A DNA stretch of 43,894 bases, from positions 1 through 43,894 of IMG/VR virus record IMGVR_UViG_3300006104_001195. One strand, 5' to 3'. Both the position numbers and the translations under genes were made by a program. Every line of letters begins with the position of its first letter. Positions within the stretch are counted from its first letter, which is position 1. Positions 1 to 43,894 of this stretch are shown here, in pieces. Source of the DNA: a virus. The notes beneath the pieces are model-generated. The model did no database searches. It was not told the origin of the DNA and saw only the letters and a list, made by a program, of their open reading frames with translations.

Positions 1-148
1 AGCCACAAAGGCGCTTAAGGAGCTGTACGCCAAGAAAGAGAAGGCAGAACTCATTGTGCGTAACATACAAAGAGAAATTGACAACTACCTGAAAGAAGTG
101 TCTGAACTTTCTGTCTATGCCTCTGCAGGAGTTGACGTTTCAAAGTAG
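1..148 (+). CDS. C-terminal end of an unidentified protein (partial)
   Basis: The window opens inside a rightward reading frame (codons begin at base 2) that stays open for 48 residues and stops at TAG 146-148. The visible tail is rich in Lys, Glu and Leu and looks like an alpha-helical or coiled-coil C-terminus. The start and most of the protein lie left of the window, so no function is assigned. The next gene starts 9 bases later, so it is probably the same transcription unit. Confidence 0.6.
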   Translation, partial: ATKALKELYAKKEKAELIVRNIQREIDNYLKEVSELSVYASAGVDVSK

Positions 149-157
149 GTAGGCTCT

Positions 158-757
158 GTGTCGTCTGAAAAACCTAATGTTATAAATGTTATCCATTCAG
201 GTTATCCACTTACTTTAAGATGGTGGGGATGGGAGACAACAACCTCACATCTCCATCGTAACGGATGGAAATTTCATGCGTTCGAACAGATGGGCATGTA
301 CAGCGATGCCTTACTTATAGCCCTTGCAGCCACAAGTCCTGATGGTGTTGTGATGTTGAGAGGAAGTGTAAAACTTCCTTACTACGAGGCTTTTCAATCA
401 CAACACTTAGGAATGGGAGCACTTGGATATGTAAGCAGGTCAGGCATCGAAATGCAGCAGTATGTTATCAAGGACAGGGTTCATGTAATGCCCTCAACTG
501 ATTTCAAAGAGCTACAATCGCTTCAACCTATAGATATCACACAAGAAACTTATGCATCGAGGGAGTTCAAGGACCTGAAGTGCTTCCAATACAAAGAAGA
601 AGGTCCTTCTATATACATTCCTCCAACATCTGTTGATGAATGCCTGAACACAATCCTCCGACTTCAGTACCCTGAACAGGAGAAAATCAAAAAGAGTCTT
701 ATAATGCCTGAACAGAAAACACTGCTGAAGGCTCAAGTCTATTCGCTTGTGGCTTAG
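158..757 (+). CDS. Hypothetical phage protein, 199 aa
   Basis: I do not recognise this protein. It uses a GTG start at 158, 9 bases after the previous stop, with a purine-rich AGGTAGG stretch upstream. The sequence is a mixed globular protein with Trp- and His-containing N-terminal segments and no obvious membrane helix, signal peptide or metal cluster. It is followed closely by a small acidic protein and a helix-turn-helix regulator, so it may belong to an early host-takeover or regulatory group; that is inference from position only. Confidence 0.6.
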   Translation: MSSEKPNVINVIHSGYPLTLRWWGWETTTSHLHRNGWKFHAFEQMGMYSDALLIALAATSPDGVVMLRGSVKLPYYEAFQSQHLGMGALGYVSRSGIEMQQYVIKDRVHVMPSTDFKELQSLQPIDITQETYASREFKDLKCFQYKEEGPSIYIPPTSVDECLNTILRLQYPEQEKIKKSLIMPEQKTLLKAQVYSLVA

Positions 758-773
758 AAAGGAAACACTTAAG

Positions 774-938
774 ATGAATGCATCAGAAAAGATGTTTGAT
801 GAACTTGCTTCTATGTGCTTCTTTGCCATAGAACGAGAAGACATTGAACTGCTAGAACACCTTCTAGAAGACAGGGAAGAGGCTGTAAGAGAATGGCTAG
901 AATGGAAGCAGAAAGAGGAGGACTCTTGTGTCAATTAA
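774..938 (+). CDS. Small acidic helical protein, 54 aa
   Basis: I choose ATG 774, which has an AAGGAAA ribosome-binding site about 10 bases upstream, over an in-frame TTG at 747 that would overlap the previous gene. The product is very rich in Glu and Leu and should be mostly alpha-helical. Its end overlaps the start of the helix-turn-helix gene by 11 bases, suggesting translational coupling. Function unknown; small acidic phage proteins of this kind often bind host proteins, but nothing here proves that. Confidence 0.55.
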   Translation: MNASEKMFDELASMCFFAIEREDIELLEHLLEDREEAVREWLEWKQKEEDSCVN

Positions 939-1242
939 CATACACAGAATGCGGGGTTCTCAGATTAGTGCAGCTCGAGGATTTCTTGGCCTCTCCCGAG
1001 AGAACCTAGCACGAAAAGTAGGTGTAACAGCTGAGACTATAAAGAACATCGAACGTGGCATACACAGCATGTCCGACAAGACGAAGCCTCTTCTACAGCA
1101 GTTCTTCTCTGATGAAGGTGTTGCCTTCTTTGAGCTTCCAGGCGGCGGCATGGGTGTCATTCTAGATAGAACACGGAGCAAAGATGCGCTTGCAGTTCAA
1201 AACAAAGCCCTATCACCATCGTTTATGAAAAGAGGAGACTGA
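928..1242 (+). CDS. XRE/Cro-type helix-turn-helix transcriptional regulator, 104 aa
   Basis: Residues about 12-58 match the Cro/C1 helix-turn-helix pattern: an AARGFLGLSRENLARKVGV segment (helices 1-2) followed by a turn and a recognition helix with TAETIKNIERG. This fold binds DNA operators, so the protein is a probable phage transcriptional regulator. The GTG start at 928 has a strong GGAGG-type site and overlaps the preceding gene. The C-terminal 40 residues (Gly-rich, then basic) are not recognised. No operator is evident next to the gene; the palindrome at 26805-26823 is one possible target, which is speculation. Confidence 0.8.
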   Translation: MSINIHRMRGSQISAARGFLGLSRENLARKVGVTAETIKNIERGIHSMSDKTKPLLQQFFSDEGVAFFELPGGGMGVILDRTRSKDALAVQNKALSPSFMKRGD

Positions 1243-1311
1243 GGAATGACGTAGAAGAATAATTGAGGGACGAAAATTATCCAAACTTCGTCAAATGGGA
1301 AGGAGCACACG

Positions 1312-2793
1312 TTGAGCTACTTGCAGTACAAGATACCTCCATACATTCACCAGAGAACAACGCTTGAACTGTCCAAGGACAGGGAATACTGGGCCTATTT
1401 TATGGAGACAGGACTCGGTAAGACGTCTGTGGCACTTGTACAGGCAGCATACTTGTGGAACTGCGGCAAAATAAAACAGTGCCTTTTCATATCAAAGAAT
1501 GGTGTTGACCAACAGATAATAGATGAGGCCGTCCCCGTCCATCTACCTCTGAGAGAAAATGAGTACTTTGCTGAATGCTGGCATGAATCAGGAGCTTGGC
1601 GTAAATTCGACAAATTCAAGAAAACACTTGAGAACTCCCTTATCATACTAGGACTCAACTGTGAAGCATTGGGAACGAAGAAGGGCCTTAAAGCCTGCAG
1701 GGATCTCGCTGTACGAGCACCGACCCTACTAATTGTTGATGAGTCCCAGGACTTCGGAGGATCAACTGCGACCCGAACAAAGAACCTGCTATCTATTGCA
1801 CCCCTATTCCCCTACAGACGTATTATGTCAGGAACACCTTCAGGAGGAAATCCGCTTCACTACTATCCCCAGATGCGAATACTAAGTCCTTCAATATTTC
1901 CTGTTGACCTGTGGGGGTTTAAGGCTCGGTACTGCATTGTGCAAAAGGAAGGCATATGGATCAAAGACAAGAAGACAGGAGCACCTATCAAGAAGTTCTT
2001 TGATACAGTCAAGGGATACCGTAATTTAGATGGTCTTCAGCAGATTGTGGGACAGTATTCTTCTCGTGTAACAAAATCTGAGTGCCCCGACCTTCCTCCT
2101 AAGATATATAAGAAGTCTACATTCGAGCTATCTGCTGATGAAAGAACCCTCTACAACAAAGTCAAGTCTTCTGTTCTTGCTGAACTTGCTCCCGGTAAGT
2201 ATATTTCAGCGGAGATGGCCATTACTAAACTGATACGATTGCAGCAGATAGCGTGTGGATTTGTTGTTTTCGAGGACCTCATAACGGGAGAAAAAGGAAA
2301 ACATCTCCTAGAAACACCTTCAAGAATGGTTCGACTGCTAGAAATATGTGCACAGCTTGAAGGCAAGACCTTGATTTGGTCACGCTTCACCTTGTCGACA
2401 GAGCATATCGTTAATTCGCTGTCCAAAGTTTACGGTTCGAATGCAGTTGTAAGGTACGATGGAACAGTGTCGTCTGCTGATAAGCAGGCAAATAAGCGGG
2501 CTTTCAAGGAATCGAAAGATGTTAGATTCTTTGTAGGTAACCCTAAAGCAGGGGGTGTTGGGCTTGATTTGCCTGAAGCCACGAACGCAGTATACTACTC
2601 CAACGATCACAGCCTAATATCAAGACTACAATCAGAAGATAGGTGTCACCGAATCATCTCCAAGTATCCTGTAACTTATGTTGATCTTGTTGCCAACAAA
2701 ACAGTTGACGATAAAATTTTGACAGCGCTGAAGGCTCGATATGACATTGCCTCACAACTTACAGGAGATCAATTAAGGAAATGGATTGAGTGA
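1312..2793 (+). CDS. SNF2-like superfamily II DNA helicase/ATPase, 493 aa
   Basis: The N-terminal half carries helicase motif I (ETGLGKTS, about residues 32-39), motif II as LIVDESQDFG in place of the classical DEAH, and motif III (MSGTPSGG). The C-terminal half carries the second RecA-like lobe with motif V (GGVGLDLPEATN) and motif VI (SEDRCHR). This arrangement is typical of phage SNF2/RapA-like ATPases that translocate on DNA and aid replication or recombination. The start is TTG 1312 with AAGGAG 8 bases upstream. It begins the replication gene block. Family assignment is firm; the exact role is inferred. Confidence 0.9.
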   Translation: MSYLQYKIPPYIHQRTTLELSKDREYWAYFMETGLGKTSVALVQAAYLWNCGKIKQCLFISKNGVDQQIIDEAVPVHLPLRENEYFAECWHESGAWRKFDKFKKTLENSLIILGLNCEALGTKKGLKACRDLAVRAPTLLIVDESQDFGGSTATRTKNLLSIAPLFPYRRIMSGTPSGGNPLHYYPQMRILSPSIFPVDLWGFKARYCIVQKEGIWIKDKKTGAPIKKFFDTVKGYRNLDGLQQIVGQYSSRVTKSECPDLPPKIYKKSTFELSADERTLYNKVKSSVLAELAPGKYISAEMAITKLIRLQQIACGFVVFEDLITGEKGKHLLETPSRMVRLLEICAQLEGKTLIWSRFTLSTEHIVNSLSKVYGSNAVVRYDGTVSSADKQANKRAFKESKDVRFFVGNPKAGGVGLDLPEATNAVYYSNDHSLISRLQSEDRCHRIISKYPVTYVDLVANKTVDDKILTALKARYDIASQLTGDQLRKWIE

Positions 2794-2877
2794 AATAAAA
2801 ACGATATAGGTTCATTCCCGTGAACGTATATTGTGGCTTGTTTATCTTAGTAGATTCCCGCCAAGTAGGAGCTCTCC

Positions 2878-3270
2878 GTGACTGTTTTCATTATCTGCCA
2901 GCCGAAACCTGGACCTCAGGGCAATATGTATGACGTGAGCCCCGCTCAAGAATACGGTCCCATTGAGTATATCTTTGAGGCCTATCAGAATCCTTCAGCA
3001 AACCCTACTCGTTCATTGAAAAGGGTCCGAGACATTCTTGAAAAGTTTAATCCAGACAAAGACTACATTGTTACTGCAGGAGGTGACCCGTACTCTGCAC
3101 TTCTTGTAGGATACGTGATATCCAAAATGAAGCTGCCCCTGAAATATCTGCGTTTTGAAAGACTGAGAACAAGGGCCGAAGGTTCTCCTCCAGGACAACC
3201 TAACATAATCAAGTCAGGATATTACATTCCTGTAGAACTGCCCCTATCCGCCTATGAGGACCAGCAATGA
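2878..3270 (+). CDS. Conserved-looking hypothetical protein, 130 aa
   Basis: A GTG start at 2878 is preceded by TAGGAG. An 84-base gap upstream contains no convincing promoter (one TATATT at 2827-2832 lacks a -35 box). The product has an N-terminal beta-strand-like segment, a long Pro/Gly-rich loop region and no membrane helix. Its stop overlaps the next start by 4 bases (ATGA), so it is translated with the following two genes. It sits between a helicase and an SSB-like protein, which suggests DNA metabolism. I do not recognise the family. Confidence 0.6.
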   Translation: MTVFIICQPKPGPQGNMYDVSPAQEYGPIEYIFEAYQNPSANPTRSLKRVRDILEKFNPDKDYIVTAGGDPYSALLVGYVISKMKLPLKYLRFERLRTRAEGSPPGQPNIIKSGYYIPVELPLSAYEDQQ

Positions 3271-3830
3271 AAGATGCTTTCGAAAAATTCGAAAAAGATG
3301 ATTTCGAAATAGAGTCGACACCCGAACAGCTGTCTATCATACACCAGCTTGCCGTTGAGCAGCTGAGGCTTGAAGATGAAATTCTAAGGGTTGAAACTGA
3401 GCTTAAGTCCCTTCAAAGTGACCTAAAGAAGATAGAGCAAGGGAAGCTTCCAGACGCCATCCAGCAGGCAGGATTGTCAGAGATTAAGACAGTTTCGGGT
3501 CACACTGTAACGATCAAAGAAGACCTATCTGTGTCTGTTCCTAAGAACAAACTGAACTCTATTGTTGCATGGTTAGAGAACAACTCACATGGAGACATTG
3601 TTACAGGGAAGATTGTTGTGAGTCTTCCTAAGAATAGCCATAACGAGAAGAATGCTGCTATTGAGGCGCTTGTTGCAGCAGGGCTTGAGCCTGTAGAAGA
3701 AACGTCTGTCAACACAGCTACACTGAAATCTATTCTTCGAGACCACTTGAAGCGTGGAGAAAACATCCAGCTCGAAGATTTTGGTGGATTTGCATGGCGT
3801 AAAGCAATTATTAAGAGGTCCTCCACATGA
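3267..3830 (+). CDS. Hypothetical protein with N-terminal coiled coil, 187 aa
   Basis: Residues about 20-65 form a strongly charged Leu-heptad stretch (VEQLRLEDEILRVETELKSL), consistent with a coiled coil and oligomerisation. The remainder alternates beta-strand-like and helical segments and ends with a basic tail (KAIIKRSS). Start ATG 3267 overlaps the preceding stop (ATGA) and the gene's own stop overlaps the next start in the same manner. Its place beside the SSB-like gene suggests a replication or recombination accessory role; unproven. Confidence 0.65.
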   Translation: MKDAFEKFEKDDFEIESTPEQLSIIHQLAVEQLRLEDEILRVETELKSLQSDLKKIEQGKLPDAIQQAGLSEIKTVSGHTVTIKEDLSVSVPKNKLNSIVAWLENNSHGDIVTGKIVVSLPKNSHNEKNAAIEALVAAGLEPVEETSVNTATLKSILRDHLKRGENIQLEDFGGFAWRKAIIKRSST

Positions 3831-4072
3831 ACAAGAAGCTCACATTGTCATGCGACATTGTCATGCAAGGTGTTGAGTATGCATCTGTGAACTTTTCCTT
3901 GAAAAAGGAAACAGGGGATGATTCTTGGTGGCGGTATGGTCCGCTAGGATCTATGAAAATTGTTATCACCAATCCTGAAGCCTTCGATCTTTTTAAAGAA
4001 GGAAGACTTTATGATATCGAAATCAGTGAAAGTGCTGATAAGATGACTGAAATACAAAACATCCAACCATAG
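3827..4072 (+). CDS. Hypothetical protein, 81 aa
   Basis: Short soluble protein translated through a 4-base ATGA overlap with the upstream gene. It has several alternating hydrophobic/polar stretches typical of a small beta-sheet domain (LTLSCDIVMQGVEYASVNFS). No motif recognised. It lies 9 bases before the SSB-like gene, whose ribosome-binding site (TAGGAG) is in the spacer. Confidence 0.6.
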   Translation: MNKKLTLSCDIVMQGVEYASVNFSLKKETGDDSWWRYGPLGSMKIVITNPEAFDLFKEGRLYDIEISESADKMTEIQNIQP

Positions 4073-4081
4073 GAGAATAGA

Positions 4082-4954
4082 ATGACGAAAGAAACTAAAG
4101 CCCTTACAGTAAAAGAAGACCCCAAGGAACTTATGACGCTTTCAGGCACAGGAATTGATTTTGAAGCTGATGCAGAAGAGTTCGGTGCGAACTATTCTCA
4201 GGAGCAGATGACCACCCCATTCCTGAACATTCTTCAGGCACTTAGCCCTCAGGTTACCCGTGGAAAAGCGGAGTTTATTAAAGAGGCCTCTGCTGGAATG
4301 TTCTACAATTCTGTTACCAAGGAATTGTATGACGGTGAAAAGGGCCTTGACATTATCTTGAGCACATTCAAAGAGTCTTACATTGAATGGGTTCCCCGGA
4401 ACAAGGGTGGCGGGTTTGTTGCAGAATACGGTGTTGTTGAAGGGTCTAAAATTAGGGTTGAGATGGACAAGGATTTCAACTCGATTATTAAGGAAGGATC
4501 TCCTTACGGAACACCAGGTAACCTGTTGAGCCTTACGCATACTCGACTGGGCGCGATCGTGTCTCCTGATCTTTCATCATGGACACCTGTTGTACTGTCA
4601 ATGTCTGCGTCAGGAATTAAGGTTAGCCGCAATCTTAACGCAAGACATAAGCTAATGGAGTGGATTAATCCTTTAACGGGTCAACCGGGTATGCCGGGAA
4701 AGTGCCCTATGCCGCTGATCTTGTGGCATGTGAATGCGATTACACGATCGAACGATAGTGGATCGTGGTTCACGTGGAACTTCGAGAAGAAGGCGTTCTT
4801 GTATGAACTGGATCAAGCTAAGTTTTTGAACCTATACCGTTCCATCCGTGATTTCTCGACCTCTTCCCGAGGGAAACATGTGATGGATGAGGCTGTGAAG
4901 AACGCGGTCAAGGTTGATGACAGTAAGGACCTTAACGACAGTATTCCTTTCTGA
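4082..4954 (+). CDS. Putative single-stranded DNA-binding protein, 290 aa
   Basis: The last residues are DDSKDLNDSIPF: an acidic tail ending in Asp-Ser-Ile-Pro-Phe, very like the acidic tip of bacterial SSB (DDDIPF) through which SSB recruits partner proteins. The body contains many aromatic and basic residues and Gly-rich turns (NKGGGF). Position between accessory proteins and the primase fits a replication SSB. The body does not read as a classical OB-fold SSB by eye, so the call rests on the tail and on context; a recombination mediator with an SSB-like tail is the alternative. Start ATG 4082 follows TAGGAG. Confidence 0.55.
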   Translation: MTKETKALTVKEDPKELMTLSGTGIDFEADAEEFGANYSQEQMTTPFLNILQALSPQVTRGKAEFIKEASAGMFYNSVTKELYDGEKGLDIILSTFKESYIEWVPRNKGGGFVAEYGVVEGSKIRVEMDKDFNSIIKEGSPYGTPGNLLSLTHTRLGAIVSPDLSSWTPVVLSMSASGIKVSRNLNARHKLMEWINPLTGQPGMPGKCPMPLILWHVNAITRSNDSGSWFTWNFEKKAFLYELDQAKFLNLYRSIRDFSTSSRGKHVMDEAVKNAVKVDDSKDLNDSIPF

Positions 4955-5008
4955 GGAAACCGTCTACAAATCTTACGTCATTAAAGTCAGCAAGGGCGGC
5001 AGGTATCT

Positions 5009-6565
5009 ATGGAGGTGTTTGATGAATTATCCGTTCAGAAGTTCGCCAGGCTATTCCGCGGCTACACATACAGGTATGGAACCTTCGAGATACCTGCCGG
5101 CCAGCCTTCTGGCAAGCAAAAAGGAACAGCAAAAACAGTTGCAGGTCCTATAACATATGAGAATTACGCAGAACATTTACGGGGTAAGAAAAGTGTAGGC
5201 ATCATCCCACTTATTGACGACAACGAATCCGCCTGCTTCGGATGCATTGACATCGATAAGTACCCTATGGACTTCAATAAGCTAACAAAAGATTGTGAAT
5301 ACCTGCCTGTTACAATAACGAAGTCTAAGTCAGGAGGAGCACACGTTTGGCTCTTTACCAAAGATCCTGTTCCAGCCCAGCTCCTGCAAAATGTTCTTCG
5401 TCTATGGGCGTCTGAGTTGGGGTTTGGCAAATCAGAGATTTTCCCGAAGCAAATAAAACGACTAAGTTCAGAGGACACAGGAAACTGGATAAACCTGCCA
5501 TACTACGGGGAAACACGTGTTGCCTATATTAGGGGTGAAGAAAGGTCCTTGACGGAGTTCCTCGTCTACGTCGAGGATGGACGCTTGATGAACGAGGCGA
5601 CATTGTCGCAGTTCCTTAAGAAGGATGCAGAAAAGCCTTTATTTCATGATGGACCTCCTTGCTTAGCTAAACTTGCAGAAAAAGGACTTACATCAGGATC
5701 TCGTAATATGGTCCTTCTGAATGTAGGGTCCTACTACAAGAAGAAAGACCCTAGTAACTTCGTTCAGCACATAATGGAGTTCAACAAGAACTATGTTGAG
5801 GAGCCTCTTCCAGAGTCTGAAATACTACATACGATAGCAAAGTCGTTACAAAGAAAATCATACCCCTACCAATGCAATATGGAACCTCTCTGCTCGGCGT
5901 GCAACAGGGCTGCATGCCTTAAACGTGAGTATGGGGTAGGTGGGTCGGCGGAAGAGCTTGAAATAATGCTCACAGGCCTTACAAAGATAGCAACAGATCC
6001 CCCAATATGGTACATCAACATTGACGGCGTAAGAGTTGAGATGTCGCATATTGATGTCCTCATAAAGCAGGGTGAGTTTCGAACACTCGTTGCAGAAACA
6101 GTACATATTTTATTTTCTACCATTAAGAAGTCTGCATGGGAGAAGGTCGTCAAAGAACTGCTAGATACTGTTGAGGTTATACAAGCTCCTGCAGAGTCCT
6201 CTCTAAGGGGACAGATCAATGAGACGTTCAGAGACTTCATACAGGTGTGTTCTCAGGAAGACAGTATGGAGCATCTCATGGCGCATACAGTGTTTGTTGA
6301 TAGGGTCAAAGAACGTGCCTATTTTAGGCCCTTCGACCTAATGAAACGTATGAAACGAGACCTAGGACAGATTGTTGACGGAAAGAAAGTGTGGGCTTTC
6401 CTGCACTCTTCTCCTACGTACGGAGTAGAGGCGGAAGAAGCTGACATACCCGGAGCAGGGCCGACAAAGATGTGGTCCGTAAACATCCAACATCTGTACA
6501 TTCCTACATCCTATGTAGCATCCCCGACTGTGCTACAGACAAGAAAGACCGATTCACCCTTCTAA
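5009..6565 (+). CDS. Archaeo-eukaryotic-type primase (TOTE-like), 518 aa
   Basis: Residues about 60-160 show the catalytic layout of the archaeo-eukaryotic primase family: the DxD metal motif in FGCIDIDKYP, then SKSGGAHVWLF matching the family's SxH motif, then GKSEIFPKQ. This resembles the primase domain found in TOTE conflict systems and in many phages. Downstream, YQCNMEPLCSACNRAACL supplies four closely spaced cysteines of a likely zinc or iron-sulphur site. Such enzymes make primers for DNA replication. It is followed 10 bases later by a helicase, and a family A polymerase and clamp are further down. The ATG at 5009 has only a weak GGCAGG upstream. Confidence 0.8.
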   Translation: MEVFDELSVQKFARLFRGYTYRYGTFEIPAGQPSGKQKGTAKTVAGPITYENYAEHLRGKKSVGIIPLIDDNESACFGCIDIDKYPMDFNKLTKDCEYLPVTITKSKSGGAHVWLFTKDPVPAQLLQNVLRLWASELGFGKSEIFPKQIKRLSSEDTGNWINLPYYGETRVAYIRGEERSLTEFLVYVEDGRLMNEATLSQFLKKDAEKPLFHDGPPCLAKLAEKGLTSGSRNMVLLNVGSYYKKKDPSNFVQHIMEFNKNYVEEPLPESEILHTIAKSLQRKSYPYQCNMEPLCSACNRAACLKREYGVGGSAEELEIMLTGLTKIATDPPIWYINIDGVRVEMSHIDVLIKQGEFRTLVAETVHILFSTIKKSAWEKVVKELLDTVEVIQAPAESSLRGQINETFRDFIQVCSQEDSMEHLMAHTVFVDRVKERAYFRPFDLMKRMKRDLGQIVDGKKVWAFLHSSPTYGVEAEEADIPGAGPTKMWSVNIQHLYIPTSYVASPTVLQTRKTDSPF

Positions 6566-6574
6566 ACGGTTTTC

Positions 6575-8068
6575 ATGCAGTACAGAGAACTCATACTAGG
6601 AGGACCTGGCTGTGGCAAAACCACACGCCTTCTTGACATAGTAAGCCAGCACTTAAAGCGGGGGGTGAAACCGTCTGAAATAGCTTATGTCGCATTCACG
6701 AAGAAGGCGGCGGCGGAGGCAAGGCATCGTGCTTATCAGCAGTTCGGGTTTCACGAAAAAGAATTGCCTTACTTCAGGACATTACATTCTTTCGCTTTCC
6801 GCGAGCTTGGACTTCGTTCTGATCAATTGATGCAAGACGAACATTATGATGAGCTAGGGGATGCCCTTAAAGTACAATTCGGCAAGGTCGAGGATGATTT
6901 TGGAATCATCTCAGAGCAAAGAGAGCGCGGTTCTCAGTGGTACCACATCGAACAGCAGGCCCGACTAAGGTGTATGGATCTGAGAAAGATGTGCCTCATG
7001 GACGGAAGGCATGGTTTCCTGCAGGTCAAATACTACCAAGACTCACTGAAACTGTTTAAAGAAGCAAGAGAAGTTTATGATTATACAGATATTCTTGAAG
7101 TTTGGCTCGAACGCATGCACCCGCTTCCTGTTAAGGTTTTAATTGTGGATGAGGCGCAGGATCTTTCTCCATTGCAGTGGAAGATTGTTGACAGAATGTC
7201 TAGCGGAGTCGACAGCATCTACTATGCCGGCGATGACGACCAGGCTATTTATGAGTGGGCGGGGGCAGACATTAACCATTTCCTGAATCTGGGCGTGCAC
7301 ACAACAGTACTCCCTCTGTCCCACAGGCTTCCGAGGCAGGTTTTTGCTCGATGTGACAGAATTGCAAAGAAAATAAAGCATAGGTATGCTAAGAATTGGC
7401 AACCCGCTGAAAGGGATGGAGCTGTTGTTACCATAGGTTCCCCCGAGGCTGCGCCTGTAGGCACAGGGCAGTGGATGGTTCTGGCGAGAAATCACTACCA
7501 GTTGGAAGGTGTTGCTGCATTCTTTAAATCCAAAGGTCACGTATTCATGTTTTCAGGAAAGTCGTCTATTGGAACACCTGACGCATTAGCGCTAAGGGCA
7601 TGGCTACGTAATCAGCACAACGAATATGTGTGTTTTTCAGATGTCAAGAGAATTCTTAGCAGGTTTTATAAAAGCAAATTCAGAGGAGGGAAGTCATCTA
7701 TATTTGCAATGCAGGATGATGCTTTGATTGAAAGATCAGAACTAGCCTCAACATACGGAATAGACCTCAATGAGAGCTGGGAAAATAACCTTGTCCTAAA
7801 GGTTGACGAGAGAAGCTACCTGAAGACCGTTCTGTCACATAAGATCGACTTGGAAGAAGCGCCTTCTGTTAAGATAAGCACTATTCATGCTGTTAAAGGA
7901 GGAGAAGCTGACAATGTTATGGTGTTGCCTGATATGAGCGCAGCATGCTATGGTTCGTATGTCACACGCCCCGACAGTGAATCTAGAGTATTTTATGTGG
8001 CATGCTCCCGTGCCAAGGAGCGTCTAGTCTTGTGCCATCCGCAGGGATCTAATTATTTCCCTCTTTAG
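6575..8068 (+). CDS. UvrD/Rep-family superfamily I DNA helicase, 497 aa
   Basis: All main SF1A motifs are visible: Walker A (GGPGCGKTTRL, residues 9-19), motif Ia (AYVAFTKKAAAEA), Walker B (LIVDEAQDLS), motif III (AGDDDQAIYEWAGA), motif V (STIHAVKGGEADNV) and motif VI (FYVACSRAKERL). The length suits a compact phage helicase without extra nuclease domains. Enzymes of this class unwind DNA 3'-5' in replication, repair or recombination. It begins 10 bases after the primase stop without a clear ribosome-binding site, suggesting translational coupling. Its 3' end overlaps a leftward zinc-ribbon gene by 20 bases. Confidence 0.92.
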   Translation: MQYRELILGGPGCGKTTRLLDIVSQHLKRGVKPSEIAYVAFTKKAAAEARHRAYQQFGFHEKELPYFRTLHSFAFRELGLRSDQLMQDEHYDELGDALKVQFGKVEDDFGIISEQRERGSQWYHIEQQARLRCMDLRKMCLMDGRHGFLQVKYYQDSLKLFKEAREVYDYTDILEVWLERMHPLPVKVLIVDEAQDLSPLQWKIVDRMSSGVDSIYYAGDDDQAIYEWAGADINHFLNLGVHTTVLPLSHRLPRQVFARCDRIAKKIKHRYAKNWQPAERDGAVVTIGSPEAAPVGTGQWMVLARNHYQLEGVAAFFKSKGHVFMFSGKSSIGTPDALALRAWLRNQHNEYVCFSDVKRILSRFYKSKFRGGKSSIFAMQDDALIERSELASTYGIDLNESWENNLVLKVDERSYLKTVLSHKIDLEEAPSVKISTIHAVKGGEADNVMVLPDMSAACYGSYVTRPDSESRVFYVACSRAKERLVLCHPQGSNYFPL

Positions 8069-8297
8069 GATGAATATCCAAGCACCACATGTCTAATGAA
8101 GGCGTCTTGCAATTATCGCATTTCACCCATTTCAATTGTTTGTAGCAGTCCTTACAGGGACACTGTTCAACTACATTAAAGCACTTGTCGCATTTATGCA
8201 CAAAGTGCCATGATCCATACAGCTCCTTCCTTTCAGAACTTACAGCTTCCCTGTAAGCTTCATCCTTGAGATCATTTGTGTAATTGTAGTCTCGCAT
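8049..8297 (-). CDS. Small zinc-ribbon-like protein, 82 aa, on the opposite strand
   Basis: This leftward frame runs against its rightward surroundings. I choose the ATG at 8297 because GGAG lies 5 bases upstream on the same strand; a TTG at 8339 and an ATG at 8309 are less well supported. The product has seven cysteines in zinc-ribbon spacing (HKCDKC, CPCKDC, KCDNC) plus one near the end. Such modules bind zinc and often contact nucleic acid or RNA polymerase. It converges on and overlaps the end of the helicase gene. The regular Cys pairs argue for a real gene; function unknown. Confidence 0.6.
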   Translation of the reverse strand: MRDYNYTNDLKDEAYREAVSSERKELYGSWHFVHKCDKCFNVVEQCPCKDCYKQLKWVKCDNCKTPSLDMWCLDIHPKEGNN

Positions 8298-8339
8298 AAT
8301 GAGCTCCATATGTCGAACATACTTCAATAGTACAGGCAA

Positions 8340-8500
8340 ATTATGCAGAACCTTCCGGTCCGGGTCAGCAGAAAGGGGTGACCTCCAGCAGGACCCGCCT
8401 ATACAGGTTCAAAAGAAAAGTTATCCACAGAATTCTTCCAACTATTTTTGGTGTTTATTGAAAAGAAAGCGTTTTATTTTTAGTTATCGCCAAAAGAATG
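8340..8500. other. Candidate replication origin / divergent control region
   Basis: This stretch without a gene lies between the leftward zinc-ribbon gene and a rightward promoter. It holds a perfect DnaA-box consensus (TTATCCACA, 8421-8429), followed by an A/T-rich tract (about 8430-8490) that could serve as an unwinding element, and on the left side a short inverted repeat (CGGGTC 8361-8366 with GACCCG 8392-8397). One DnaA box can occur by chance, but an intergenic perfect match beside an A/T-rich tract within a replication gene block is suggestive. It must also hold the leader of the leftward gene; I could not find a clear promoter for it. Confidence 0.35.
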
Positions 8501-8501
8501 C

Positions 8502-8530
8502 TTGACCCTATCAATGAAAGGCTCTATGAT
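8502..8530 (+). promoter_or_regulatory. Sigma-70-type promoter
   Basis: TTGACC (8502-8507) and TATGAT (8525-8530) are separated by exactly 17 bases. This would drive the 73-aa gene at 8587 and possibly the genes beyond it, including the que cluster. It lies directly right of the candidate origin region. Confidence 0.65.
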
Positions 8531-8568
8531 GTACTCAATAAGGAGGCAGGTAGCCTTCTTGAAACATC

Positions 8569-8589
8569 TTATCACAGGAGTATCCTATG
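8569..8589 (+). promoter_or_regulatory. Recurrent leader/ribosome-binding site, copy 1
   Basis: The segment TTATCACAGGAGTATCCTATG contains a strong AGGAG site 6 bases before the ATG. Nearly the same leader (TATCACAGGAG, then C/T, then ATC) recurs at 19107 and 36406. With the copy at 19102 the similarity extends upstream through a GAA(A)CATCT stretch, more than a ribosome-binding site alone needs. Confidence 0.6.
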
Positions 8590-8808
8590 GAGAACCACCC
8601 GCAGTGCATACGCCGCCCGGGATTTCAAACAGGAGCGGGTTTCGAAACCGAACGCGGTTCCTTCTTTGTAGAAACCGTTTTTGCAGAGTCCGCCATCGAA
8701 AGAATTCGTCAAGAACAGGCTTCGGGTCGTAAGTTCTTGGAGGCTGCTGTCTTTGAGGACGGAAAGATCTTGAAGATTGTCGGTTATGAAGATGGTTTGT
8801 CTTCGTAA
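8587..8808 (+). CDS. Hypothetical protein, 73 aa
   Basis: Well-supported start: ATG 8587 with AGGAG at 8576-8580 and a sigma-70 promoter at 8502-8530. The product starts with a polar Pro/Gly-rich segment and continues with a helix-strand pattern (ESAIERIRQEQASGRKFLEA, then AVFEDGKILKIVGYEDG). No motif is recognised. As the first gene after a strong promoter next to the candidate origin it may be made early and abundantly; that is inference. Confidence 0.65.
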   Translation: MENHPQCIRRPGFQTGAGFETERGSFFVETVFAESAIERIRQEQASGRKFLEAAVFEDGKILKIVGYEDGLSS

Positions 8809-8896
8809 CCAACAAATCACTTTAGGTTCTATCAAAAATAACTTACAAGTAAAGTCCCCGCCTACTATCCGATCATCCCCAACACAGGAGAACATC

Positions 8897-9490
8897 ATGT
8901 CATCGCTACTCTCGGTACTTGTCACGAAGGACCCAACAACTTCCGCTGTTAATCTGTTCAAAACCGACAGTAAGTCGTTGAAGAAAGACCTTGTATCGTG
9001 CGATAAAGGCTGCACAGCGTTTATTGAAACAATTGCTGATCTTGATCAAGCGCACTTCATAACGATGTATGAAATGCAGGACCTTGTCACGAAGATCTCG
9101 GGTATGGAATTCAAGTATCCTCCGCGAGACAGACTAGTCGCCGCCAAAGCACTTGCCAAAGCCCTTTCTGATAAGCAAAAAGAACTGCCCGGTGTTCCTG
9201 AGAAAAAAGATGAAGAAGAACTCCATGCCCGTGTCTGTCTTCCCTCGAGTGAGATTATTCCTTCAAGGAAAGGCACTAAACTTGCCCTTTTTGTTGAACT
9301 TCTCATCAAAGGATCAACTGTTTCCGAGATGGTCAAGGCGTCAGGACAGGCAGTTGGAGGAGTTCTTTCTTCCATTAACTACGACCTTCACCGTAGGAAG
9401 GGCGTTGGCTACCGTATCACCAAGAAAAATGGTGAAGATTTCTATAAAATTGTCCTCCCTGTAGGGTTCAAGGGGCAGTTGATTGTGTAG
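8897..9490 (+). CDS. DUF3489-like protein with C-terminal helix-turn-helix, 197 aa
   Basis: ATG 8897 is chosen because ACAGGAG lies just upstream; an in-frame start at 8777 would overlap the preceding gene. Residues about 125-185 read KLALFVELLIKGSTVSEMVK followed by a second helix and a basic strand pair, like the winged-helix repeats of DUF3489 proteins, which are often DNA-binding. The N-terminal 100 residues are helical and charged. The stop codon lies within a hairpin (9485-9514), and the structured element at 9521-9721 begins shortly after. Possible regulator of the neighbouring genes. Confidence 0.6.
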   Translation: MSSLLSVLVTKDPTTSAVNLFKTDSKSLKKDLVSCDKGCTAFIETIADLDQAHFITMYEMQDLVTKISGMEFKYPPRDRLVAAKALAKALSDKQKELPGVPEKKDEEELHARVCLPSSEIIPSRKGTKLALFVELLIKGSTVSEMVKASGQAVGGVLSSINYDLHRRKGVGYRITKKNGEDFYKIVLPVGFKGQLIV

Positions 9491-9514
9491 GTTCTTCGGG
9501 AAAAGAATCTACAT
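9485..9514 (+). terminator. Hairpin over the stop codon of the preceding gene
   Basis: GTAGGTTCTT (9487-9496) pairs with AAGAATCTAC (9503-9512) around a 6-base loop; T-A and G-U pairs extend it to 12 bp. It has two G-U wobble pairs if transcribed rightward, which would be C-A mismatches leftward, so a rightward RNA is favoured. There is no T-run after it, so it may be a transcript-end stabiliser or part of the adjacent structured RNA rather than an intrinsic terminator. Confidence 0.5.
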
Positions 9515-9520
9515 TGTGAA

Positions 9521-9721
9521 TGCAAGTAAGGTCGGTCGACCGTCTGGAGATTGATCGCGAGAGGAAACGGATGGCAGTGGGTTCTGTACATCGAAGTCGG
9601 GGAGAGGCTGTTGCGGGGCCATACTTATGTATGTGATTCAATGTAAGTCCTCTCATAACTTTGGAAACCCGTCCGGTAGGCTCTGGAGTGTCCTCCGCTC
9701 CAAACCTACACCTTACTTGCA
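9521..9721 (+). ncRNA. Candidate structured RNA or leader element upstream of queC
   Basis: TGCAAGTAAGGT (9521-9532) and ACCTTACTTGCA (9710-9721) form a perfect 12-bp closing helix around 177 bases. Nested inside are further pairings read by eye: CGGA (9568-9571) with TCCG (9672-9675), GGGTT (9579-9583) with AACCC (9666-9670), GAGAGG (9602-9607) with CCTCTC (9649-9654), CATAC-TTAT-GTATG (9620-9633), and GTAGG (9676-9680) with CCTAC (9705-9709) enclosing TGGAG (9684-9688) with CTCCA (9698-9702). A 10-bp palindrome CGGTCGACCG (9533-9542) abuts the closing helix. The whole fits in the 300-base gap before queC and resembles a multi-branched RNA. It is not the short preQ1 class I/II riboswitch fold and I recognise no known family. 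Confidence 0.5.
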
Positions 9722-9742
9722 CTTGGTTTTGCTTGAGTATGA

Positions 9743-9762
9743 TCTAAGATGTTCCATCTAGA
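9743..9762 (+). promoter_or_regulatory. Hairpin between the structured element and queC
   Basis: TCTA-A-GATG (9743-9751) pairs with CATCTAGA (9755-9762) with one bulged A and a TTC loop. Flanking TTGGT (9723-9727) could pair with ACCAA (9775-9779), placing this hairpin at the tip of a longer arm that ends beside the queC ribosome-binding site (AAGGAAA). It may be the expression platform of the upstream element; speculative. Confidence 0.35.
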
Positions 9763-9790
9763 GTAGCCACCCTCACCAAAAGGAAATCAC

Positions 9791-10606
9791 ATGAAAAATA
9801 AGGCTCTTGTTGTACTGTCCGGCGGGCAGGATTCTGTCACGTGTTTGCACTGGGCGAAAAAGGAGTATTCTGAGGTCCATGCCATAACTTTCGACTACAA
9901 TCAACGTCATCGTTTGGAAATCGAGTCTGCTATTAAAACGGCGGAATTGGCAGGTGTGGAATCTCACGAAGTTGTTGTTCTTGGACCTGTACTTCAAGGC
10001 AAGTCACCTTTAACCAATCCTGACGAATCCTTGGAAAAGTATAAATCTTTTGAGCAAATGGATACCACTATTGGCAACCGAAGGGAGCTTACATTCGTTC
10101 CTATGCGTAACGCCATGTTCCTTACGATAGCGGCAAACAGAGCGGAGATTCTTGGGGGAGCGGACATCATAACAGGCGTCTGCCAAATGGACAACGCGAA
10201 TTATGACGACTGTAGAGAAACCTTCATCAAAGCCACAGAAGATTACATTAACAAGGCATTAGGTCATGATCATAGAGGAACAACTCCGGTACAAATTGTT
10301 ACGCCTCTTCTGTTCTTGAGCAAGTCTGAAACCGTTAAGCTCGCATTGGACCTTCCTGGATGCTACGAGGCCTTGGCGTACAGCCACACGTCTTACGACG
10401 GCCGTTATCCTCCGACCGACAATAATCACTCCAATGTGCTACGTGCACAAGGCTTTCTTGAGGCAGGATACCCCGATCCCCTGGTTGTCAGAGCCTGGTT
10501 CGAAGGACTCATGGACTTGCCTCTAACAGAGAACTACGACAAGCTCCGTAATTCGGGAGATCGTTATGCTTCACTTGAAGCTGCTCTTTCCGCCGCCCGA
10601 GCCTAA
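9791..10606 (+). CDS. queC: QueC-like 7-cyano-7-deazaguanine (preQ0) synthase, 271 aa
   Basis: QueC uses ATP and ammonia to convert 7-carboxy-7-deazaguanine to preQ0, passing through an amide (ADG). The PP-loop ATP site SGGQDS is at residues 10-15 and is followed by the usual FDYNQRH stretch, a VPMRNAMFLTIAANRAE segment, and GADIITGVCQMDNANYDDC. In cellular QueC four cysteines near the C-terminus bind zinc (SCY ... CGxCxxC). Here the matching segment reads TSYDGRYPPTDNNHSNVLR and all four cysteines are absent, an odd feature. Start ATG 9791 follows AAGGAAA. It opens the que cluster. Alternative: an enzyme that stops at the amide. Confidence 0.88.
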   Translation: MKNKALVVLSGGQDSVTCLHWAKKEYSEVHAITFDYNQRHRLEIESAIKTAELAGVESHEVVVLGPVLQGKSPLTNPDESLEKYKSFEQMDTTIGNRRELTFVPMRNAMFLTIAANRAEILGGADIITGVCQMDNANYDDCRETFIKATEDYINKALGHDHRGTTPVQIVTPLLFLSKSETVKLALDLPGCYEALAYSHTSYDGRYPPTDNNHSNVLRAQGFLEAGYPDPLVVRAWFEGLMDLPLTENYDKLRNSGDRYASLEAALSAARA

Positions 10607-10617
10607 GGAACGATTGA

Positions 10618-11550
10618 ATGTCAGAACAGTATTTTGTTTCAATGGCGGAGTTTGAGCAGAGAGCCGAACTCATCGCTTTAGAGATACGTCGTAGGATGCC
10701 TGTTGATCCCGTCTATGTATACGGTGTTCCTCGAGGAGGAATCACCGCCGCCCTTGCAGTGAAAGCATCTTTCGAGAACTCCCACTGCATGGTTCTTGTC
10801 AGCAAACCTGAAGATGCCGATATCATTGTTGATGACATCTACGATTCAGGTAGTGTTCATGACAGATTCAGGGAGAAGTTTCCATCCACACCGTTCCTTG
10901 TGCTATTCGACAAGAGGGAACCCGCCTATAGGAATAAATGGATTGTTATGCCTTTTGAGGTAGGGTTGGACGGCAAGGATGAATCCTCAACAGATATTGT
11001 CACACGCCTGCTGGAGTACATTGGAGAAGATCCTAAAAGGGAAGGTCTGTTGGAGACACCGAAGAGGGTGTTGAAGGCGTGGAAAGAATGGTCCAGAGGA
11101 TACAACGAGGATCCTGTGTCGATACTGAAGACCTTCGAGGATGGTGCAGAACGAGCAAATGAGCTTGTTATCGTCCATAACATACCAGTTTCTTCCAAAT
11201 GTGAGCACCACTTAGCGGACATATCGGGCGTGGCACATGTGGGATACATCCCGGATGGGAAGATTGTAGGTCTATCAAAACTGGCTCGACTTGTGGACGT
11301 GTTCGCACGACGTTTACAGGTACAAGAACGAATGACAGCTAACATCGCCGATACCTTAAACGATGTTCTGAAGCCTAAGGGTGTAGGTGTTCTTATTCGA
11401 GCCTCACATGGGTGCATGAGTTCTAGGGGCGTGAAGATCCATGGATCTGTTACGACAACATCTGCTATGCGAGGTGTTTTAATGGAGGAGATCTCTTGTC
11501 GTGCAGAATTCTTGAATCTTTGTCATATGGCAGAAAAGGATGGTAAATAG
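10618..11550 (+). CDS. folE: Phosphoribosyltransferase-GTP cyclohydrolase I fusion, 310 aa
   Basis: Residues about 125-310 are GTP cyclohydrolase I, first step of the deazaguanine pathway (GTP to dihydroneopterin triphosphate). Zinc ligands C195 and H198 (SSKCEHHLADISG) and C266 (RASHGCMSSRGVKIHG) are intact, as is the LSKLARLVDVFARRLQVQER signature. Residues about 1-115 look like a type I phosphoribosyltransferase: the PRPP loop IIVDDIYDSG (69-78) and a VYGVPRGGITAALAV substrate loop. The fused domain may salvage or activate a purine or deazapurine base; unproven. It starts 11 bases after queC (AAGGAACG) and its TAG overlaps the queD GTG by one base. Confidence 0.88.
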   Translation: MSEQYFVSMAEFEQRAELIALEIRRRMPVDPVYVYGVPRGGITAALAVKASFENSHCMVLVSKPEDADIIVDDIYDSGSVHDRFREKFPSTPFLVLFDKREPAYRNKWIVMPFEVGLDGKDESSTDIVTRLLEYIGEDPKREGLLETPKRVLKAWKEWSRGYNEDPVSILKTFEDGAERANELVIVHNIPVSSKCEHHLADISGVAHVGYIPDGKIVGLSKLARLVDVFARRLQVQERMTANIADTLNDVLKPKGVGVLIRASHGCMSSRGVKIHGSVTTTSAMRGVLMEEISCRAEFLNLCHMAEKDGK

Positions 11551-12125
11551 TGTTTTCCATAACGCGAGAAATCGGAGTCGATTACGGTCACCGTGTTCCA
11601 ACGCACGGCAGCAAGTGCAGGTCTGTTCACGGTCACCGAGGAACAATTGAGGCTACGTGTGAAGGACCCTCTCTTCATACTTCAGGAGAACAAACGGACA
11701 TGGTTTTGGATTTTGGGTTCCTAAAAGACGTACTCATGGATGTAGTAGACGCCTCGATAGACCACGGATTTGTTGCATACGAAAAAGATGACATCGCAAT
11801 GCTGATGTTTTGGCCGTGCAAAGGAACTGTGCCTGTTTCGCAGTCTTATAGCGATGATTTTGATGACTGGAGAAAGAACATCTCGTGTGTTGTTGCAAAG
11901 CAAGGGTACTGCTCAACGAAGTTTACTAAGTGCAACTCTAAGCTCTATGTAGTAGACTTTATTCCAACCTCCGAACGCCTAGCCGAACACTTCTTCCACC
12001 GTCTACAGAAACCTGTTGAAGAACAAAGCCTCGGCAAAGCAAAGCTTACCAACCTGAGATTCTGGGAAACACCAAACTGCTACTCAGACTACCCGGGATT
12101 CTCATCACAAACAACAAAGGTCTAA
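11550..12125 (+). CDS. queD: QueD-like 6-carboxytetrahydropterin synthase, 191 aa
   Basis: QueD converts dihydroneopterin triphosphate to 6-carboxytetrahydropterin. Zinc histidines are H14 (YGHRVP) and H27/H29 in VHGHRGTIEA; the catalytic Cys is C23 in SKCRSVHGH. The SIDHGFVA and PTSERLAEHFFHRL segments and the late RFWETPNCYSDY segment complete the family signature. An extra stretch of about 45 residues (around 85-130, containing several Cys) makes it longer than the usual 120-140 aa. GTG start at 11550 overlaps the upstream stop, so it is translationally coupled to the folE fusion. Confidence 0.88.
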   Translation: MFSITREIGVDYGHRVPTHGSKCRSVHGHRGTIEATCEGPSLHTSGEQTDMVLDFGFLKDVLMDVVDASIDHGFVAYEKDDIAMLMFWPCKGTVPVSQSYSDDFDDWRKNISCVVAKQGYCSTKFTKCNSKLYVVDFIPTSERLAEHFFHRLQKPVEEQSLGKAKLTNLRFWETPNCYSDYPGFSSQTTKV

Positions 12126-12126
12126 C

Positions 12127-12339
12127 ATGGACAGATACTTTTACCAACTGTGTGAGCTTGATCCGACTGAGGAGGAGAAAGAAGAAGGTTTATTGACTCC
12201 CAAAGGTTACTGTATCTATGATCGTAAAGTAAGCTCCCGGTATGAAATTGCTGTGTGTACAGACATCGGATATGCGCAGTTGATTGTCGGACTTCTTAAC
12301 GGACCTGCCCCCAACGAATTCAAAAACAGGAGAGTATGA
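12127..12339 (+). CDS. Hypothetical protein, 70 aa
   Basis: Begins 1 base after the queD stop with AAAGG 5 bases before the ATG. Short, acidic N-terminus (LDPTEEEKEEG), then a beta-like segment and a basic end. It sits between queD and queF, so it may be an accessory of the deazaguanine pathway, but I see no motif. Its last codons contain the AGGAG ribosome-binding site of queF. Confidence 0.55.
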   Translation: MDRYFYQLCELDPTEEEKEEGLLTPKGYCIYDRKVSSRYEIAVCTDIGYAQLIVGLLNGPAPNEFKNRRV

Positions 12340-12340
12340 G

Positions 12341-12805
12341 ATGGTTGAACTTCACAAAAACCTTGTCAATTTAGGAAACAGCGCTGTAAACAAGCCTTTG
12401 TATGAACAGAGCACGGTTAATCCAGGATTCTTAGAATGGTTCCCTTCTCCGTTTTCTTTGGACAACAAGAATGGTGTGGACGGACACTTACACATTGAAT
12501 TCCCAGAATTTTCTTCTACCTGCCCAAAAACTGGACAGCCTGACAGTGCAAACATCATCATCGATTACATTCCGGATGAACGCTGTGTTGAGAGCAAGTC
12601 CTTGAAACTGTACTTCTTTTCCTTTAGGAACTACGGTTGCTTCATGGAAGCAATCACAAATATGATTTGTAATGATCTTGTGGATCTTCTTCAGCCTAAA
12701 TGGATTAAGGTTACAGGAAAGTTTGCAGCAAGGGGAGGGCTGCCTTTACACCCCACAGCCGAATGGTGCAAGGATAGTGGTGTGAAAACTGCGCAAAAGG
12801 AGTAG
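12341..12805 (+). CDS. queF: QueF-like preQ0 reductase (preQ0 to preQ1), 154 aa
   Basis: QueF reduces the nitrile of preQ0 to the amine preQ1 using NADPH. The catalytic Cys is C61 in SSTCPKTGQPDSA, with D68 behind it, and the NADPH-binding QueF motif ESKSLKLYFFSFRN is at 84-97. That motif separates true QueF from the amidinotransferase QueF-L. Length matches the short, single-domain bacterial class. Odd point: in the segment that usually reads FRNHGDFHE, this protein has FRNYGCFME, so the catalytic His is Met (M102) while the substrate Glu (E103) is kept. Start ATG 12341 is preferred (AGGAG upstream) over an overlapping one at 12284. Confidence 0.85.
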   Translation: MVELHKNLVNLGNSAVNKPLYEQSTVNPGFLEWFPSPFSLDNKNGVDGHLHIEFPEFSSTCPKTGQPDSANIIIDYIPDERCVESKSLKLYFFSFRNYGCFMEAITNMICNDLVDLLQPKWIKVTGKFAARGGLPLHPTAEWCKDSGVKTAQKE

Positions 12806-12809
12806 GACC

Positions 12810-13085
12810 ATGAGACTTCTAGATGTTGTAATTAAGGACCTTGGGGATCATCCCGAAAAATGGACTCAGGAGTATGGCATGTTGAAGAGGCTATTTCGGA
12901 TGGAGGGCCAAAATGAGGTGAAAACTAGCATCTGCCTTCGGGAAGGAGGCCTTACGAGCGCCGCTCTTCAGATTGATTCATATCCTGTTAGTTTGGGATT
13001 CTTTGATAGGAAGAAATTGAAGAAAGCCGTAGGTACATGGCTCTTGTGGTTTGCATCTGATATTGAGAAGAAGCTGGCAGAGTAG
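12810..13085 (+). CDS. Hypothetical protein, 91 aa
   Basis: Starts 4 bases after queF; AAGGAGTAGG in the spacer provides the ribosome-binding site. Probably alpha/beta, with a central charged/hydrophobic segment and a Trp-rich C-terminal helix (AVGTWLLWFASDIEKKL). No family recognised. Cotranscribed with the que genes. Confidence 0.6.
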   Translation: MRLLDVVIKDLGDHPEKWTQEYGMLKRLFRMEGQNEVKTSICLREGGLTSAALQIDSYPVSLGFFDRKKLKKAVGTWLLWFASDIEKKLAE

Positions 13086-13104
13086 TGCTCAACGAAGAAA
13101 CGCT

Positions 13105-13166
13105 ATGAATTCTTGTTCTAAGAAAAACTCCTTCTATGAATTCTTGTTCTAAGAAAAACTCCTTCT
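13105..13166 (+). repeat. 31-bp tandem duplication
   Basis: A 31-base unit beginning ATGAATTCTTGTTC occurs at 13105-13135 and is repeated without change at 13136-13166. Because 31 is not a multiple of three, the first copy's ATG reads into a stop after 15 codons, whereas the second ATG opens the GIY-YIG-like frame. The perfect identity suggests a recent slippage event. Confidence 0.9.
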
Positions 13167-13389
13167 ATGTGTACTTGCTGTTTGATTACTTTGGTGATCA
13201 GCTATATGTAGGAAAAGGAAAGGATCTGTAGAGTCCCGCGATAGAATGAGTGACGCTAGGTACAAACGTATTGAGTTCGAGAAAGCAGCAGGATTGTGGG
13301 AACAGAAACTTCTCTTACGAAAAGAAGCACTGGAAGATTCTAAGAAACAACAGGAAGATTCTAAGAAACAACAGGAAACAGAGACCTAG
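13136..13389 (+). pseudogene. Decayed GIY-YIG-type nuclease
   Basis: From ATG 13136 the frame reads FYVYLLFDYFGDQLYVGKGK, the start of a GIY-YIG nuclease domain (catalytic YVY...YVGKGKG), but it hits TAG at 13229-13231. One base back in frame (from about 13219) an open frame continues through GSVESRDRMSDARYKRIEFE and a basic helical tail to TAG 13387-13389. A 1-base indel therefore splits the gene. The tail contains a 21-bp tandem repeat encoding EDSKKQQ twice (13333-13374). It lies in a 313-base gap before dpdA. Likely a dead homing-type nuclease; no standard slippery heptamer was seen in frame, so programmed frameshifting is unlikely. Confidence 0.65.
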
Positions 13390-13398
13390 GGTATAAAA

Positions 13399-14394
13399 AT
13401 GGTTTGGATATACGAGTCAGGCACTCCCCGTGTAGATGAATGCCAGGTTACAGAGAACAGTTTATGTGATCACAGACTGTTCAGTGTGCATGGAAGTTAC
13501 CAGAGATCAGTCCAGCAGTGGTTAGAGCATCCGAGGAATGGAGTACTGAATAATCTAGCTAAATCAAGACCTTCACACATACTTTTGGACAGCGGCGGCT
13601 TCAGCGCCTGGCGCTCCGGACATCCAACAACCGTGGAAGCTGTCATACAAGCGTACAAGAAATTTCTTGATGTGGCAAAGCCTTATTTCAAGGAGATCTG
13701 GATGATCTCTTTAGACCAAATCCCCGGAAAATTCGGAGTAGATCCTACTCCTGAAGAAATTAAGTCCGCTATCGTCGAATCCGATAAAAACTACAAGATA
13801 CTTACTGACATTTTCGGAGACCGTATCCTTCCTATTTATCACCAAGGAGAAGACATTGAACGTGCCTTGGAAGTTGAAGAGCAGACCGCAGGGAAGTCCA
13901 ACTACATCTGCGTCTCACCGAGAAATGATCTTCCAGAAGCGAAGCGTGTTGTATGGTCGCAGCAAGTTCATGCTAAGCTGAAACCAACAACCCGAACACA
14001 CGGACTTGCAACAACAGGGAATAAGATGGTTTCCCTTGTACCCTGGTATTCGGTAGATAGCGCGACGTGGATCTTAGTTGGGGCGATGGGTTCAATTATA
14101 CATTTCTGGGACAGCGGAATCAAACAAGGATACTCCACCATTGCAATAACGAATGATGCAGGAAGAGACCGCTACCAAAACCAGCATTTTGACACATACG
14201 CCAAGCCTTTTCAAGATGCTATAGTTGAAAGAATTGAATCCCTTGGTTTCACATTGGAAGAAGTTAAAACGAATGTCAGGCCGAGGTCACTTTATAACAT
14301 GTACAACTTGGAGCTTTGGATGAAACAGATACGTGAAATGAAGTTGTCAAGAACAAACAAAGTAAGCATACAAGAAACCTTATTTGGAGTGTGA
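13399..14394 (+). CDS. dpdA: DpdA-like DNA 7-deazaguanine transglycosylase, 331 aa
   Basis: The protein has the tRNA-guanine transglycosylase fold signature: ILLDSGGFSAW at 61-71 (D64 matches the TGT DSGGF motif), a SLDQIPG segment (104-110), RILPIYHQGED (142-152), and HGLATTG (201-207) followed by PWYSVDSATW, where D220 may be the nucleophile. This pattern is typical of DpdA, which swaps guanine in DNA for a 7-deazaguanine base, rather than of tRNA enzymes, and the zinc-binding CxCxxC tail of bacterial TGT is absent. Around it are queC, folE, queD, queF and queE, so its substrate is probably preQ0 or preQ1. ATG 13399 is preceded by CTAGGG. Confidence 0.85.
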   Translation: MVWIYESGTPRVDECQVTENSLCDHRLFSVHGSYQRSVQQWLEHPRNGVLNNLAKSRPSHILLDSGGFSAWRSGHPTTVEAVIQAYKKFLDVAKPYFKEIWMISLDQIPGKFGVDPTPEEIKSAIVESDKNYKILTDIFGDRILPIYHQGEDIERALEVEEQTAGKSNYICVSPRNDLPEAKRVVWSQQVHAKLKPTTRTHGLATTGNKMVSLVPWYSVDSATWILVGAMGSIIHFWDSGIKQGYSTIAITNDAGRDRYQNQHFDTYAKPFQDAIVERIESLGFTLEEVKTNVRPRSLYNMYNLELWMKQIREMKLSRTNKVSIQETLFGV

Positions 14395-14396
14395 CA

Positions 14397-14624
14397 ATGA
14401 ATCTTAGTGTTACCTGCAAAGAAAAGACATGGGACTCGGGCCAGAAGGGCCATGAGATTTTTCTGTTCTTAGGAGAAAACTGCTACTCTGCATTCGTGGA
14501 ACAAGCCCCTGAAGAAGAAACCGTTATGCTTGAACTCGCCTGTGAACTTTCTAGGTTATCCCGCACTATCACCGATCATGTAAAACATCGTTTACTGGAA
14601 ACAAAGAAGAAGGGGCAGTACTAA
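14397..14624 (+). CDS. Hypothetical protein, 75 aa
   Basis: ATG 14397 lies 2 bases after the dpdA stop, with GGAG 7 bases upstream inside the end of dpdA. An in-frame GTG at 14391 is less likely. The product has an N-terminal beta-rich half and a C-terminal helix with a basic end (HVKHRLLETKKKGQ). Its TAA overlaps the next ATG (TAATG). No family recognised. Confidence 0.6.
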   Translation: MNLSVTCKEKTWDSGQKGHEIFLFLGENCYSAFVEQAPEEETVMLELACELSRLSRTITDHVKHRLLETKKKGQY

Positions 14625-15646
14625 TGCAGTTCAACCTTGCCATCGAAAAAGTAAAAAACGCCCTATCTTCAAGGGATTATATAGCGAGCCTCACCCACTA
14701 CCATTTCATCAATGGGCAGGTTTATGCAACAAACGGTGCCATGACGGCAAGCTGCCCGGTAGATGTACAAGGTCAATATGTTATCCCCGCAGAAGAACTT
14801 GATAAGGCCCTGAATATCTTCGGGAATGACGCGACCTTCCTCTGGCAAGAAGACACACTGACTATCAAGAAAGCACGCAGACGAATCACGATCCGACTGC
14901 TGAAACCTGAAACAGTACCTTTGATCGAACCTGTACCAGAAAAAGATACGTGGAGGGTTCCCTCGGAGTTCATTTCACAGATCAAGAAAATAAGGCCCTT
15001 TATATCAGACGATGCCTCTAAGCCGTGGGCTCTGACAGCATGGCTGCATAAAGTTGAAGGATCGGATTTGGTGTGGACAGCTACCAACAACATCTCCGTT
15101 GTTGAAGTTGACGCTGTTCCTTCCTATCCAAAAACAGCACACATACCTGAAACAGATTGCCAGATACCTAACTTCGCACTAGACTTTGTCATACAAAGAG
15201 GAACAGGACTGAAAAGTATAGGCTCCACTCCGAATAAAGCGAGCTTCTTCTTTGAAGACGGATCGCAAATGACCACACAATTGTTTTCACAGAAAATGCC
15301 AGACCAGGTATCGAACATAGTGCAGAACTGTTACGATGAAATAGAAGACGCTTTCTTCTTGAACGACGACTGGAGGTCTGCTTATTCATCTATCGTGCAG
15401 CTATCTCCAGAGGAGATTTCTTTATCTGCTACAACCATGACAGCAGGGCGCAGACAAGCGGAAATGGTCGTGGAGGTATGCTCACCGGTACCGAGGGATG
15501 AAACCAAGAAAGCGTCTTTCTGGAACCCGAAGTTTCTGACACCTATTGTTGATGCTGTCACGCACATTGATTTTGGGGCCTACCCTTCTCCCTCAAGGTT
15601 TAAAGGGGATGGCATTCGTGGTTTAACAGTGGGAAAACTTGTATGA
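14624..15646 (+). CDS. DnaN-like sliding clamp, 340 aa
   Basis: Read as a beta-clamp-like protein: YHFINGQVYATNGAMTASCP resembles the clamp pattern 'strand, DG, ATD' and is followed by GQYVIPAEELDKAL. A second domain begins with WRVPSEFISQI, and the end (GIRGLTVGKLV) resembles the C-terminal clamp strand. The length (340 aa) is near the 366 aa of bacterial clamps. A clamp would tether the phage polymerase at 16762. No clamp loader is visible in the window. Identity is moderate by eye and rests partly on context. Translated by TAATG coupling with the upstream gene. Confidence 0.6.
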   Translation: MQFNLAIEKVKNALSSRDYIASLTHYHFINGQVYATNGAMTASCPVDVQGQYVIPAEELDKALNIFGNDATFLWQEDTLTIKKARRRITIRLLKPETVPLIEPVPEKDTWRVPSEFISQIKKIRPFISDDASKPWALTAWLHKVEGSDLVWTATNNISVVEVDAVPSYPKTAHIPETDCQIPNFALDFVIQRGTGLKSIGSTPNKASFFFEDGSQMTTQLFSQKMPDQVSNIVQNCYDEIEDAFFLNDDWRSAYSSIVQLSPEEISLSATTMTAGRRQAEMVVEVCSPVPRDETKKASFWNPKFLTPIVDAVTHIDFGAYPSPSRFKGDGIRGLTVGKLV

Positions 15647-15873
15647 TTAATCCTATCGCGAATGACAACGGAGACCTGCCTGCCGCCACCTGCCTTGAGG
15701 ACTTGGTTGTGGCAGGTTTACGTTTCAGATGCTATAGACTCCCTAATGGCAACCTAATTGTAGATAAGAGAGATGTTGACGCCTTCTTTTCTATGAAGGA
15801 ACTTACGGCTGAACTTGTCTCTGAATTCAAAGCAGCTGTACAGTGGCATCTTGACAGTGGAGGTTCTGAATGA
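15643..15873 (+). CDS. Hypothetical protein, 76 aa
   Basis: Overlaps the clamp stop by 4 bases (ATGA) and the next gene in the same way. The product is acidic, probably a small alpha/beta domain ending with a helix (LTAELVSEFKAAVQWHL). No motif recognised. Its tight coupling to the clamp suggests a related role, unproven. Confidence 0.55.
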   Translation: MINPIANDNGDLPAATCLEDLVVAGLRFRCYRLPNGNLIVDKRDVDAFFSMKELTAELVSEFKAAVQWHLDSGGSE

Positions 15874-16052
15874 CTTCTCCGCTAGATAGACTTCGTAAAC
15901 TGCTAATACAGGAAGGCTGCTGCACTTACTGTCTAAACATGCGTTCTGTCAAAGGAAAGACCCTTGGTAGATTCGAGAAAGAGAACTGCCCCGCTTGCTT
16001 TGGAAGCGGGTTGAACGTAGAAAAAGAATGGGAACAGCTGCATGCATGGTAA
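15870..16052 (+). CDS. Small zinc-finger-like protein, 60 aa
   Basis: Two Cys pairs (GCCTYC and CPACFGSG) separated by about 20 residues form a zinc-ribbon-like knuckle; the second resembles the CxxCxGxG repeat of DnaJ. It starts by ATGA overlap and overlaps the queE start by 11 bases. Possible nucleic-acid or protein-binding adaptor; function unknown. Confidence 0.6.
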   Translation: MTSPLDRLRKLLIQEGCCTYCLNMRSVKGKTLGRFEKENCPACFGSGLNVEKEWEQLHAW

Positions 16053-16752
16053 CAATGAACCGCGTAGTTCCGAATCCTTCAAAGGAACATACCAGGTACA
16101 CGAGGTTTTTCATACGATACAAGGGGAAGGGCCTTTTGCTGGGCTTCCCGCTGTTTTCGTACGATTGACGGGGTGTCACTACAGGTGCCATTTTTGCGAC
16201 ACTGTGTGGGACGACGCAAAAGACCCTCAGCTAACGACTGAAGGACTCGTGAAGTTAATTAAGATCTCCTCTAGCAAGTGTAAGCTAGTAGTAATCACTG
16301 GAGGAGAACCTTGCCGACAGGACCTTGCTCCTATACTTCAAGAACTTCTCTCTGACGGATACAAAGTACAGGTCGAGACGGCAGGGACCTTCTGGCAGGA
16401 CTGCCTTCAGTGGGACGGTGTAACTATTGTGTGCTCCCCTAAAACTTCTAAGGTTCACAGAGAAATACTGGACTGTTGCAATCACTGGAAGTACGTTGTT
16501 CGAGCAGGGGACGCCTCAGAAGAAGACGGGCTACCTGTAGAAGGAACACAGAAAGATCCTAACGGTGGACCTCACAGGGGAAGTGCAATGGCAAGACCTC
16601 CGAAGACACGAAAAGCGAACGTGTACCTTCAGCCTTGCGATGAGTATGACGAGTCTAGAAATAAGGCTAACATGAAGCACATGGTAGACATTTCCATGAA
16701 GTATGGGTACAGGGCTGGGTTACAGCTGCACAAATACTTTAATGTGCCGTGA
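16042..16752 (+). CDS. queE: QueE-like 7-carboxy-7-deazaguanine synthase (radical SAM), 236 aa
   Basis: QueE rearranges 6-carboxytetrahydropterin to 7-carboxy-7-deazaguanine. The iron-sulphur motif CxxxCxxC is C45, C49, C52 in TGCHYRCHFCDT, preceded by the family signature FHTIQGEGPFAGLPAVFVRL. ITGGEPCRQDL is the radical-SAM GGE motif and binds S-adenosylmethionine. A later QPCDEYDESRNKANM segment is also typical. It stands apart from the other que genes, 3.2 kb after queF and directly before the DNA polymerase, starting inside the preceding gene. Confidence 0.92.
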   Translation: MHGNNEPRSSESFKGTYQVHEVFHTIQGEGPFAGLPAVFVRLTGCHYRCHFCDTVWDDAKDPQLTTEGLVKLIKISSSKCKLVVITGGEPCRQDLAPILQELLSDGYKVQVETAGTFWQDCLQWDGVTIVCSPKTSKVHREILDCCNHWKYVVRAGDASEEDGLPVEGTQKDPNGGPHRGSAMARPPKTRKANVYLQPCDEYDESRNKANMKHMVDISMKYGYRAGLQLHKYFNVP

Positions 16753-16761
16753 AGACCCTCC

Positions 16762-18753
16762 ATGGCAAAAACACACGGAGATGAATCGGGACTTCTTTGG
16801 CAGACTCAGGTCTACATAGGCCGATCTGCTGCCAAAGATGTAGGGCTGAAAGGACCTAAGTTATCTGCGCCCGCAGATTACAAGCTGCCTGAATACCGTA
16901 GTATTTTAGGACACAAACGCATAACACTAGACATAGAAACGCATGACCCTAAGCTTGAAGAAAAAGGTCCAGGAGTATATCGAAAAGACGGTTTCATACT
17001 TGGCATCGCCATTGGCTATTCTGATGGTGATAATCGTTATTATCCCCTCCGTCATTCTACTGGGGATAATTTCGATCCTAGCAGATTTCTTTCTGTTCTT
17101 GGAGAAGAAGCTTCAAAATTTGACGGGGTTCTAGTTAATGCCAACCTGCAATATGACCTTGATTGGCTGGGGTCTGAGGGTGTCCATTTCACCAACTGTA
17201 AGTTCTTTGACGTCCAGTACGCCGAACCCTTGCTTGATGAAAACAGAATGTCGTATAAGCTGGACCTTCTGGGTCAGCAGTACTTAGGCATAGGCAAGGA
17301 AACAAACACACTCGAGAAGCATTACGGTCCTGATTTCATCAAGCACTTAAAAGACATTCACCCTGCTTATGTAGGTGAATATGCCTGCGGTGACGTTTAC
17401 CTGCCTCCATTAATCATGGATAAACAGGTTCCTTTGTTGGAAGAACAGGGGTTAACGGAGCTTTGTGAGATGGAGCACGGACTGCTGCCGTTGCTTCTTC
17501 AGATGAGGAGTTCGGGTGTACGAATTAACTTGACAGCAGCTGAGAAAGCGTTCGAGGCCTGCAATTCCGAGGCGTTAGAGATCGCCTCGAAGATACGATC
17601 CATGGTAGGGTTCGATGTAGATATCTTTGCAGCTGAATCTTTGGCAAGGGCTTTCGATAAGTTAGGTGTGACGTACCCTAAGACGAAAACAGGGAAGCCT
17701 TCTTTTCAGAAAGCATGGTTAAAAGCACATAACTCACCCCTAGCTAAACTGCTAATGGATAAACGTGCTCTGGATAAGACATCAGGGACGTTTATTCGAA
17801 ACTACATGCTTCAAGGTCACGTCAATGGAAGAATACACTGCCTGTTCCACCCTCTGCGAGGTGAAGAGGGCGGCGCGGTGAGTGGACGCTTCAGTTCTAG
17901 CGGGCCGAATCTTCAAAATATCCCCAGCAGGGACGGTAAGTTAGGGCCTATGTGCCGTGAGATTTTCATACCAGAAGAAGGTTGTGACTGGGGAAGAATC
18001 GACTGGTCACAGATTGAATACAGGTTCCTTGTGCACTACGCCGTTGCCGCCAGGTGCCGGGATGCTGAGAAGGCAGCAGACCTCTACAGGAATAACAGAG
18101 AAACAGATTTCCATTCGATGGCAGCGAACATTGTTCACCCAGGGAAAGAAGTGACGAAGTCTGAGCGTGATAGGATCAAGTCGGTTAATTTCGGCATTGC
18201 GTACGGTATGGGAATCAATGGATTGGCACGTGATCTGGGGGTTTCTAAGGAAGAAGCTGAGCCTATATTGAAGGAATTTTATACAAGACTACCTTGGCTG
18301 AAAGAGATTTCCTCTAAGGCAATGGACCAGGCTTCGACCAAAGGATACATCAAGACGATACTCGGAAGGCGTCAGCGCTTTGATATGTGGGAGCTGAAGG
18401 GGTGGGGTGAAAGCAAGGGGTACTTGATGCGAGATTCCTATGAGAAACTTACTGATAGCGAGAAAAGAAACTATCGAAGAGCACGCGTGCATAAGGCCCT
18501 TAATGCCTTACTTCAGGGTAGTGCAGCGGATCTGATGAAACTATCTATGGTTACTGCCTTCAACAAAGGACTTTTTAAGGTTCTAACACCGCACATCACT
18601 GTACACGATGAATTAGGAGTGTCTGTACCTAGGACGAGTGAAGGAGTCGAAGCCTTTCAAGAACTAATTGATGTGATGGAGAATGTACTGCCCTTGAACG
18701 TACCTGTGCTAGCTTCTGCCAAGTTGGCAGAGAACTGGAATGAGGCCAAGTAA
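16762..18753 (+). CDS. Family A DNA polymerase with 3'-5' exonuclease, 663 aa
   Basis: Exonuclease motifs: LDIETHDPKL (I), VNANLQYDLDWLG (II) and YACGDVYLPPL (III, Yx3D), all with acidic residues present, so proofreading should be active. Polymerase motifs: GRFSSSGPNLQNIPSRDG, motif A IDWSQIEYRF, motif B DRIKSVNFGIAYGMG and motif C VHDELG. The 5'-3' exonuclease domain of PolI is absent, as is usual in phage replicative polymerases. It begins 10 bases after queE. With the primase, helicases and clamp it forms a nearly complete phage replisome. Confidence 0.95.
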   Translation: MAKTHGDESGLLWQTQVYIGRSAAKDVGLKGPKLSAPADYKLPEYRSILGHKRITLDIETHDPKLEEKGPGVYRKDGFILGIAIGYSDGDNRYYPLRHSTGDNFDPSRFLSVLGEEASKFDGVLVNANLQYDLDWLGSEGVHFTNCKFFDVQYAEPLLDENRMSYKLDLLGQQYLGIGKETNTLEKHYGPDFIKHLKDIHPAYVGEYACGDVYLPPLIMDKQVPLLEEQGLTELCEMEHGLLPLLLQMRSSGVRINLTAAEKAFEACNSEALEIASKIRSMVGFDVDIFAAESLARAFDKLGVTYPKTKTGKPSFQKAWLKAHNSPLAKLLMDKRALDKTSGTFIRNYMLQGHVNGRIHCLFHPLRGEEGGAVSGRFSSSGPNLQNIPSRDGKLGPMCREIFIPEEGCDWGRIDWSQIEYRFLVHYAVAARCRDAEKAADLYRNNRETDFHSMAANIVHPGKEVTKSERDRIKSVNFGIAYGMGINGLARDLGVSKEEAEPILKEFYTRLPWLKEISSKAMDQASTKGYIKTILGRRQRFDMWELKGWGESKGYLMRDSYEKLTDSEKRNYRRARVHKALNALLQGSAADLMKLSMVTAFNKGLFKVLTPHITVHDELGVSVPRTSEGVEAFQELIDVMENVLPLNVPVLASAKLAENWNEAK

Positions 18754-18767
18754 GAAAGGGTCTTCTA

Positions 18768-18881
18768 ATGAACACTTTAACTGAAATAATGGCTCAGATG
18801 TACGTACTTACATGCATCTTTTGCGTGATTTGTGCAGTAGGATGCCTGGGGGCTTTCATGATACAACTAGTTATGGGCTAG
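18768..18881 (+). CDS. Single-pass membrane peptide, 37 aa
   Basis: ATG 18768 has AAAGGG about 6 bases upstream and starts 15 bases after the polymerase stop. Residues about 10-34 form one continuous hydrophobic segment with four Cys (MYVLTCIFCVICAVGCLGAF), a clear membrane helix. Small phage membrane peptides often alter host membrane proteins or block superinfection; here nothing more can be said. Confidence 0.55.
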   Translation: MNTLTEIMAQMYVLTCIFCVICAVGCLGAFMIQLVMG

Positions 18882-18882
18882 T

Positions 18883-19071
18883 ATGAAGTGTTCACTTGTA
18901 GCGCCCGAAGATATGATTATAGAAGAAGCCTTGCGCCAGGCACAGCACTTAAAGATTGAATTGTTTGTGAACAGGTCTTCGTCCAGGTACTTCATTACAT
19001 CGAAGCTTTGTGCGTCTACTTTATGCAAAGTAAGCCTTGAGGGAGAAGTAACGTATCTAGGTTCAACTTAA
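18883..19071 (+). CDS. Hypothetical protein, 62 aa
   Basis: Starts 1 base after the membrane-peptide stop. Soluble, with a helix (IEEALRQAQHLKIELFV) followed by beta-like segments and three Cys. No recognised family and a weak ribosome-binding site, so translation probably depends on the upstream gene. Confidence 0.5.
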   Translation: MKCSLVAPEDMIIEEALRQAQHLKIELFVNRSSSRYFITSKLCASTLCKVSLEGEVTYLGST

Positions 19072-19101
19072 ATTTGTCGTATAAGAAGAGCAAGACGTTG
19101 A

Positions 19102-19126
19102 ACATCTATCACAGGAGCATCATATG
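19102..19126 (+). promoter_or_regulatory. Recurrent leader/ribosome-binding site, copy 2
   Basis: The leader TATCACAGGAGCATCATATG (19107-19126) matches the copies before 8587 and 36423, and here the upstream GAACATC also matches copy 1. AGGAG is 7 bases before the ATG of the DUF932 gene. A TATAAG at 19080-19085 could be a -10 box, but I see no good -35. Confidence 0.6.
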
Positions 19127-20101
19127 GCAGCAGAGATCGAGACAATGGCTTTTGCGGGGTTGACCCCCCCCTGGCACGGAATGGGTGTAAAAGTAGGCGA
19201 TGACCTAACACCTCAGCAAATAATGGCAGCGGCAGGTTTGGATTGGACAGTTTCTAAACGTCCTTTGCACTTTGAGAAGAAACTTGATAATAGATTTGAA
19301 TATCCTATCAAGGATCGTTTCGCACTTGTCAGGGACACAGACGAACAGTTCCTGGATGTTGTTGGCAAAACATACCGACCGACACAAAACAAAGACGCCT
19401 TTGAATTCTTTGATTCTTTTGTAAAAGAAACTAAACTAAAAATGCACACAGCAGGAAGCCTTTGTGGGGGAAAATATGTGTGGGCTCTTGCTGAAACAAA
19501 CAAGTCCTTCACGATTGGGCCGCAGGACGACAAGGTGGATTCTTATGTGCTTCTTGTTTCTCCGCACCAGTTCGGAAAATGCTTAGTGGTTCAGCAGACA
19601 ACAGTTCGTGTCGTTTGCCAGAATACACTGAACCTTGCACTGAATGAAAAAGGAGCTGTTTCGTATCGTCTGCCACATTCGAAAGAATTTAATGCAGCAG
19701 CTAAGTTAGAAGCAGCCAAGGTCATGGGACTTGTGACAGAATCTTTTGACGCTTTCAAGGATCAGGCTGAATCACTTGCGGGGCACTCTATACGAAGAGT
19801 GGAAGCGCATGACTTCTTCTCTGAACTTCTTGGACTTGACCCTTCTGCCGCTGCCAATGATGAAGGGCAGTCTATGTCGAAGAACCACGTTCGACTAATG
19901 GATGCCTTTGAAGGAAATTCCCCCGGTTCTCAATTGGCAGGTGCTAAAGGTACATTATGGGGCGCAGTTAATGCAGTCACCTATGTTATGGATCACTCCT
20001 CTGTACGTGACAAAGAACTTGCTATGCGAGACAATTTATTTGGGTACCGTGGCGACCTAAAACGTAAGGCACTGAACCTTGCACTGAGGATCGCCGCCTA
20101 A
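19124..20101 (+). CDS. DUF932 family (phage/plasmid-like) protein, 325 aa
   Basis: The opening FAGLTPPWHGMGVKV, the RFALVRDTDEQFLDVVGKTY strand pair, the NKDAFEFFDSFV helix and QQTTVRVVCQNTLNLAL are hallmark segments of DUF932, a family common in phages and plasmids and often among highly expressed early genes. Its molecular function is not established. About 325 aa is a normal length. It has a strong leader (copy 2 of the recurrent motif), suggesting high translation. Confidence 0.85.
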   Translation: MAAEIETMAFAGLTPPWHGMGVKVGDDLTPQQIMAAAGLDWTVSKRPLHFEKKLDNRFEYPIKDRFALVRDTDEQFLDVVGKTYRPTQNKDAFEFFDSFVKETKLKMHTAGSLCGGKYVWALAETNKSFTIGPQDDKVDSYVLLVSPHQFGKCLVVQQTTVRVVCQNTLNLALNEKGAVSYRLPHSKEFNAAAKLEAAKVMGLVTESFDAFKDQAESLAGHSIRRVEAHDFFSELLGLDPSAAANDEGQSMSKNHVRLMDAFEGNSPGSQLAGAKGTLWGAVNAVTYVMDHSSVRDKELAMRDNLFGYRGDLKRKALNLALRIAA

Positions 20102-20106
20102 GGAGC

Positions 20107-20203
20107 ACAGGTACAGGAACCGCACACGCAACCTGTAGAGGCCTCAATAACAGCGAACGGTGACAGGGAGGAGAGACTCCCACTTCACAAGCAAAGAGTG
20201 CTT
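20107..20203 (+). ncRNA. Three-hairpin leader before the 251-aa gene
   Basis: In this 104-base gap three hairpins follow one another: ACAGGT (20107-20112) with ACCTGT (20131-20136); GTGA-CA-GGGAG (20160-20170) with CTCCC-ACT-TCAC (20177-20188); and AAGCA (20189-20193) with TGCTT (20199-20203). The last hairpin's loop (AAGAG) is the only ribosome-binding-site-like sequence before ATG 20206, so folding could control translation. The first two are not followed by T-runs and are not ordinary terminators. Confidence 0.45.
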
Positions 20204-20205
20204 CT

Positions 20206-20961
20206 ATGAAATTAAACCTGAATCCTGTGACATTGTTTGTTCTTTCGTCAGTTGACATGGACCTTACGATGCGTTCGCAAGACATCTGCACAGAAAAATG
20301 CATGTTCAAGGATTCTATAATCTTTACTGATAAGAGCATAAACTGCAACCATCGAATCGTAAAAACTCCTGAGTTTAAGAATACTGATGATGTGATGGAT
20401 TATGCTTTTCATGAAATGAATAAACACATAACAACGCCTTTTGTATTATCTACACAGTGGGATGGCTACATTCTAGATACTAACAGCTGGACGAACGATT
20501 TCTTTGAATACGATTTCATAGGTTCTAAATGGCCTTGGTTGCCACCGTCTTGCAATGTAGGTAATGATGGATTTTCTCTGAAATCAAAAAAGCTTCTAGA
20601 TGTATTAGCTGATCTCAATGTTCCGAAAGGAACAGTCAGCGACAGTTTCATCTGCCAAACTGCAAGGCCTTATCTTGAGAACATGCACGGAATTAGGTTC
20701 GCTCCAGAAAGTGTCGCGGACAGGTTTTCTTTTGAAAGGTCTGCTCCTACAGGCCCTACTTTCGGTTTTCACGGGTTCTACAACTTCTGGAGATTTATGG
20801 ACGACAAGGAACTATTGCATGTTGCCAGCAGGTTCAGCAAAAGGGTCGTCAGTAAGCCTGAGTACAATGAGCTCGTAAGTAACTGCCTTGCTCAAGGCAG
20901 AATAGAGGTAGCTTGTAATCTTGCTGCAATAAAAGAAACATTTAACGATGGAGGCGTCTAA
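20206..20961 (+). CDS. DUF5672-like putative glycosyltransferase, 251 aa
   Basis: The segments PFVLSTQWDGYILD, FEYDFIGSKWPW, NVGNDGFSLKSKKLLD, DSFICQTARPYLE, RFAPESVADRFSFE and TFGFHGFYNFWRF match the DUF5672 pattern (QwDG, eYDYIGapW, GNGGFSLRS, FGFHG). This family is thought to contain GT-A-like glycosyltransferases. In a phage it might glycosylate a nucleotide, a virion protein or a host surface sugar; the target cannot be read from sequence. Its stop overlaps the next ATG by one base (TAATG). Confidence 0.7.
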   Translation: MKLNLNPVTLFVLSSVDMDLTMRSQDICTEKCMFKDSIIFTDKSINCNHRIVKTPEFKNTDDVMDYAFHEMNKHITTPFVLSTQWDGYILDTNSWTNDFFEYDFIGSKWPWLPPSCNVGNDGFSLKSKKLLDVLADLNVPKGTVSDSFICQTARPYLENMHGIRFAPESVADRFSFERSAPTGPTFGFHGFYNFWRFMDDKELLHVASRFSKRVVSKPEYNELVSNCLAQGRIEVACNLAAIKETFNDGGV

Positions 20962-22118
20962 TGCATGTATCCTTTGTGACACCGGGACTAATAGATCTTG
21001 AGTCTGCATTCACCTTCGGCATGAGTGTGAAGACAGGAGAGAAGCCAATAGGTTTCTTTGGAACAGGGTTGAAATATGCAGTTGCAACACTGCTACGAAC
21101 AGGGCACAAAATCCGTATCTTCGAGGGGACTAAAGAGAGAATACTCAGCTTACAAGAAAAGGACCACAGGGGCAGGCAGTTTGACGTTGTTTGCCTGGAC
21201 GGCAGCCCTTTAGGTTTCACCACTGAACTTGGTAGATTGTGGCAGGTTTGGATGGCTTTCCGAGAACTGCATAGTAACACTCTTGACGAAGGAGGCACAA
21301 CTGAGGGCAAGGAAGTTGAGCCGTGTGAAGGGTACACTACGATTCGTATTGAAGGAACGGACTTTCACCAAACCTATTTAAACAAAGGCTTAATCTTTGT
21401 CGAAGGTGAGCCGATTGGCTGCTCTTCAGGTTTACGGATCTTCCAAGGAGGTGGAAAAGATGTTTTCTACAGGGGAGTTAAGGCTTCCACAATGGAGTCT
21501 CCTATGTTATTCAGTTACAGTATTGAAGAAGAACTAGCTTTAACAGAGGATAGAACCATTAAAGACCCATGGATGGCGAAACACTTCATACAGCGTAGCA
21601 TTGCTAAGTTAGAGGACACGAAGCTCTTAGATAGGATACTTACAGCTCCTAAAGGTTCTTTAGAGCAGAAATTCGACTACACCTACTTTGAGAATGAATG
21701 CTCATATGCGTTCGTGCAGGCATGTACAAGACTTTATTACGACGCCAATGCGAATCAGTCTTCAAAGAAAGTAGCCTTGCGTCGAGGAGCTGTCACCGCC
21801 AAGGAGCATACGTTGACAGTCATTGAGCAGATGCAGTTTGATTCTGCATTAGAGTTTCTCGAAAAACTAGGTTTTGCTATAAGAAACTACGAAATAAAGA
21901 TCATGGATCTTGGTGAAATCCTAGGTTTGGCCAAGGATGGATGTATATACGTTTCACCGAAATGCTTTCGACTCGGCACCAAAACGGTGGCGCATTGCTT
22001 GTATGAGGAATTTCTTCACCTGAGTGAAGGAGTAGGCGACGAAAGTCGTGAGATGCAGAATATCCTTTTCGAAACCGTTTTAACAATGGGCGAGAGGATA
22101 GTAGGTAAACCGCTTTAA
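20961..22118 (+). CDS. Possible GHKL-type ATPase with C-terminal EExxH segment, 385 aa
   Basis: Near the N-terminus PIGFFGTGLKYAVATLLRTG looks like the G2 box of GHKL ATPases (Hsp90, MutL, gyrase B: G-x-GTGLK). Near the C-terminus YEEFLHLSEGVGDESREMQN has a conserved-looking EExxH...D arrangement that might bind metal. I believe similar proteins occur in other phages annotated as ATP-binding, but I cannot name a role. It is coupled to the glycosyltransferase-like gene by TAATG overlap. Confidence that it is a gene is high; the function call is weak. Confidence 0.5.
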   Translation: MHVSFVTPGLIDLESAFTFGMSVKTGEKPIGFFGTGLKYAVATLLRTGHKIRIFEGTKERILSLQEKDHRGRQFDVVCLDGSPLGFTTELGRLWQVWMAFRELHSNTLDEGGTTEGKEVEPCEGYTTIRIEGTDFHQTYLNKGLIFVEGEPIGCSSGLRIFQGGGKDVFYRGVKASTMESPMLFSYSIEEELALTEDRTIKDPWMAKHFIQRSIAKLEDTKLLDRILTAPKGSLEQKFDYTYFENECSYAFVQACTRLYYDANANQSSKKVALRRGAVTAKEHTLTVIEQMQFDSALEFLEKLGFAIRNYEIKIMDLGEILGLAKDGCIYVSPKCFRLGTKTVAHCLYEEFLHLSEGVGDESREMQNILFETVLTMGERIVGKPL

Positions 22119-22132
22119 CATAGGAGTACAGC

Positions 22133-22468
22133 ATGCCAGTAACACTTACACTAACAAACGACCAGGCTCTTGAGGTCGTTAGACAGCTAACAACAGGTCT
22201 ATCAGCAAAGACCATACTGAAGAAAGTGCCTTCAATTCTTCAGGAAAAGGAAGTTTCTTTCAGTGAAGAGGCACGTGTTCAAGCAAAAGTAAATAGTTAC
22301 GTTCATACCCTGAATGCAGGTAAGCTCTTCAAGAGTGGAATGTTAGCAGATGTACTGGGGTGTGTGTCGAAGCAAGACAGGTCCAAAGTCTATTCTAGAC
22401 TCCAGAACCTCAAGATAGAAGGAATAATCGAACCGACGACACATAAGGGACAATGGAAGAAGCTGTGA
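22133..22468 (+). CDS. Winged-helix-like DNA-binding protein, 111 aa
   Basis: ATG 22133 follows TAGGAG. The C-terminal half (MLADVLGCVSKQDRSKVYSR, then LQNLKIEGIIEPT) reads as a winged helix-turn-helix: a recognition helix, a second helix, then a basic hairpin ending in WKKL. The N-terminal half is helical and may dimerise. Likely a small regulator; target unknown. Overlaps the next gene by 16 bases. Confidence 0.55.
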   Translation: MPVTLTLTNDQALEVVRQLTTGLSAKTILKKVPSILQEKEVSFSEEARVQAKVNSYVHTLNAGKLFKSGMLADVLGCVSKQDRSKVYSRLQNLKIEGIIEPTTHKGQWKKL

Positions 22469-22731
22469 TCCAAGGACAGTCGAGAAAGCATAGCCTACTT
22501 GAGGCTGTTTCCAACAACTTTGTGGGCTATGCCATTTCTCTTATGCTTCAGATATGGATCCTTGATGCTGTTGGGTGCAGTCTACCTTTGTCTACAAACA
22601 TCTTGATAGGGTTTGTTTTTGCAGCAGCCTCGATAGCTCGTAGCTACGCCTTGCGTAGAGCGTTTAATTGGTGGAACCTATATAAGGCACAAGCACAGAG
22701 AAACCAGCAGCGGCCAACTGTCAACAGATGA
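22453..22731 (+). CDS. Two-helix membrane protein, DUF7220-like, 92 aa
   Basis: After a polar start (QSRKHSLLEAVSNN) come two hydrophobic helices, about residues 22-42 (VGYAISLMLQIWILDAVG) and 48-66 (NILIGFVFAAASIARSYALR), then a basic tail. The order QSRKxSLxEA, membrane pair, then RSYALRRxF is a pattern I recall from small membrane proteins of many proteobacterial phages and prophages (DUF7220). Function unknown. ATG 22453 has AAGGGA upstream. Confidence 0.65.
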   Translation: MEEAVIQGQSRKHSLLEAVSNNFVGYAISLMLQIWILDAVGCSLPLSTNILIGFVFAAASIARSYALRRAFNWWNLYKAQAQRNQQRPTVNR

Positions 22732-22744
22732 AAAGGGTCTTACA

Positions 22745-23326
22745 ATGAACCTGTATTTTGACACAGAAACAAGTGGACTGTCGGGGAAGCCACATATTGT
22801 GCAGCTGGCTTTTATTCTGACAGAGGATGACGGTACACTCAGAGGAAGCTTTAATGGTATCATCAAGCCTGAAGGCTACACAATACCTGAGGAGACATCT
22901 GCAATACATGGAATCACCACTGAGATCGCCTTGCGTTGCGGGATCCCTTTAAGTGTGGCCATTTCAGCATTCAATAACGCTGCGATGAACTGTAAAGGTG
23001 GAAAGCTTGTAGCACATAACATTCAGTTTGATGTGAAGATGATGCGCTTTGCATACGAGAGAGGAAGTTGGCCCTCAAGAATTGATGATCTAGAACATTT
23101 CTGCACAATGGAGGCCACTAAGAATAGATGCAAAATACCTCCCACACAGAAGATGATGAATGCTGGAATTAGGAGCTATAAGTCGCCTAAGCTCAGTGAA
23201 GCTTATGAATTTGCGTTCAAGAAGCCTTTAGAGAATGCTCACGATGCTTTATATGACGTGAATGCTTGCAAAGACTTGTACTACTGGCTGCTCAAAGGAT
23301 CTCCTACAGAAGAGGCACTAGCATGA
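22745..23326 (+). CDS. DnaQ-like 3'-5' exonuclease, 193 aa
   Basis: DEDDh exonuclease motifs are present: ExoI YFDTETSGL (D/E pair), SAIHGITTEIA, ExoII VAHNIQFDVKMM and ExoIII NAHDALYDVNACKDLY (HxxxxD). This is the epsilon/RNase T fold that trims DNA or RNA 3' ends. Because the polymerase at 16762 has its own proofreading domain, this separate enzyme may act in recombination, nucleotide recycling or RNA processing beside the RNA-repair genes. The ATG follows AAAAGGG. Confidence 0.85.
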   Translation: MNLYFDTETSGLSGKPHIVQLAFILTEDDGTLRGSFNGIIKPEGYTIPEETSAIHGITTEIALRCGIPLSVAISAFNNAAMNCKGGKLVAHNIQFDVKMMRFAYERGSWPSRIDDLEHFCTMEATKNRCKIPPTQKMMNAGIRSYKSPKLSEAYEFAFKKPLENAHDALYDVNACKDLYYWLLKGSPTEEALA

Positions 23327-23529
23327 AAAGCAGTAAAATAAATCAGAAGGCACGGACTCTAAAGAAACAAGCAGCAAGGCTCATGTCGAAGTCCTTAGAG
23401 TACCAGCGAAAGGCAATCGACTTGCAGGCAGAGGCTCTTGAAGCTAACTCAGCTGCCAATTCATTGTTTGCAGAGGGTCACTACCTAGAAAAAGAAGAGA
23501 TAATAGGATCTGTTTCAAGGAACAAGTAG
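23323..23529 (+). CDS. Basic helical protein, 68 aa
   Basis: ATG 23323 overlaps the exonuclease stop (ATGA); an in-frame start at 23266 would run far into that gene and is rejected. The product is Lys-, Ala- and Gln-rich with regular heptads (ARTLKKQAARLMSKSLEYQR) and should be one long helix or coiled coil. Located directly before the polynucleotide kinase gene. Function unknown. Confidence 0.55.
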   Translation: MKSSKINQKARTLKKQAARLMSKSLEYQRKAIDLQAEALEANSAANSLFAEGHYLEKEEIIGSVSRNK

Positions 23530-23530
23530 C

Positions 23531-24460
23531 ATGAAGGCAGTAATTTTTGACATTGATGGAACACTATGTGATCTGTCACACAGAAAGCACTATGTTACCG
23601 GCACACAACATGACTGGGATTCTTTCTTCAGCAAGTGTGGAGACGACAAGCCTTTTGAGCCTGTGATCAATCTTGTTCGATGGATCCGGCAAAAAGATAG
23701 TTTGAAGGTACTGCTTGTATCTGGAAGGCCTGAGAAAACAAGAGAAGTAACAACTAAGTGGATGCATGACCACAAGGTTCCGTTCGATGTAATCTACATG
23801 CGTAAAGACAATGACTATCGCCAAGACTTCATTATTAAAGAAGAAATACTGAACGAACTGCAGGATAAGGGCTATAAGATTGAGCTTGTTGTTGACGACA
23901 GGAACACTGTTGTGGACATGTGGAGGAGAAGGGGAATTACCTGCCTGCAATGCCGCGAGTGGGACGAGAAACGACCCGCTGCAAGGGTGCCTGTTCTTTC
24001 AATAATGATAGGCCCTTCGGGGGCAGGAAAGAGTTTCTTTTTAGAGAAACTTGTTGAAGAAGGGTCTGTACATTCCTCGCAGATCGTTTCATCAGACAGG
24101 ATACGACTAGAGTTGTGTGGTGATTTTAGAGACCAGACAAAGAACGAAGAAGTGTTCGAGGCATGTCACGAAATCATACAGGCAAGACTAAACAATGGGC
24201 TCGACACTACGTTTGATGCTACCAACCTACGTCGAAAAGATAGGGTCGGTGTTGCAAGCCTAGCGAAGGGCGGACCCGTGAGGTACATTGTTGTGGACAG
24301 GCCTCAGGAGAAGAAAAAGAGGGACGGTGGATGGAGACTAAGTCTTGGATTCGACTTAATCTCTAAGCATTCAATGACATTCAATAGTCAGCTGAAAGAT
24401 ATTCTAAAAGGCGACAATCTGCCTAACGTTGAAGTTATTGATATAAGGGAGGCCACATGA
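23531..24460 (+). CDS. Polynucleotide 3'-phosphatase/5'-kinase (domains in reverse order to T4 Pnkp), 309 aa
   Basis: Residues 1-150 are a HAD phosphatase: VIFDIDGTLCDLSHRKHYV (D7, D9), LLVSGRPE, and a late VVDDRNTVVDMW Asp pair. Residues 155-309 are a P-loop kinase: MIGPSGAGKSFF (Walker A at 161-168), a VSSDRIR segment and FDATNLRRKDR. Together they heal broken RNA ends by removing 3'-phosphate and phosphorylating the 5'-OH. In T4 Pnkp the kinase comes first; here the phosphatase does. The next gene is an RNA ligase with a 4-base overlap (ATGA), forming a repair operon against host tRNA-cutting defences. Confidence 0.88.
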   Translation: MKAVIFDIDGTLCDLSHRKHYVTGTQHDWDSFFSKCGDDKPFEPVINLVRWIRQKDSLKVLLVSGRPEKTREVTTKWMHDHKVPFDVIYMRKDNDYRQDFIIKEEILNELQDKGYKIELVVDDRNTVVDMWRRRGITCLQCREWDEKRPAARVPVLSIMIGPSGAGKSFFLEKLVEEGSVHSSQIVSSDRIRLELCGDFRDQTKNEEVFEACHEIIQARLNNGLDTTFDATNLRRKDRVGVASLAKGGPVRYIVVDRPQEKKKRDGGWRLSLGFDLISKHSMTFNSQLKDILKGDNLPNVEVIDIREAT

Positions 24461-25581
24461 AACACTTTGCTAGAACAGTTCCTTTCGGCAAGCTCTACTA
24501 CAATCTACATGTAGAGGTGGATGCAGGTAATGTACGAAAAGTCAAGGGCCCTGAGGGCTTAGAGCTTTTTTGCTATACAGAAAAGTGTGTATACGAAAAG
24601 AATTGGAATGAGTATACACGTACAGCAAGGGGATTAATACTTGATCCACTGAACTTTCAAGTGGTGGCAACGCCATTTGAGAAGTTCTTTAATGTGGGAG
24701 AGCATGAACAATCCTTGCCTGCATTACCTTTTGAAACCTTCGAAAAGCTTGACGGGAGCTTAATTATCGTGTTCTTCCACAAAGGAAAGTGGAGGTGTGC
24801 CACTAAAGGAAGTTTTAGTTCCTGCCAAGCAGGGTGGGCCGACGAGCAAATAACAAGATTCGAGCACCTGCTGGAAGAAGGTACAACATACCTATTCGAA
24901 GCTATCTACACAGAGAACAGGATTGTTGTTCGATACAACTATGAAGGACTTGTACTTCTTGGTGCGTATGATCCACAAGGCAATGAGAAATGCTCCGAGG
25001 AACTGTGTGCAATTGCAGCACGAATTGCTTGCAAGATGGCGGCTCGTATGAACCACGGAAGCGTGTCGGAGCTTCTAGAAATAGTAAAAATTCTTCCTGC
25101 AACAGCAGAAGGATTCGTTGTTCGATTCTGCAATGGACTTCGTGTAAAAATTAAAGGAGATGAATATTGCCGCATTCACAGGATGGTTAGCAGGCTAACG
25201 CCTCTTGCTGTGTGGGAATCTATGTCTGCGGGAGATGACATCGAAGCTATGAGAAAGGACTTGCCCGAAGAGTTCTGGGTTGATTTTGATACGATTGTTC
25301 AACTTCTTTCTAGGAAAATAAACACAAAAATACAGCAGGTAATGGTAGCGTACAGGGACCTTCGTCTAGGGGAGCTGTCCGACAAAGAACTGGGTCTTCG
25401 TTTAAACGAGTTCCCTGAGGACATAAGAGGCTTCATATTTGCATGGCGCAGGAATAATTGTGACCTTCTCAGTGGAAGGTCAAGAAAATACTTGTTCAAT
25501 TCAATTAGACCTGACGGCAACAGGTTAGACGACTACACGCCGTCATCGACATTCAATCGTGTAATGGAAGAGGCAAAATAG
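24457..25581 (+). CDS. rnlA: T4 Rnl1-like RNA ligase, 374 aa
   Basis: Nucleotidyltransferase motif I is FEKLDGSL with the AMP-accepting Lys at K97 (T4 Rnl1 K99). ARGLILDPLNFQVV and PFEKFFNVGE upstream, TYLFEAIY (III), AEGFVVRF (IV) and RVKIKGDEY (V, K231/K233) follow the Rnl1 order, and the length equals that of T4 Rnl1 as I recall it (374 aa). It seals RNA ends prepared by the preceding phosphatase-kinase, classically tRNAs cut by host anticodon nucleases. It is the last rightward gene; only one base separates its stop from the stop of the leftward endolysin. Confidence 0.92.
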   Translation: MKHFARTVPFGKLYYNLHVEVDAGNVRKVKGPEGLELFCYTEKCVYEKNWNEYTRTARGLILDPLNFQVVATPFEKFFNVGEHEQSLPALPFETFEKLDGSLIIVFFHKGKWRCATKGSFSSCQAGWADEQITRFEHLLEEGTTYLFEAIYTENRIVVRYNYEGLVLLGAYDPQGNEKCSEELCAIAARIACKMAARMNHGSVSELLEIVKILPATAEGFVVRFCNGLRVKIKGDEYCRIHRMVSRLTPLAVWESMSAGDDIEAMRKDLPEEFWVDFDTIVQLLSRKINTKIQQVMVAYRDLRLGELSDKELGLRLNEFPEDIRGFIFAWRRNNCDLLSGRSRKYLFNSIRPDGNRLDDYTPSSTFNRVMEEAK

Positions 25582-25582
25582 C

Positions 25583-26107
25583 TTAAGCCACTGTTCCACC
25601 CGCTTTCACATAAATTTCTTTGACTTGGTTCATTGTGCGTATCGACTGACCAAGAGTAGACGTTGGAAGTGATGCCCATATCCTTCCACACTTCTCTATG
25701 GCGCTTTCAAAGTTACCGGCATCAACGTCATTCAAGGCCTTGCATTCGCGTATCTGCTGTAAGGCTATTGCGTCCTGAGATGCAGGAGAGAAGTCTTTAA
25801 GACCCAGTTGTTTGCAGTACGGGGCATAGTAACGCGCCATGAGCTGGTAGCGCCCAGCTGCATCAGAGAACGCACCGATCTTCTTTATCCAGACTTTGAT
25901 GTTTGGATGTGTTGCGTAGTTTTCGAAAGTGCCTCCCCCAACAATCGCACGATACCCGTCGTCGCTATTTGGGATCTGCGGGGTTCCTTCACTCCATGCA
26001 ATGGTATTCAGGAAGGCTTTACGGTTCACGATTGCTACGCTATCGGAGGGATGTTGTATGAGCGATAAAAAGGCTTTCCATAGCTCAGTGAACATTTTGG
26101 GTGCCAC
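25583..26107 (-). CDS. Lambda R-like endolysin (lytic transglycosylase), 174 aa
   Basis: NRKAFLNTIAWSEGT with the catalytic Glu, then GYRAIVGGGTFENYATHP, AAGRYQLMARYYAPYCKQLG, KDFSPASQDAIALQQI and KCGRIWASLPTSTLGQ follow lambda gpR closely along the whole length. gpR cleaves peptidoglycan of Gram-negative bacteria without hydrolysis. About 25 extra N-terminal residues precede the lambda start; there is no clear signal or anchor sequence. The GTG at 26107 overlaps the stop of the upstream gene; an ATG at 26095 is possible. No Rz/Rz1-like spanin is seen downstream, since the gene ends against the rightward block. Confidence 0.93.
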   Translation of the reverse strand: MAPKMFTELWKAFLSLIQHPSDSVAIVNRKAFLNTIAWSEGTPQIPNSDDGYRAIVGGGTFENYATHPNIKVWIKKIGAFSDAAGRYQLMARYYAPYCKQLGLKDFSPASQDAIALQQIRECKALNDVDAGNFESAIEKCGRIWASLPTSTLGQSIRTMNQVKEIYVKAGGTVA

Positions 26108-26439
26108 TAATGCTTGATGCCGTAATAGAGGTTTATGCCCCAGCCCAATGCGCTTCCAAGCGTAAATATCATGAAAGATCCTAGCTTGGCGAGCAGTTTT
26201 CCTTTTTCCACTTCATCACTTGTGCTGTCGATCTTCGATCCAAGTTCTACGACCATTTCTTTGAGTTCTTCAAAATCTACCAAGCGGCGAGCAGAATCCT
26301 TTGTGTCCTGATCCTTTCGCTCCTGCATTTGTGTCGCGATCCGAGTCACTGTGTTTTCCAGTGAACTCAGACGCGAAACAACTTCCGTCTGATGTCGAAT
26401 ACATGCGTCGATTTGTCCTTGCGAGCATACTAGCGACAT
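26107..26439 (-). CDS. Coiled-coil protein with C-terminal membrane helix (possible holin or antiholin), 110 aa
   Basis: Residues 10-80 are a charged coiled coil (VSRLSSLENTVTRIATQMQE and following), residues about 88-106 a membrane helix (LGSFMIFTLGSALGWGINLY). This order, coil then one C-terminal helix, resembles the haemolysin XhlA type found in phage lysis cassettes. It lies directly before the endolysin with overlapping stop/start, so a lysis role is likely. Start ATG 26439 is 3 bases after the preceding stop. Confidence 0.6.
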   Translation of the reverse strand: MSLVCSQGQIDACIRHQTEVVSRLSSLENTVTRIATQMQERKDQDTKDSARRLVDFEELKEMVVELGSKIDSTSDEVEKGKLLAKLGSFMIFTLGSALGWGINLYYGIKH

Positions 26440-26442
26440 GAT

Positions 26443-26775
26443 TTATGACACCGGCGTTGAAACACCTGTTGCATCCGTCAGAGCGGCCGCATTCGCAACA
26501 GCAGCAGAGATCTCTACTTGCGCGTCGGCCGCAGCGTTTGCTGCAAGTGATCCAGCAACAGCAGCAGCAACTTGCGCCGCTGCTGCAGCGGGATTACCCG
26601 CAAGCGCAATAGGAAGAGCAACAACCGCAGCTTTAAGTGCATCCTTGCCTTCCTGCTGTAGAAGAGTTAAAAAGAAGGCCTTTGCGTAGGGCCATACATC
26701 TTGTTCGAAGAAGTTCTCGAATTTTTGTAACGCTTCGACAGCATCATTTTCGACTGTCTGTACGAAATCGGTCAT
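26443..26775 (-). CDS. Ala-rich putative lysis-cassette protein, 110 aa
   Basis: The N-terminal 45 residues are amphipathic and aromatic (FENFFEQDVWPYAKAFFLTL); the rest is an Ala/Val-rich stretch (AAVVALPIALAGNPAAAAAQ and onward) that could be one or two weak membrane helices or a helical repeat. First gene after a strong promoter (26812-26840) with an ideal AAGGAG site. Position in front of the coil-helix protein and endolysin suggests a holin-like or accessory role; not proven by sequence. Confidence 0.55.
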   Translation of the reverse strand: MTDFVQTVENDAVEALQKFENFFEQDVWPYAKAFFLTLLQQEGKDALKAAVVALPIALAGNPAAAAAQVAAAVAGSLAANAAADAQVEISAAVANAAALTDATGVSTPVS

Positions 26776-26804
26776 GGATAGCTCCTTTCATGGTGTAAAG
26801 AAGA

Positions 26805-26823
26805 CACAGGCATATTACCTGTG
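26805..26823 (-). promoter_or_regulatory. Operator-like palindrome over the lysis promoter -10 box
   Basis: CACAGG (26805-26810), seven bases, CCTGTG (26818-26823): a perfect 6-7-6 inverted repeat whose central bases are the -10 box. The placement is what a repressor site needs. It does not match the LexA (SOS) box, which has CTGT on the left and ACAG on the right. Confidence 0.55.
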
Positions 26824-26840
26824 AAGCAGGAATTTGTCAA
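26812..26840 (-). promoter_or_regulatory. Strong sigma-70 promoter for the lysis genes
   Basis: On the minus strand a perfect TTGACA (26840-26835) is followed after exactly 17 bases by TAATAT (26817-26812). Transcription would start near 26805 and read leftward into the Ala-rich protein, coil-helix protein and endolysin. The -35 overlaps the stop codon of the upstream gene. Confidence 0.8.
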
Positions 26841-27181
26841 GCAGAATCAACCTCAACAGGCATGACTTTGTTAACAGGGTCTCGACGTATTTTAGGGGGC
26901 CACGTGCTTAGATTAACAATCTCACGGCTATTAGGTCTTACGCTTTTGTCAAGAGCATAGTCGCCGTGGTCTCTAGTTACTGTCCCGAATGTAACAACTT
27001 TTTGTCCCCATGTTAAGAAGTCACAGAAGTACTTAGCCCATTTAACACCTGAATTTCTAGCACGAGCACAACGGGCAGAAATTGTCTCGTCACTGTCCCC
27101 AAAAAACAATGTGTTCCCAGCATGGTCGAGAAGATTAAGCCAGTTAATTAAGTACTGCCCAAACAGTTTCAAGAAAATCAT
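26837..27181 (-). CDS. Conserved small phage protein, 114 aa
   Basis: ATG 27181 overlaps the previous stop (ATGA) and is preferred to a GTG at 27193. After a hydrophobic start (MIFLKLFGQYLINWLNLLDH) comes GNTLFFGDSDETISARCARA, a pattern I recall from small proteins next to lysis genes in several enterobacterial phages (GNxLxxGxPxETIS). Function unknown; the mixture of hydrophobic and basic parts could suggest membrane association. Confidence 0.6.
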   Translation of the reverse strand: MIFLKLFGQYLINWLNLLDHAGNTLFFGDSDETISARCARARNSGVKWAKYFCDFLTWGQKVVTFGTVTRDHGDYALDKSVRPNSREIVNLSTWPPKIRRDPVNKVMPVEVDSA

Positions 27182-27402
27182 ATAGGACCCCACACCTTAA
27201 CGACACTCGCCACGCTTATACGCTTAAGCTTTGGCTCAACGGCCATAGCGCGATTGTTCTCGATAATGTCCAAAGCTAAATCCATGCCGTCTGCGCGACG
27301 TTCAACGAATACTACCGTACCTAGACGAGGGTTGCACAGGCTGTTAACACCCTCAGGTTGGTAGCTCACAATCGATTTCTGGCGTATTGGATCAGCTATC
27401 AT
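27178..27402 (-). CDS. Hypothetical protein, 74 aa
   Basis: ATG 27402 has GAGGAAG just upstream. Soluble and beta-rich, with LGTVVFVERRADGMDLALDI and ISVASVVKVWGP segments. Overlaps the downstream gene by 4 bases. No family recognised. The 71 bases before it (27403-27473) hold no gene and no clear signal beyond this ribosome-binding site. Confidence 0.5.
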   Translation of the reverse strand: MIADPIRQKSIVSYQPEGVNSLCNPRLGTVVFVERRADGMDLALDIIENNRAMAVEPKLKRISVASVVKVWGPI

Positions 27403-27473
27403 CACTTCCTCAATGCAAGGTTAGGGGTTTGATCTTTAGTTTGTCCAACTTCAACAAGAAGAAAACAGGTATC

Positions 27474-27770
27474 TTATACGGGCGATGGCATACCAAAACT
27501 TTGCCTGTCGCAATCATTGCCATTAGATTTGGGCCGAGTTCCATAGTCTTCATAGTTCACCCCCAGAGCTTTAAACATCAACGTCATTCCCTCCATCAGG
27601 GACATCATTCCGACAGTCGATTTCACCAAGTCTCTTTGTGTGAAAAACAATGACGCCATTCTATAGTCGCGTTCGCTAACAGCTTTTCTGGCTTCCAATT
27701 CGCATTGCCTAACCGTTCTCAGCAACTCTCGGATCTCGTGACTTGCGATGCTGTGAACGGGTGCGGTCAT
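27474..27770 (-). CDS. Hypothetical helical protein, 98 aa
   Basis: ATG 27770 overlaps the preceding stop (ATGA). The first 70 residues are predicted helical and charged (IRELLRTVRQCELEARKAVS), with MASLFFTQRDLVKSTVGMMS following, and a polar tail. No motif recognised; part of a run of four tightly overlapping small genes downstream of the GH16-like gene. Confidence 0.5.
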   Translation of the reverse strand: MTAPVHSIASHEIRELLRTVRQCELEARKAVSERDYRMASLFFTQRDLVKSTVGMMSLMEGMTLMFKALGVNYEDYGTRPKSNGNDCDRQSFGMPSPV

Positions 27771-27949
27771 TTCTTGTAACCCAGCGTTTCAAAGTAACTC
27801 TTGGCTCTCTGCGCCATCATAATGCGCTTCAGGCCAGCCTCAGCGAGCAGTCGGCTTGTTTTAGCGTCAGAGTCACATATTAGAGTGGCCATCATGCTGA
27901 TATGCTCTTTGGTCAGCCCAACGGCTATAACGTCGCTCAGGTTGGACAC
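27767..27949 (-). CDS. Hypothetical protein, 60 aa
   Basis: A GTG start at 27949 with GAGGAG 11 bases upstream, slightly far. Helical (VGLTKEHISMMATLICDSD, then KTSRLLAEAGLKRIMMAQRA). The two-helix basic end may bind DNA or protein. It overlaps the small gene upstream by 13 bases. Confidence 0.45.
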   Translation of the reverse strand: MSNLSDVIAVGLTKEHISMMATLICDSDAKTSRLLAEAGLKRIMMAQRAKSYFETLGYKK

Positions 27950-28083
27950 GGGTATGTGAACTCCTCGTCTTTGGGCTTCGTCTGTGGCTTTACAGGTTCT
28001 TTATACTCCGGGCGGGGTTCTTCCTTTCTAGCAAAGAAGGATAGACCGGAGATTATAAATCTTTGTGTTGCAGGCTGAGTCAC
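27937..28083 (-). CDS. Small Pro/Lys/Glu-rich protein, 48 aa
   Basis: A GTG at 28083 with GAGGTG 7 bases upstream opens a 48-codon frame ending at TGA 27937-27939. The product starts with QPATQRFIISGLSFFARKEE and continues as a Pro-, Lys- and Glu-rich tail. It is too short for most gene finders, but spacing (10 bases after the GH16-like stop), ribosome-binding site and overlap with the next gene support it. Function unknown. Confidence 0.45.
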   Translation of the reverse strand: MTQPATQRFIISGLSFFARKEEPRPEYKEPVKPQTKPKDEEFTYPCPT

Positions 28084-28092
28084 TAGTGCACC

Positions 28093-28962
28093 TCATGGAT
28101 GTTGATAAGCCGATACATTATTGACGTACATTGTTCTCGTCGTTGTGTCTGTAGGTGTCGTCCATAGCGCATTAGACAGGTACAAGTATAGCGGCAGTAG
28201 GTTCCACGGGTTAGTGTTGTACCTGCCTACCTCCACCCTATCTAGATAAGATATAATGTTCGTGTGATTTATGAGAAGACCGATCTTGTGGTAAGTTCCG
28301 TCGAAAGTAGTTTCTGATGCAGGAAGTGTAACCGCTCCTTGGTTCACAGATCCTACCCAGACGATAGACGTAACAGAATATAGCGTCGGATACGTCTCAT
28401 AAGTCTCAACAGCATCAATTTCAGAGTACTTTGAACCGGGTGTACTCATTGCATTGACACTATCCATCCAGAAGGCAGGCCAAGCGCCAGAGTTGCTGTC
28501 GACGGGATAAGGAAACTTCATTGAGGCTTCAAAATAGCTTGCTCCTGTCGAAGTATTCGGTACGCCTTGTGAGAATCCGTTGTTGCCACTGTAGTCGACA
28601 GACTGAAGGCTTCCGCTCTTCCAGCTTCCCGAAGCATGCGTGGTTATAAGAGACAGTACTCCACCAGACACAGAGTACGATGCAGAAGGAACAGTGTCGA
28701 ACGTAGACGCTCCGTAGGAGAAAGACTGTGGATACCATGTGCAAACGTTGCCATTTGTGCATAGATCGTTCGTCGCAAAGTTCTCATTAAAGGTTTGTGT
28801 GAATCCAGTTAGACTTAATGCGTTTCCTGCGTGAGATGTATCCCAGAAGAAGATGGACGGAACTGCATTATAGGCAAGCGCAGACTTCAAAATGCCACCC
28901 GCATATGACGGGGTGATTACCATCATATAGAGGATGATGCTAAGAAGAGTGCGCTTGAGCAT
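28093..28962 (-). CDS. Secreted GH16-like glycoside hydrolase, 289 aa
   Basis: Signal peptide: residues 1-21 (KR, hydrophobic core, cut after SYA). Then a concanavalin-like glucanase: FNENFATNDLC near the start, a YFEASMKFP strand followed by GAWPAFWMDS, and YSEIDAVETYE with E181, D183 and E186 in the GH16 pattern ExDxxE. GH16 enzymes cut beta-glucans, agars and similar polysaccharides, so it is a candidate depolymerase for host capsule or biofilm. It is last in a run of adhesin-like genes and joined to the upstream gene by TAATG overlap. The Sec signal on a phage enzyme is unusual. Confidence 0.75.
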   Translation of the reverse strand: MLKRTLLSIILYMMVITPSYAGGILKSALAYNAVPSIFFWDTSHAGNALSLTGFTQTFNENFATNDLCTNGNVCTWYPQSFSYGASTFDTVPSASYSVSGGVLSLITTHASGSWKSGSLQSVDYSGNNGFSQGVPNTSTGASYFEASMKFPYPVDSNSGAWPAFWMDSVNAMSTPGSKYSEIDAVETYETYPTLYSVTSIVWVGSVNQGAVTLPASETTFDGTYHKIGLLINHTNIISYLDRVEVGRYNTNPWNLLPLYLYLSNALWTTPTDTTTRTMYVNNVSAYQHP

Positions 28963-29591
28963 TAGTCGGCACCGATGAAATAAGCCTGACCCACAACTGT
29001 CGGGTTAGTTGTGGTCGTAGCAGCATCGAGCTTGGCTTGGATATTAGTGTTAATGCTAACCCATAACCCCTGCGGCACAACCAAGCAGCTGGCAGTCGCA
29101 GCCGGAGCAGAGATGTATCCGATGTCATTGCTTCCGTTGCTGATCGTAAGCACATGGGCAACGGTATCGCGGTTATACATGCAGAGAGAGTTAAGCCCCA
29201 AACGCTTTCCTGTAGTTCCGACAGCTAGGTTGACAAGCGAGGTTGTGGACATGGTGTTGGCGATATTATAAACCATCTCAGGAGTAGCCCCTATCTGAAC
29301 AACCTGAGCACCGTCGGTACGAGCCATGATATTAATAGGCGTTCCGTTCGTAACTGCAGTGACAGCAGAGTTAGCAGCCTGCCCTGTAACGCCTGAAGTC
29401 CAAAGAGAATATAACCCCTTTAACATAGCAACCATCGACCAAGAGCTTGTGGAGTTCGTGGCTGCAGAATCAGACGTTGAACCTTCAGCCGTTGACGAAA
29501 TAGGCTGAGGGTTCGGATTGGGTGTGAAAGACGCAAACGCTAGGCTGGGAAGAGCCAGAAACATTGCAATTGTGATAAGAAGCTTTTTCAT
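28962..29591 (-). CDS. Secreted structural/adhesin-like protein, 210 aa
   Basis: I choose the ATG at 29591, overlapping the previous stop (TAATG), rather than one at 29627; it gives a perfect signal peptide (MKKLLITIAMFLALPSLAFA, cut after AFA). The mature part is Ser/Thr/Asn/Ala-rich and beta-like (STAEGSTSDSAATNSTSSW), typical of phage surface or fibre-associated proteins. Two Cys in the second half could form a disulphide after export. Binding target unknown. Confidence 0.65.
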   Translation of the reverse strand: MKKLLITIAMFLALPSLAFASFTPNPNPQPISSTAEGSTSDSAATNSTSSWSMVAMLKGLYSLWTSGVTGQAANSAVTAVTNGTPINIMARTDGAQVVQIGATPEMVYNIANTMSTTSLVNLAVGTTGKRLGLNSLCMYNRDTVAHVLTISNGSNDIGYISAPAATASCLVVPQGLWVSINTNIQAKLDAATTTTNPTVVGQAYFIGAD

Positions 29592-30076
29592 TAGTTCACC
29601 GTATAGTTGGTTTTTGCACCGTCGCAATGGAACGTCACAGACTGATAGGGCGTGTTCATCACAAGGCTCGTATTAGGCGTTAGGATCGTTCCAGAGGCGG
29701 CAGATACTGTCATTGTATTTGTGCCGCTGAACGTACCACATTCATCCGTAACGACGACCACGAGGCCGTTATTCGTGCCGTTACAAGCAGGGATCGTTTC
29801 AGTCGTGACTGCGCCAGAAGATAAGCACCAGCGGATTTCATAGTCGGATGTAGAGGCCGTGTCGCTTGTTCCCGATGTAATCGTGCGTCCGGCAAGACTA
29901 ATTCCTCCGCCACCCGAATACATGCTTCCCATAGAGATCCAGTTCGTCCCGTTGCAATACGCCATGACGTTGTTAGAGCCGTACGCTATCTCCCCCGCAA
30001 CGCCAGACGGCGAGGTACATGCCGCGTGTGCTGCACACGGCAGAAGCAGGAAGATGAGGACAAGGAGCTTTTTCAT
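29591..30076 (-). CDS. Secreted fibre-like protein with CNGTNW motif, 161 aa
   Basis: Signal peptide: MKKLLVLIFLLLPCAAHA, cut before ACTSPSGVAGE. The following GEIAYGSNNVMAYCNGTNWI is a motif (G-x-I-x-Y, then YCxGTxW) that I recall in tail-fibre and surface proteins of other phages. Several Cys (ACTSP, YCNGT, WCLSS, ACNGT, ECGTF, HCDGA) point to disulphides, which would need an exported location. The rest is a beta-rich domain. Likely an accessory adhesin; unproven. Confidence 0.65.
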   Translation of the reverse strand: MKKLLVLIFLLLPCAAHAACTSPSGVAGEIAYGSNNVMAYCNGTNWISMGSMYSGGGGISLAGRTITSGTSDTASTSDYEIRWCLSSGAVTTETIPACNGTNNGLVVVVTDECGTFSGTNTMTVSAASGTILTPNTSLVMNTPYQSVTFHCDGAKTNYTVN

Positions 30077-30387
30077 TAGGCTACCACTGTAGCTCCGGCG
30101 AAAGCTGGGAGCGTGAGAAGGAACTGTTCGGTCATACCGACGATAGCCTGTTGTACTGTAGCCCCAGAGGCCGGAGCAGTCGCAACATCTAGAAGCATGC
30201 CCGAAACGTCATAGGTTGCCGTTCCAAGAGGAGTCCCGCCAGATGCGAATGTCGGTTGATCCAAGAAGCACAAGACTTGGGCCTGAGCCTGTGGGGGAGA
30301 TTGGTTCAACGCATTCGGAAGGCTAGACACCACATGATAGGTCGCCGTGGCTCCGTTAGATTGCTTGATCGAGGCTTGGATTGGCAT
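30076..30387 (-). CDS. Hypothetical fibre-region protein, 103 aa
   Basis: ATG 30387 with AGGAG upstream; the stop overlaps the next ATG by one base. No signal peptide, unlike both neighbours. Beta-rich (ATYHVVSSLPNALNQ, TATYDVSGMLLDVATA). Could be an intracellular assembly partner for the exported or fibre proteins beside it; inference only. Confidence 0.55.
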   Translation of the reverse strand: MPIQASIKQSNGATATYHVVSSLPNALNQSPPQAQAQVLCFLDQPTFASGGTPLGTATYDVSGMLLDVATAPASGATVQQAIVGMTEQFLLTLPAFAGATVVA

Positions 30388-30398
30388 GTTGGCTCCTG

Positions 30399-33300
30399 TT
30401 AGAAGGTGTAAGCTGTGAGATTGATATAGGCAGAGGAAGAAGCTGATCCTGTGGTGTAGTACATCGTTTGCGCGGTTATTAGGGGGATATTGACAAGATT
30501 ACCCTCTACGTTGAGCGATCCGTTATTGCTGTTCAGAGATGATCCACCAGTACCACTCGAATCTCCTGCGACGATTGCAGATGCATTGTTGACTGTGGCC
30601 ACGAGACCTATGTTTCCGCTCCAGCACTTAGCGTTAGGTGGAACAATGGCCGTCATGCTGACCGAGGCATAACTCGCTTGCGCGGTGCCGCTGACCATCG
30701 AGGTCGCGGGGACATAAACCGTCGTCCCCTGCTGCCAAAAGGTCGTGAAATGCGCCGAGGCATTCATATAGACCGCGCCGATCAGATAGCTCGCCGTATA
30801 TCCGCTGGGCAGATTCGAACCTGCATAAATGGTCGCACCACTGCCCGTCGTCGTTCCAAGTATGCTCTGAGTACCTGTAGAAGGTTTATAAATGGCATAG
30901 ATGTAGAGCCAGCCAGAGGTCGGAGGAGATCCAGTATCCATGCCTCCTGCTCCAGTACCGCTAACCGTGAGCGTCTGGTTGTAACTTGCGAGCTTGTAGG
31001 CGGTACCACCAAGAGCGGTTTCAACCGTTAGTTCATCAGCATTCCAGATCGCAGCTGTCGTTGATGAGTATTTTCCAACTAGACGCTGATAGTTCCCTAT
31101 AGATTCAGCACCTATGAATGCATTGGCATTCAGAGAACCGTTCACATCGAGCGTGGCACTATTGCGGATCGTCGCCGTACCGATGCCAATCGCACCGCTT
31201 GGGAAGATAATCATATCGTCCGCAAACGTTCCTGAGTTCCTGCAGTTAAATCGTAAAGAACCAGAACCGCTAGCTGTCGGGAGCATGGACATTGCACAAG
31301 CTGCTGTAGAAGCAGACGTATCGTTCCGCATATAAATCGTGACGGCATCTCCCGCTGTCGTATCGGAGTTGTACAGAACAAGAGCGTCATTTGATTGAGG
31401 GGCTGTCGCAGAATATGCCGTGTTCAAAGCGTACTGCAGACCAAGACCGGGAGTAGATGATGTAAGACCTGCTGTGCTTGTACCAATGGATACAGTTCCT
31501 TGTACGCTAAGACCGTTTGTAGGAGCGTTAATACCAACGTAGCTTGTTCCGATCGCAAGACCTGTCGTACCTAGTGCCATGGTATCAACTGAATTTGCAG
31601 CAAATCCAATGGTATTGGCTGCCGGGAGGTAGATGCCATTAGTTGGAGCAGTGTTCCCAGTTACAACCTGACTTGTTCCTGTGACAGCGCCAGAGCTTGT
31701 TACCGCTCCTGCATTCCAGACGCCTGTAGCGATCGTCCCTACGCTCGTCAAAGAAGAACCAGTGACACCCGAGGCAAGCGTTGTTCCTGTTAGGTTTGCA
31801 GCAGGAACGGCATTGGCTGTAATGCTCGTATTGCAGCCGAATCCTGTGTTAGTCGTCCAGATTAAGGCAGACGAGGCAGAGCTGCATCCGCCAATTGCTA
31901 AAGCTGTTACGTTCGCCGTTCCGCTTGTGGAATTACCCAAGATGGTGTTTGTCGCTATCTGGGCCAAGTTCGTAAGAGCAACGCCGTTCGTAGTAGTCAG
32001 TGTGGTAGCATTGATCGTACCGTTGACGTTTAAAGCGCCAGAAGTTGCAGTTGTACCAATAGAAACATTACCCTGAACTATCAATCCATTAGTCGGTGCA
32101 GATAAACTCGCGTAACTAGTACCAATGGCAACATTTCCATACGCACCTAGTGTGGATCCCACCTTACCTGTTCCTATACCGACGGTCTGATTTCCCATCA
32201 CATACAAAGTCGGGTTTGCGTCGCTGGCTGCTGCGTTACCGGGAGCGAATATCTCGGTCGTGTCCAAGCTATTCTGAAACGCTGTGCTCATGATATTAGG
32301 GTAGGTGTACCCTAAGGATGTAAGCATGTTCGTTGCACCGACTGCAACCGCACCCTGCATTGATATTGATGCACCTGAAACTGCGGATGTGCTCGTTCCA
32401 ATCGTAATCACACCAGTCGTCATTAGACCGTTCGCAGGTGGTGAAGTCGTGCTTCCGATACTTACACCACCTCCTGTAGGGTTTAGAAGAAGAGAACTGG
32501 AATGATCTAAACTTGAATAGAAGCTAGAAGCTTGAATCGAAGACGCATTTCCAGTTCCGTAAGTATAATAAGATCCTATGTAAGTGCGTTGACCAGTTGT
32601 TCCTCCTGATGAGCCTAAAAGAAGCTGAGCGTTCGACACTGGATTTGTCGTCATATTCGCATAAGAAGCAGTGTTCTCTATTTCTGTCTGCGCGTTCCAT
32701 GTTGAAAAGGTTCCGATAGAGACACCTGTGGTTCCGATCACAACTGAATTGGTAGGACTGCCCTTCGCGATATATAACGGGGTTGTACTATCCGTTGTGT
32801 CTTGAATCTGAAACGCATTCGATCCGACCTGACCAGCTACCCATGCAACGCCGGTCCCATAATACTGTGTACTGGAATAATTCGAGTTTGCAGATGCCAC
32901 AAGAAATGCACCTTTTCCCAGTACCTTATTGTAAACCCGCGCGCTAATATCAGATGAATTCGTTGTGTTCACGACATCGAGCGGGAAGCTCGGTGTATTG
33001 GTTCCGATCCCGACCGATCCCTGAACCGCAAGACCATTTGTAGGCGAGGATGCCCCGCTAAATCCAGTGCCAGTTCCGATAGACACACCTGCAGGTGTCA
33101 GCGTTACCGAGCCGTTGAAATTTGCTGAAGCATAGTTGGCGTGAATGATACCGTGCGTGGTGGAGTCCGAATATGAAGGATTTCCCACGCTGGTATTTTG
33201 CCAGACCGTATCCTCATAAGTTTCCTGAAGATCGCCTACGCCATTAGTATAAACATAATACGACGGAGCATAATTGCCCGATGCTTCAAGCCCCTTGATC

Positions 33301-34802
33301 GTGATACGATCAAACAGATAACCGTTGCCGAGCAGATAGAAAAGTCCTTGTTCTGACCCAGCCGTTGTCGAGGCCAACCAGAGGGTTGAATCCTCAATCT
33401 TGATAACCGAAGCCCCTGTCATCCGGATAAATGGACCTGTCTGTTGTTCAAAGTGGGTCGTATAGAATTTGGCTTGGATCTGCACACCGCAGACACCCGC
33501 GCCAGTTCCGTTGACACCACCAGCTGCGCCTCCTCCGTTATAGTCGAAGTGATCTCCGAAGAAACCCCATTCGTCATACTCGTTGAAGTTCGCGCCGCAA
33601 TGGGAGTTATCATAGAAATTCGAGGCGTAAACCTTCATAGTTTCACCTGAATTTGAATTTCCGTTCGCCACGTAAATCCCGTCATAATTATCGTGGAAAT
33701 GTACATTATTCAGGGTGATCGCCCAAGTATTATTCCCATACTGGTACGCACGATAAAATCCACTAACGTCCACATCGTCGTACATCGTACCCGGGGACCA
33801 GTAAGTCGAAGGAGTAATAACCCCGTTCGGATCACCACCTGCATAAATCCCTACATTGGTGTTCCCTGACGAATAGCCTGAAGAATGTTGAATCTGGCAG
33901 TGCTGAACGACGTGGTTTGTCTTCGTCGTGTACGGCATCCATGAAGCCTCTGCCGTAATCAAAGCCGCGCCAGTCGTAGGCGTGTAGTTCAGAGTTGCTC
34001 CTTGGCAATCCAAAATTATATTATTAGGAATTGTAATTGATGCGGTATAATTATAGGTTGTTTGCGGGTTCAAAATAATTTTGCCTTGCGCTGAACCTGC
34101 ATGAGTTACAGCAGCATTGATCCATGCTCCTACATCCGAGCCCGAACACCAAGATGGCGCACTTGAATTACCACACGAACCTGCATCGAAAGTATGTGTG
34201 AGATTAGTTGTCGCATCGCCTTGATTAGACGTCCCCGTCCCACCATTCCCTACGCCAAGCGTACCCGCAAGCGTCACTGCGCCTGTTGTAGCAGTTGAAG
34301 GCGTAAACCCTGTAGTACCTGCAGAGAAGCTCGTGACAGGAGTTGAACCGCTCGTCGTGATCGAAGATCCAATCGACGTAACGATATGCTGCTGGGCTGC
34401 TACAGTACCGCTTGCGCCCGTGTCCAAAGAATAGGCCGGAGAATTAGTTCCAATACCCAGTCGATAATTCGTATTGTCCCAGAAGAAATTTGCGTTATTT
34501 TGGGTCGATGTACCTGTTGCTCCAGCGAAGAAAACACTTCCAGGTGTTCCTGATATGCTGCCCCCTCCTCCTGCCTGAAACGTGGCTAAGGATCCCGGTC
34601 CGTTAGACGTAAGCACATATCCACTTGTTGCGCTTGATCCCCCGTAAACACCTATAGGAAGCGGGCTAGTGCTGGTTACAGGTGTTGATCCTGATCCAGA
34701 ACTGTTCTGGGTATAGGGGATCACGGATGTTTGTGCACAGCAGAAAGTAGTCGACAGCAAAATCCAGGCCATCGTTTGAAGAACTACCTTATTGAGCATC
34801 AT
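30399..34802 (-). CDS. Large beta-helix tail fibre/tailspike-like protein with signal peptide, 1467 aa
   Basis: Residues 1-23 form a signal peptide (ending FCCA before QTSV). Residues about 205-560 read as a pectate-lyase-like right-handed beta-helix (QGKIILNPQTTYNYTASITI, NNVHFHDNYDGIYVANG), the fold of many depolymerising tailspikes. From about 580 to 1290 short repeats recur, built on APTNGLSVQGTVSIGTS, giving a long repetitive shaft. The C-terminus (about 1290-1467) is a non-repetitive beta domain. Cys pairs (GSCGNSSAPSWC) suit an exported protein. It is the main adhesin candidate. It starts 4 bases after the small signal-peptide gene. Confidence 0.8.
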   Translation of the reverse strand: MMLNKVVLQTMAWILLSTTFCCAQTSVIPYTQNSSGSGSTPVTSTSPLPIGVYGGSSATSGYVLTSNGPGSLATFQAGGGGSISGTPGSVFFAGATGTSTQNNANFFWDNTNYRLGIGTNSPAYSLDTGASGTVAAQQHIVTSIGSSITTSGSTPVTSFSAGTTGFTPSTATTGAVTLAGTLGVGNGGTGTSNQGDATTNLTHTFDAGSCGNSSAPSWCSGSDVGAWINAAVTHAGSAQGKIILNPQTTYNYTASITIPNNIILDCQGATLNYTPTTGAALITAEASWMPYTTKTNHVVQHCQIQHSSGYSSGNTNVGIYAGGDPNGVITPSTYWSPGTMYDDVDVSGFYRAYQYGNNTWAITLNNVHFHDNYDGIYVANGNSNSGETMKVYASNFYDNSHCGANFNEYDEWGFFGDHFDYNGGGAAGGVNGTGAGVCGVQIQAKFYTTHFEQQTGPFIRMTGASVIKIEDSTLWLASTTAGSEQGLFYLLGNGYLFDRITIKGLEASGNYAPSYYVYTNGVGDLQETYEDTVWQNTSVGNPSYSDSTTHGIIHANYASANFNGSVTLTPAGVSIGTGTGFSGASSPTNGLAVQGSVGIGTNTPSFPLDVVNTTNSSDISARVYNKVLGKGAFLVASANSNYSSTQYYGTGVAWVAGQVGSNAFQIQDTTDSTTPLYIAKGSPTNSVVIGTTGVSIGTFSTWNAQTEIENTASYANMTTNPVSNAQLLLGSSGGTTGQRTYIGSYYTYGTGNASSIQASSFYSSLDHSSSLLLNPTGGGVSIGSTTSPPANGLMTTGVITIGTSTSAVSGASISMQGAVAVGATNMLTSLGYTYPNIMSTAFQNSLDTTEIFAPGNAAASDANPTLYVMGNQTVGIGTGKVGSTLGAYGNVAIGTSYASLSAPTNGLIVQGNVSIGTTATSGALNVNGTINATTLTTTNGVALTNLAQIATNTILGNSTSGTANVTALAIGGCSSASSALIWTTNTGFGCNTSITANAVPAANLTGTTLASGVTGSSLTSVGTIATGVWNAGAVTSSGAVTGTSQVVTGNTAPTNGIYLPAANTIGFAANSVDTMALGTTGLAIGTSYVGINAPTNGLSVQGTVSIGTSTAGLTSSTPGLGLQYALNTAYSATAPQSNDALVLYNSDTTAGDAVTIYMRNDTSASTAACAMSMLPTASGSGSLRFNCRNSGTFADDMIIFPSGAIGIGTATIRNSATLDVNGSLNANAFIGAESIGNYQRLVGKYSSTTAAIWNADELTVETALGGTAYKLASYNQTLTVSGTGAGGMDTGSPPTSGWLYIYAIYKPSTGTQSILGTTTGSGATIYAGSNLPSGYTASYLIGAVYMNASAHFTTFWQQGTTVYVPATSMVSGTAQASYASVSMTAIVPPNAKCWSGNIGLVATVNNASAIVAGDSSGTGGSSLNSNNGSLNVEGNLVNIPLITAQTMYYTTGSASSSAYINLTAYTF

Positions 34803-34806
34803 TGCC

Positions 34807-34971
34807 TCAGTTGGATACAGTGGGAAGTGGGTTGTTTATGGAAACAGGTGTGCATGAGCTTGATCCTGCAGGCTGTGTTGTCGAATTCGGAACACAGAAG
34901 ATCACAGCTGATTGAGCACGTGCAGGTGTGACGTAGCAAATAAGAATGGCCGCTACAATAAGCAATCGCAT
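34807..34971 (-). CDS. Small secreted protein, 54 aa
   Basis: ATG 34971 has an ideal GGAGG 8 bases upstream; an ATG at 35010 lacks a well-spaced site. Signal peptide MRLLIVAAILICYVTPARA, then a mature part of only 35 residues with two Cys and the ending SCTPVSINNPLPTVS. That ending resembles the early mature part of the large fibre next door (STPVTSTSPLPIG), so one may derive from or bind the other. Function unknown. Confidence 0.6.
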   Translation of the reverse strand: MRLLIVAAILICYVTPARAQSAVIFCVPNSTTQPAGSSSCTPVSINNPLPTVSN

Positions 34972-35064
34972 GGCAAGCGCCTCCACAGAGCTGTATTTCA
35001 ATTTAATCATAGTGTGGCGTCCTCATTTTCTAGCATATTTAGGTTCAGATATCAAGTGTTTTCT

Positions 35065-35577
35065 TTAGGCGATAGAGATCTGGTTAGAAGGAAGTGACCC
35101 TAACTTTCCCGCACTGTTGCCGTAGAGGGTAGCAGCTGAAATGAAGTCCGCGAAGGATGTTGCAAAAGCTTTGAACTCAGCTATTCCAGGGAACAAGTGT
35201 GTCGACCCCCCTTCATCAACCCATAGATAAGTGGCGGTGCCTCCAGGAAACACTCCGTTAAGAAGCACATATGTTACAACAGCGTTCAAGCTAGCTTGTG
35301 ATGAAAGGCTAGTTGAGTAAGTGCCATTCAGCGCAGGGTAAGATGCTGATGTTACACTCAGTCCTTGAGAAAGTACCTGCTGCGCCATGTCTTGGGGCGT
35401 CATTAAACGTGCAACGGGAGCAGAAGGAGCAGGATCTGAAACAGGCGGAGGAGTAAAAGTGCTTCCATCAAAGAGCCACCCTTCTGCTACAATAGATCCA
35501 CAAGGGATGCTGGCTGATGAAAGTTTCCCTGGTGAAACAGATACGACAACACCGTTTGTTACTTGTGCGAATGCCAT
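35065..35577 (-). CDS. Tail fibre-associated protein, possible assembly chaperone, 170 aa
   Basis: The start (FAQVTNGVVVSVSPG, then GWLFDGSTFTPPP) follows the pattern of phage tail-fibre assembly/DUF4376-like proteins: a beta domain with 'W-x-F-DG-xxF-xPP' and a Pro-rich linker. The rest is helical and Ser/Ala-rich. Its start overlaps the tail-collar gene region (2-base gap), supporting a fibre function. The gap 35011-35064 after it holds nothing recognisable. Confidence 0.55.
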   Translation of the reverse strand: MAFAQVTNGVVVSVSPGKLSSASIPCGSIVAEGWLFDGSTFTPPPVSDPAPSAPVARLMTPQDMAQQVLSQGLSVTSASYPALNGTYSTSLSSQASLNAVVTYVLLNGVFPGGTATYLWVDEGGSTHLFPGIAEFKAFATSFADFISAATLYGNSAGKLGSLPSNQISIA

Positions 35578-35579
35578 GG

Positions 35580-36347
35580 TTAAGCTGTCCTTTGCCAGAT
35601 GTAAACTGCGATAGAAGGCTGTATGTTGTTGTGGGCAGTTCCTCCGCCCGTATTCTGAATGTTGGCGTTGCCAGAAACAGTGCTCAACGTGTTATAAGGC
35701 CCGTTCCCTTGCGCAAATCCGTTTGATCCGCCAGTTGTTCCGGAAACTGGAACCAGATGCGTGTGACCCGTATCCGTATGGCTATGGGCAGGCATTTCTC
35801 CTGTCGTTAATGTGTGTAGGTATTCACCTAATTGTTGGCCTATCGTTACGGTTTTCGAAGTTCCGTCACCATCGGTGAAACTACCTACACCGATAAGAAC
35901 CTGCCCTGCTGCGAAAGCTGTCCATGTTCCAAAACCCAGAAGGGTTGCAGGGTTAGTCGAACTGCTTACATTAAAGTACAGGCTTCCAACAGGATAGACT
36001 GCCTGTATCGTTGTACCTCCAAGGTTGGCAAGTGCTGTCGCAGCGCTAGAAACATCGGAGAGATTATTGACAGCAGCTAAGTTAGACGATGTCAGCTGGT
36101 CCCATATTGTGTTTCCTAAGCTATCCTTTACGAGCTGTCGGTACTGCCCTTGTCCATAAATAATAGCCTCCCCTGCACTATCAAGTGTAATAGGGTTCGT
36201 GTTCAGTATTGTCTCCCCTGCATCTTGCCATGTCGACTTCGGCGTCGAAGTGCTTGGAACGTAGAAATACACTGATCCCCCGGACAAGGGGACAGCATTG
36301 CTGTCGAAGAATTGCTGTTTACCATTTGGCAGTAGACTTGCTGTCAT
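35580..36347 (-). CDS. Tail fibre protein with phage tail-collar domain, 255 aa
   Basis: The C-terminal half is a tail-collar domain: AVYPVGSLYFNVSSSTNPAT, LLGFGTWTAFAAGQVLIGVG, GEMPAHSHTDTGHTHLVPVS and a final HNNIQPSIAVYIWQRTA. HxH motifs of this kind bind iron between chains of trimeric fibre tips. The N-terminal part (QQFFDSNAVPLSGGSVYFYV) is the common fibre opening domain. Likely a receptor-binding or short tail fibre. ATG 36347 follows AGGATGAAAA. Confidence 0.85.
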   Translation of the reverse strand: MTASLLPNGKQQFFDSNAVPLSGGSVYFYVPSTSTPKSTWQDAGETILNTNPITLDSAGEAIIYGQGQYRQLVKDSLGNTIWDQLTSSNLAAVNNLSDVSSAATALANLGGTTIQAVYPVGSLYFNVSSSTNPATLLGFGTWTAFAAGQVLIGVGSFTDGDGTSKTVTIGQQLGEYLHTLTTGEMPAHSHTDTGHTHLVPVSGTTGGSNGFAQGNGPYNTLSTVSGNANIQNTGGGTAHNNIQPSIAVYIWQRTA

Positions 36348-36361
36348 TTTTCATCCTAGAG

Positions 36362-36389
36362 TTGGTTCGATCTTAAGGGGCACTATACT
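36362..36389 (+). promoter_or_regulatory. Weak rightward promoter candidate
   Basis: TTGGTT (36362-36367) and TATACT (36384-36389) lie 16 bases apart, in front of a small rightward unit within the leftward block. The -10 is good and the -35 poor. Confidence 0.4.
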
Positions 36390-36401
36390 GCATAAAGCTG
36401 A

Positions 36402-36425
36402 ACTTTATCACAGGAGCATCTCATG
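36402..36425 (+). promoter_or_regulatory. Recurrent leader/ribosome-binding site, copy 3
   Basis: TATCACAGGAGCATCTCATG at 36406-36425 matches the leaders before 8587 and 19124. It is the third copy and the only one in the leftward gene block, but it is oriented rightward and precedes a 22-codon frame. Confidence 0.6.
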
Positions 36426-36491
36426 AGAGTATTCATACAAGGTTTCTTCGGAGGGTATATTGGCTATCTATTAGCAGAGTGGCTACACTAG
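36423..36491 (+). CDS. 22-aa hydrophobic peptide
   Basis: ATG 36423 with an ideal AGGAG site (recurrent leader copy 3) opens a 22-codon frame ending TAG 36489-36491. The peptide starts basic (MRVF), continues with a Gly- and aromatic-rich hydrophobic core (FFGGYIGYLLAEW) and ends in Leu-His, so it could insert in a membrane or serve as a leader peptide. Opposite to all neighbouring genes. The hairpin at 36518-36561 follows. Confidence 0.5.
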   Translation: MRVFIQGFFGGYIGYLLAEWLH

Positions 36492-36517
36492 CACGGTACT
36501 AAGCATCCCTTCATCTA

Positions 36518-36561
36518 AGTACTCCAGCACAGTAATCATTTTCACTGAACGCTGGAGTACT
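36518..36561 (+). promoter_or_regulatory. Hairpin that would hide a ribosome-binding site, or a terminator
   Basis: AGTACTCCAGC (36518-36528) is perfectly complementary to GCTGGAGTACT (36551-36561); CAGT (36530-36533) and ACTG (36544-36547) extend the stem across a small internal loop. The right arm contains GGAG, the ribosome-binding site of the TTG start at 36563, paired with CTCC in the left arm. T-rich sequence follows (GTTTCTTTT), so it might instead end the short rightward transcript. Confidence 0.6.
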
Positions 36562-36562
36562 G

Positions 36563-36802
36563 TTGGTGTTTCTTTTAACGCATGACCCATTAACGACTAT
36601 TCTTTATGGGATAGGCATTGCTTTTGTGTACGGCGTCTTCATGGGACTTACGAGGCAGGTGAGCCCTCGTGACATACCTTCACCTAGAACTGTTATTGTA
36701 GAGAAGCCCCGCGTAGGGGGCGGCGGAGGTGAGAGCATTCTGAAACTGCGGGACTTCTCCCGTGCTCCGAAATCCCTTGAGGGAATTAGCCGCGACCTTT
36801 GA
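36563..36802 (+). CDS. Possible small membrane protein, 79 aa
   Basis: TTG 36563 with GGAG 5 bases upstream, within the hairpin. Residues about 11-28 (TILYGIGIAFVYGVFMGL) form a membrane helix, followed by a Pro/Gly linker. The last 40 codons overlap the end of the oppositely oriented 959-aa gene, and that part looks like antisense sequence, so the natural end is uncertain. Doubtful, but the helix and the upstream control structure justify listing it. Confidence 0.3.
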   Translation: MVFLLTHDPLTTILYGIGIAFVYGVFMGLTRQVSPRDIPSPRTVIVEKPRVGGGGGESILKLRDFSRAPKSLEGISRDL

Positions 36803-39559
36803 ACCTGCAGTAGGTGATAGCATCAATTGAACGAGAGCGTTCTGTGTGCGTGAACTGCCTTTGTTGAAAGGTGACGCAAGTGTTCTGCCTATACCTTGTC
36901 CTACCGACGAACCGACCGCTGCACCTATTTCTGAAGGTACACCTACACCTTGTGCAAGTCTGCTTCCCGCCCAAGCACCTGCCGCCGAGCCTAAGAATTC
37001 GGGGTGCAGGTTACGTCGCCACCCTTCAGGAGTATTTAGGCCAAACTCAGACTTGACCTTATCCACCATTTCCTTCTTGGGTGTTGTGGGAGACCCGCTA
37101 GTGTTTCTTGATAGCAGGTTGTTGACAGAGTCGTCACGTTCCAGGCTGCGCTGTACGTTCCTAAGCGCCTCGACATCTTCATCTGTGACATACCTCAAGG
37201 GATTGGTGGGGGAGGTTATGTTGACCCTGTCTTCTAAGGTTTTCAAAGCAGACGTTACTTTGTTTAGGGTTGGTGCAAAACCGGGGGAACCTTCACTCGC
37301 CTCAGGATTAACAAGACCTAACTTCTGCAATGCCCTCATCCTGTCCTGTTCTGCGGATAGTTTTGCGTATTCCTGCCTATAGGCATCAAACTTAGGTGCA
37401 GCGTTCGGAGCAGAAATGGCGTCGTACAAGCGGCTTTTGATTTCTTTCAAATTAGCAATGGTTTCTTGGCTAGGTGCATCCGCTTTCATCGGATCACGAT
37501 TAACAACATCATTTATCTTATTTCGAACAATTTTGTAAAGCGTCTTCGGGTCTGTTGCTCGAGGGTCCTTCAAGGCAGTCTCAATGTCGTCTAGGTGCTT
37601 CAGAAGATCAGGGTTCGACCACTCCTCCTCCCTTATCCTAGGAATAGCTGCAAGTGTTTCAGATATGTCGGCTTTCCCGTTATTCTGCCAAACTGTACCT
37701 GTAGACAAGTTAGGGTCGTAAGCACGTCGAGCGGCAGAGTCTCCCATCCTTTCAGCGCCTTGTTGAAGCTTGGCTTCGACAGACTCCGCAATGTCAGAAG
37801 GCTTCCCCGTAAGCTGAAGAATAGCATTATTTCGAAGCTTGTCGTTATTAGCTTTCTGTGCTGCGAATGCAGGGTTGAACAAGGTAGGGTCACCTACGTT
37901 CGATTCCCTAAACACCTGCTCCAAGGCTGCAAGATTCCCCGCATTAGGGTCTTTTGCCATTGCAGCGGCTTTGGCAAGGGTTGTCTGTTCTGTCAACACA
38001 TTTCCGTGTTCATCCACCATTGAAGGTAGGTAGTTGTTCGTATCAAGCTTGGAAGGAAGTCCCCCGGCCAATCGCGTCATGACGTCAGCGGCCTTCTGTA
38101 CATACGGATCAGCTTTTGACACAATGCTTTTCAGCTTGTTGGCCGCAGAAATTCCAACGTCCAGAGCGGCAGGCATAGCAGAACCTAGCACTCCTCCGAC
38201 TTCTGCGTTCTGTTTAGCCTGTTCTCCTACAGATTGATTTGATCCTGCTGACGTCAGAGCCGTCAAGGGGCCACCTCCTTGCAAGGCTGCATTTGTTCCT
38301 GTAGCTCCGTACTGCAAGGCTTTGTTTCCTAGCGATGCGCCTTGTGTTACAGCACCTGTTGCAGGATCAATGACAGCATTGCTCGCTACTTTTCCCCCAA
38401 GGAAATTGACAGCATCACTTACTCCGTTAGCAACAGAAGCGGGAATGTACCCACTATCAGCAAGAGCATTGGCGCCTGTGGAGATACCTCTGCCTACCAG
38501 ACCTGCAGCTTTTCCAGCGACGCCCATCAACGGGGCAGACGCCACCATCTGTCCGATGGATCTGTTCAGATCAGAATGGGGGTCTTGTCCGTACTGCTGC
38601 TGAAATTGCTCATTGCGATTCTGCAAGTCGTTCAGGTATTTCTGAGAAGCGTTTCCGTTGTCTTGCTGGGCGTAGCCGGGATCAACAGTATTGACGACAG
38701 CGTTGAAAGCACTGGGTGCGTATGTTGCAGCTAGCTTCCCCGGGGAACGAACAACGTCTCCGGCACCTTGCTCCAGTTCACCTCCGATACGAGAGGCCTC
38801 TGCTTGCCTGTACGCCGCTAATGCTGCAGGGTCAGTTCTTGCAAGTTCACCGACCTGTGATATGCTTAAATGCTGTTGTAAGGGCTGGCCTGTAGGCCTT
38901 ACTGTGATGTGGGGAGCACCATTTTCATATTCCAGGTCACTGGGCTGTGAGGAAGGCGTCTTTTCTTTGGAAGGATCGTACGCGTCGATGTTAGCAAAGG
39001 CTTGTTCTCGGGGAGACAGCGGTGTTGCAGATTGGGTCGAGGAGGCATTCGAGGACATATCAGCTTTGGAAGGGTCATAGGCGTCGATGTTAGCAAAGGC
39101 TTGTTCTTTTGCAGTCAATCCTGCTTTCGAAGGATCCGGCTGCTGTGAGGGAACAGGCATAAAGTTACTTGTTGCACTTCTGTTCTTCTGCAGGTTGTTG
39201 AAAGTATCCCTGATTCCTTTGACGTAGTTTGCATCATATGACGCTGAATTCGGACCTGTCTTGTACATGGATAAGGCGCACGCTTCAGGATCAGGATCAT
39301 CCTTGCACTTCTGGAAATTGTCCCGTAGGTACCGAGCCATCCCGTCAATCGACGAACGCGGGTCAGTCCTATCTACTCCGTAGTCCTTAGCGGCTGCGTC
39401 TGTCATGGCAGCAAGGCCTGATGCTGAGCTGTCAGGATTCTTGAATGAAGGATCTAGCCCTGATTCATACGAAGATACAGCCTTCAACCAATCGGGATGG
39501 ATGCCGTACTGCGCACCCACTGAATTGAAGATGTCGTCAAAATCAGTGTTAGTGGTCAT
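36680..39559 (-). CDS. Large internal virion/ejection protein with lytic transglycosylase domain, 959 aa
   Basis: Residues 1-115 are an SLT-type transglycosylase: FNSVGAQYGIHPDWLKAVSS, YESGLDPSF with catalytic E32, and a SASGLAAMTDAAAKDYGVD segment. This type of domain opens peptidoglycan during DNA entry (compare T7 gp16). A linker repeats EQAFANIDAYDPSK twice (residues 152-165 and 185-198). The rest is a long Ala/Gly/Asn-rich helical body, as in podovirus internal proteins, with a Gly-rich segment near residue 900. ATG 39559 overlaps the preceding stop (ATGA), so it is coupled to the 567-aa protein. Confidence 0.8.
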   Translation of the reverse strand: MTTNTDFDDIFNSVGAQYGIHPDWLKAVSSYESGLDPSFKNPDSSASGLAAMTDAAAKDYGVDRTDPRSSIDGMARYLRDNFQKCKDDPDPEACALSMYKTGPNSASYDANYVKGIRDTFNNLQKNRSATSNFMPVPSQQPDPSKAGLTAKEQAFANIDAYDPSKADMSSNASSTQSATPLSPREQAFANIDAYDPSKEKTPSSQPSDLEYENGAPHITVRPTGQPLQQHLSISQVGELARTDPAALAAYRQAEASRIGGELEQGAGDVVRSPGKLAATYAPSAFNAVVNTVDPGYAQQDNGNASQKYLNDLQNRNEQFQQQYGQDPHSDLNRSIGQMVASAPLMGVAGKAAGLVGRGISTGANALADSGYIPASVANGVSDAVNFLGGKVASNAVIDPATGAVTQGASLGNKALQYGATGTNAALQGGGPLTALTSAGSNQSVGEQAKQNAEVGGVLGSAMPAALDVGISAANKLKSIVSKADPYVQKAADVMTRLAGGLPSKLDTNNYLPSMVDEHGNVLTEQTTLAKAAAMAKDPNAGNLAALEQVFRESNVGDPTLFNPAFAAQKANNDKLRNNAILQLTGKPSDIAESVEAKLQQGAERMGDSAARRAYDPNLSTGTVWQNNGKADISETLAAIPRIREEEWSNPDLLKHLDDIETALKDPRATDPKTLYKIVRNKINDVVNRDPMKADAPSQETIANLKEIKSRLYDAISAPNAAPKFDAYRQEYAKLSAEQDRMRALQKLGLVNPEASEGSPGFAPTLNKVTSALKTLEDRVNITSPTNPLRYVTDEDVEALRNVQRSLERDDSVNNLLSRNTSGSPTTPKKEMVDKVKSEFGLNTPEGWRRNLHPEFLGSAAGAWAGSRLAQGVGVPSEIGAAVGSSVGQGIGRTLASPFNKGSSRTQNALVQLMLSPTAGSKVAANSLKGFRSTGEVPQFQNALTSAAPYAGLLYNNSSR
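38982..39107. repeat. Two 27-bp direct repeats in the ejection-protein gene
   Basis: The same 27 bases (beginning GCGTCGATGTTAGC) occur at 38982-39008 and 39081-39107. They encode the repeated EQAFANIDA stretch of the 959-aa protein. Identity at the DNA level suggests a recent internal duplication or selection for the motif. Confidence 0.85.
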
Positions 39560-41259
39560 TTGTAGTCCTTGTGTGTTGCAAGGCTGTGGTCAACAAGAAA
39601 ACCTACATGCTCCTTAAAGTCCTCTTTTTGTTGCGGAGACATAGATCCTAGTAAGTTCTTCTTTTCGTCCGCGTTAAGATACTTCCATTCGAAAGCGTTT
39701 TGGTCGTAGTTATCCCGCCATGCAGCATCTGCACGGGATGCTGTGCCTGCGTCGACGTTAGCTCCCTTTAACGGCTCAACATAGTCTCCCCGAGAAGCTG
39801 TCGCAGTCGCTTGTCCCAGGAGGTACTGTCCTATAGCGCGTATAGCTCCTGGAAGCTGTGTGGGGCTAGGACTTCCTTTTGCCTGAACAACAGATTCAAG
39901 TTGATTACGGGCATTCTGGCTCATTCCTAAGCCTTGTGCTTGTGCGGCGAACTTTGACAGGATTTCATAGTCTGTGGCTTTCTGCACACCGTCAGGAAAC
40001 ATTTCTTTTATGACAGGATTGTCGGAAAAGAAGGTGTCGGATAGTCTTGCACGTAGGGCGTTGACCATTTCTTCGTTGGGACCAGCACTGTTAGCTAGCT
40101 TAAGAACGCCTTCCAAAGGAGCGATGTTTTTCTTCGCTTCATTAGCAGCATCGATGTCGTCATCGAACTTTTCGTTGTAGTTGGCTATGTTTTCAGCTTC
40201 TCCTTGTGCTAGTCCTACACGAAGAGGGGCAGTTGGTGCAGCACCGGCAGGGGCTGCTTGTGAGGAAGGGTGTATAGTTACTGCAGGAACACCCTTGCTG
40301 TTGTACCCTTCCTGCGGATTCGAAGAGCCTCCTGATCCCTGTGAGGCAGCGGTTCCTTGTGCGTTCGATTCAGGTGGCGTATAGCCGAACATAGAAGGAG
40401 TAGTTACACCTGTTCCTTGTGCAGTCGCAGATACGGTGGCAGCGGGACCTCCTTGTGAGGCATGGGAGGTGTTGACCGAACCCTGCTGTCCTGCAGGAGG
40501 TGTTGGATTCATGTCGATAGGTGTGTACTGACGTGTCACCACACTCTGCAGAGCAGGAACAGGTTGATTTCCTTGCATCAAGTTAACCTGCTCACCATTC
40601 TTATACTTTAAAGCCGCATCATACTGACCTGCCATCTGTAGCGCTGAGGTCTTCTGGTTAACAAGCATGTCCTTCAGCATAGGAAGGCCTTGTGGTGTAA
40701 GCAAAGGCTCAATGTGCTGCGTCAGCATGGTGGTGGCAGCTTGGGGTGTCAGAGACGGTACTCCGTTGGCATCTTTCGTTAAGTTAATCATCTCCGCCAC
40801 AGCGCCAGATACACGCTTCCTATAAACGTCCGGGTCAGGAGTTCCATACTGCTGTGGATTAGCTAGCTGCTTCTGAAGATCCTGAGAAATGGGGTCTAGG
40901 AGGTCCGCCATTCCTTGATACTTGTTTTTATTGAATTCCAGATCAGCACTGCTCTTCTGCGTCAAGGCTAACGCAGCATCAGCAGACTGTTTCTTCAAGG
41001 CAAGCGCCGCTGCGGCAACAGCAGGCCCGAGCATGCCGCCTAGCTGTGAACCTTGCTGGGCAGCTGCGTCATAATCCGGATTGCCGAACGAGTCTTTCGG
41101 CACATTCTGCAATATGCCGCCAAGCGCATTCTGAGCTTCAACTTTCTGCTTGAGAAGCTGGTTCTCCTGCATGGCAGAAGACACGTTAATCATATTGCCC
41201 GCAGTTGTGAGCATATTAGGCGGGGCACTGGGGTACATAGACGTGTCAGCTGTATTCAT
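39556..41259 (-). CDS. Putative DNA-ejection/internal virion protein, 567 aa
   Basis: Mostly helical, with charged Ala/Gln-rich segments early (LLKQKVEAQNALGGILQNVP), a Pro/Ser/Gln-rich low-complexity middle (about 255-345), and a helical C-terminus (FKEHVGFLVDHSLATHKDY). Gene order (212 aa, 88 aa, 567 aa, 959 aa with transglycosylase) is that of podovirus ejection modules. The N-terminus SMYPSAPPNM resembles that of the 88-aa protein (SMYPGAPQSM). No clear ribosome-binding site before ATG 41259. Function inferred from context. Confidence 0.6.
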   Translation of the reverse strand: MNTADTSMYPSAPPNMLTTAGNMINVSSAMQENQLLKQKVEAQNALGGILQNVPKDSFGNPDYDAAAQQGSQLGGMLGPAVAAAALALKKQSADAALALTQKSSADLEFNKNKYQGMADLLDPISQDLQKQLANPQQYGTPDPDVYRKRVSGAVAEMINLTKDANGVPSLTPQAATTMLTQHIEPLLTPQGLPMLKDMLVNQKTSALQMAGQYDAALKYKNGEQVNLMQGNQPVPALQSVVTRQYTPIDMNPTPPAGQQGSVNTSHASQGGPAATVSATAQGTGVTTPSMFGYTPPESNAQGTAASQGSGGSSNPQEGYNSKGVPAVTIHPSSQAAPAGAAPTAPLRVGLAQGEAENIANYNEKFDDDIDAANEAKKNIAPLEGVLKLANSAGPNEEMVNALRARLSDTFFSDNPVIKEMFPDGVQKATDYEILSKFAAQAQGLGMSQNARNQLESVVQAKGSPSPTQLPGAIRAIGQYLLGQATATASRGDYVEPLKGANVDAGTASRADAAWRDNYDQNAFEWKYLNADEKKNLLGSMSPQQKEDFKEHVGFLVDHSLATHKDYK

Positions 41260-41283
41260 TTGTACTACCGATATAAGAGAAGG

Positions 41284-41550
41284 TTACTGTGCAGGCTGGC
41301 CGTACTGCTTATTCGCTCCTAAAGCATTCTGGTCGACGCCTTGACCGTATTGCGTCGGTGCGGTGTATGCTGTAGGTGCCGCTGCTGGCGGAGAGGGAAC
41401 AGGTGTTGTCGGAGCCGTCTTGGTCGACTTGCTCTTATCTGTACTAGCTTTGTCAGCATTGGTCTTCGCCAACGTATCTGCAGAGGCGTCCTGTGCCATG
41501 GATTGTGGAGCGCCGGGGTACATTGACAAGTTAGCCGTTGCTAGATCCAT
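41284..41550 (-). CDS. Small Ala/Thr/Pro-rich virion-region protein, 88 aa
   Basis: AAGGAAAATAG precedes ATG 41550. After the start come SMYPGAPQSM and a low-complexity Ala/Lys/Thr/Pro body (DKASTDKSKSTKTAPTTPVP) with no fold apparent. The shared SMYPxAP opening links it to the 567-aa ejection protein. Perhaps a scaffold-like or co-packaged peptide; unproven. Confidence 0.55.
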   Translation of the reverse strand: MDLATANLSMYPGAPQSMAQDASADTLAKTNADKASTDKSKSTKTAPTTPVPSPPAAAPTAYTAPTQYGQGVDQNALGANKQYGQPAQ

Positions 41551-41581
41551 TCTATTTTCCTTTTATTCTAGTTGTTAAGTG

Positions 41582-42220
41582 TTAAAGATAGCCTGCCATC
41601 GCTGCTCCACCCAAGCTATTAGCTCCTCCGGCAATGCTGTTGGCTATTCCCATGTATCCTGCAGCTTGCGCGTTGGCGCCACCCCAGATGTTGTTGGCGA
41701 CTTCTCCGCCTGTTGTGATCCCTGCAGCACCTAGGCTGTTGGTAGCACTCTGTCCAAGCTCTGTAAGTCCCATCAAGTGACTGAACTGGTTCGTTTGGTT
41801 AGTGACAGCATTGTTGAACTGCTGCTGATAATTGGTGGAAGCAAGTCCTGAGGCATAGCTTGCAGCTGATTTCTGCGCGGCTCCGGACAGTCCCAAGCCT
41901 TGGGCAGTGGCGCCGTTCTGAGTAGCTTTGAGACCTTGGGCCATTTGGAATTGATACCCCGGAGTCTGCTCAAGTTGAGACTGGTTCATTGTAATAGGAC
42001 TGGTTAATGATGTCAAGTTATTCGTAAGTCCTTGAGCACCTGCAGTTCCTAAATTCATGTAAGGTTGAAGGTTCTGGGCATATGTATTGTACATCCCCAT
42101 TTCAGCGTTAGTAGCATTCTTCGCCCCTGCCTGCTGTGCGCTTGATGCTGCAGACGAACCTATGGCACCTGCTGCACTGCTTACAACTGCTGATCCGATT
42201 AGGGCTGCGCCTACACCCAT
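41582..42220 (-). CDS. DNA-ejection-like protein, Ala/Gly-rich, 212 aa
   Basis: Opens with a Gly/Ala/Ser hydrophobic stretch (GVGAALIGSAVVSSAAGAIG), then QQAGAKNATNAEMGMYNTYA, a Gln/Asn-rich helical body, and another Gly/Ala stretch at the end (GIANSIAGGANSLGGAAMAG). P22 gp7/gp20-type ejection proteins have this make-up and are thought to form a channel across the host envelope. AGGAG lies 8 bases before ATG 42220. Its place at the head of the ejection genes supports the call. Confidence 0.65.
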   Translation of the reverse strand: MGVGAALIGSAVVSSAAGAIGSSAASSAQQAGAKNATNAEMGMYNTYAQNLQPYMNLGTAGAQGLTNNLTSLTSPITMNQSQLEQTPGYQFQMAQGLKATQNGATAQGLGLSGAAQKSAASYASGLASTNYQQQFNNAVTNQTNQFSHLMGLTELGQSATNSLGAAGITTGGEVANNIWGGANAQAAGYMGIANSIAGGANSLGGAAMAGYL

Positions 42221-42221
42221 T

Positions 42222-42674
42222 CTATTCTCCTAACCATTTGCTGTACATTGTGTCGCACTTCTTGAACCCAAGACGCTCGAAGACAGGTCCCCTGTCCAAG
42301 AACTCTTTCGTTAAGAAGAACACCTTCTTAACACCCCGCTTCTCAAGAACTGAAAGCGTTTCTTTAATCAGGCGTATGCCAACAGTTCCTTTACGCTCTG
42401 ATTTCCGAACAAAGTAAGAGTCCTCGAACCCGCAAAAGGTTGGATAATGCAAGTGCCTCCGTATAATAACGAGGCTGTATCCTATCAGAAGACCCTCCTT
42501 ACGAGCGCAGATGATTTGCAGTTGGCCTTGCGACTCTAGCCACTCGTAGCCTTCAATATGAGGCCCCATAGGCATCTTATCCTTGTTCGTGCCTATCTCT
42601 TCGTAGTGTTCGACCCACAGGTCCTGGCAATCTCGAAAGTAGTCGTCCCAGGGTTCAACGGTGTATGTAATCAC
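42222..42674 (-). CDS. GNAT-type N-acetyltransferase-like protein, 150 aa
   Basis: The central strand-helix region fits GNAT: LQIICARKEGLLIGYSLVII (strands 2-4), the acetyl-CoA loop SERKGTVGIRLIKETLSVLE (R/Q-x-x-G-x-G/A type), then KKVFFLTKEF and GPVFERLGFKKCDTMYSK. Such genes occur in many podovirus structural blocks, but their targets are unknown. GTG 42674 has AAGGAG at 9 bases and overlaps the upstream stop by 20 bases. Confidence 0.75.
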   Translation of the reverse strand: MITYTVEPWDDYFRDCQDLWVEHYEEIGTNKDKMPMGPHIEGYEWLESQGQLQIICARKEGLLIGYSLVIIRRHLHYPTFCGFEDSYFVRKSERKGTVGIRLIKETLSVLEKRGVKKVFFLTKEFLDRGPVFERLGFKKCDTMYSKWLGE

Positions 42675-43275
42675 TGCGGTGACTCCTTATGTCAATGATT
42701 ACATGCATGAAGTCGTCCACACTGTTGTTGATTACATCATGCTTCTCTAGCTTATTGTTCCACCACACTTCTCCCGGGCGAGGAGTAATCTGTTCATCAC
42801 CTGTTCGGAAGACGACACCCGGTTGGCTCTGCAAGATCAGGTGGTACCTCTCATAGTAGATCCACGGCTTAATCTTGTGCGGAAACGCTTGTGTTGCCTG
42901 AGGAATAATATCGTCATGCACAGGAGCTGTGCCACCTGCAGCTACCTTTGACACGAAAATGCGTCCAAGATGCTCGCCCTCAAGTCGTGCCATTAAACCG
43001 AACACCAGAGGCCTTGCTTCAGGAAGCATTTCAAAAGGAGGATAGTTGACGCACTGAATTTCTGAGCAGACTTTTTCCAAGAACTCCTTCTCGTCGAAAT
43101 CCTTGGTCATGATGAAATCATTGTACCGAAGAAGAATATCAGTTCCTCCATAGTGGGCAGACTTTGGATGCATTGTTCTTACAGGATACTTACCCCACAA
43201 TTCAGGTTGCCTTTGAATTGCATGCCGCAAAGGGACTATGTCGCAGCCCTCAGCTACCTTCAAGAAGTTCTTCAT
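42655..43275 (-). CDS. Aspartyl/asparaginyl beta-hydroxylase-like 2-oxoglutarate oxygenase, 206 aa
   Basis: The C-terminal half reads as an Asp_Arg_Hydrox (PF05118-like) jelly-roll: APVHDD (H120, D122), YERYHLILQSQPGVVFRTGD, PGEVWWNNKLEKHDVINNS (H179) and a final FMHVIIDIRS. H120, D122 and H179 could bind Fe(II); R143 or R156 may bind 2-oxoglutarate. These enzymes hydroxylate Asp/Asn/Arg side chains of proteins. Located with the acetyltransferase between ejection and collar genes, it may modify a virion protein. No strong ribosome-binding site at ATG 43275. Confidence 0.7.
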   Translation of the reverse strand: MKNFLKVAEGCDIVPLRHAIQRQPELWGKYPVRTMHPKSAHYGGTDILLRYNDFIMTKDFDEKEFLEKVCSEIQCVNYPPFEMLPEARPLVFGLMARLEGEHLGRIFVSKVAAGGTAPVHDDIIPQATQAFPHKIKPWIYYERYHLILQSQPGVVFRTGDEQITPRPGEVWWNNKLEKHDVINNSVDDFMHVIIDIRSHRSDYIHR

Positions 43276-43298
43276 GCTTTGTTTTGCCTGTGTTGATA

Positions 43299-43894
43299 CT
43301 ATGTTTTTATCATCCAGTTGACAGCCCCGTAAGGAGGAATGATTGAGAAGGGTGTACCGCTTCCTGTATCCCCTATAGACACATTCGTTACGGCAACAGC
43401 ATTGGTTCCGCCCGCCATCGTAGCATTCGTGCCTGTTATGCCTGTTGACGCTGAATTGTTTGTTATTCCTGTGGTCGACGTCCCCGTGTTGCCCGGAGTA
43501 GACCCTTGGCTCGACCCTGCTGTGGCATTACTGGCAGAGGCTTGGTCTGTGTGAGAATGTCCAGGGTCATTGATCGTGTGCGTGTGGTGTGGATCTGTAA
43601 TGGTATGGCTATGCGAAGAACCCGTAAACGTGTGGCTATGCCCCGGATCCGTTACTCCGTGACTATGCGACGCTAAGTTCGTAGGCAGCAAAGTTGCAGT
43701 TTTACTTCCCCCTGATGATCCAAGCGCGTACAATCCCCCGGCACCTACCAGGAACTTATCTACTAGTCCGGGAACGTTAAAGGTTGTCGATCCGTCTCCC
43801 GAACCCCACGCTATTCCGATAACATTAAATAGGTTGGAATAATCCGCCCTGCTAACAGCTGCACCATTGCACGGTAGCCATCCTGTCGGAAGAG
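43299..43894 (-). CDS. Tail-collar fibre protein with HxH repeats (5' end missing)
   Basis: The leftward frame stays open to the right edge, so the N-terminus is outside. The visible start reads GWLPCNGAAVSRADYSNLFN, then WGSGDGSTTFNVPGLVDKFL, a tail-collar domain. It is followed by a His-rich stretch with repeated DPGHSHT/SHSHT/HHTHT units (at least five), then a Gly/Thr/Asn-rich part and the ending GTPFSIIPPYGAVNWMIKT. The HxH repeats probably coordinate iron in a fibre tip, as described for lambda Stf and T4 gp12. A TTG at 43733 is an internal codon. Confidence 0.85.
   Translation of the reverse strand, partial: LPTGWLPCNGAAVSRADYSNLFNVIGIAWGSGDGSTTFNVPGLVDKFLVGAGGLYALGSSGGSKTATLLPTNLASHSHGVTDPGHSHTFTGSSHSHTITDPHHTHTINDPGHSHTDQASASNATAGSSQGSTPGNTGTSTTGITNNSASTGITGTNATMAGGTNAVAVTNVSIGDTGSGTPFSIIPPYGAVNWMIKT

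Follow-up and report, generated by a model that had tools for sequence, protein, structure and literature searches.

The noncoding gap before queC in a distant Nanhaivirus-like phage, and a putative preQ1-like pseudoknot at the same place in related phages

What does a phage keep in 300 noncoding nucleotides directly ahead of a gene for deazaguanine synthesis? A reading of the sequence alone had proposed a large structured element there, closed by a long-range helix, that would act either as a metabolite-sensing leader of the que operon or as a free-standing phage RNA. We compared this gap with shuffled sequence, with RNA family models and with the corresponding gaps of related phages. The observations of that reading are partly confirmed; the idea of a sensing leader fits the related phages, with a different and much smaller putative RNA.

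Gene context of the gap

Gene order and protein similarity place the window (the whole stretch of viral DNA analyzed here, 43,894 nt) in a distant Nanhaivirus-like phage, which shares with Nanhaivirus-like phages the order primase, helicase, DUF3489-like gene, gap and queC (Table 1). In the Dinoroseobacter phages R5C and R26L and the Pseudanabaena phage Pan1, folE, queF and dpdA come after queC. In alignments the protein encoded upstream of the gap is 26-28% identical to its syntenic counterpart in these three phages, and tblastn matches it to phage proteins labelled DUF3489. No Pfam or NCBIfam model matched the window protein, and the syntenic protein of R26L matched Pfam DUF3489 weakly, below the cut-off.

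Downstream, queC is followed by folE, queD and queF, with dpdA and queE further on. FolE, QueD, QueC, QueF and QueE together with a DpdA-like transferase form a set known to put 7-deazaguanines into phage DNA (PMC6884629). The window QueF scores above the cut-off for the QueF-II preQ1 synthase type, and the pathway, as read from its genes, yields preQ0 and, via QueF-II, probably preQ1. Within the same cluster, folE (10618-11550) codes for an N-terminal extension of about 120 residues, in which a phosphoribosyltransferase-like motif was recognized by eye (VDDIYDSG), and the Pfam match of the protein is limited to the GTP cyclohydrolase part. The 313-nt gap before the dpdA-like gene (13086-13398) contains two copies of a direct repeat, ATGAATTCTTGTTCTAAGAAAAACTCCTTCT.

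The queC gap itself (9491-9790) is noncoding on both strands, and the small ORFs within it were rejected as genes because a coding signal is absent. It ranks among the window's three longest gaps; the longest, a noncoding gap of 332 nt (36348-36679), lies between minus-strand genes beside tail genes.

Table 1. Features of the window around queC, and pseudoknot sites before queC in related phages (contig:positions)
Feature	Position	Strand	Remark
DUF3489-like (winged-helix-like) small protein gene	8897..9490	+	likely start 8897, stop TAG 9488-9490
12-bp hairpin overlapping the upstream gene's stop codon	9485-9514	+	30 nt; z -5.5
Left arm of 12-bp inverted repeat, TGCAAGTAAGGT	9521-9532	+	
Element interior	9533-9709	+	177 nt, noncoding; shuffle-like folding except hairpin 9675-9709
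35-nt hairpin	9675-9709	+	z -3.3
Right arm of 12-bp inverted repeat, ACCTTACTTGCA	9710-9721	+	end overlaps best -35-like hexamer
Highest-scoring promoter-like site within the gap (TTGCAC, 15 nt, TATGAT)	9717-9743	+	candidate que promoter
queC	9791..10606	+	Pfam QueC 2.4e-48; opens the window's deazaguanine cluster
dpdA-like gene	13399-14394		DpdA-like transferase
queE-like gene	16042-16752		
Pseudoknot	L039:4966-4997		
Pseudoknot	L040:4967-4997		
Pseudoknot	L041:4967-4997 (R26L)		
Pseudoknot	L127:4572-4604		
Pseudoknot	L129:3781-3811		
Pseudoknot	L130:4626-4656		
Pseudoknot	L131:3360-3392		
Pseudoknot	L132:4797-4829		
Pseudoknot	L133:4080-4108		
Pseudoknot	L138:1358-1388	minus	
Pseudoknot	L140:8834-8866		
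Pseudoknot	L142:14373-14405		
Pseudoknot	L150:2967-2997		

Repeats and folding of the gap

The perfect 12-bp arms spanning 201 nt, on which the sequence-only reading had built its element, are present exactly as it claimed. A stem of at least 12 bp has p = 0.0026 in one random gap of such size; across the window, four such repeats were observed where 0.55 are expected, three of them inside genes. The 12-bp hairpin to the left of the element was also described correctly, and its two G-U positions form regular wobble pairs in a rightward RNA only; a local 12-bp hairpin with G-U pairs arises in 6% of shuffled gaps. An alternative 9-bp helix can be read off the sequence, in which 9485-9493 (GTGTAGGTT) pairs perfectly with 9703-9711 (AACCTACAC). 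It would exclude the stop-codon hairpin and the 35-nt hairpin as well as the 12-bp helix at its inner end, and may be due to chance.

On either strand the interior of the element folds no better than shuffles (plus z +0.22, minus z -0.56), which leaves the proposed set of nested stems unsupported beyond chance. The last 75 nt before queC (9716-9790), where a right-hand hairpin had been proposed, fold worse than shuffles (z +1.08), and thus offer no obvious expression platform. For the whole 306 nt (9485-9790) z is -1.8 on the plus strand and -3.2 on the minus strand, and for the 201-nt element -2.2 and -3.3; because the minus strand folds relatively better, a rightward RNA is not favored. The fold check therefore preserves the 12-bp helix and the hairpins at 9485-9514 and 9675-9709, which together carry the predicted fold of the region, and does not preserve the interior, the right-hand hairpin or the preference for the rightward strand.

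The suggestion of a 6S-like RNA-polymerase decoy is one that nothing here supports. The element resembles 6S RNA in its size of about 200 nt and its long-range closing helix, but its minimum-energy fold is multibranched rather than a long hairpin with a central bubble, and a 6S match in Rfam is absent.

The repeats could instead act as DNA, either as operator sites (e.g., for the DUF3489-like protein) or as the ends of a small inserted element. Both the 12-bp repeat and the stop-codon hairpin are near-perfect dyads, the neighboring gene belongs to a winged-helix-like family, and the promoter spacers of several related phages also hold short dyads, although of varying sequence. On the other hand, further half-site copies in the window do not exceed chance for either pattern, a target-site duplication is absent around the 12-bp repeat, and genomes and plasmids contain zero copies. 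We consider a role as DNA unlikely, and the reading of the 12-bp ends as those of a mobile element was rejected, there being neither a target duplication nor a second copy.

Relatives of the gap and a pseudoknot before queC

Sequence searches with the window element returned zero matches in phages, plasmids, IMG/VR viral contigs and species genomes. An Rfam scan, which the sequence-only reading had put forward as a check, was run on the window and the gap and returned nothing, even at E 10. Relatives of the locus sought via the upstream gene alone or the DNA polymerase alone were not found, a helicase search returned only distant phages without queC (R5C excepted), and none of the 37 loci from a first QueC search was syntenic. 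We read the gap in 11 syntenic relatives (R5C, Pan1, R26L, L124, L127, L129-L133 and L150). By blast, none of these gaps matched the window element, and every comparison of the arms showed at least three mismatches in 12 positions. They measure 78-137 nt in 10 of the 11 relatives (132-134 nt in R5C, R26L and Pan1, versus 300 nt in the window) and about 360 nt in L130, where 4298-4625, ahead of the pseudoknot described below, contains a small ORF rich in lysine and a noncoding stretch of about 135 nt. This L130 stretch is of ordinary stability (z -1.0). A resemblance between the gap of L130 and the window element, based on the common motif GAAACGGA, was rejected as a chance-level alignment (P 0.21), and an RNase P-like reading of the same motif was dropped, with no RNase P match in Rfam.

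These comparisons bear on whether the element is a lineage-specific structured RNA, i.e., a free noncoding RNA or a long 5' leader, with the 12-bp helix closing it and a role in que regulation or host takeover. The improbable closing helix, the strong hairpins at both ends and the noncoding character of the region argue for such an RNA, as do the structured leader that relatives carry at the same place and the extra noncoding stretch of L130. Against it stand the interior, no stabler than shuffles on either strand, the relatively better folding of the minus strand, the failure to find relatives of the element, and the fact that the L130 stretch has ordinary stability and cannot be aligned with it beyond chance. 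On balance, we regard this explanation as rather doubtful.

In most relatives a promoter of the form TTGnnC-N17-TAAyGT directly follows the upstream gene and precedes one or two leader hairpins, whose stems are kept while their sequences vary; the gaps of R5C, R26L and Pan1 consist of a promoter, two hairpins and a pseudoknot. The pseudoknot corresponds to a module, CCUG-UG-RUGG-N(2-4)-AC-CAGG-(A-rich)-CCAY, that ends at the queC start in 13 distinct leaders and is predicted to form an H-type pseudoknot of about 32 nt (Table 1). When viral contigs were searched with this module, 10 contigs matched, and queC starts immediately downstream in every distinct match. A second, weak match in the L140 contig was set aside as an apparent coding sequence without the motif. 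The module was found in 0 of 198 genomes of the Acidimangrovimonas family, with a model that did match phage records.

Several lines of evidence support the pairing. In the alignment 99% of cells are paired, versus 94.3% in shuffled and at most 48% in slid versions, and covariation lies above that of all 500 shuffles, with only two of the eight pairs varying on both sides, one in each stem (CG/GC in P1, AU/GC in P2). For example, the looser relative L150 has CGUG/CACG in place of CCUG/CAGG, a compensatory change in stem 1, and the R:Y pair of stem 2 alternates between A-U and G-C. In L127, L130 and L140 the AUG lies inside stem 2, with CAGGAG (stem 1, 3' strand) as the likely Shine-Dalgarno (SD) sequence; the other leaders have a GGA-rich ribosome site within the loop between the stems.

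Other elements were noted in the same leaders. A palindrome, GTTTAAAC, occurs upstream of the module in most of them (L039, L040, L041, L129, L131, L132, L140 and L142) and also in L124. It usually forms the tip of a hairpin; since it lacks a flanking stem in L140, it may function as a site in DNA instead of as a loop in RNA. Terminator-like hairpins with T-runs lie between the upstream gene and queC at L124:3784-3868 (GCCATGGTTTTTATTTT) and L133:4003-4079 (GCCGGGCTCTTTTT).

The preQ1 riboswitches of class I fold as small H-type pseudoknots whose third loop is rich in A. Types II and III have an AC before the 3' strand of P1, and the C of this AC pairs with the ligand (PMC11625349, a 2024 review); UU in L1 is a further requirement of types I and III. 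On paper, the relatives' module resembles this class, although it is not counted among its members. Both are H-type pseudoknots (about 32 nt in the relatives) with a short P1 that has a G-C pair inside, an L1 that begins with U, an AC before the P1 3' strand and an A-rich L3, and with a Shine-Dalgarno sequence or start codon within or beside the knot; the AC and the first U of L1 are invariant in all 13 leaders. The module also lies directly upstream of queC, in the pathway to preQ0 and, with QueF, preQ1. A descriptor written from the preQ1-I rules matched 10 of 109 queC upstream regions, all from the Nanhaivirus-like group, versus 0.0005 matches per shuffled region. The module differs from the known class in that P1 is limited to 4 bp, L1 reads UG (UA in one leader) instead of UU, P2 is RUGG:CCAY, and the Shine-Dalgarno sequence lies in the P1 3' strand and L3 rather than in P2. 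Nor is the module recognized by the Rfam model RF00522, which matched nothing in the phage records and one genome over the cut-off in the control set.

In the window, the pseudoknot is not found before queC with the module model or with the descriptor, whose single match there, at 14912, is unrelated. The window element likewise lacks the features of preQ1-I RNAs according to the descriptor, and both Rfam as a whole and RF00522 came back empty. The window might instead replace the small pseudoknot of its relatives with a large leader that senses a deazaguanine or pterin. Such a sensor would lie directly before queC, among genes whose products yield preQ0 and probably preQ1, and the queC of relatives does have a structured, covarying leader. 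However, no Rfam riboswitch matches it, the best promoter-like site lies downstream of the element, the final 75 nt provide no obvious expression platform and a preQ1-I-like layout is absent before queC, so that we judge this explanation very improbable. For the sensing leader proposed from the sequence alone, then, the location holds, as relatives carry a promoter and a covarying leader in this gap. The 201-nt element in that role does not: it has no relatives, an ordinary interior, no strand preference, no Rfam match and a weak promoter candidate at its right edge.

Reading of the gap and implications

We give about an even chance to the region 9485-9790 being a noncoding spacer between the DUF3489-like regulatory gene and the queC-led deazaguanine operon; by sequence comparison, most of it is lineage-specific and absent from relatives. 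Most simply, queC in the window phage retains a short leader, and the element is part of the 3' region of the upstream transcript or neutral spacer. The upstream transcript would then carry the stop-codon hairpin and the inverted-repeat element at its 3' end, where they may protect it or help to terminate it, and a que promoter would lie at the right edge of the element, at about 9717-9743, so that the leader of queC would measure about 40 nt. On this arrangement the 201-nt element would be ahead of the que leader and so would take no part in metabolite sensing.

Consistent with a spacer, relatives with the same gene order have short gaps without a trace of the element in 10 of 11 cases, and the element combines ordinary interior stability with no relatives, no Rfam match and no coding potential. 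Against it, the 12-bp repeat is improbable for one gap and the stop-codon hairpin is strong, and together these suggest that some constraint is possible. Furthermore, the promoter candidate has the best score in the gap, in a scan with weights derived from the relatives' promoters, but is not significant (P 0.33). Three hundred noncoding bases are also much for a compact phage genome, although two other gaps are equally long.

The window element by itself is probably unremarkable, and the chance that it is itself a new large sensor is very slim indeed. What matters is the locus in the relatives, to which the interpretation as a sensing leader, partly supported, applies instead of to the window element: in at least 13 genomes or contigs of phages, a conserved, covarying pseudoknot precedes queC. 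By analogy with the known class, it is plausible, if somewhat short of an even chance, that Nanhaivirus-like phages carry a new class-I preQ1 variant, a queC leader with a pseudoknot of about 32 nt that senses the deazaguanine of their own DNA modification, and that in the window phage it has been lost, its place now taken by a larger element unrelated to it. No mention of a riboswitch was found in the published papers on R5C, Pan1 and phage deazaguanines that we consulted. If the module binds preQ0 or preQ1, these phages would regulate the synthesis of their own modified base by a metabolite-sensing RNA, and the preQ1-I family would gain a branch beyond the recognition of Rfam.

Follow-up and report, generated by a model that had tools for sequence, protein, structure and literature searches.

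A viral contig of 43,894 bases (IMG/VR record IMGVR_UViG_3300006104_001195, the whole of which is the window referred to below) carries a run of six consecutive leftward genes, in which four products have clear Sec signal peptides and a fifth has a probable one. We consider it very likely that these signals are real and that, late in infection, the products undergo export and oxidation. With less confidence, we regard the run as probably a late cassette of exported accessory fibre-type adhesins and a GH16 enzyme that would be released at lysis. As far as predicted proteins can tell, a run of signal-bearing fibre-type genes is no local oddity, and recurs in many other phages.

Gene organization of the window

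The six consecutive reading frames delimited in the initial annotation were all found on the minus strand. The leftward order in the right half of the window is a DNA-ejection-type protein, a 567-aa protein of unknown function, an SLT protein, an anchor gene and the signal-bearing run, followed by small ORFs, two holin-like ORFs and an endolysin. The signal-bearing run thus sits between a virion tailspike-type gene (35580-36347) and the lysis genes. Below, genes are named by their left coordinates.

41582-42220, minus strand: phage DNA-ejection-type protein (PHROG 598)
36680-39559, minus strand: SLT protein, 959 aa
35580-36347, minus strand: tailspike-type anchor (P22-like head-binding domain) with a Gp10 C-terminal domain (Pfam Gp10_C, 2.5e-27)
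35065-35577, minus strand: accessory tail protein, 170 aa, without signal peptide (weak DUF4376 match)
34807-35010, minus strand: protein of 54-67 aa, signal TPA^RA / ARA^QS, 2 mature Cys
30399-34802, minus strand: tail-fibre-type protein, 1467 aa, borderline signal, repeated GIGT..P modules (PHROG 11518)
30076-30387, minus strand: 103-aa protein without signal peptide (PHROG 5084, unknown function)
29591-30076, minus strand: 161-aa protein, signal AHA^AC, 6 mature Cys, YCNGTNWISMG motif, no family match
28962-29591, minus strand: 209-aa protein, signal AFA^SF, 2 mature Cys, no family match
28093-28962, minus strand: probable GH16-type glycosidase (by EIDAVE motif and relatives), 289 aa, signal SYA^GG, 2 mature Cys
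25583-26775, minus strand: lysis region, with endolysin and two small holin-like ORFs

The anchor protein 35580 has no signal peptide and zero Cys, and is homologous to the tailspikes of phages PBR31 and X14. The endolysin (25583-26107) matches PHROG 90 (9.4e-46), and the size and hydrophobic stretches of the two small ORFs suggest that they are holins. The contig has no end repeats, and since the proteins scanned in the window gave no portal, capsid or terminase, the record is probably incomplete.

Elsewhere in the window, genes of the preQ0/7-deazaguanine pathway (QueC, GTP cyclohydrolase I, QueD (PTPS) and a radical-SAM protein) occupy 9791-12125 and 16042-16752, and this pathway likely serves DNA modification. 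A polynucleotide kinase/phosphatase adjoins an RNA ligase (23531-25581), forming a T4-like RNA-repair pair. The primase (5009-6565) is related to the AEP domain of TOTE conflict systems and is common, at about 30% identity, to phages of Acinetobacter and Klebsiella and to DSL-LC04; no relatives of it were confirmed in the IMG/VR scans. By primase, the closest named relatives of the window are DSL-LC04 and 023Pt_psg01 (32-35% identity). The fibre clusters of these phylogenetic neighbours show no clear signals, which counts against our main explanation.

Signal peptides in the six-gene run

Signal peptides were called with a sigcleave-type (von Heijne-type) weight matrix combined with h-region and charge rules. 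In a calibration on 100 kb of annotated E. coli K-12 sequence, the caller recovered 18 of the 22 proteins that we had labelled as Sec-exported, and made false calls for two of 62 other proteins, one of them LdtD. Four proteins of the run have the positive n-region, the hydrophobic h-region and the small residues at -3 and -1 of a Sec type I signal, with scores of 15.6 for 29591 (the strongest in the run), 9.8 for 28962 (read from the ATG at 29591), 7.6 for 34807 (from either in-frame ATG) and 7.0 for 28093. In 30399 the likely site, MMLNKVVLQTMAWILLSTTFCCA^QTS (FCCA^QTS), is borderline, with an h-region value of 1.4 and a Cys at -3, and no signal peptide was called in 30076. The initial annotation had credited five of the six genes with signal peptides and their mature parts with paired Cys. 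Its count holds for the four clear cases, with 30399 as a probable fifth; even numbers of mature Cys (two, two, six and two) were found in 28093, 28962, 29591 and 34807, but 30399 has 13 Cys in all and an odd number, 11, after the presumed cleavage. Both the borderline signal and odd Cys count of 30399 and the presence of the signal-less 30076 within the run were counted against the main explanation.

Among 62 mechanically defined genes of the whole window, five were called as signal-bearing, four of them within the run; the single call among the 56 genes outside was weak. The difference between the run and the rest of the window (Fisher p=1.3e-4) is a post hoc value, because the region had been chosen for its signal peptides. 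Two other sources of the calls were considered. For lipoprotein signals, no lipobox was seen in the signal-bearing window proteins; for wrong start codons, 28962 and 34807 have alternative starts, and both were called from either one. The starts of 29591, 28962 (the ATG at 29591) and 28093 overlap the upstream stop codons (TAATG), which suggests translational coupling in an operon. The mature parts of the called proteins have no obvious mutual sequence relation, except that the mature N-terminus of 34807 resembles by eye the start of 30399, and the signals are thus unlikely to be one inherited accident.

Functional content of the run

The description of the run as adhesin and enzyme genes fits 30399 and 28093, but 28962 and 29591 are without family match. 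The C-terminus of 30399 matches a tail fiber family (PHROG 11518, 2.7e-24); its modules are common to signal-bearing fibres of two other viral loci (L039 and L045), and one is shared, weakly (E 1e-3), with a region of PBR31 orf035. The ExDxxE catalytic motif of 28093, EIDAVE, is invariant with its IMG/VR relatives in loci L002 and L004, which match Pfam Glyco_hydro_16 (PF00722) at 2.5e-17 and 1.1e-19, respectively. Using phmmer, we obtained weak matches of 28093 itself to kappa-carrageenase and beta-glucanases; it had no direct Pfam match at E 0.1, and its AlphaFold model, built from a 3-row alignment, reached a pLDDT of 27. The GH16 assignment therefore rests on the motif and the relatives, by which 28093 is a predicted GH16-type glycosidase with an intact EIDAVE site. 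Its relatives in L002 and L004 are without signals, a further point against the main explanation.

No close relatives of 28962 and 29591 were found, none being confirmed in the IMG/VR scans, which likewise weighs against the main explanation, and tblastn searches of phage records with 28093, 28962, 29591 and 39556 gave no relatives. At the sequence level, a recognisable virion anchor is absent from the signal-bearing proteins of the window, and 35580 alone matches one.

Recurrence of signal-bearing fibre-type proteins

The initial annotation had raised the question whether fibre genes of other phages carry signal peptides. Two IMG/VR surveys and the genomes of cultured phages indicate that they do so recurrently. 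For the first survey, the 29591 motif, as YC[ND]GxxWxxMG, was used as a search and led to five viral contigs (L011-L015), of which three have a signal peptide on the motif protein and two of these three also on its neighbours. A profile of this tip domain gave 80 IMG/VR viral loci. The tip domain belongs to a signal-bearing protein in 51 of the 80 contigs, often accompanied by two to six signal-bearing neighbour genes. The profile also matched six bacterial genomes, all of them Acidobacteriota MAGs. Judged by eye from gene content, L097 is prophage-like, and L095, L096 and L099 are chromosome-like. The Acidobacteriota genome contigs with the tip domain include L096, L099 and L100; by eye, the neighbours in L096 and L099 are bacterial chromosomal genes (a sugar-nucleotide enzyme, a DNA polymerase I-like and an LpxC-like protein). 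The occurrence of the tip domain in Acidobacteriota suggests that phages and hosts exchange adhesin tips: either fibres move between the two, or the phages acquired them from host adhesins.

The tailspike anchor of 35580 was the query of the second survey, also of 80 loci. A signal peptide lies directly before the P22-like anchor in about 13 of the 80, three of them only at a relaxed threshold. The predicted cleavage sites include ANA^ATLLPNGKQQF (L104) and LWG^ATLMPNGEQQF (L131), and the signal-less relative L103 begins, after removal of Met, with MATLLPNGRQQF (M-ATLLPNGRQQF). Predicted cleavage of the signal-bearing tailspikes would restore the same kind of N-terminus as in their signal-less relatives. 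The AlphaFold model of the L104 anchor has a pLDDT above 90 over most of residues 31-110 and matches the tail proteins of Pan3 and Pam1, the P22 head-binding domain and Sf6 gp14 (E 3e-6 to 5e-3). By this modelled fold, signal-bearing proteins of other phages have a predicted virion-binding N-terminal domain behind the signal. In several loci (e.g. L104, L131 and L142), the signal-bearing anchor gene follows an internal virion or lytic protein, the upstream genes being judged by eye, and so occupies the usual tailspike slot. Loci L115 and L122 proved to be one contig (IMGVR_UViG_3300037156_000068), which has one anchor with a signal and another without; behind the signal-less anchor come two genes with signals, and the product of one (L122 6243-7568) looks by eye like an SGNH esterase. 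The signal-bearing tail-anchor domains of L027, L039 and L011 have a Cys pair that is missing from the aligned signal-less versions.

Three cultured phages encode similar proteins. Burkholderia phage BcepC6B gp19 has the signal peptide MKKLIAILLAVPALALG^ATL and four mature Cys, Xanthomonas phage PBR31 orf035 has MKKLIALFSLFCTSAFG^ATL and two mature Cys, and Rhodoferax phage P26218 gp24 has a signal peptide and two mature Cys. Like the window run, each gene is flanked by the lysis genes on one side and by a tail fibre or tailspike gene without signal on the other. Both gp19 and orf035 combine the signal with an LLNPAGST.GQAI.STG..SAP.W start, even Cys and the slot between tailspike and holin; their annotation goes no further than tail fiber or putative structural protein, and BcepC6B and PBR31 have one such gene each, in contrast to the run of five in the window. 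The PBR31 paper reports a signal peptide on the tail-hydrolase-like esterase gp40, and we found in it no mention of a signal on orf035 (PMC10975493).

Cysteine parity of signal-bearing proteins

Even Cys numbers tend to prevail in proteins whose folding takes place in an oxidising compartment. We compared the parity of signal-bearing proteins with that of signal-less proteins from the same contigs, counting per homology cluster and using proteins with 1-8 Cys. The ratio of even to odd was 33:7 for signal-bearing versus 148:219 for signal-less clusters (p=3.6e-7). Among Cys-containing members of the tailspike family, all nine signal-bearing proteins have even Cys, versus 22 of 47 signal-less ones. 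The even-Cys excess is most readily read as a footprint of oxidative folding outside the cytoplasm, and lends indirect support to the predicted cleavage by signal peptidase.

A link of signal and Cys pair was also seen within the tip domain, the pair being present in 48 of 50 proteins with a signal versus 5 of 22 without. The tip-domain tree has about 7-8 changes and no significant independent pairs of signal and Cys pair. This link was set aside as evidence of export since it reflects mostly shared ancestry, and the test per homology cluster was relied on instead.

Comparison with known systems

The tailspikes of the podoviruses P22 (gp9), Sf6 (gp14), Pam1 and PBR31 and the anchor of the window occupy the same slot after internal virion proteins, and tailspikes of the P22/Sf6 type share with the window the homologous anchor domain and fibre and polysaccharide-cutting modules. 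The known P22/Sf6-type tailspikes are without signal peptide, and so is the window anchor, the signal-bearing genes coming after it. Exported endolysins, such as Lys44 of fOg44, P1 Lyz and R21 of phage 21 (PMC6116005), are likewise a tailed phage's own enzymes placed outside the cytoplasm via the host Sec system before lysis; however, they cut peptidoglycan for lysis and are neither fibres nor tailspikes. The mosaic adhesive trimer (MAT) fibres of Bdellovibrio likewise carry, behind a signal peptide, phage-like fibre modules whose tips are diverse (PMC10769870), and are likened here to the window fibres by description. They differ in being bacterial surface proteins with a conserved beta-rich N-terminal domain of about 130 aa, encoded outside phage late operons. 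Phage DGR target proteins have been reported to be without detectable signal peptides (PMC6199706). In the literature searched, outside which most subscription papers lay, signal peptides were nowhere described as a feature that recurs among tail fibres or tailspikes.

Discussion

Export of the products, as the initial annotation had proposed, is supported by the calibrated calls, by recurrence in many phages and by the even-Cys excess of signal-bearing proteins. That the N-terminal hydrophobic segments are instead uncleaved structural elements or chance, rather than export signals, seems very improbable to us: the predictor is home-made and 30399 is borderline, but four proteins in one run of six have the n-h-c layout with AxA-type sites, and neither the recurrence, nor the Cys parity, nor the coincidence of cleavage sites with signal-less N-termini fits this reading. 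For the window, we infer that accessory tail-fibre-type adhesins and a GH16 enzyme that cuts polysaccharide form one cassette, expressed late, in which nearly every product would have a cleavable Sec signal peptide of its own. Late in infection, the host cell would export these products to the periplasm, where the signals would be removed and the Cys pairs would oxidise to disulphides, and lysis would set products and virions free together. Once free, the products would probably cleave or bind the extracellular polysaccharide that surrounds host cells, and some may also join the virions as additional receptor-binding components. The simplest role for the window products is that of accessory fibres and a polysaccharide-cutting enzyme freed at lysis; display at the surface, or a role without export, is less probable.

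Alternatively, the exported fibres could be receptor-binding virion parts that reach the periplasm via Sec, fold and form trimers there, and join the tails only once lysis breaks the inner membrane. The signal-bearing P22-like virion-binding tailspikes elsewhere, which lie in the usual tailspike slot in L104, L131, L142 and others and would regain the signal-less N-terminus on cleavage, make joining virions from the periplasm a real possibility, and the signal-less PBR31 tailspike, a relative of the 35580 anchor, has been described as apparently virion-binding at its N-terminus (PMC10975493). Nevertheless we hold this to be rather unlikely, as the window's own anchor protein has no signal, its signal-bearing proteins show no recognisable anchor, no proteome was found for such a virion, and it looks inefficient to add parts as late as after lysis, in a diluted lysate. 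Retention or display of the products at the surface of the infected cell, as a coating or a block to superinfection, is more doubtful still. It would suit the combination of signal peptides with fibre-like modules, the same tip domain on signal-bearing proteins of Acidobacteriota chromosomes outside obvious prophages, and the display of exported phage-like fibres by Bdellovibrio (PMC10769870); however, no lipobox, outer-membrane anchor or autotransporter barrel was recognised, and the adjoining lysis genes suggest late expression. We thus retain the late cassette freed at lysis as the preferred explanation.

The cytoplasm is normally regarded as the only place in which phage tail fibres and tailspikes fold and assemble. 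It is conceivable, though we think it rather improbable, that a widespread group of tailed phages, of Pseudomonadota at least and probably of Acidobacteriota, makes its receptor-binding tailspikes and fibres as Sec-exported, disulphide-bonded proteins of the periplasm and completes its virions only at lysis, on contact of the tails with the periplasmic pool. As BcepC6B, PBR31 and P26218 are cultured, the question of export is directly testable. If Sec export of tail fibres and tailspikes holds for a large set of environmental phages, the picture of phage assembly and of the folding of receptor-binding proteins would need revision in their case, and tail-derived proteins may account for some of the viral "secreted CAZymes" that have been reported as host-helping genes.
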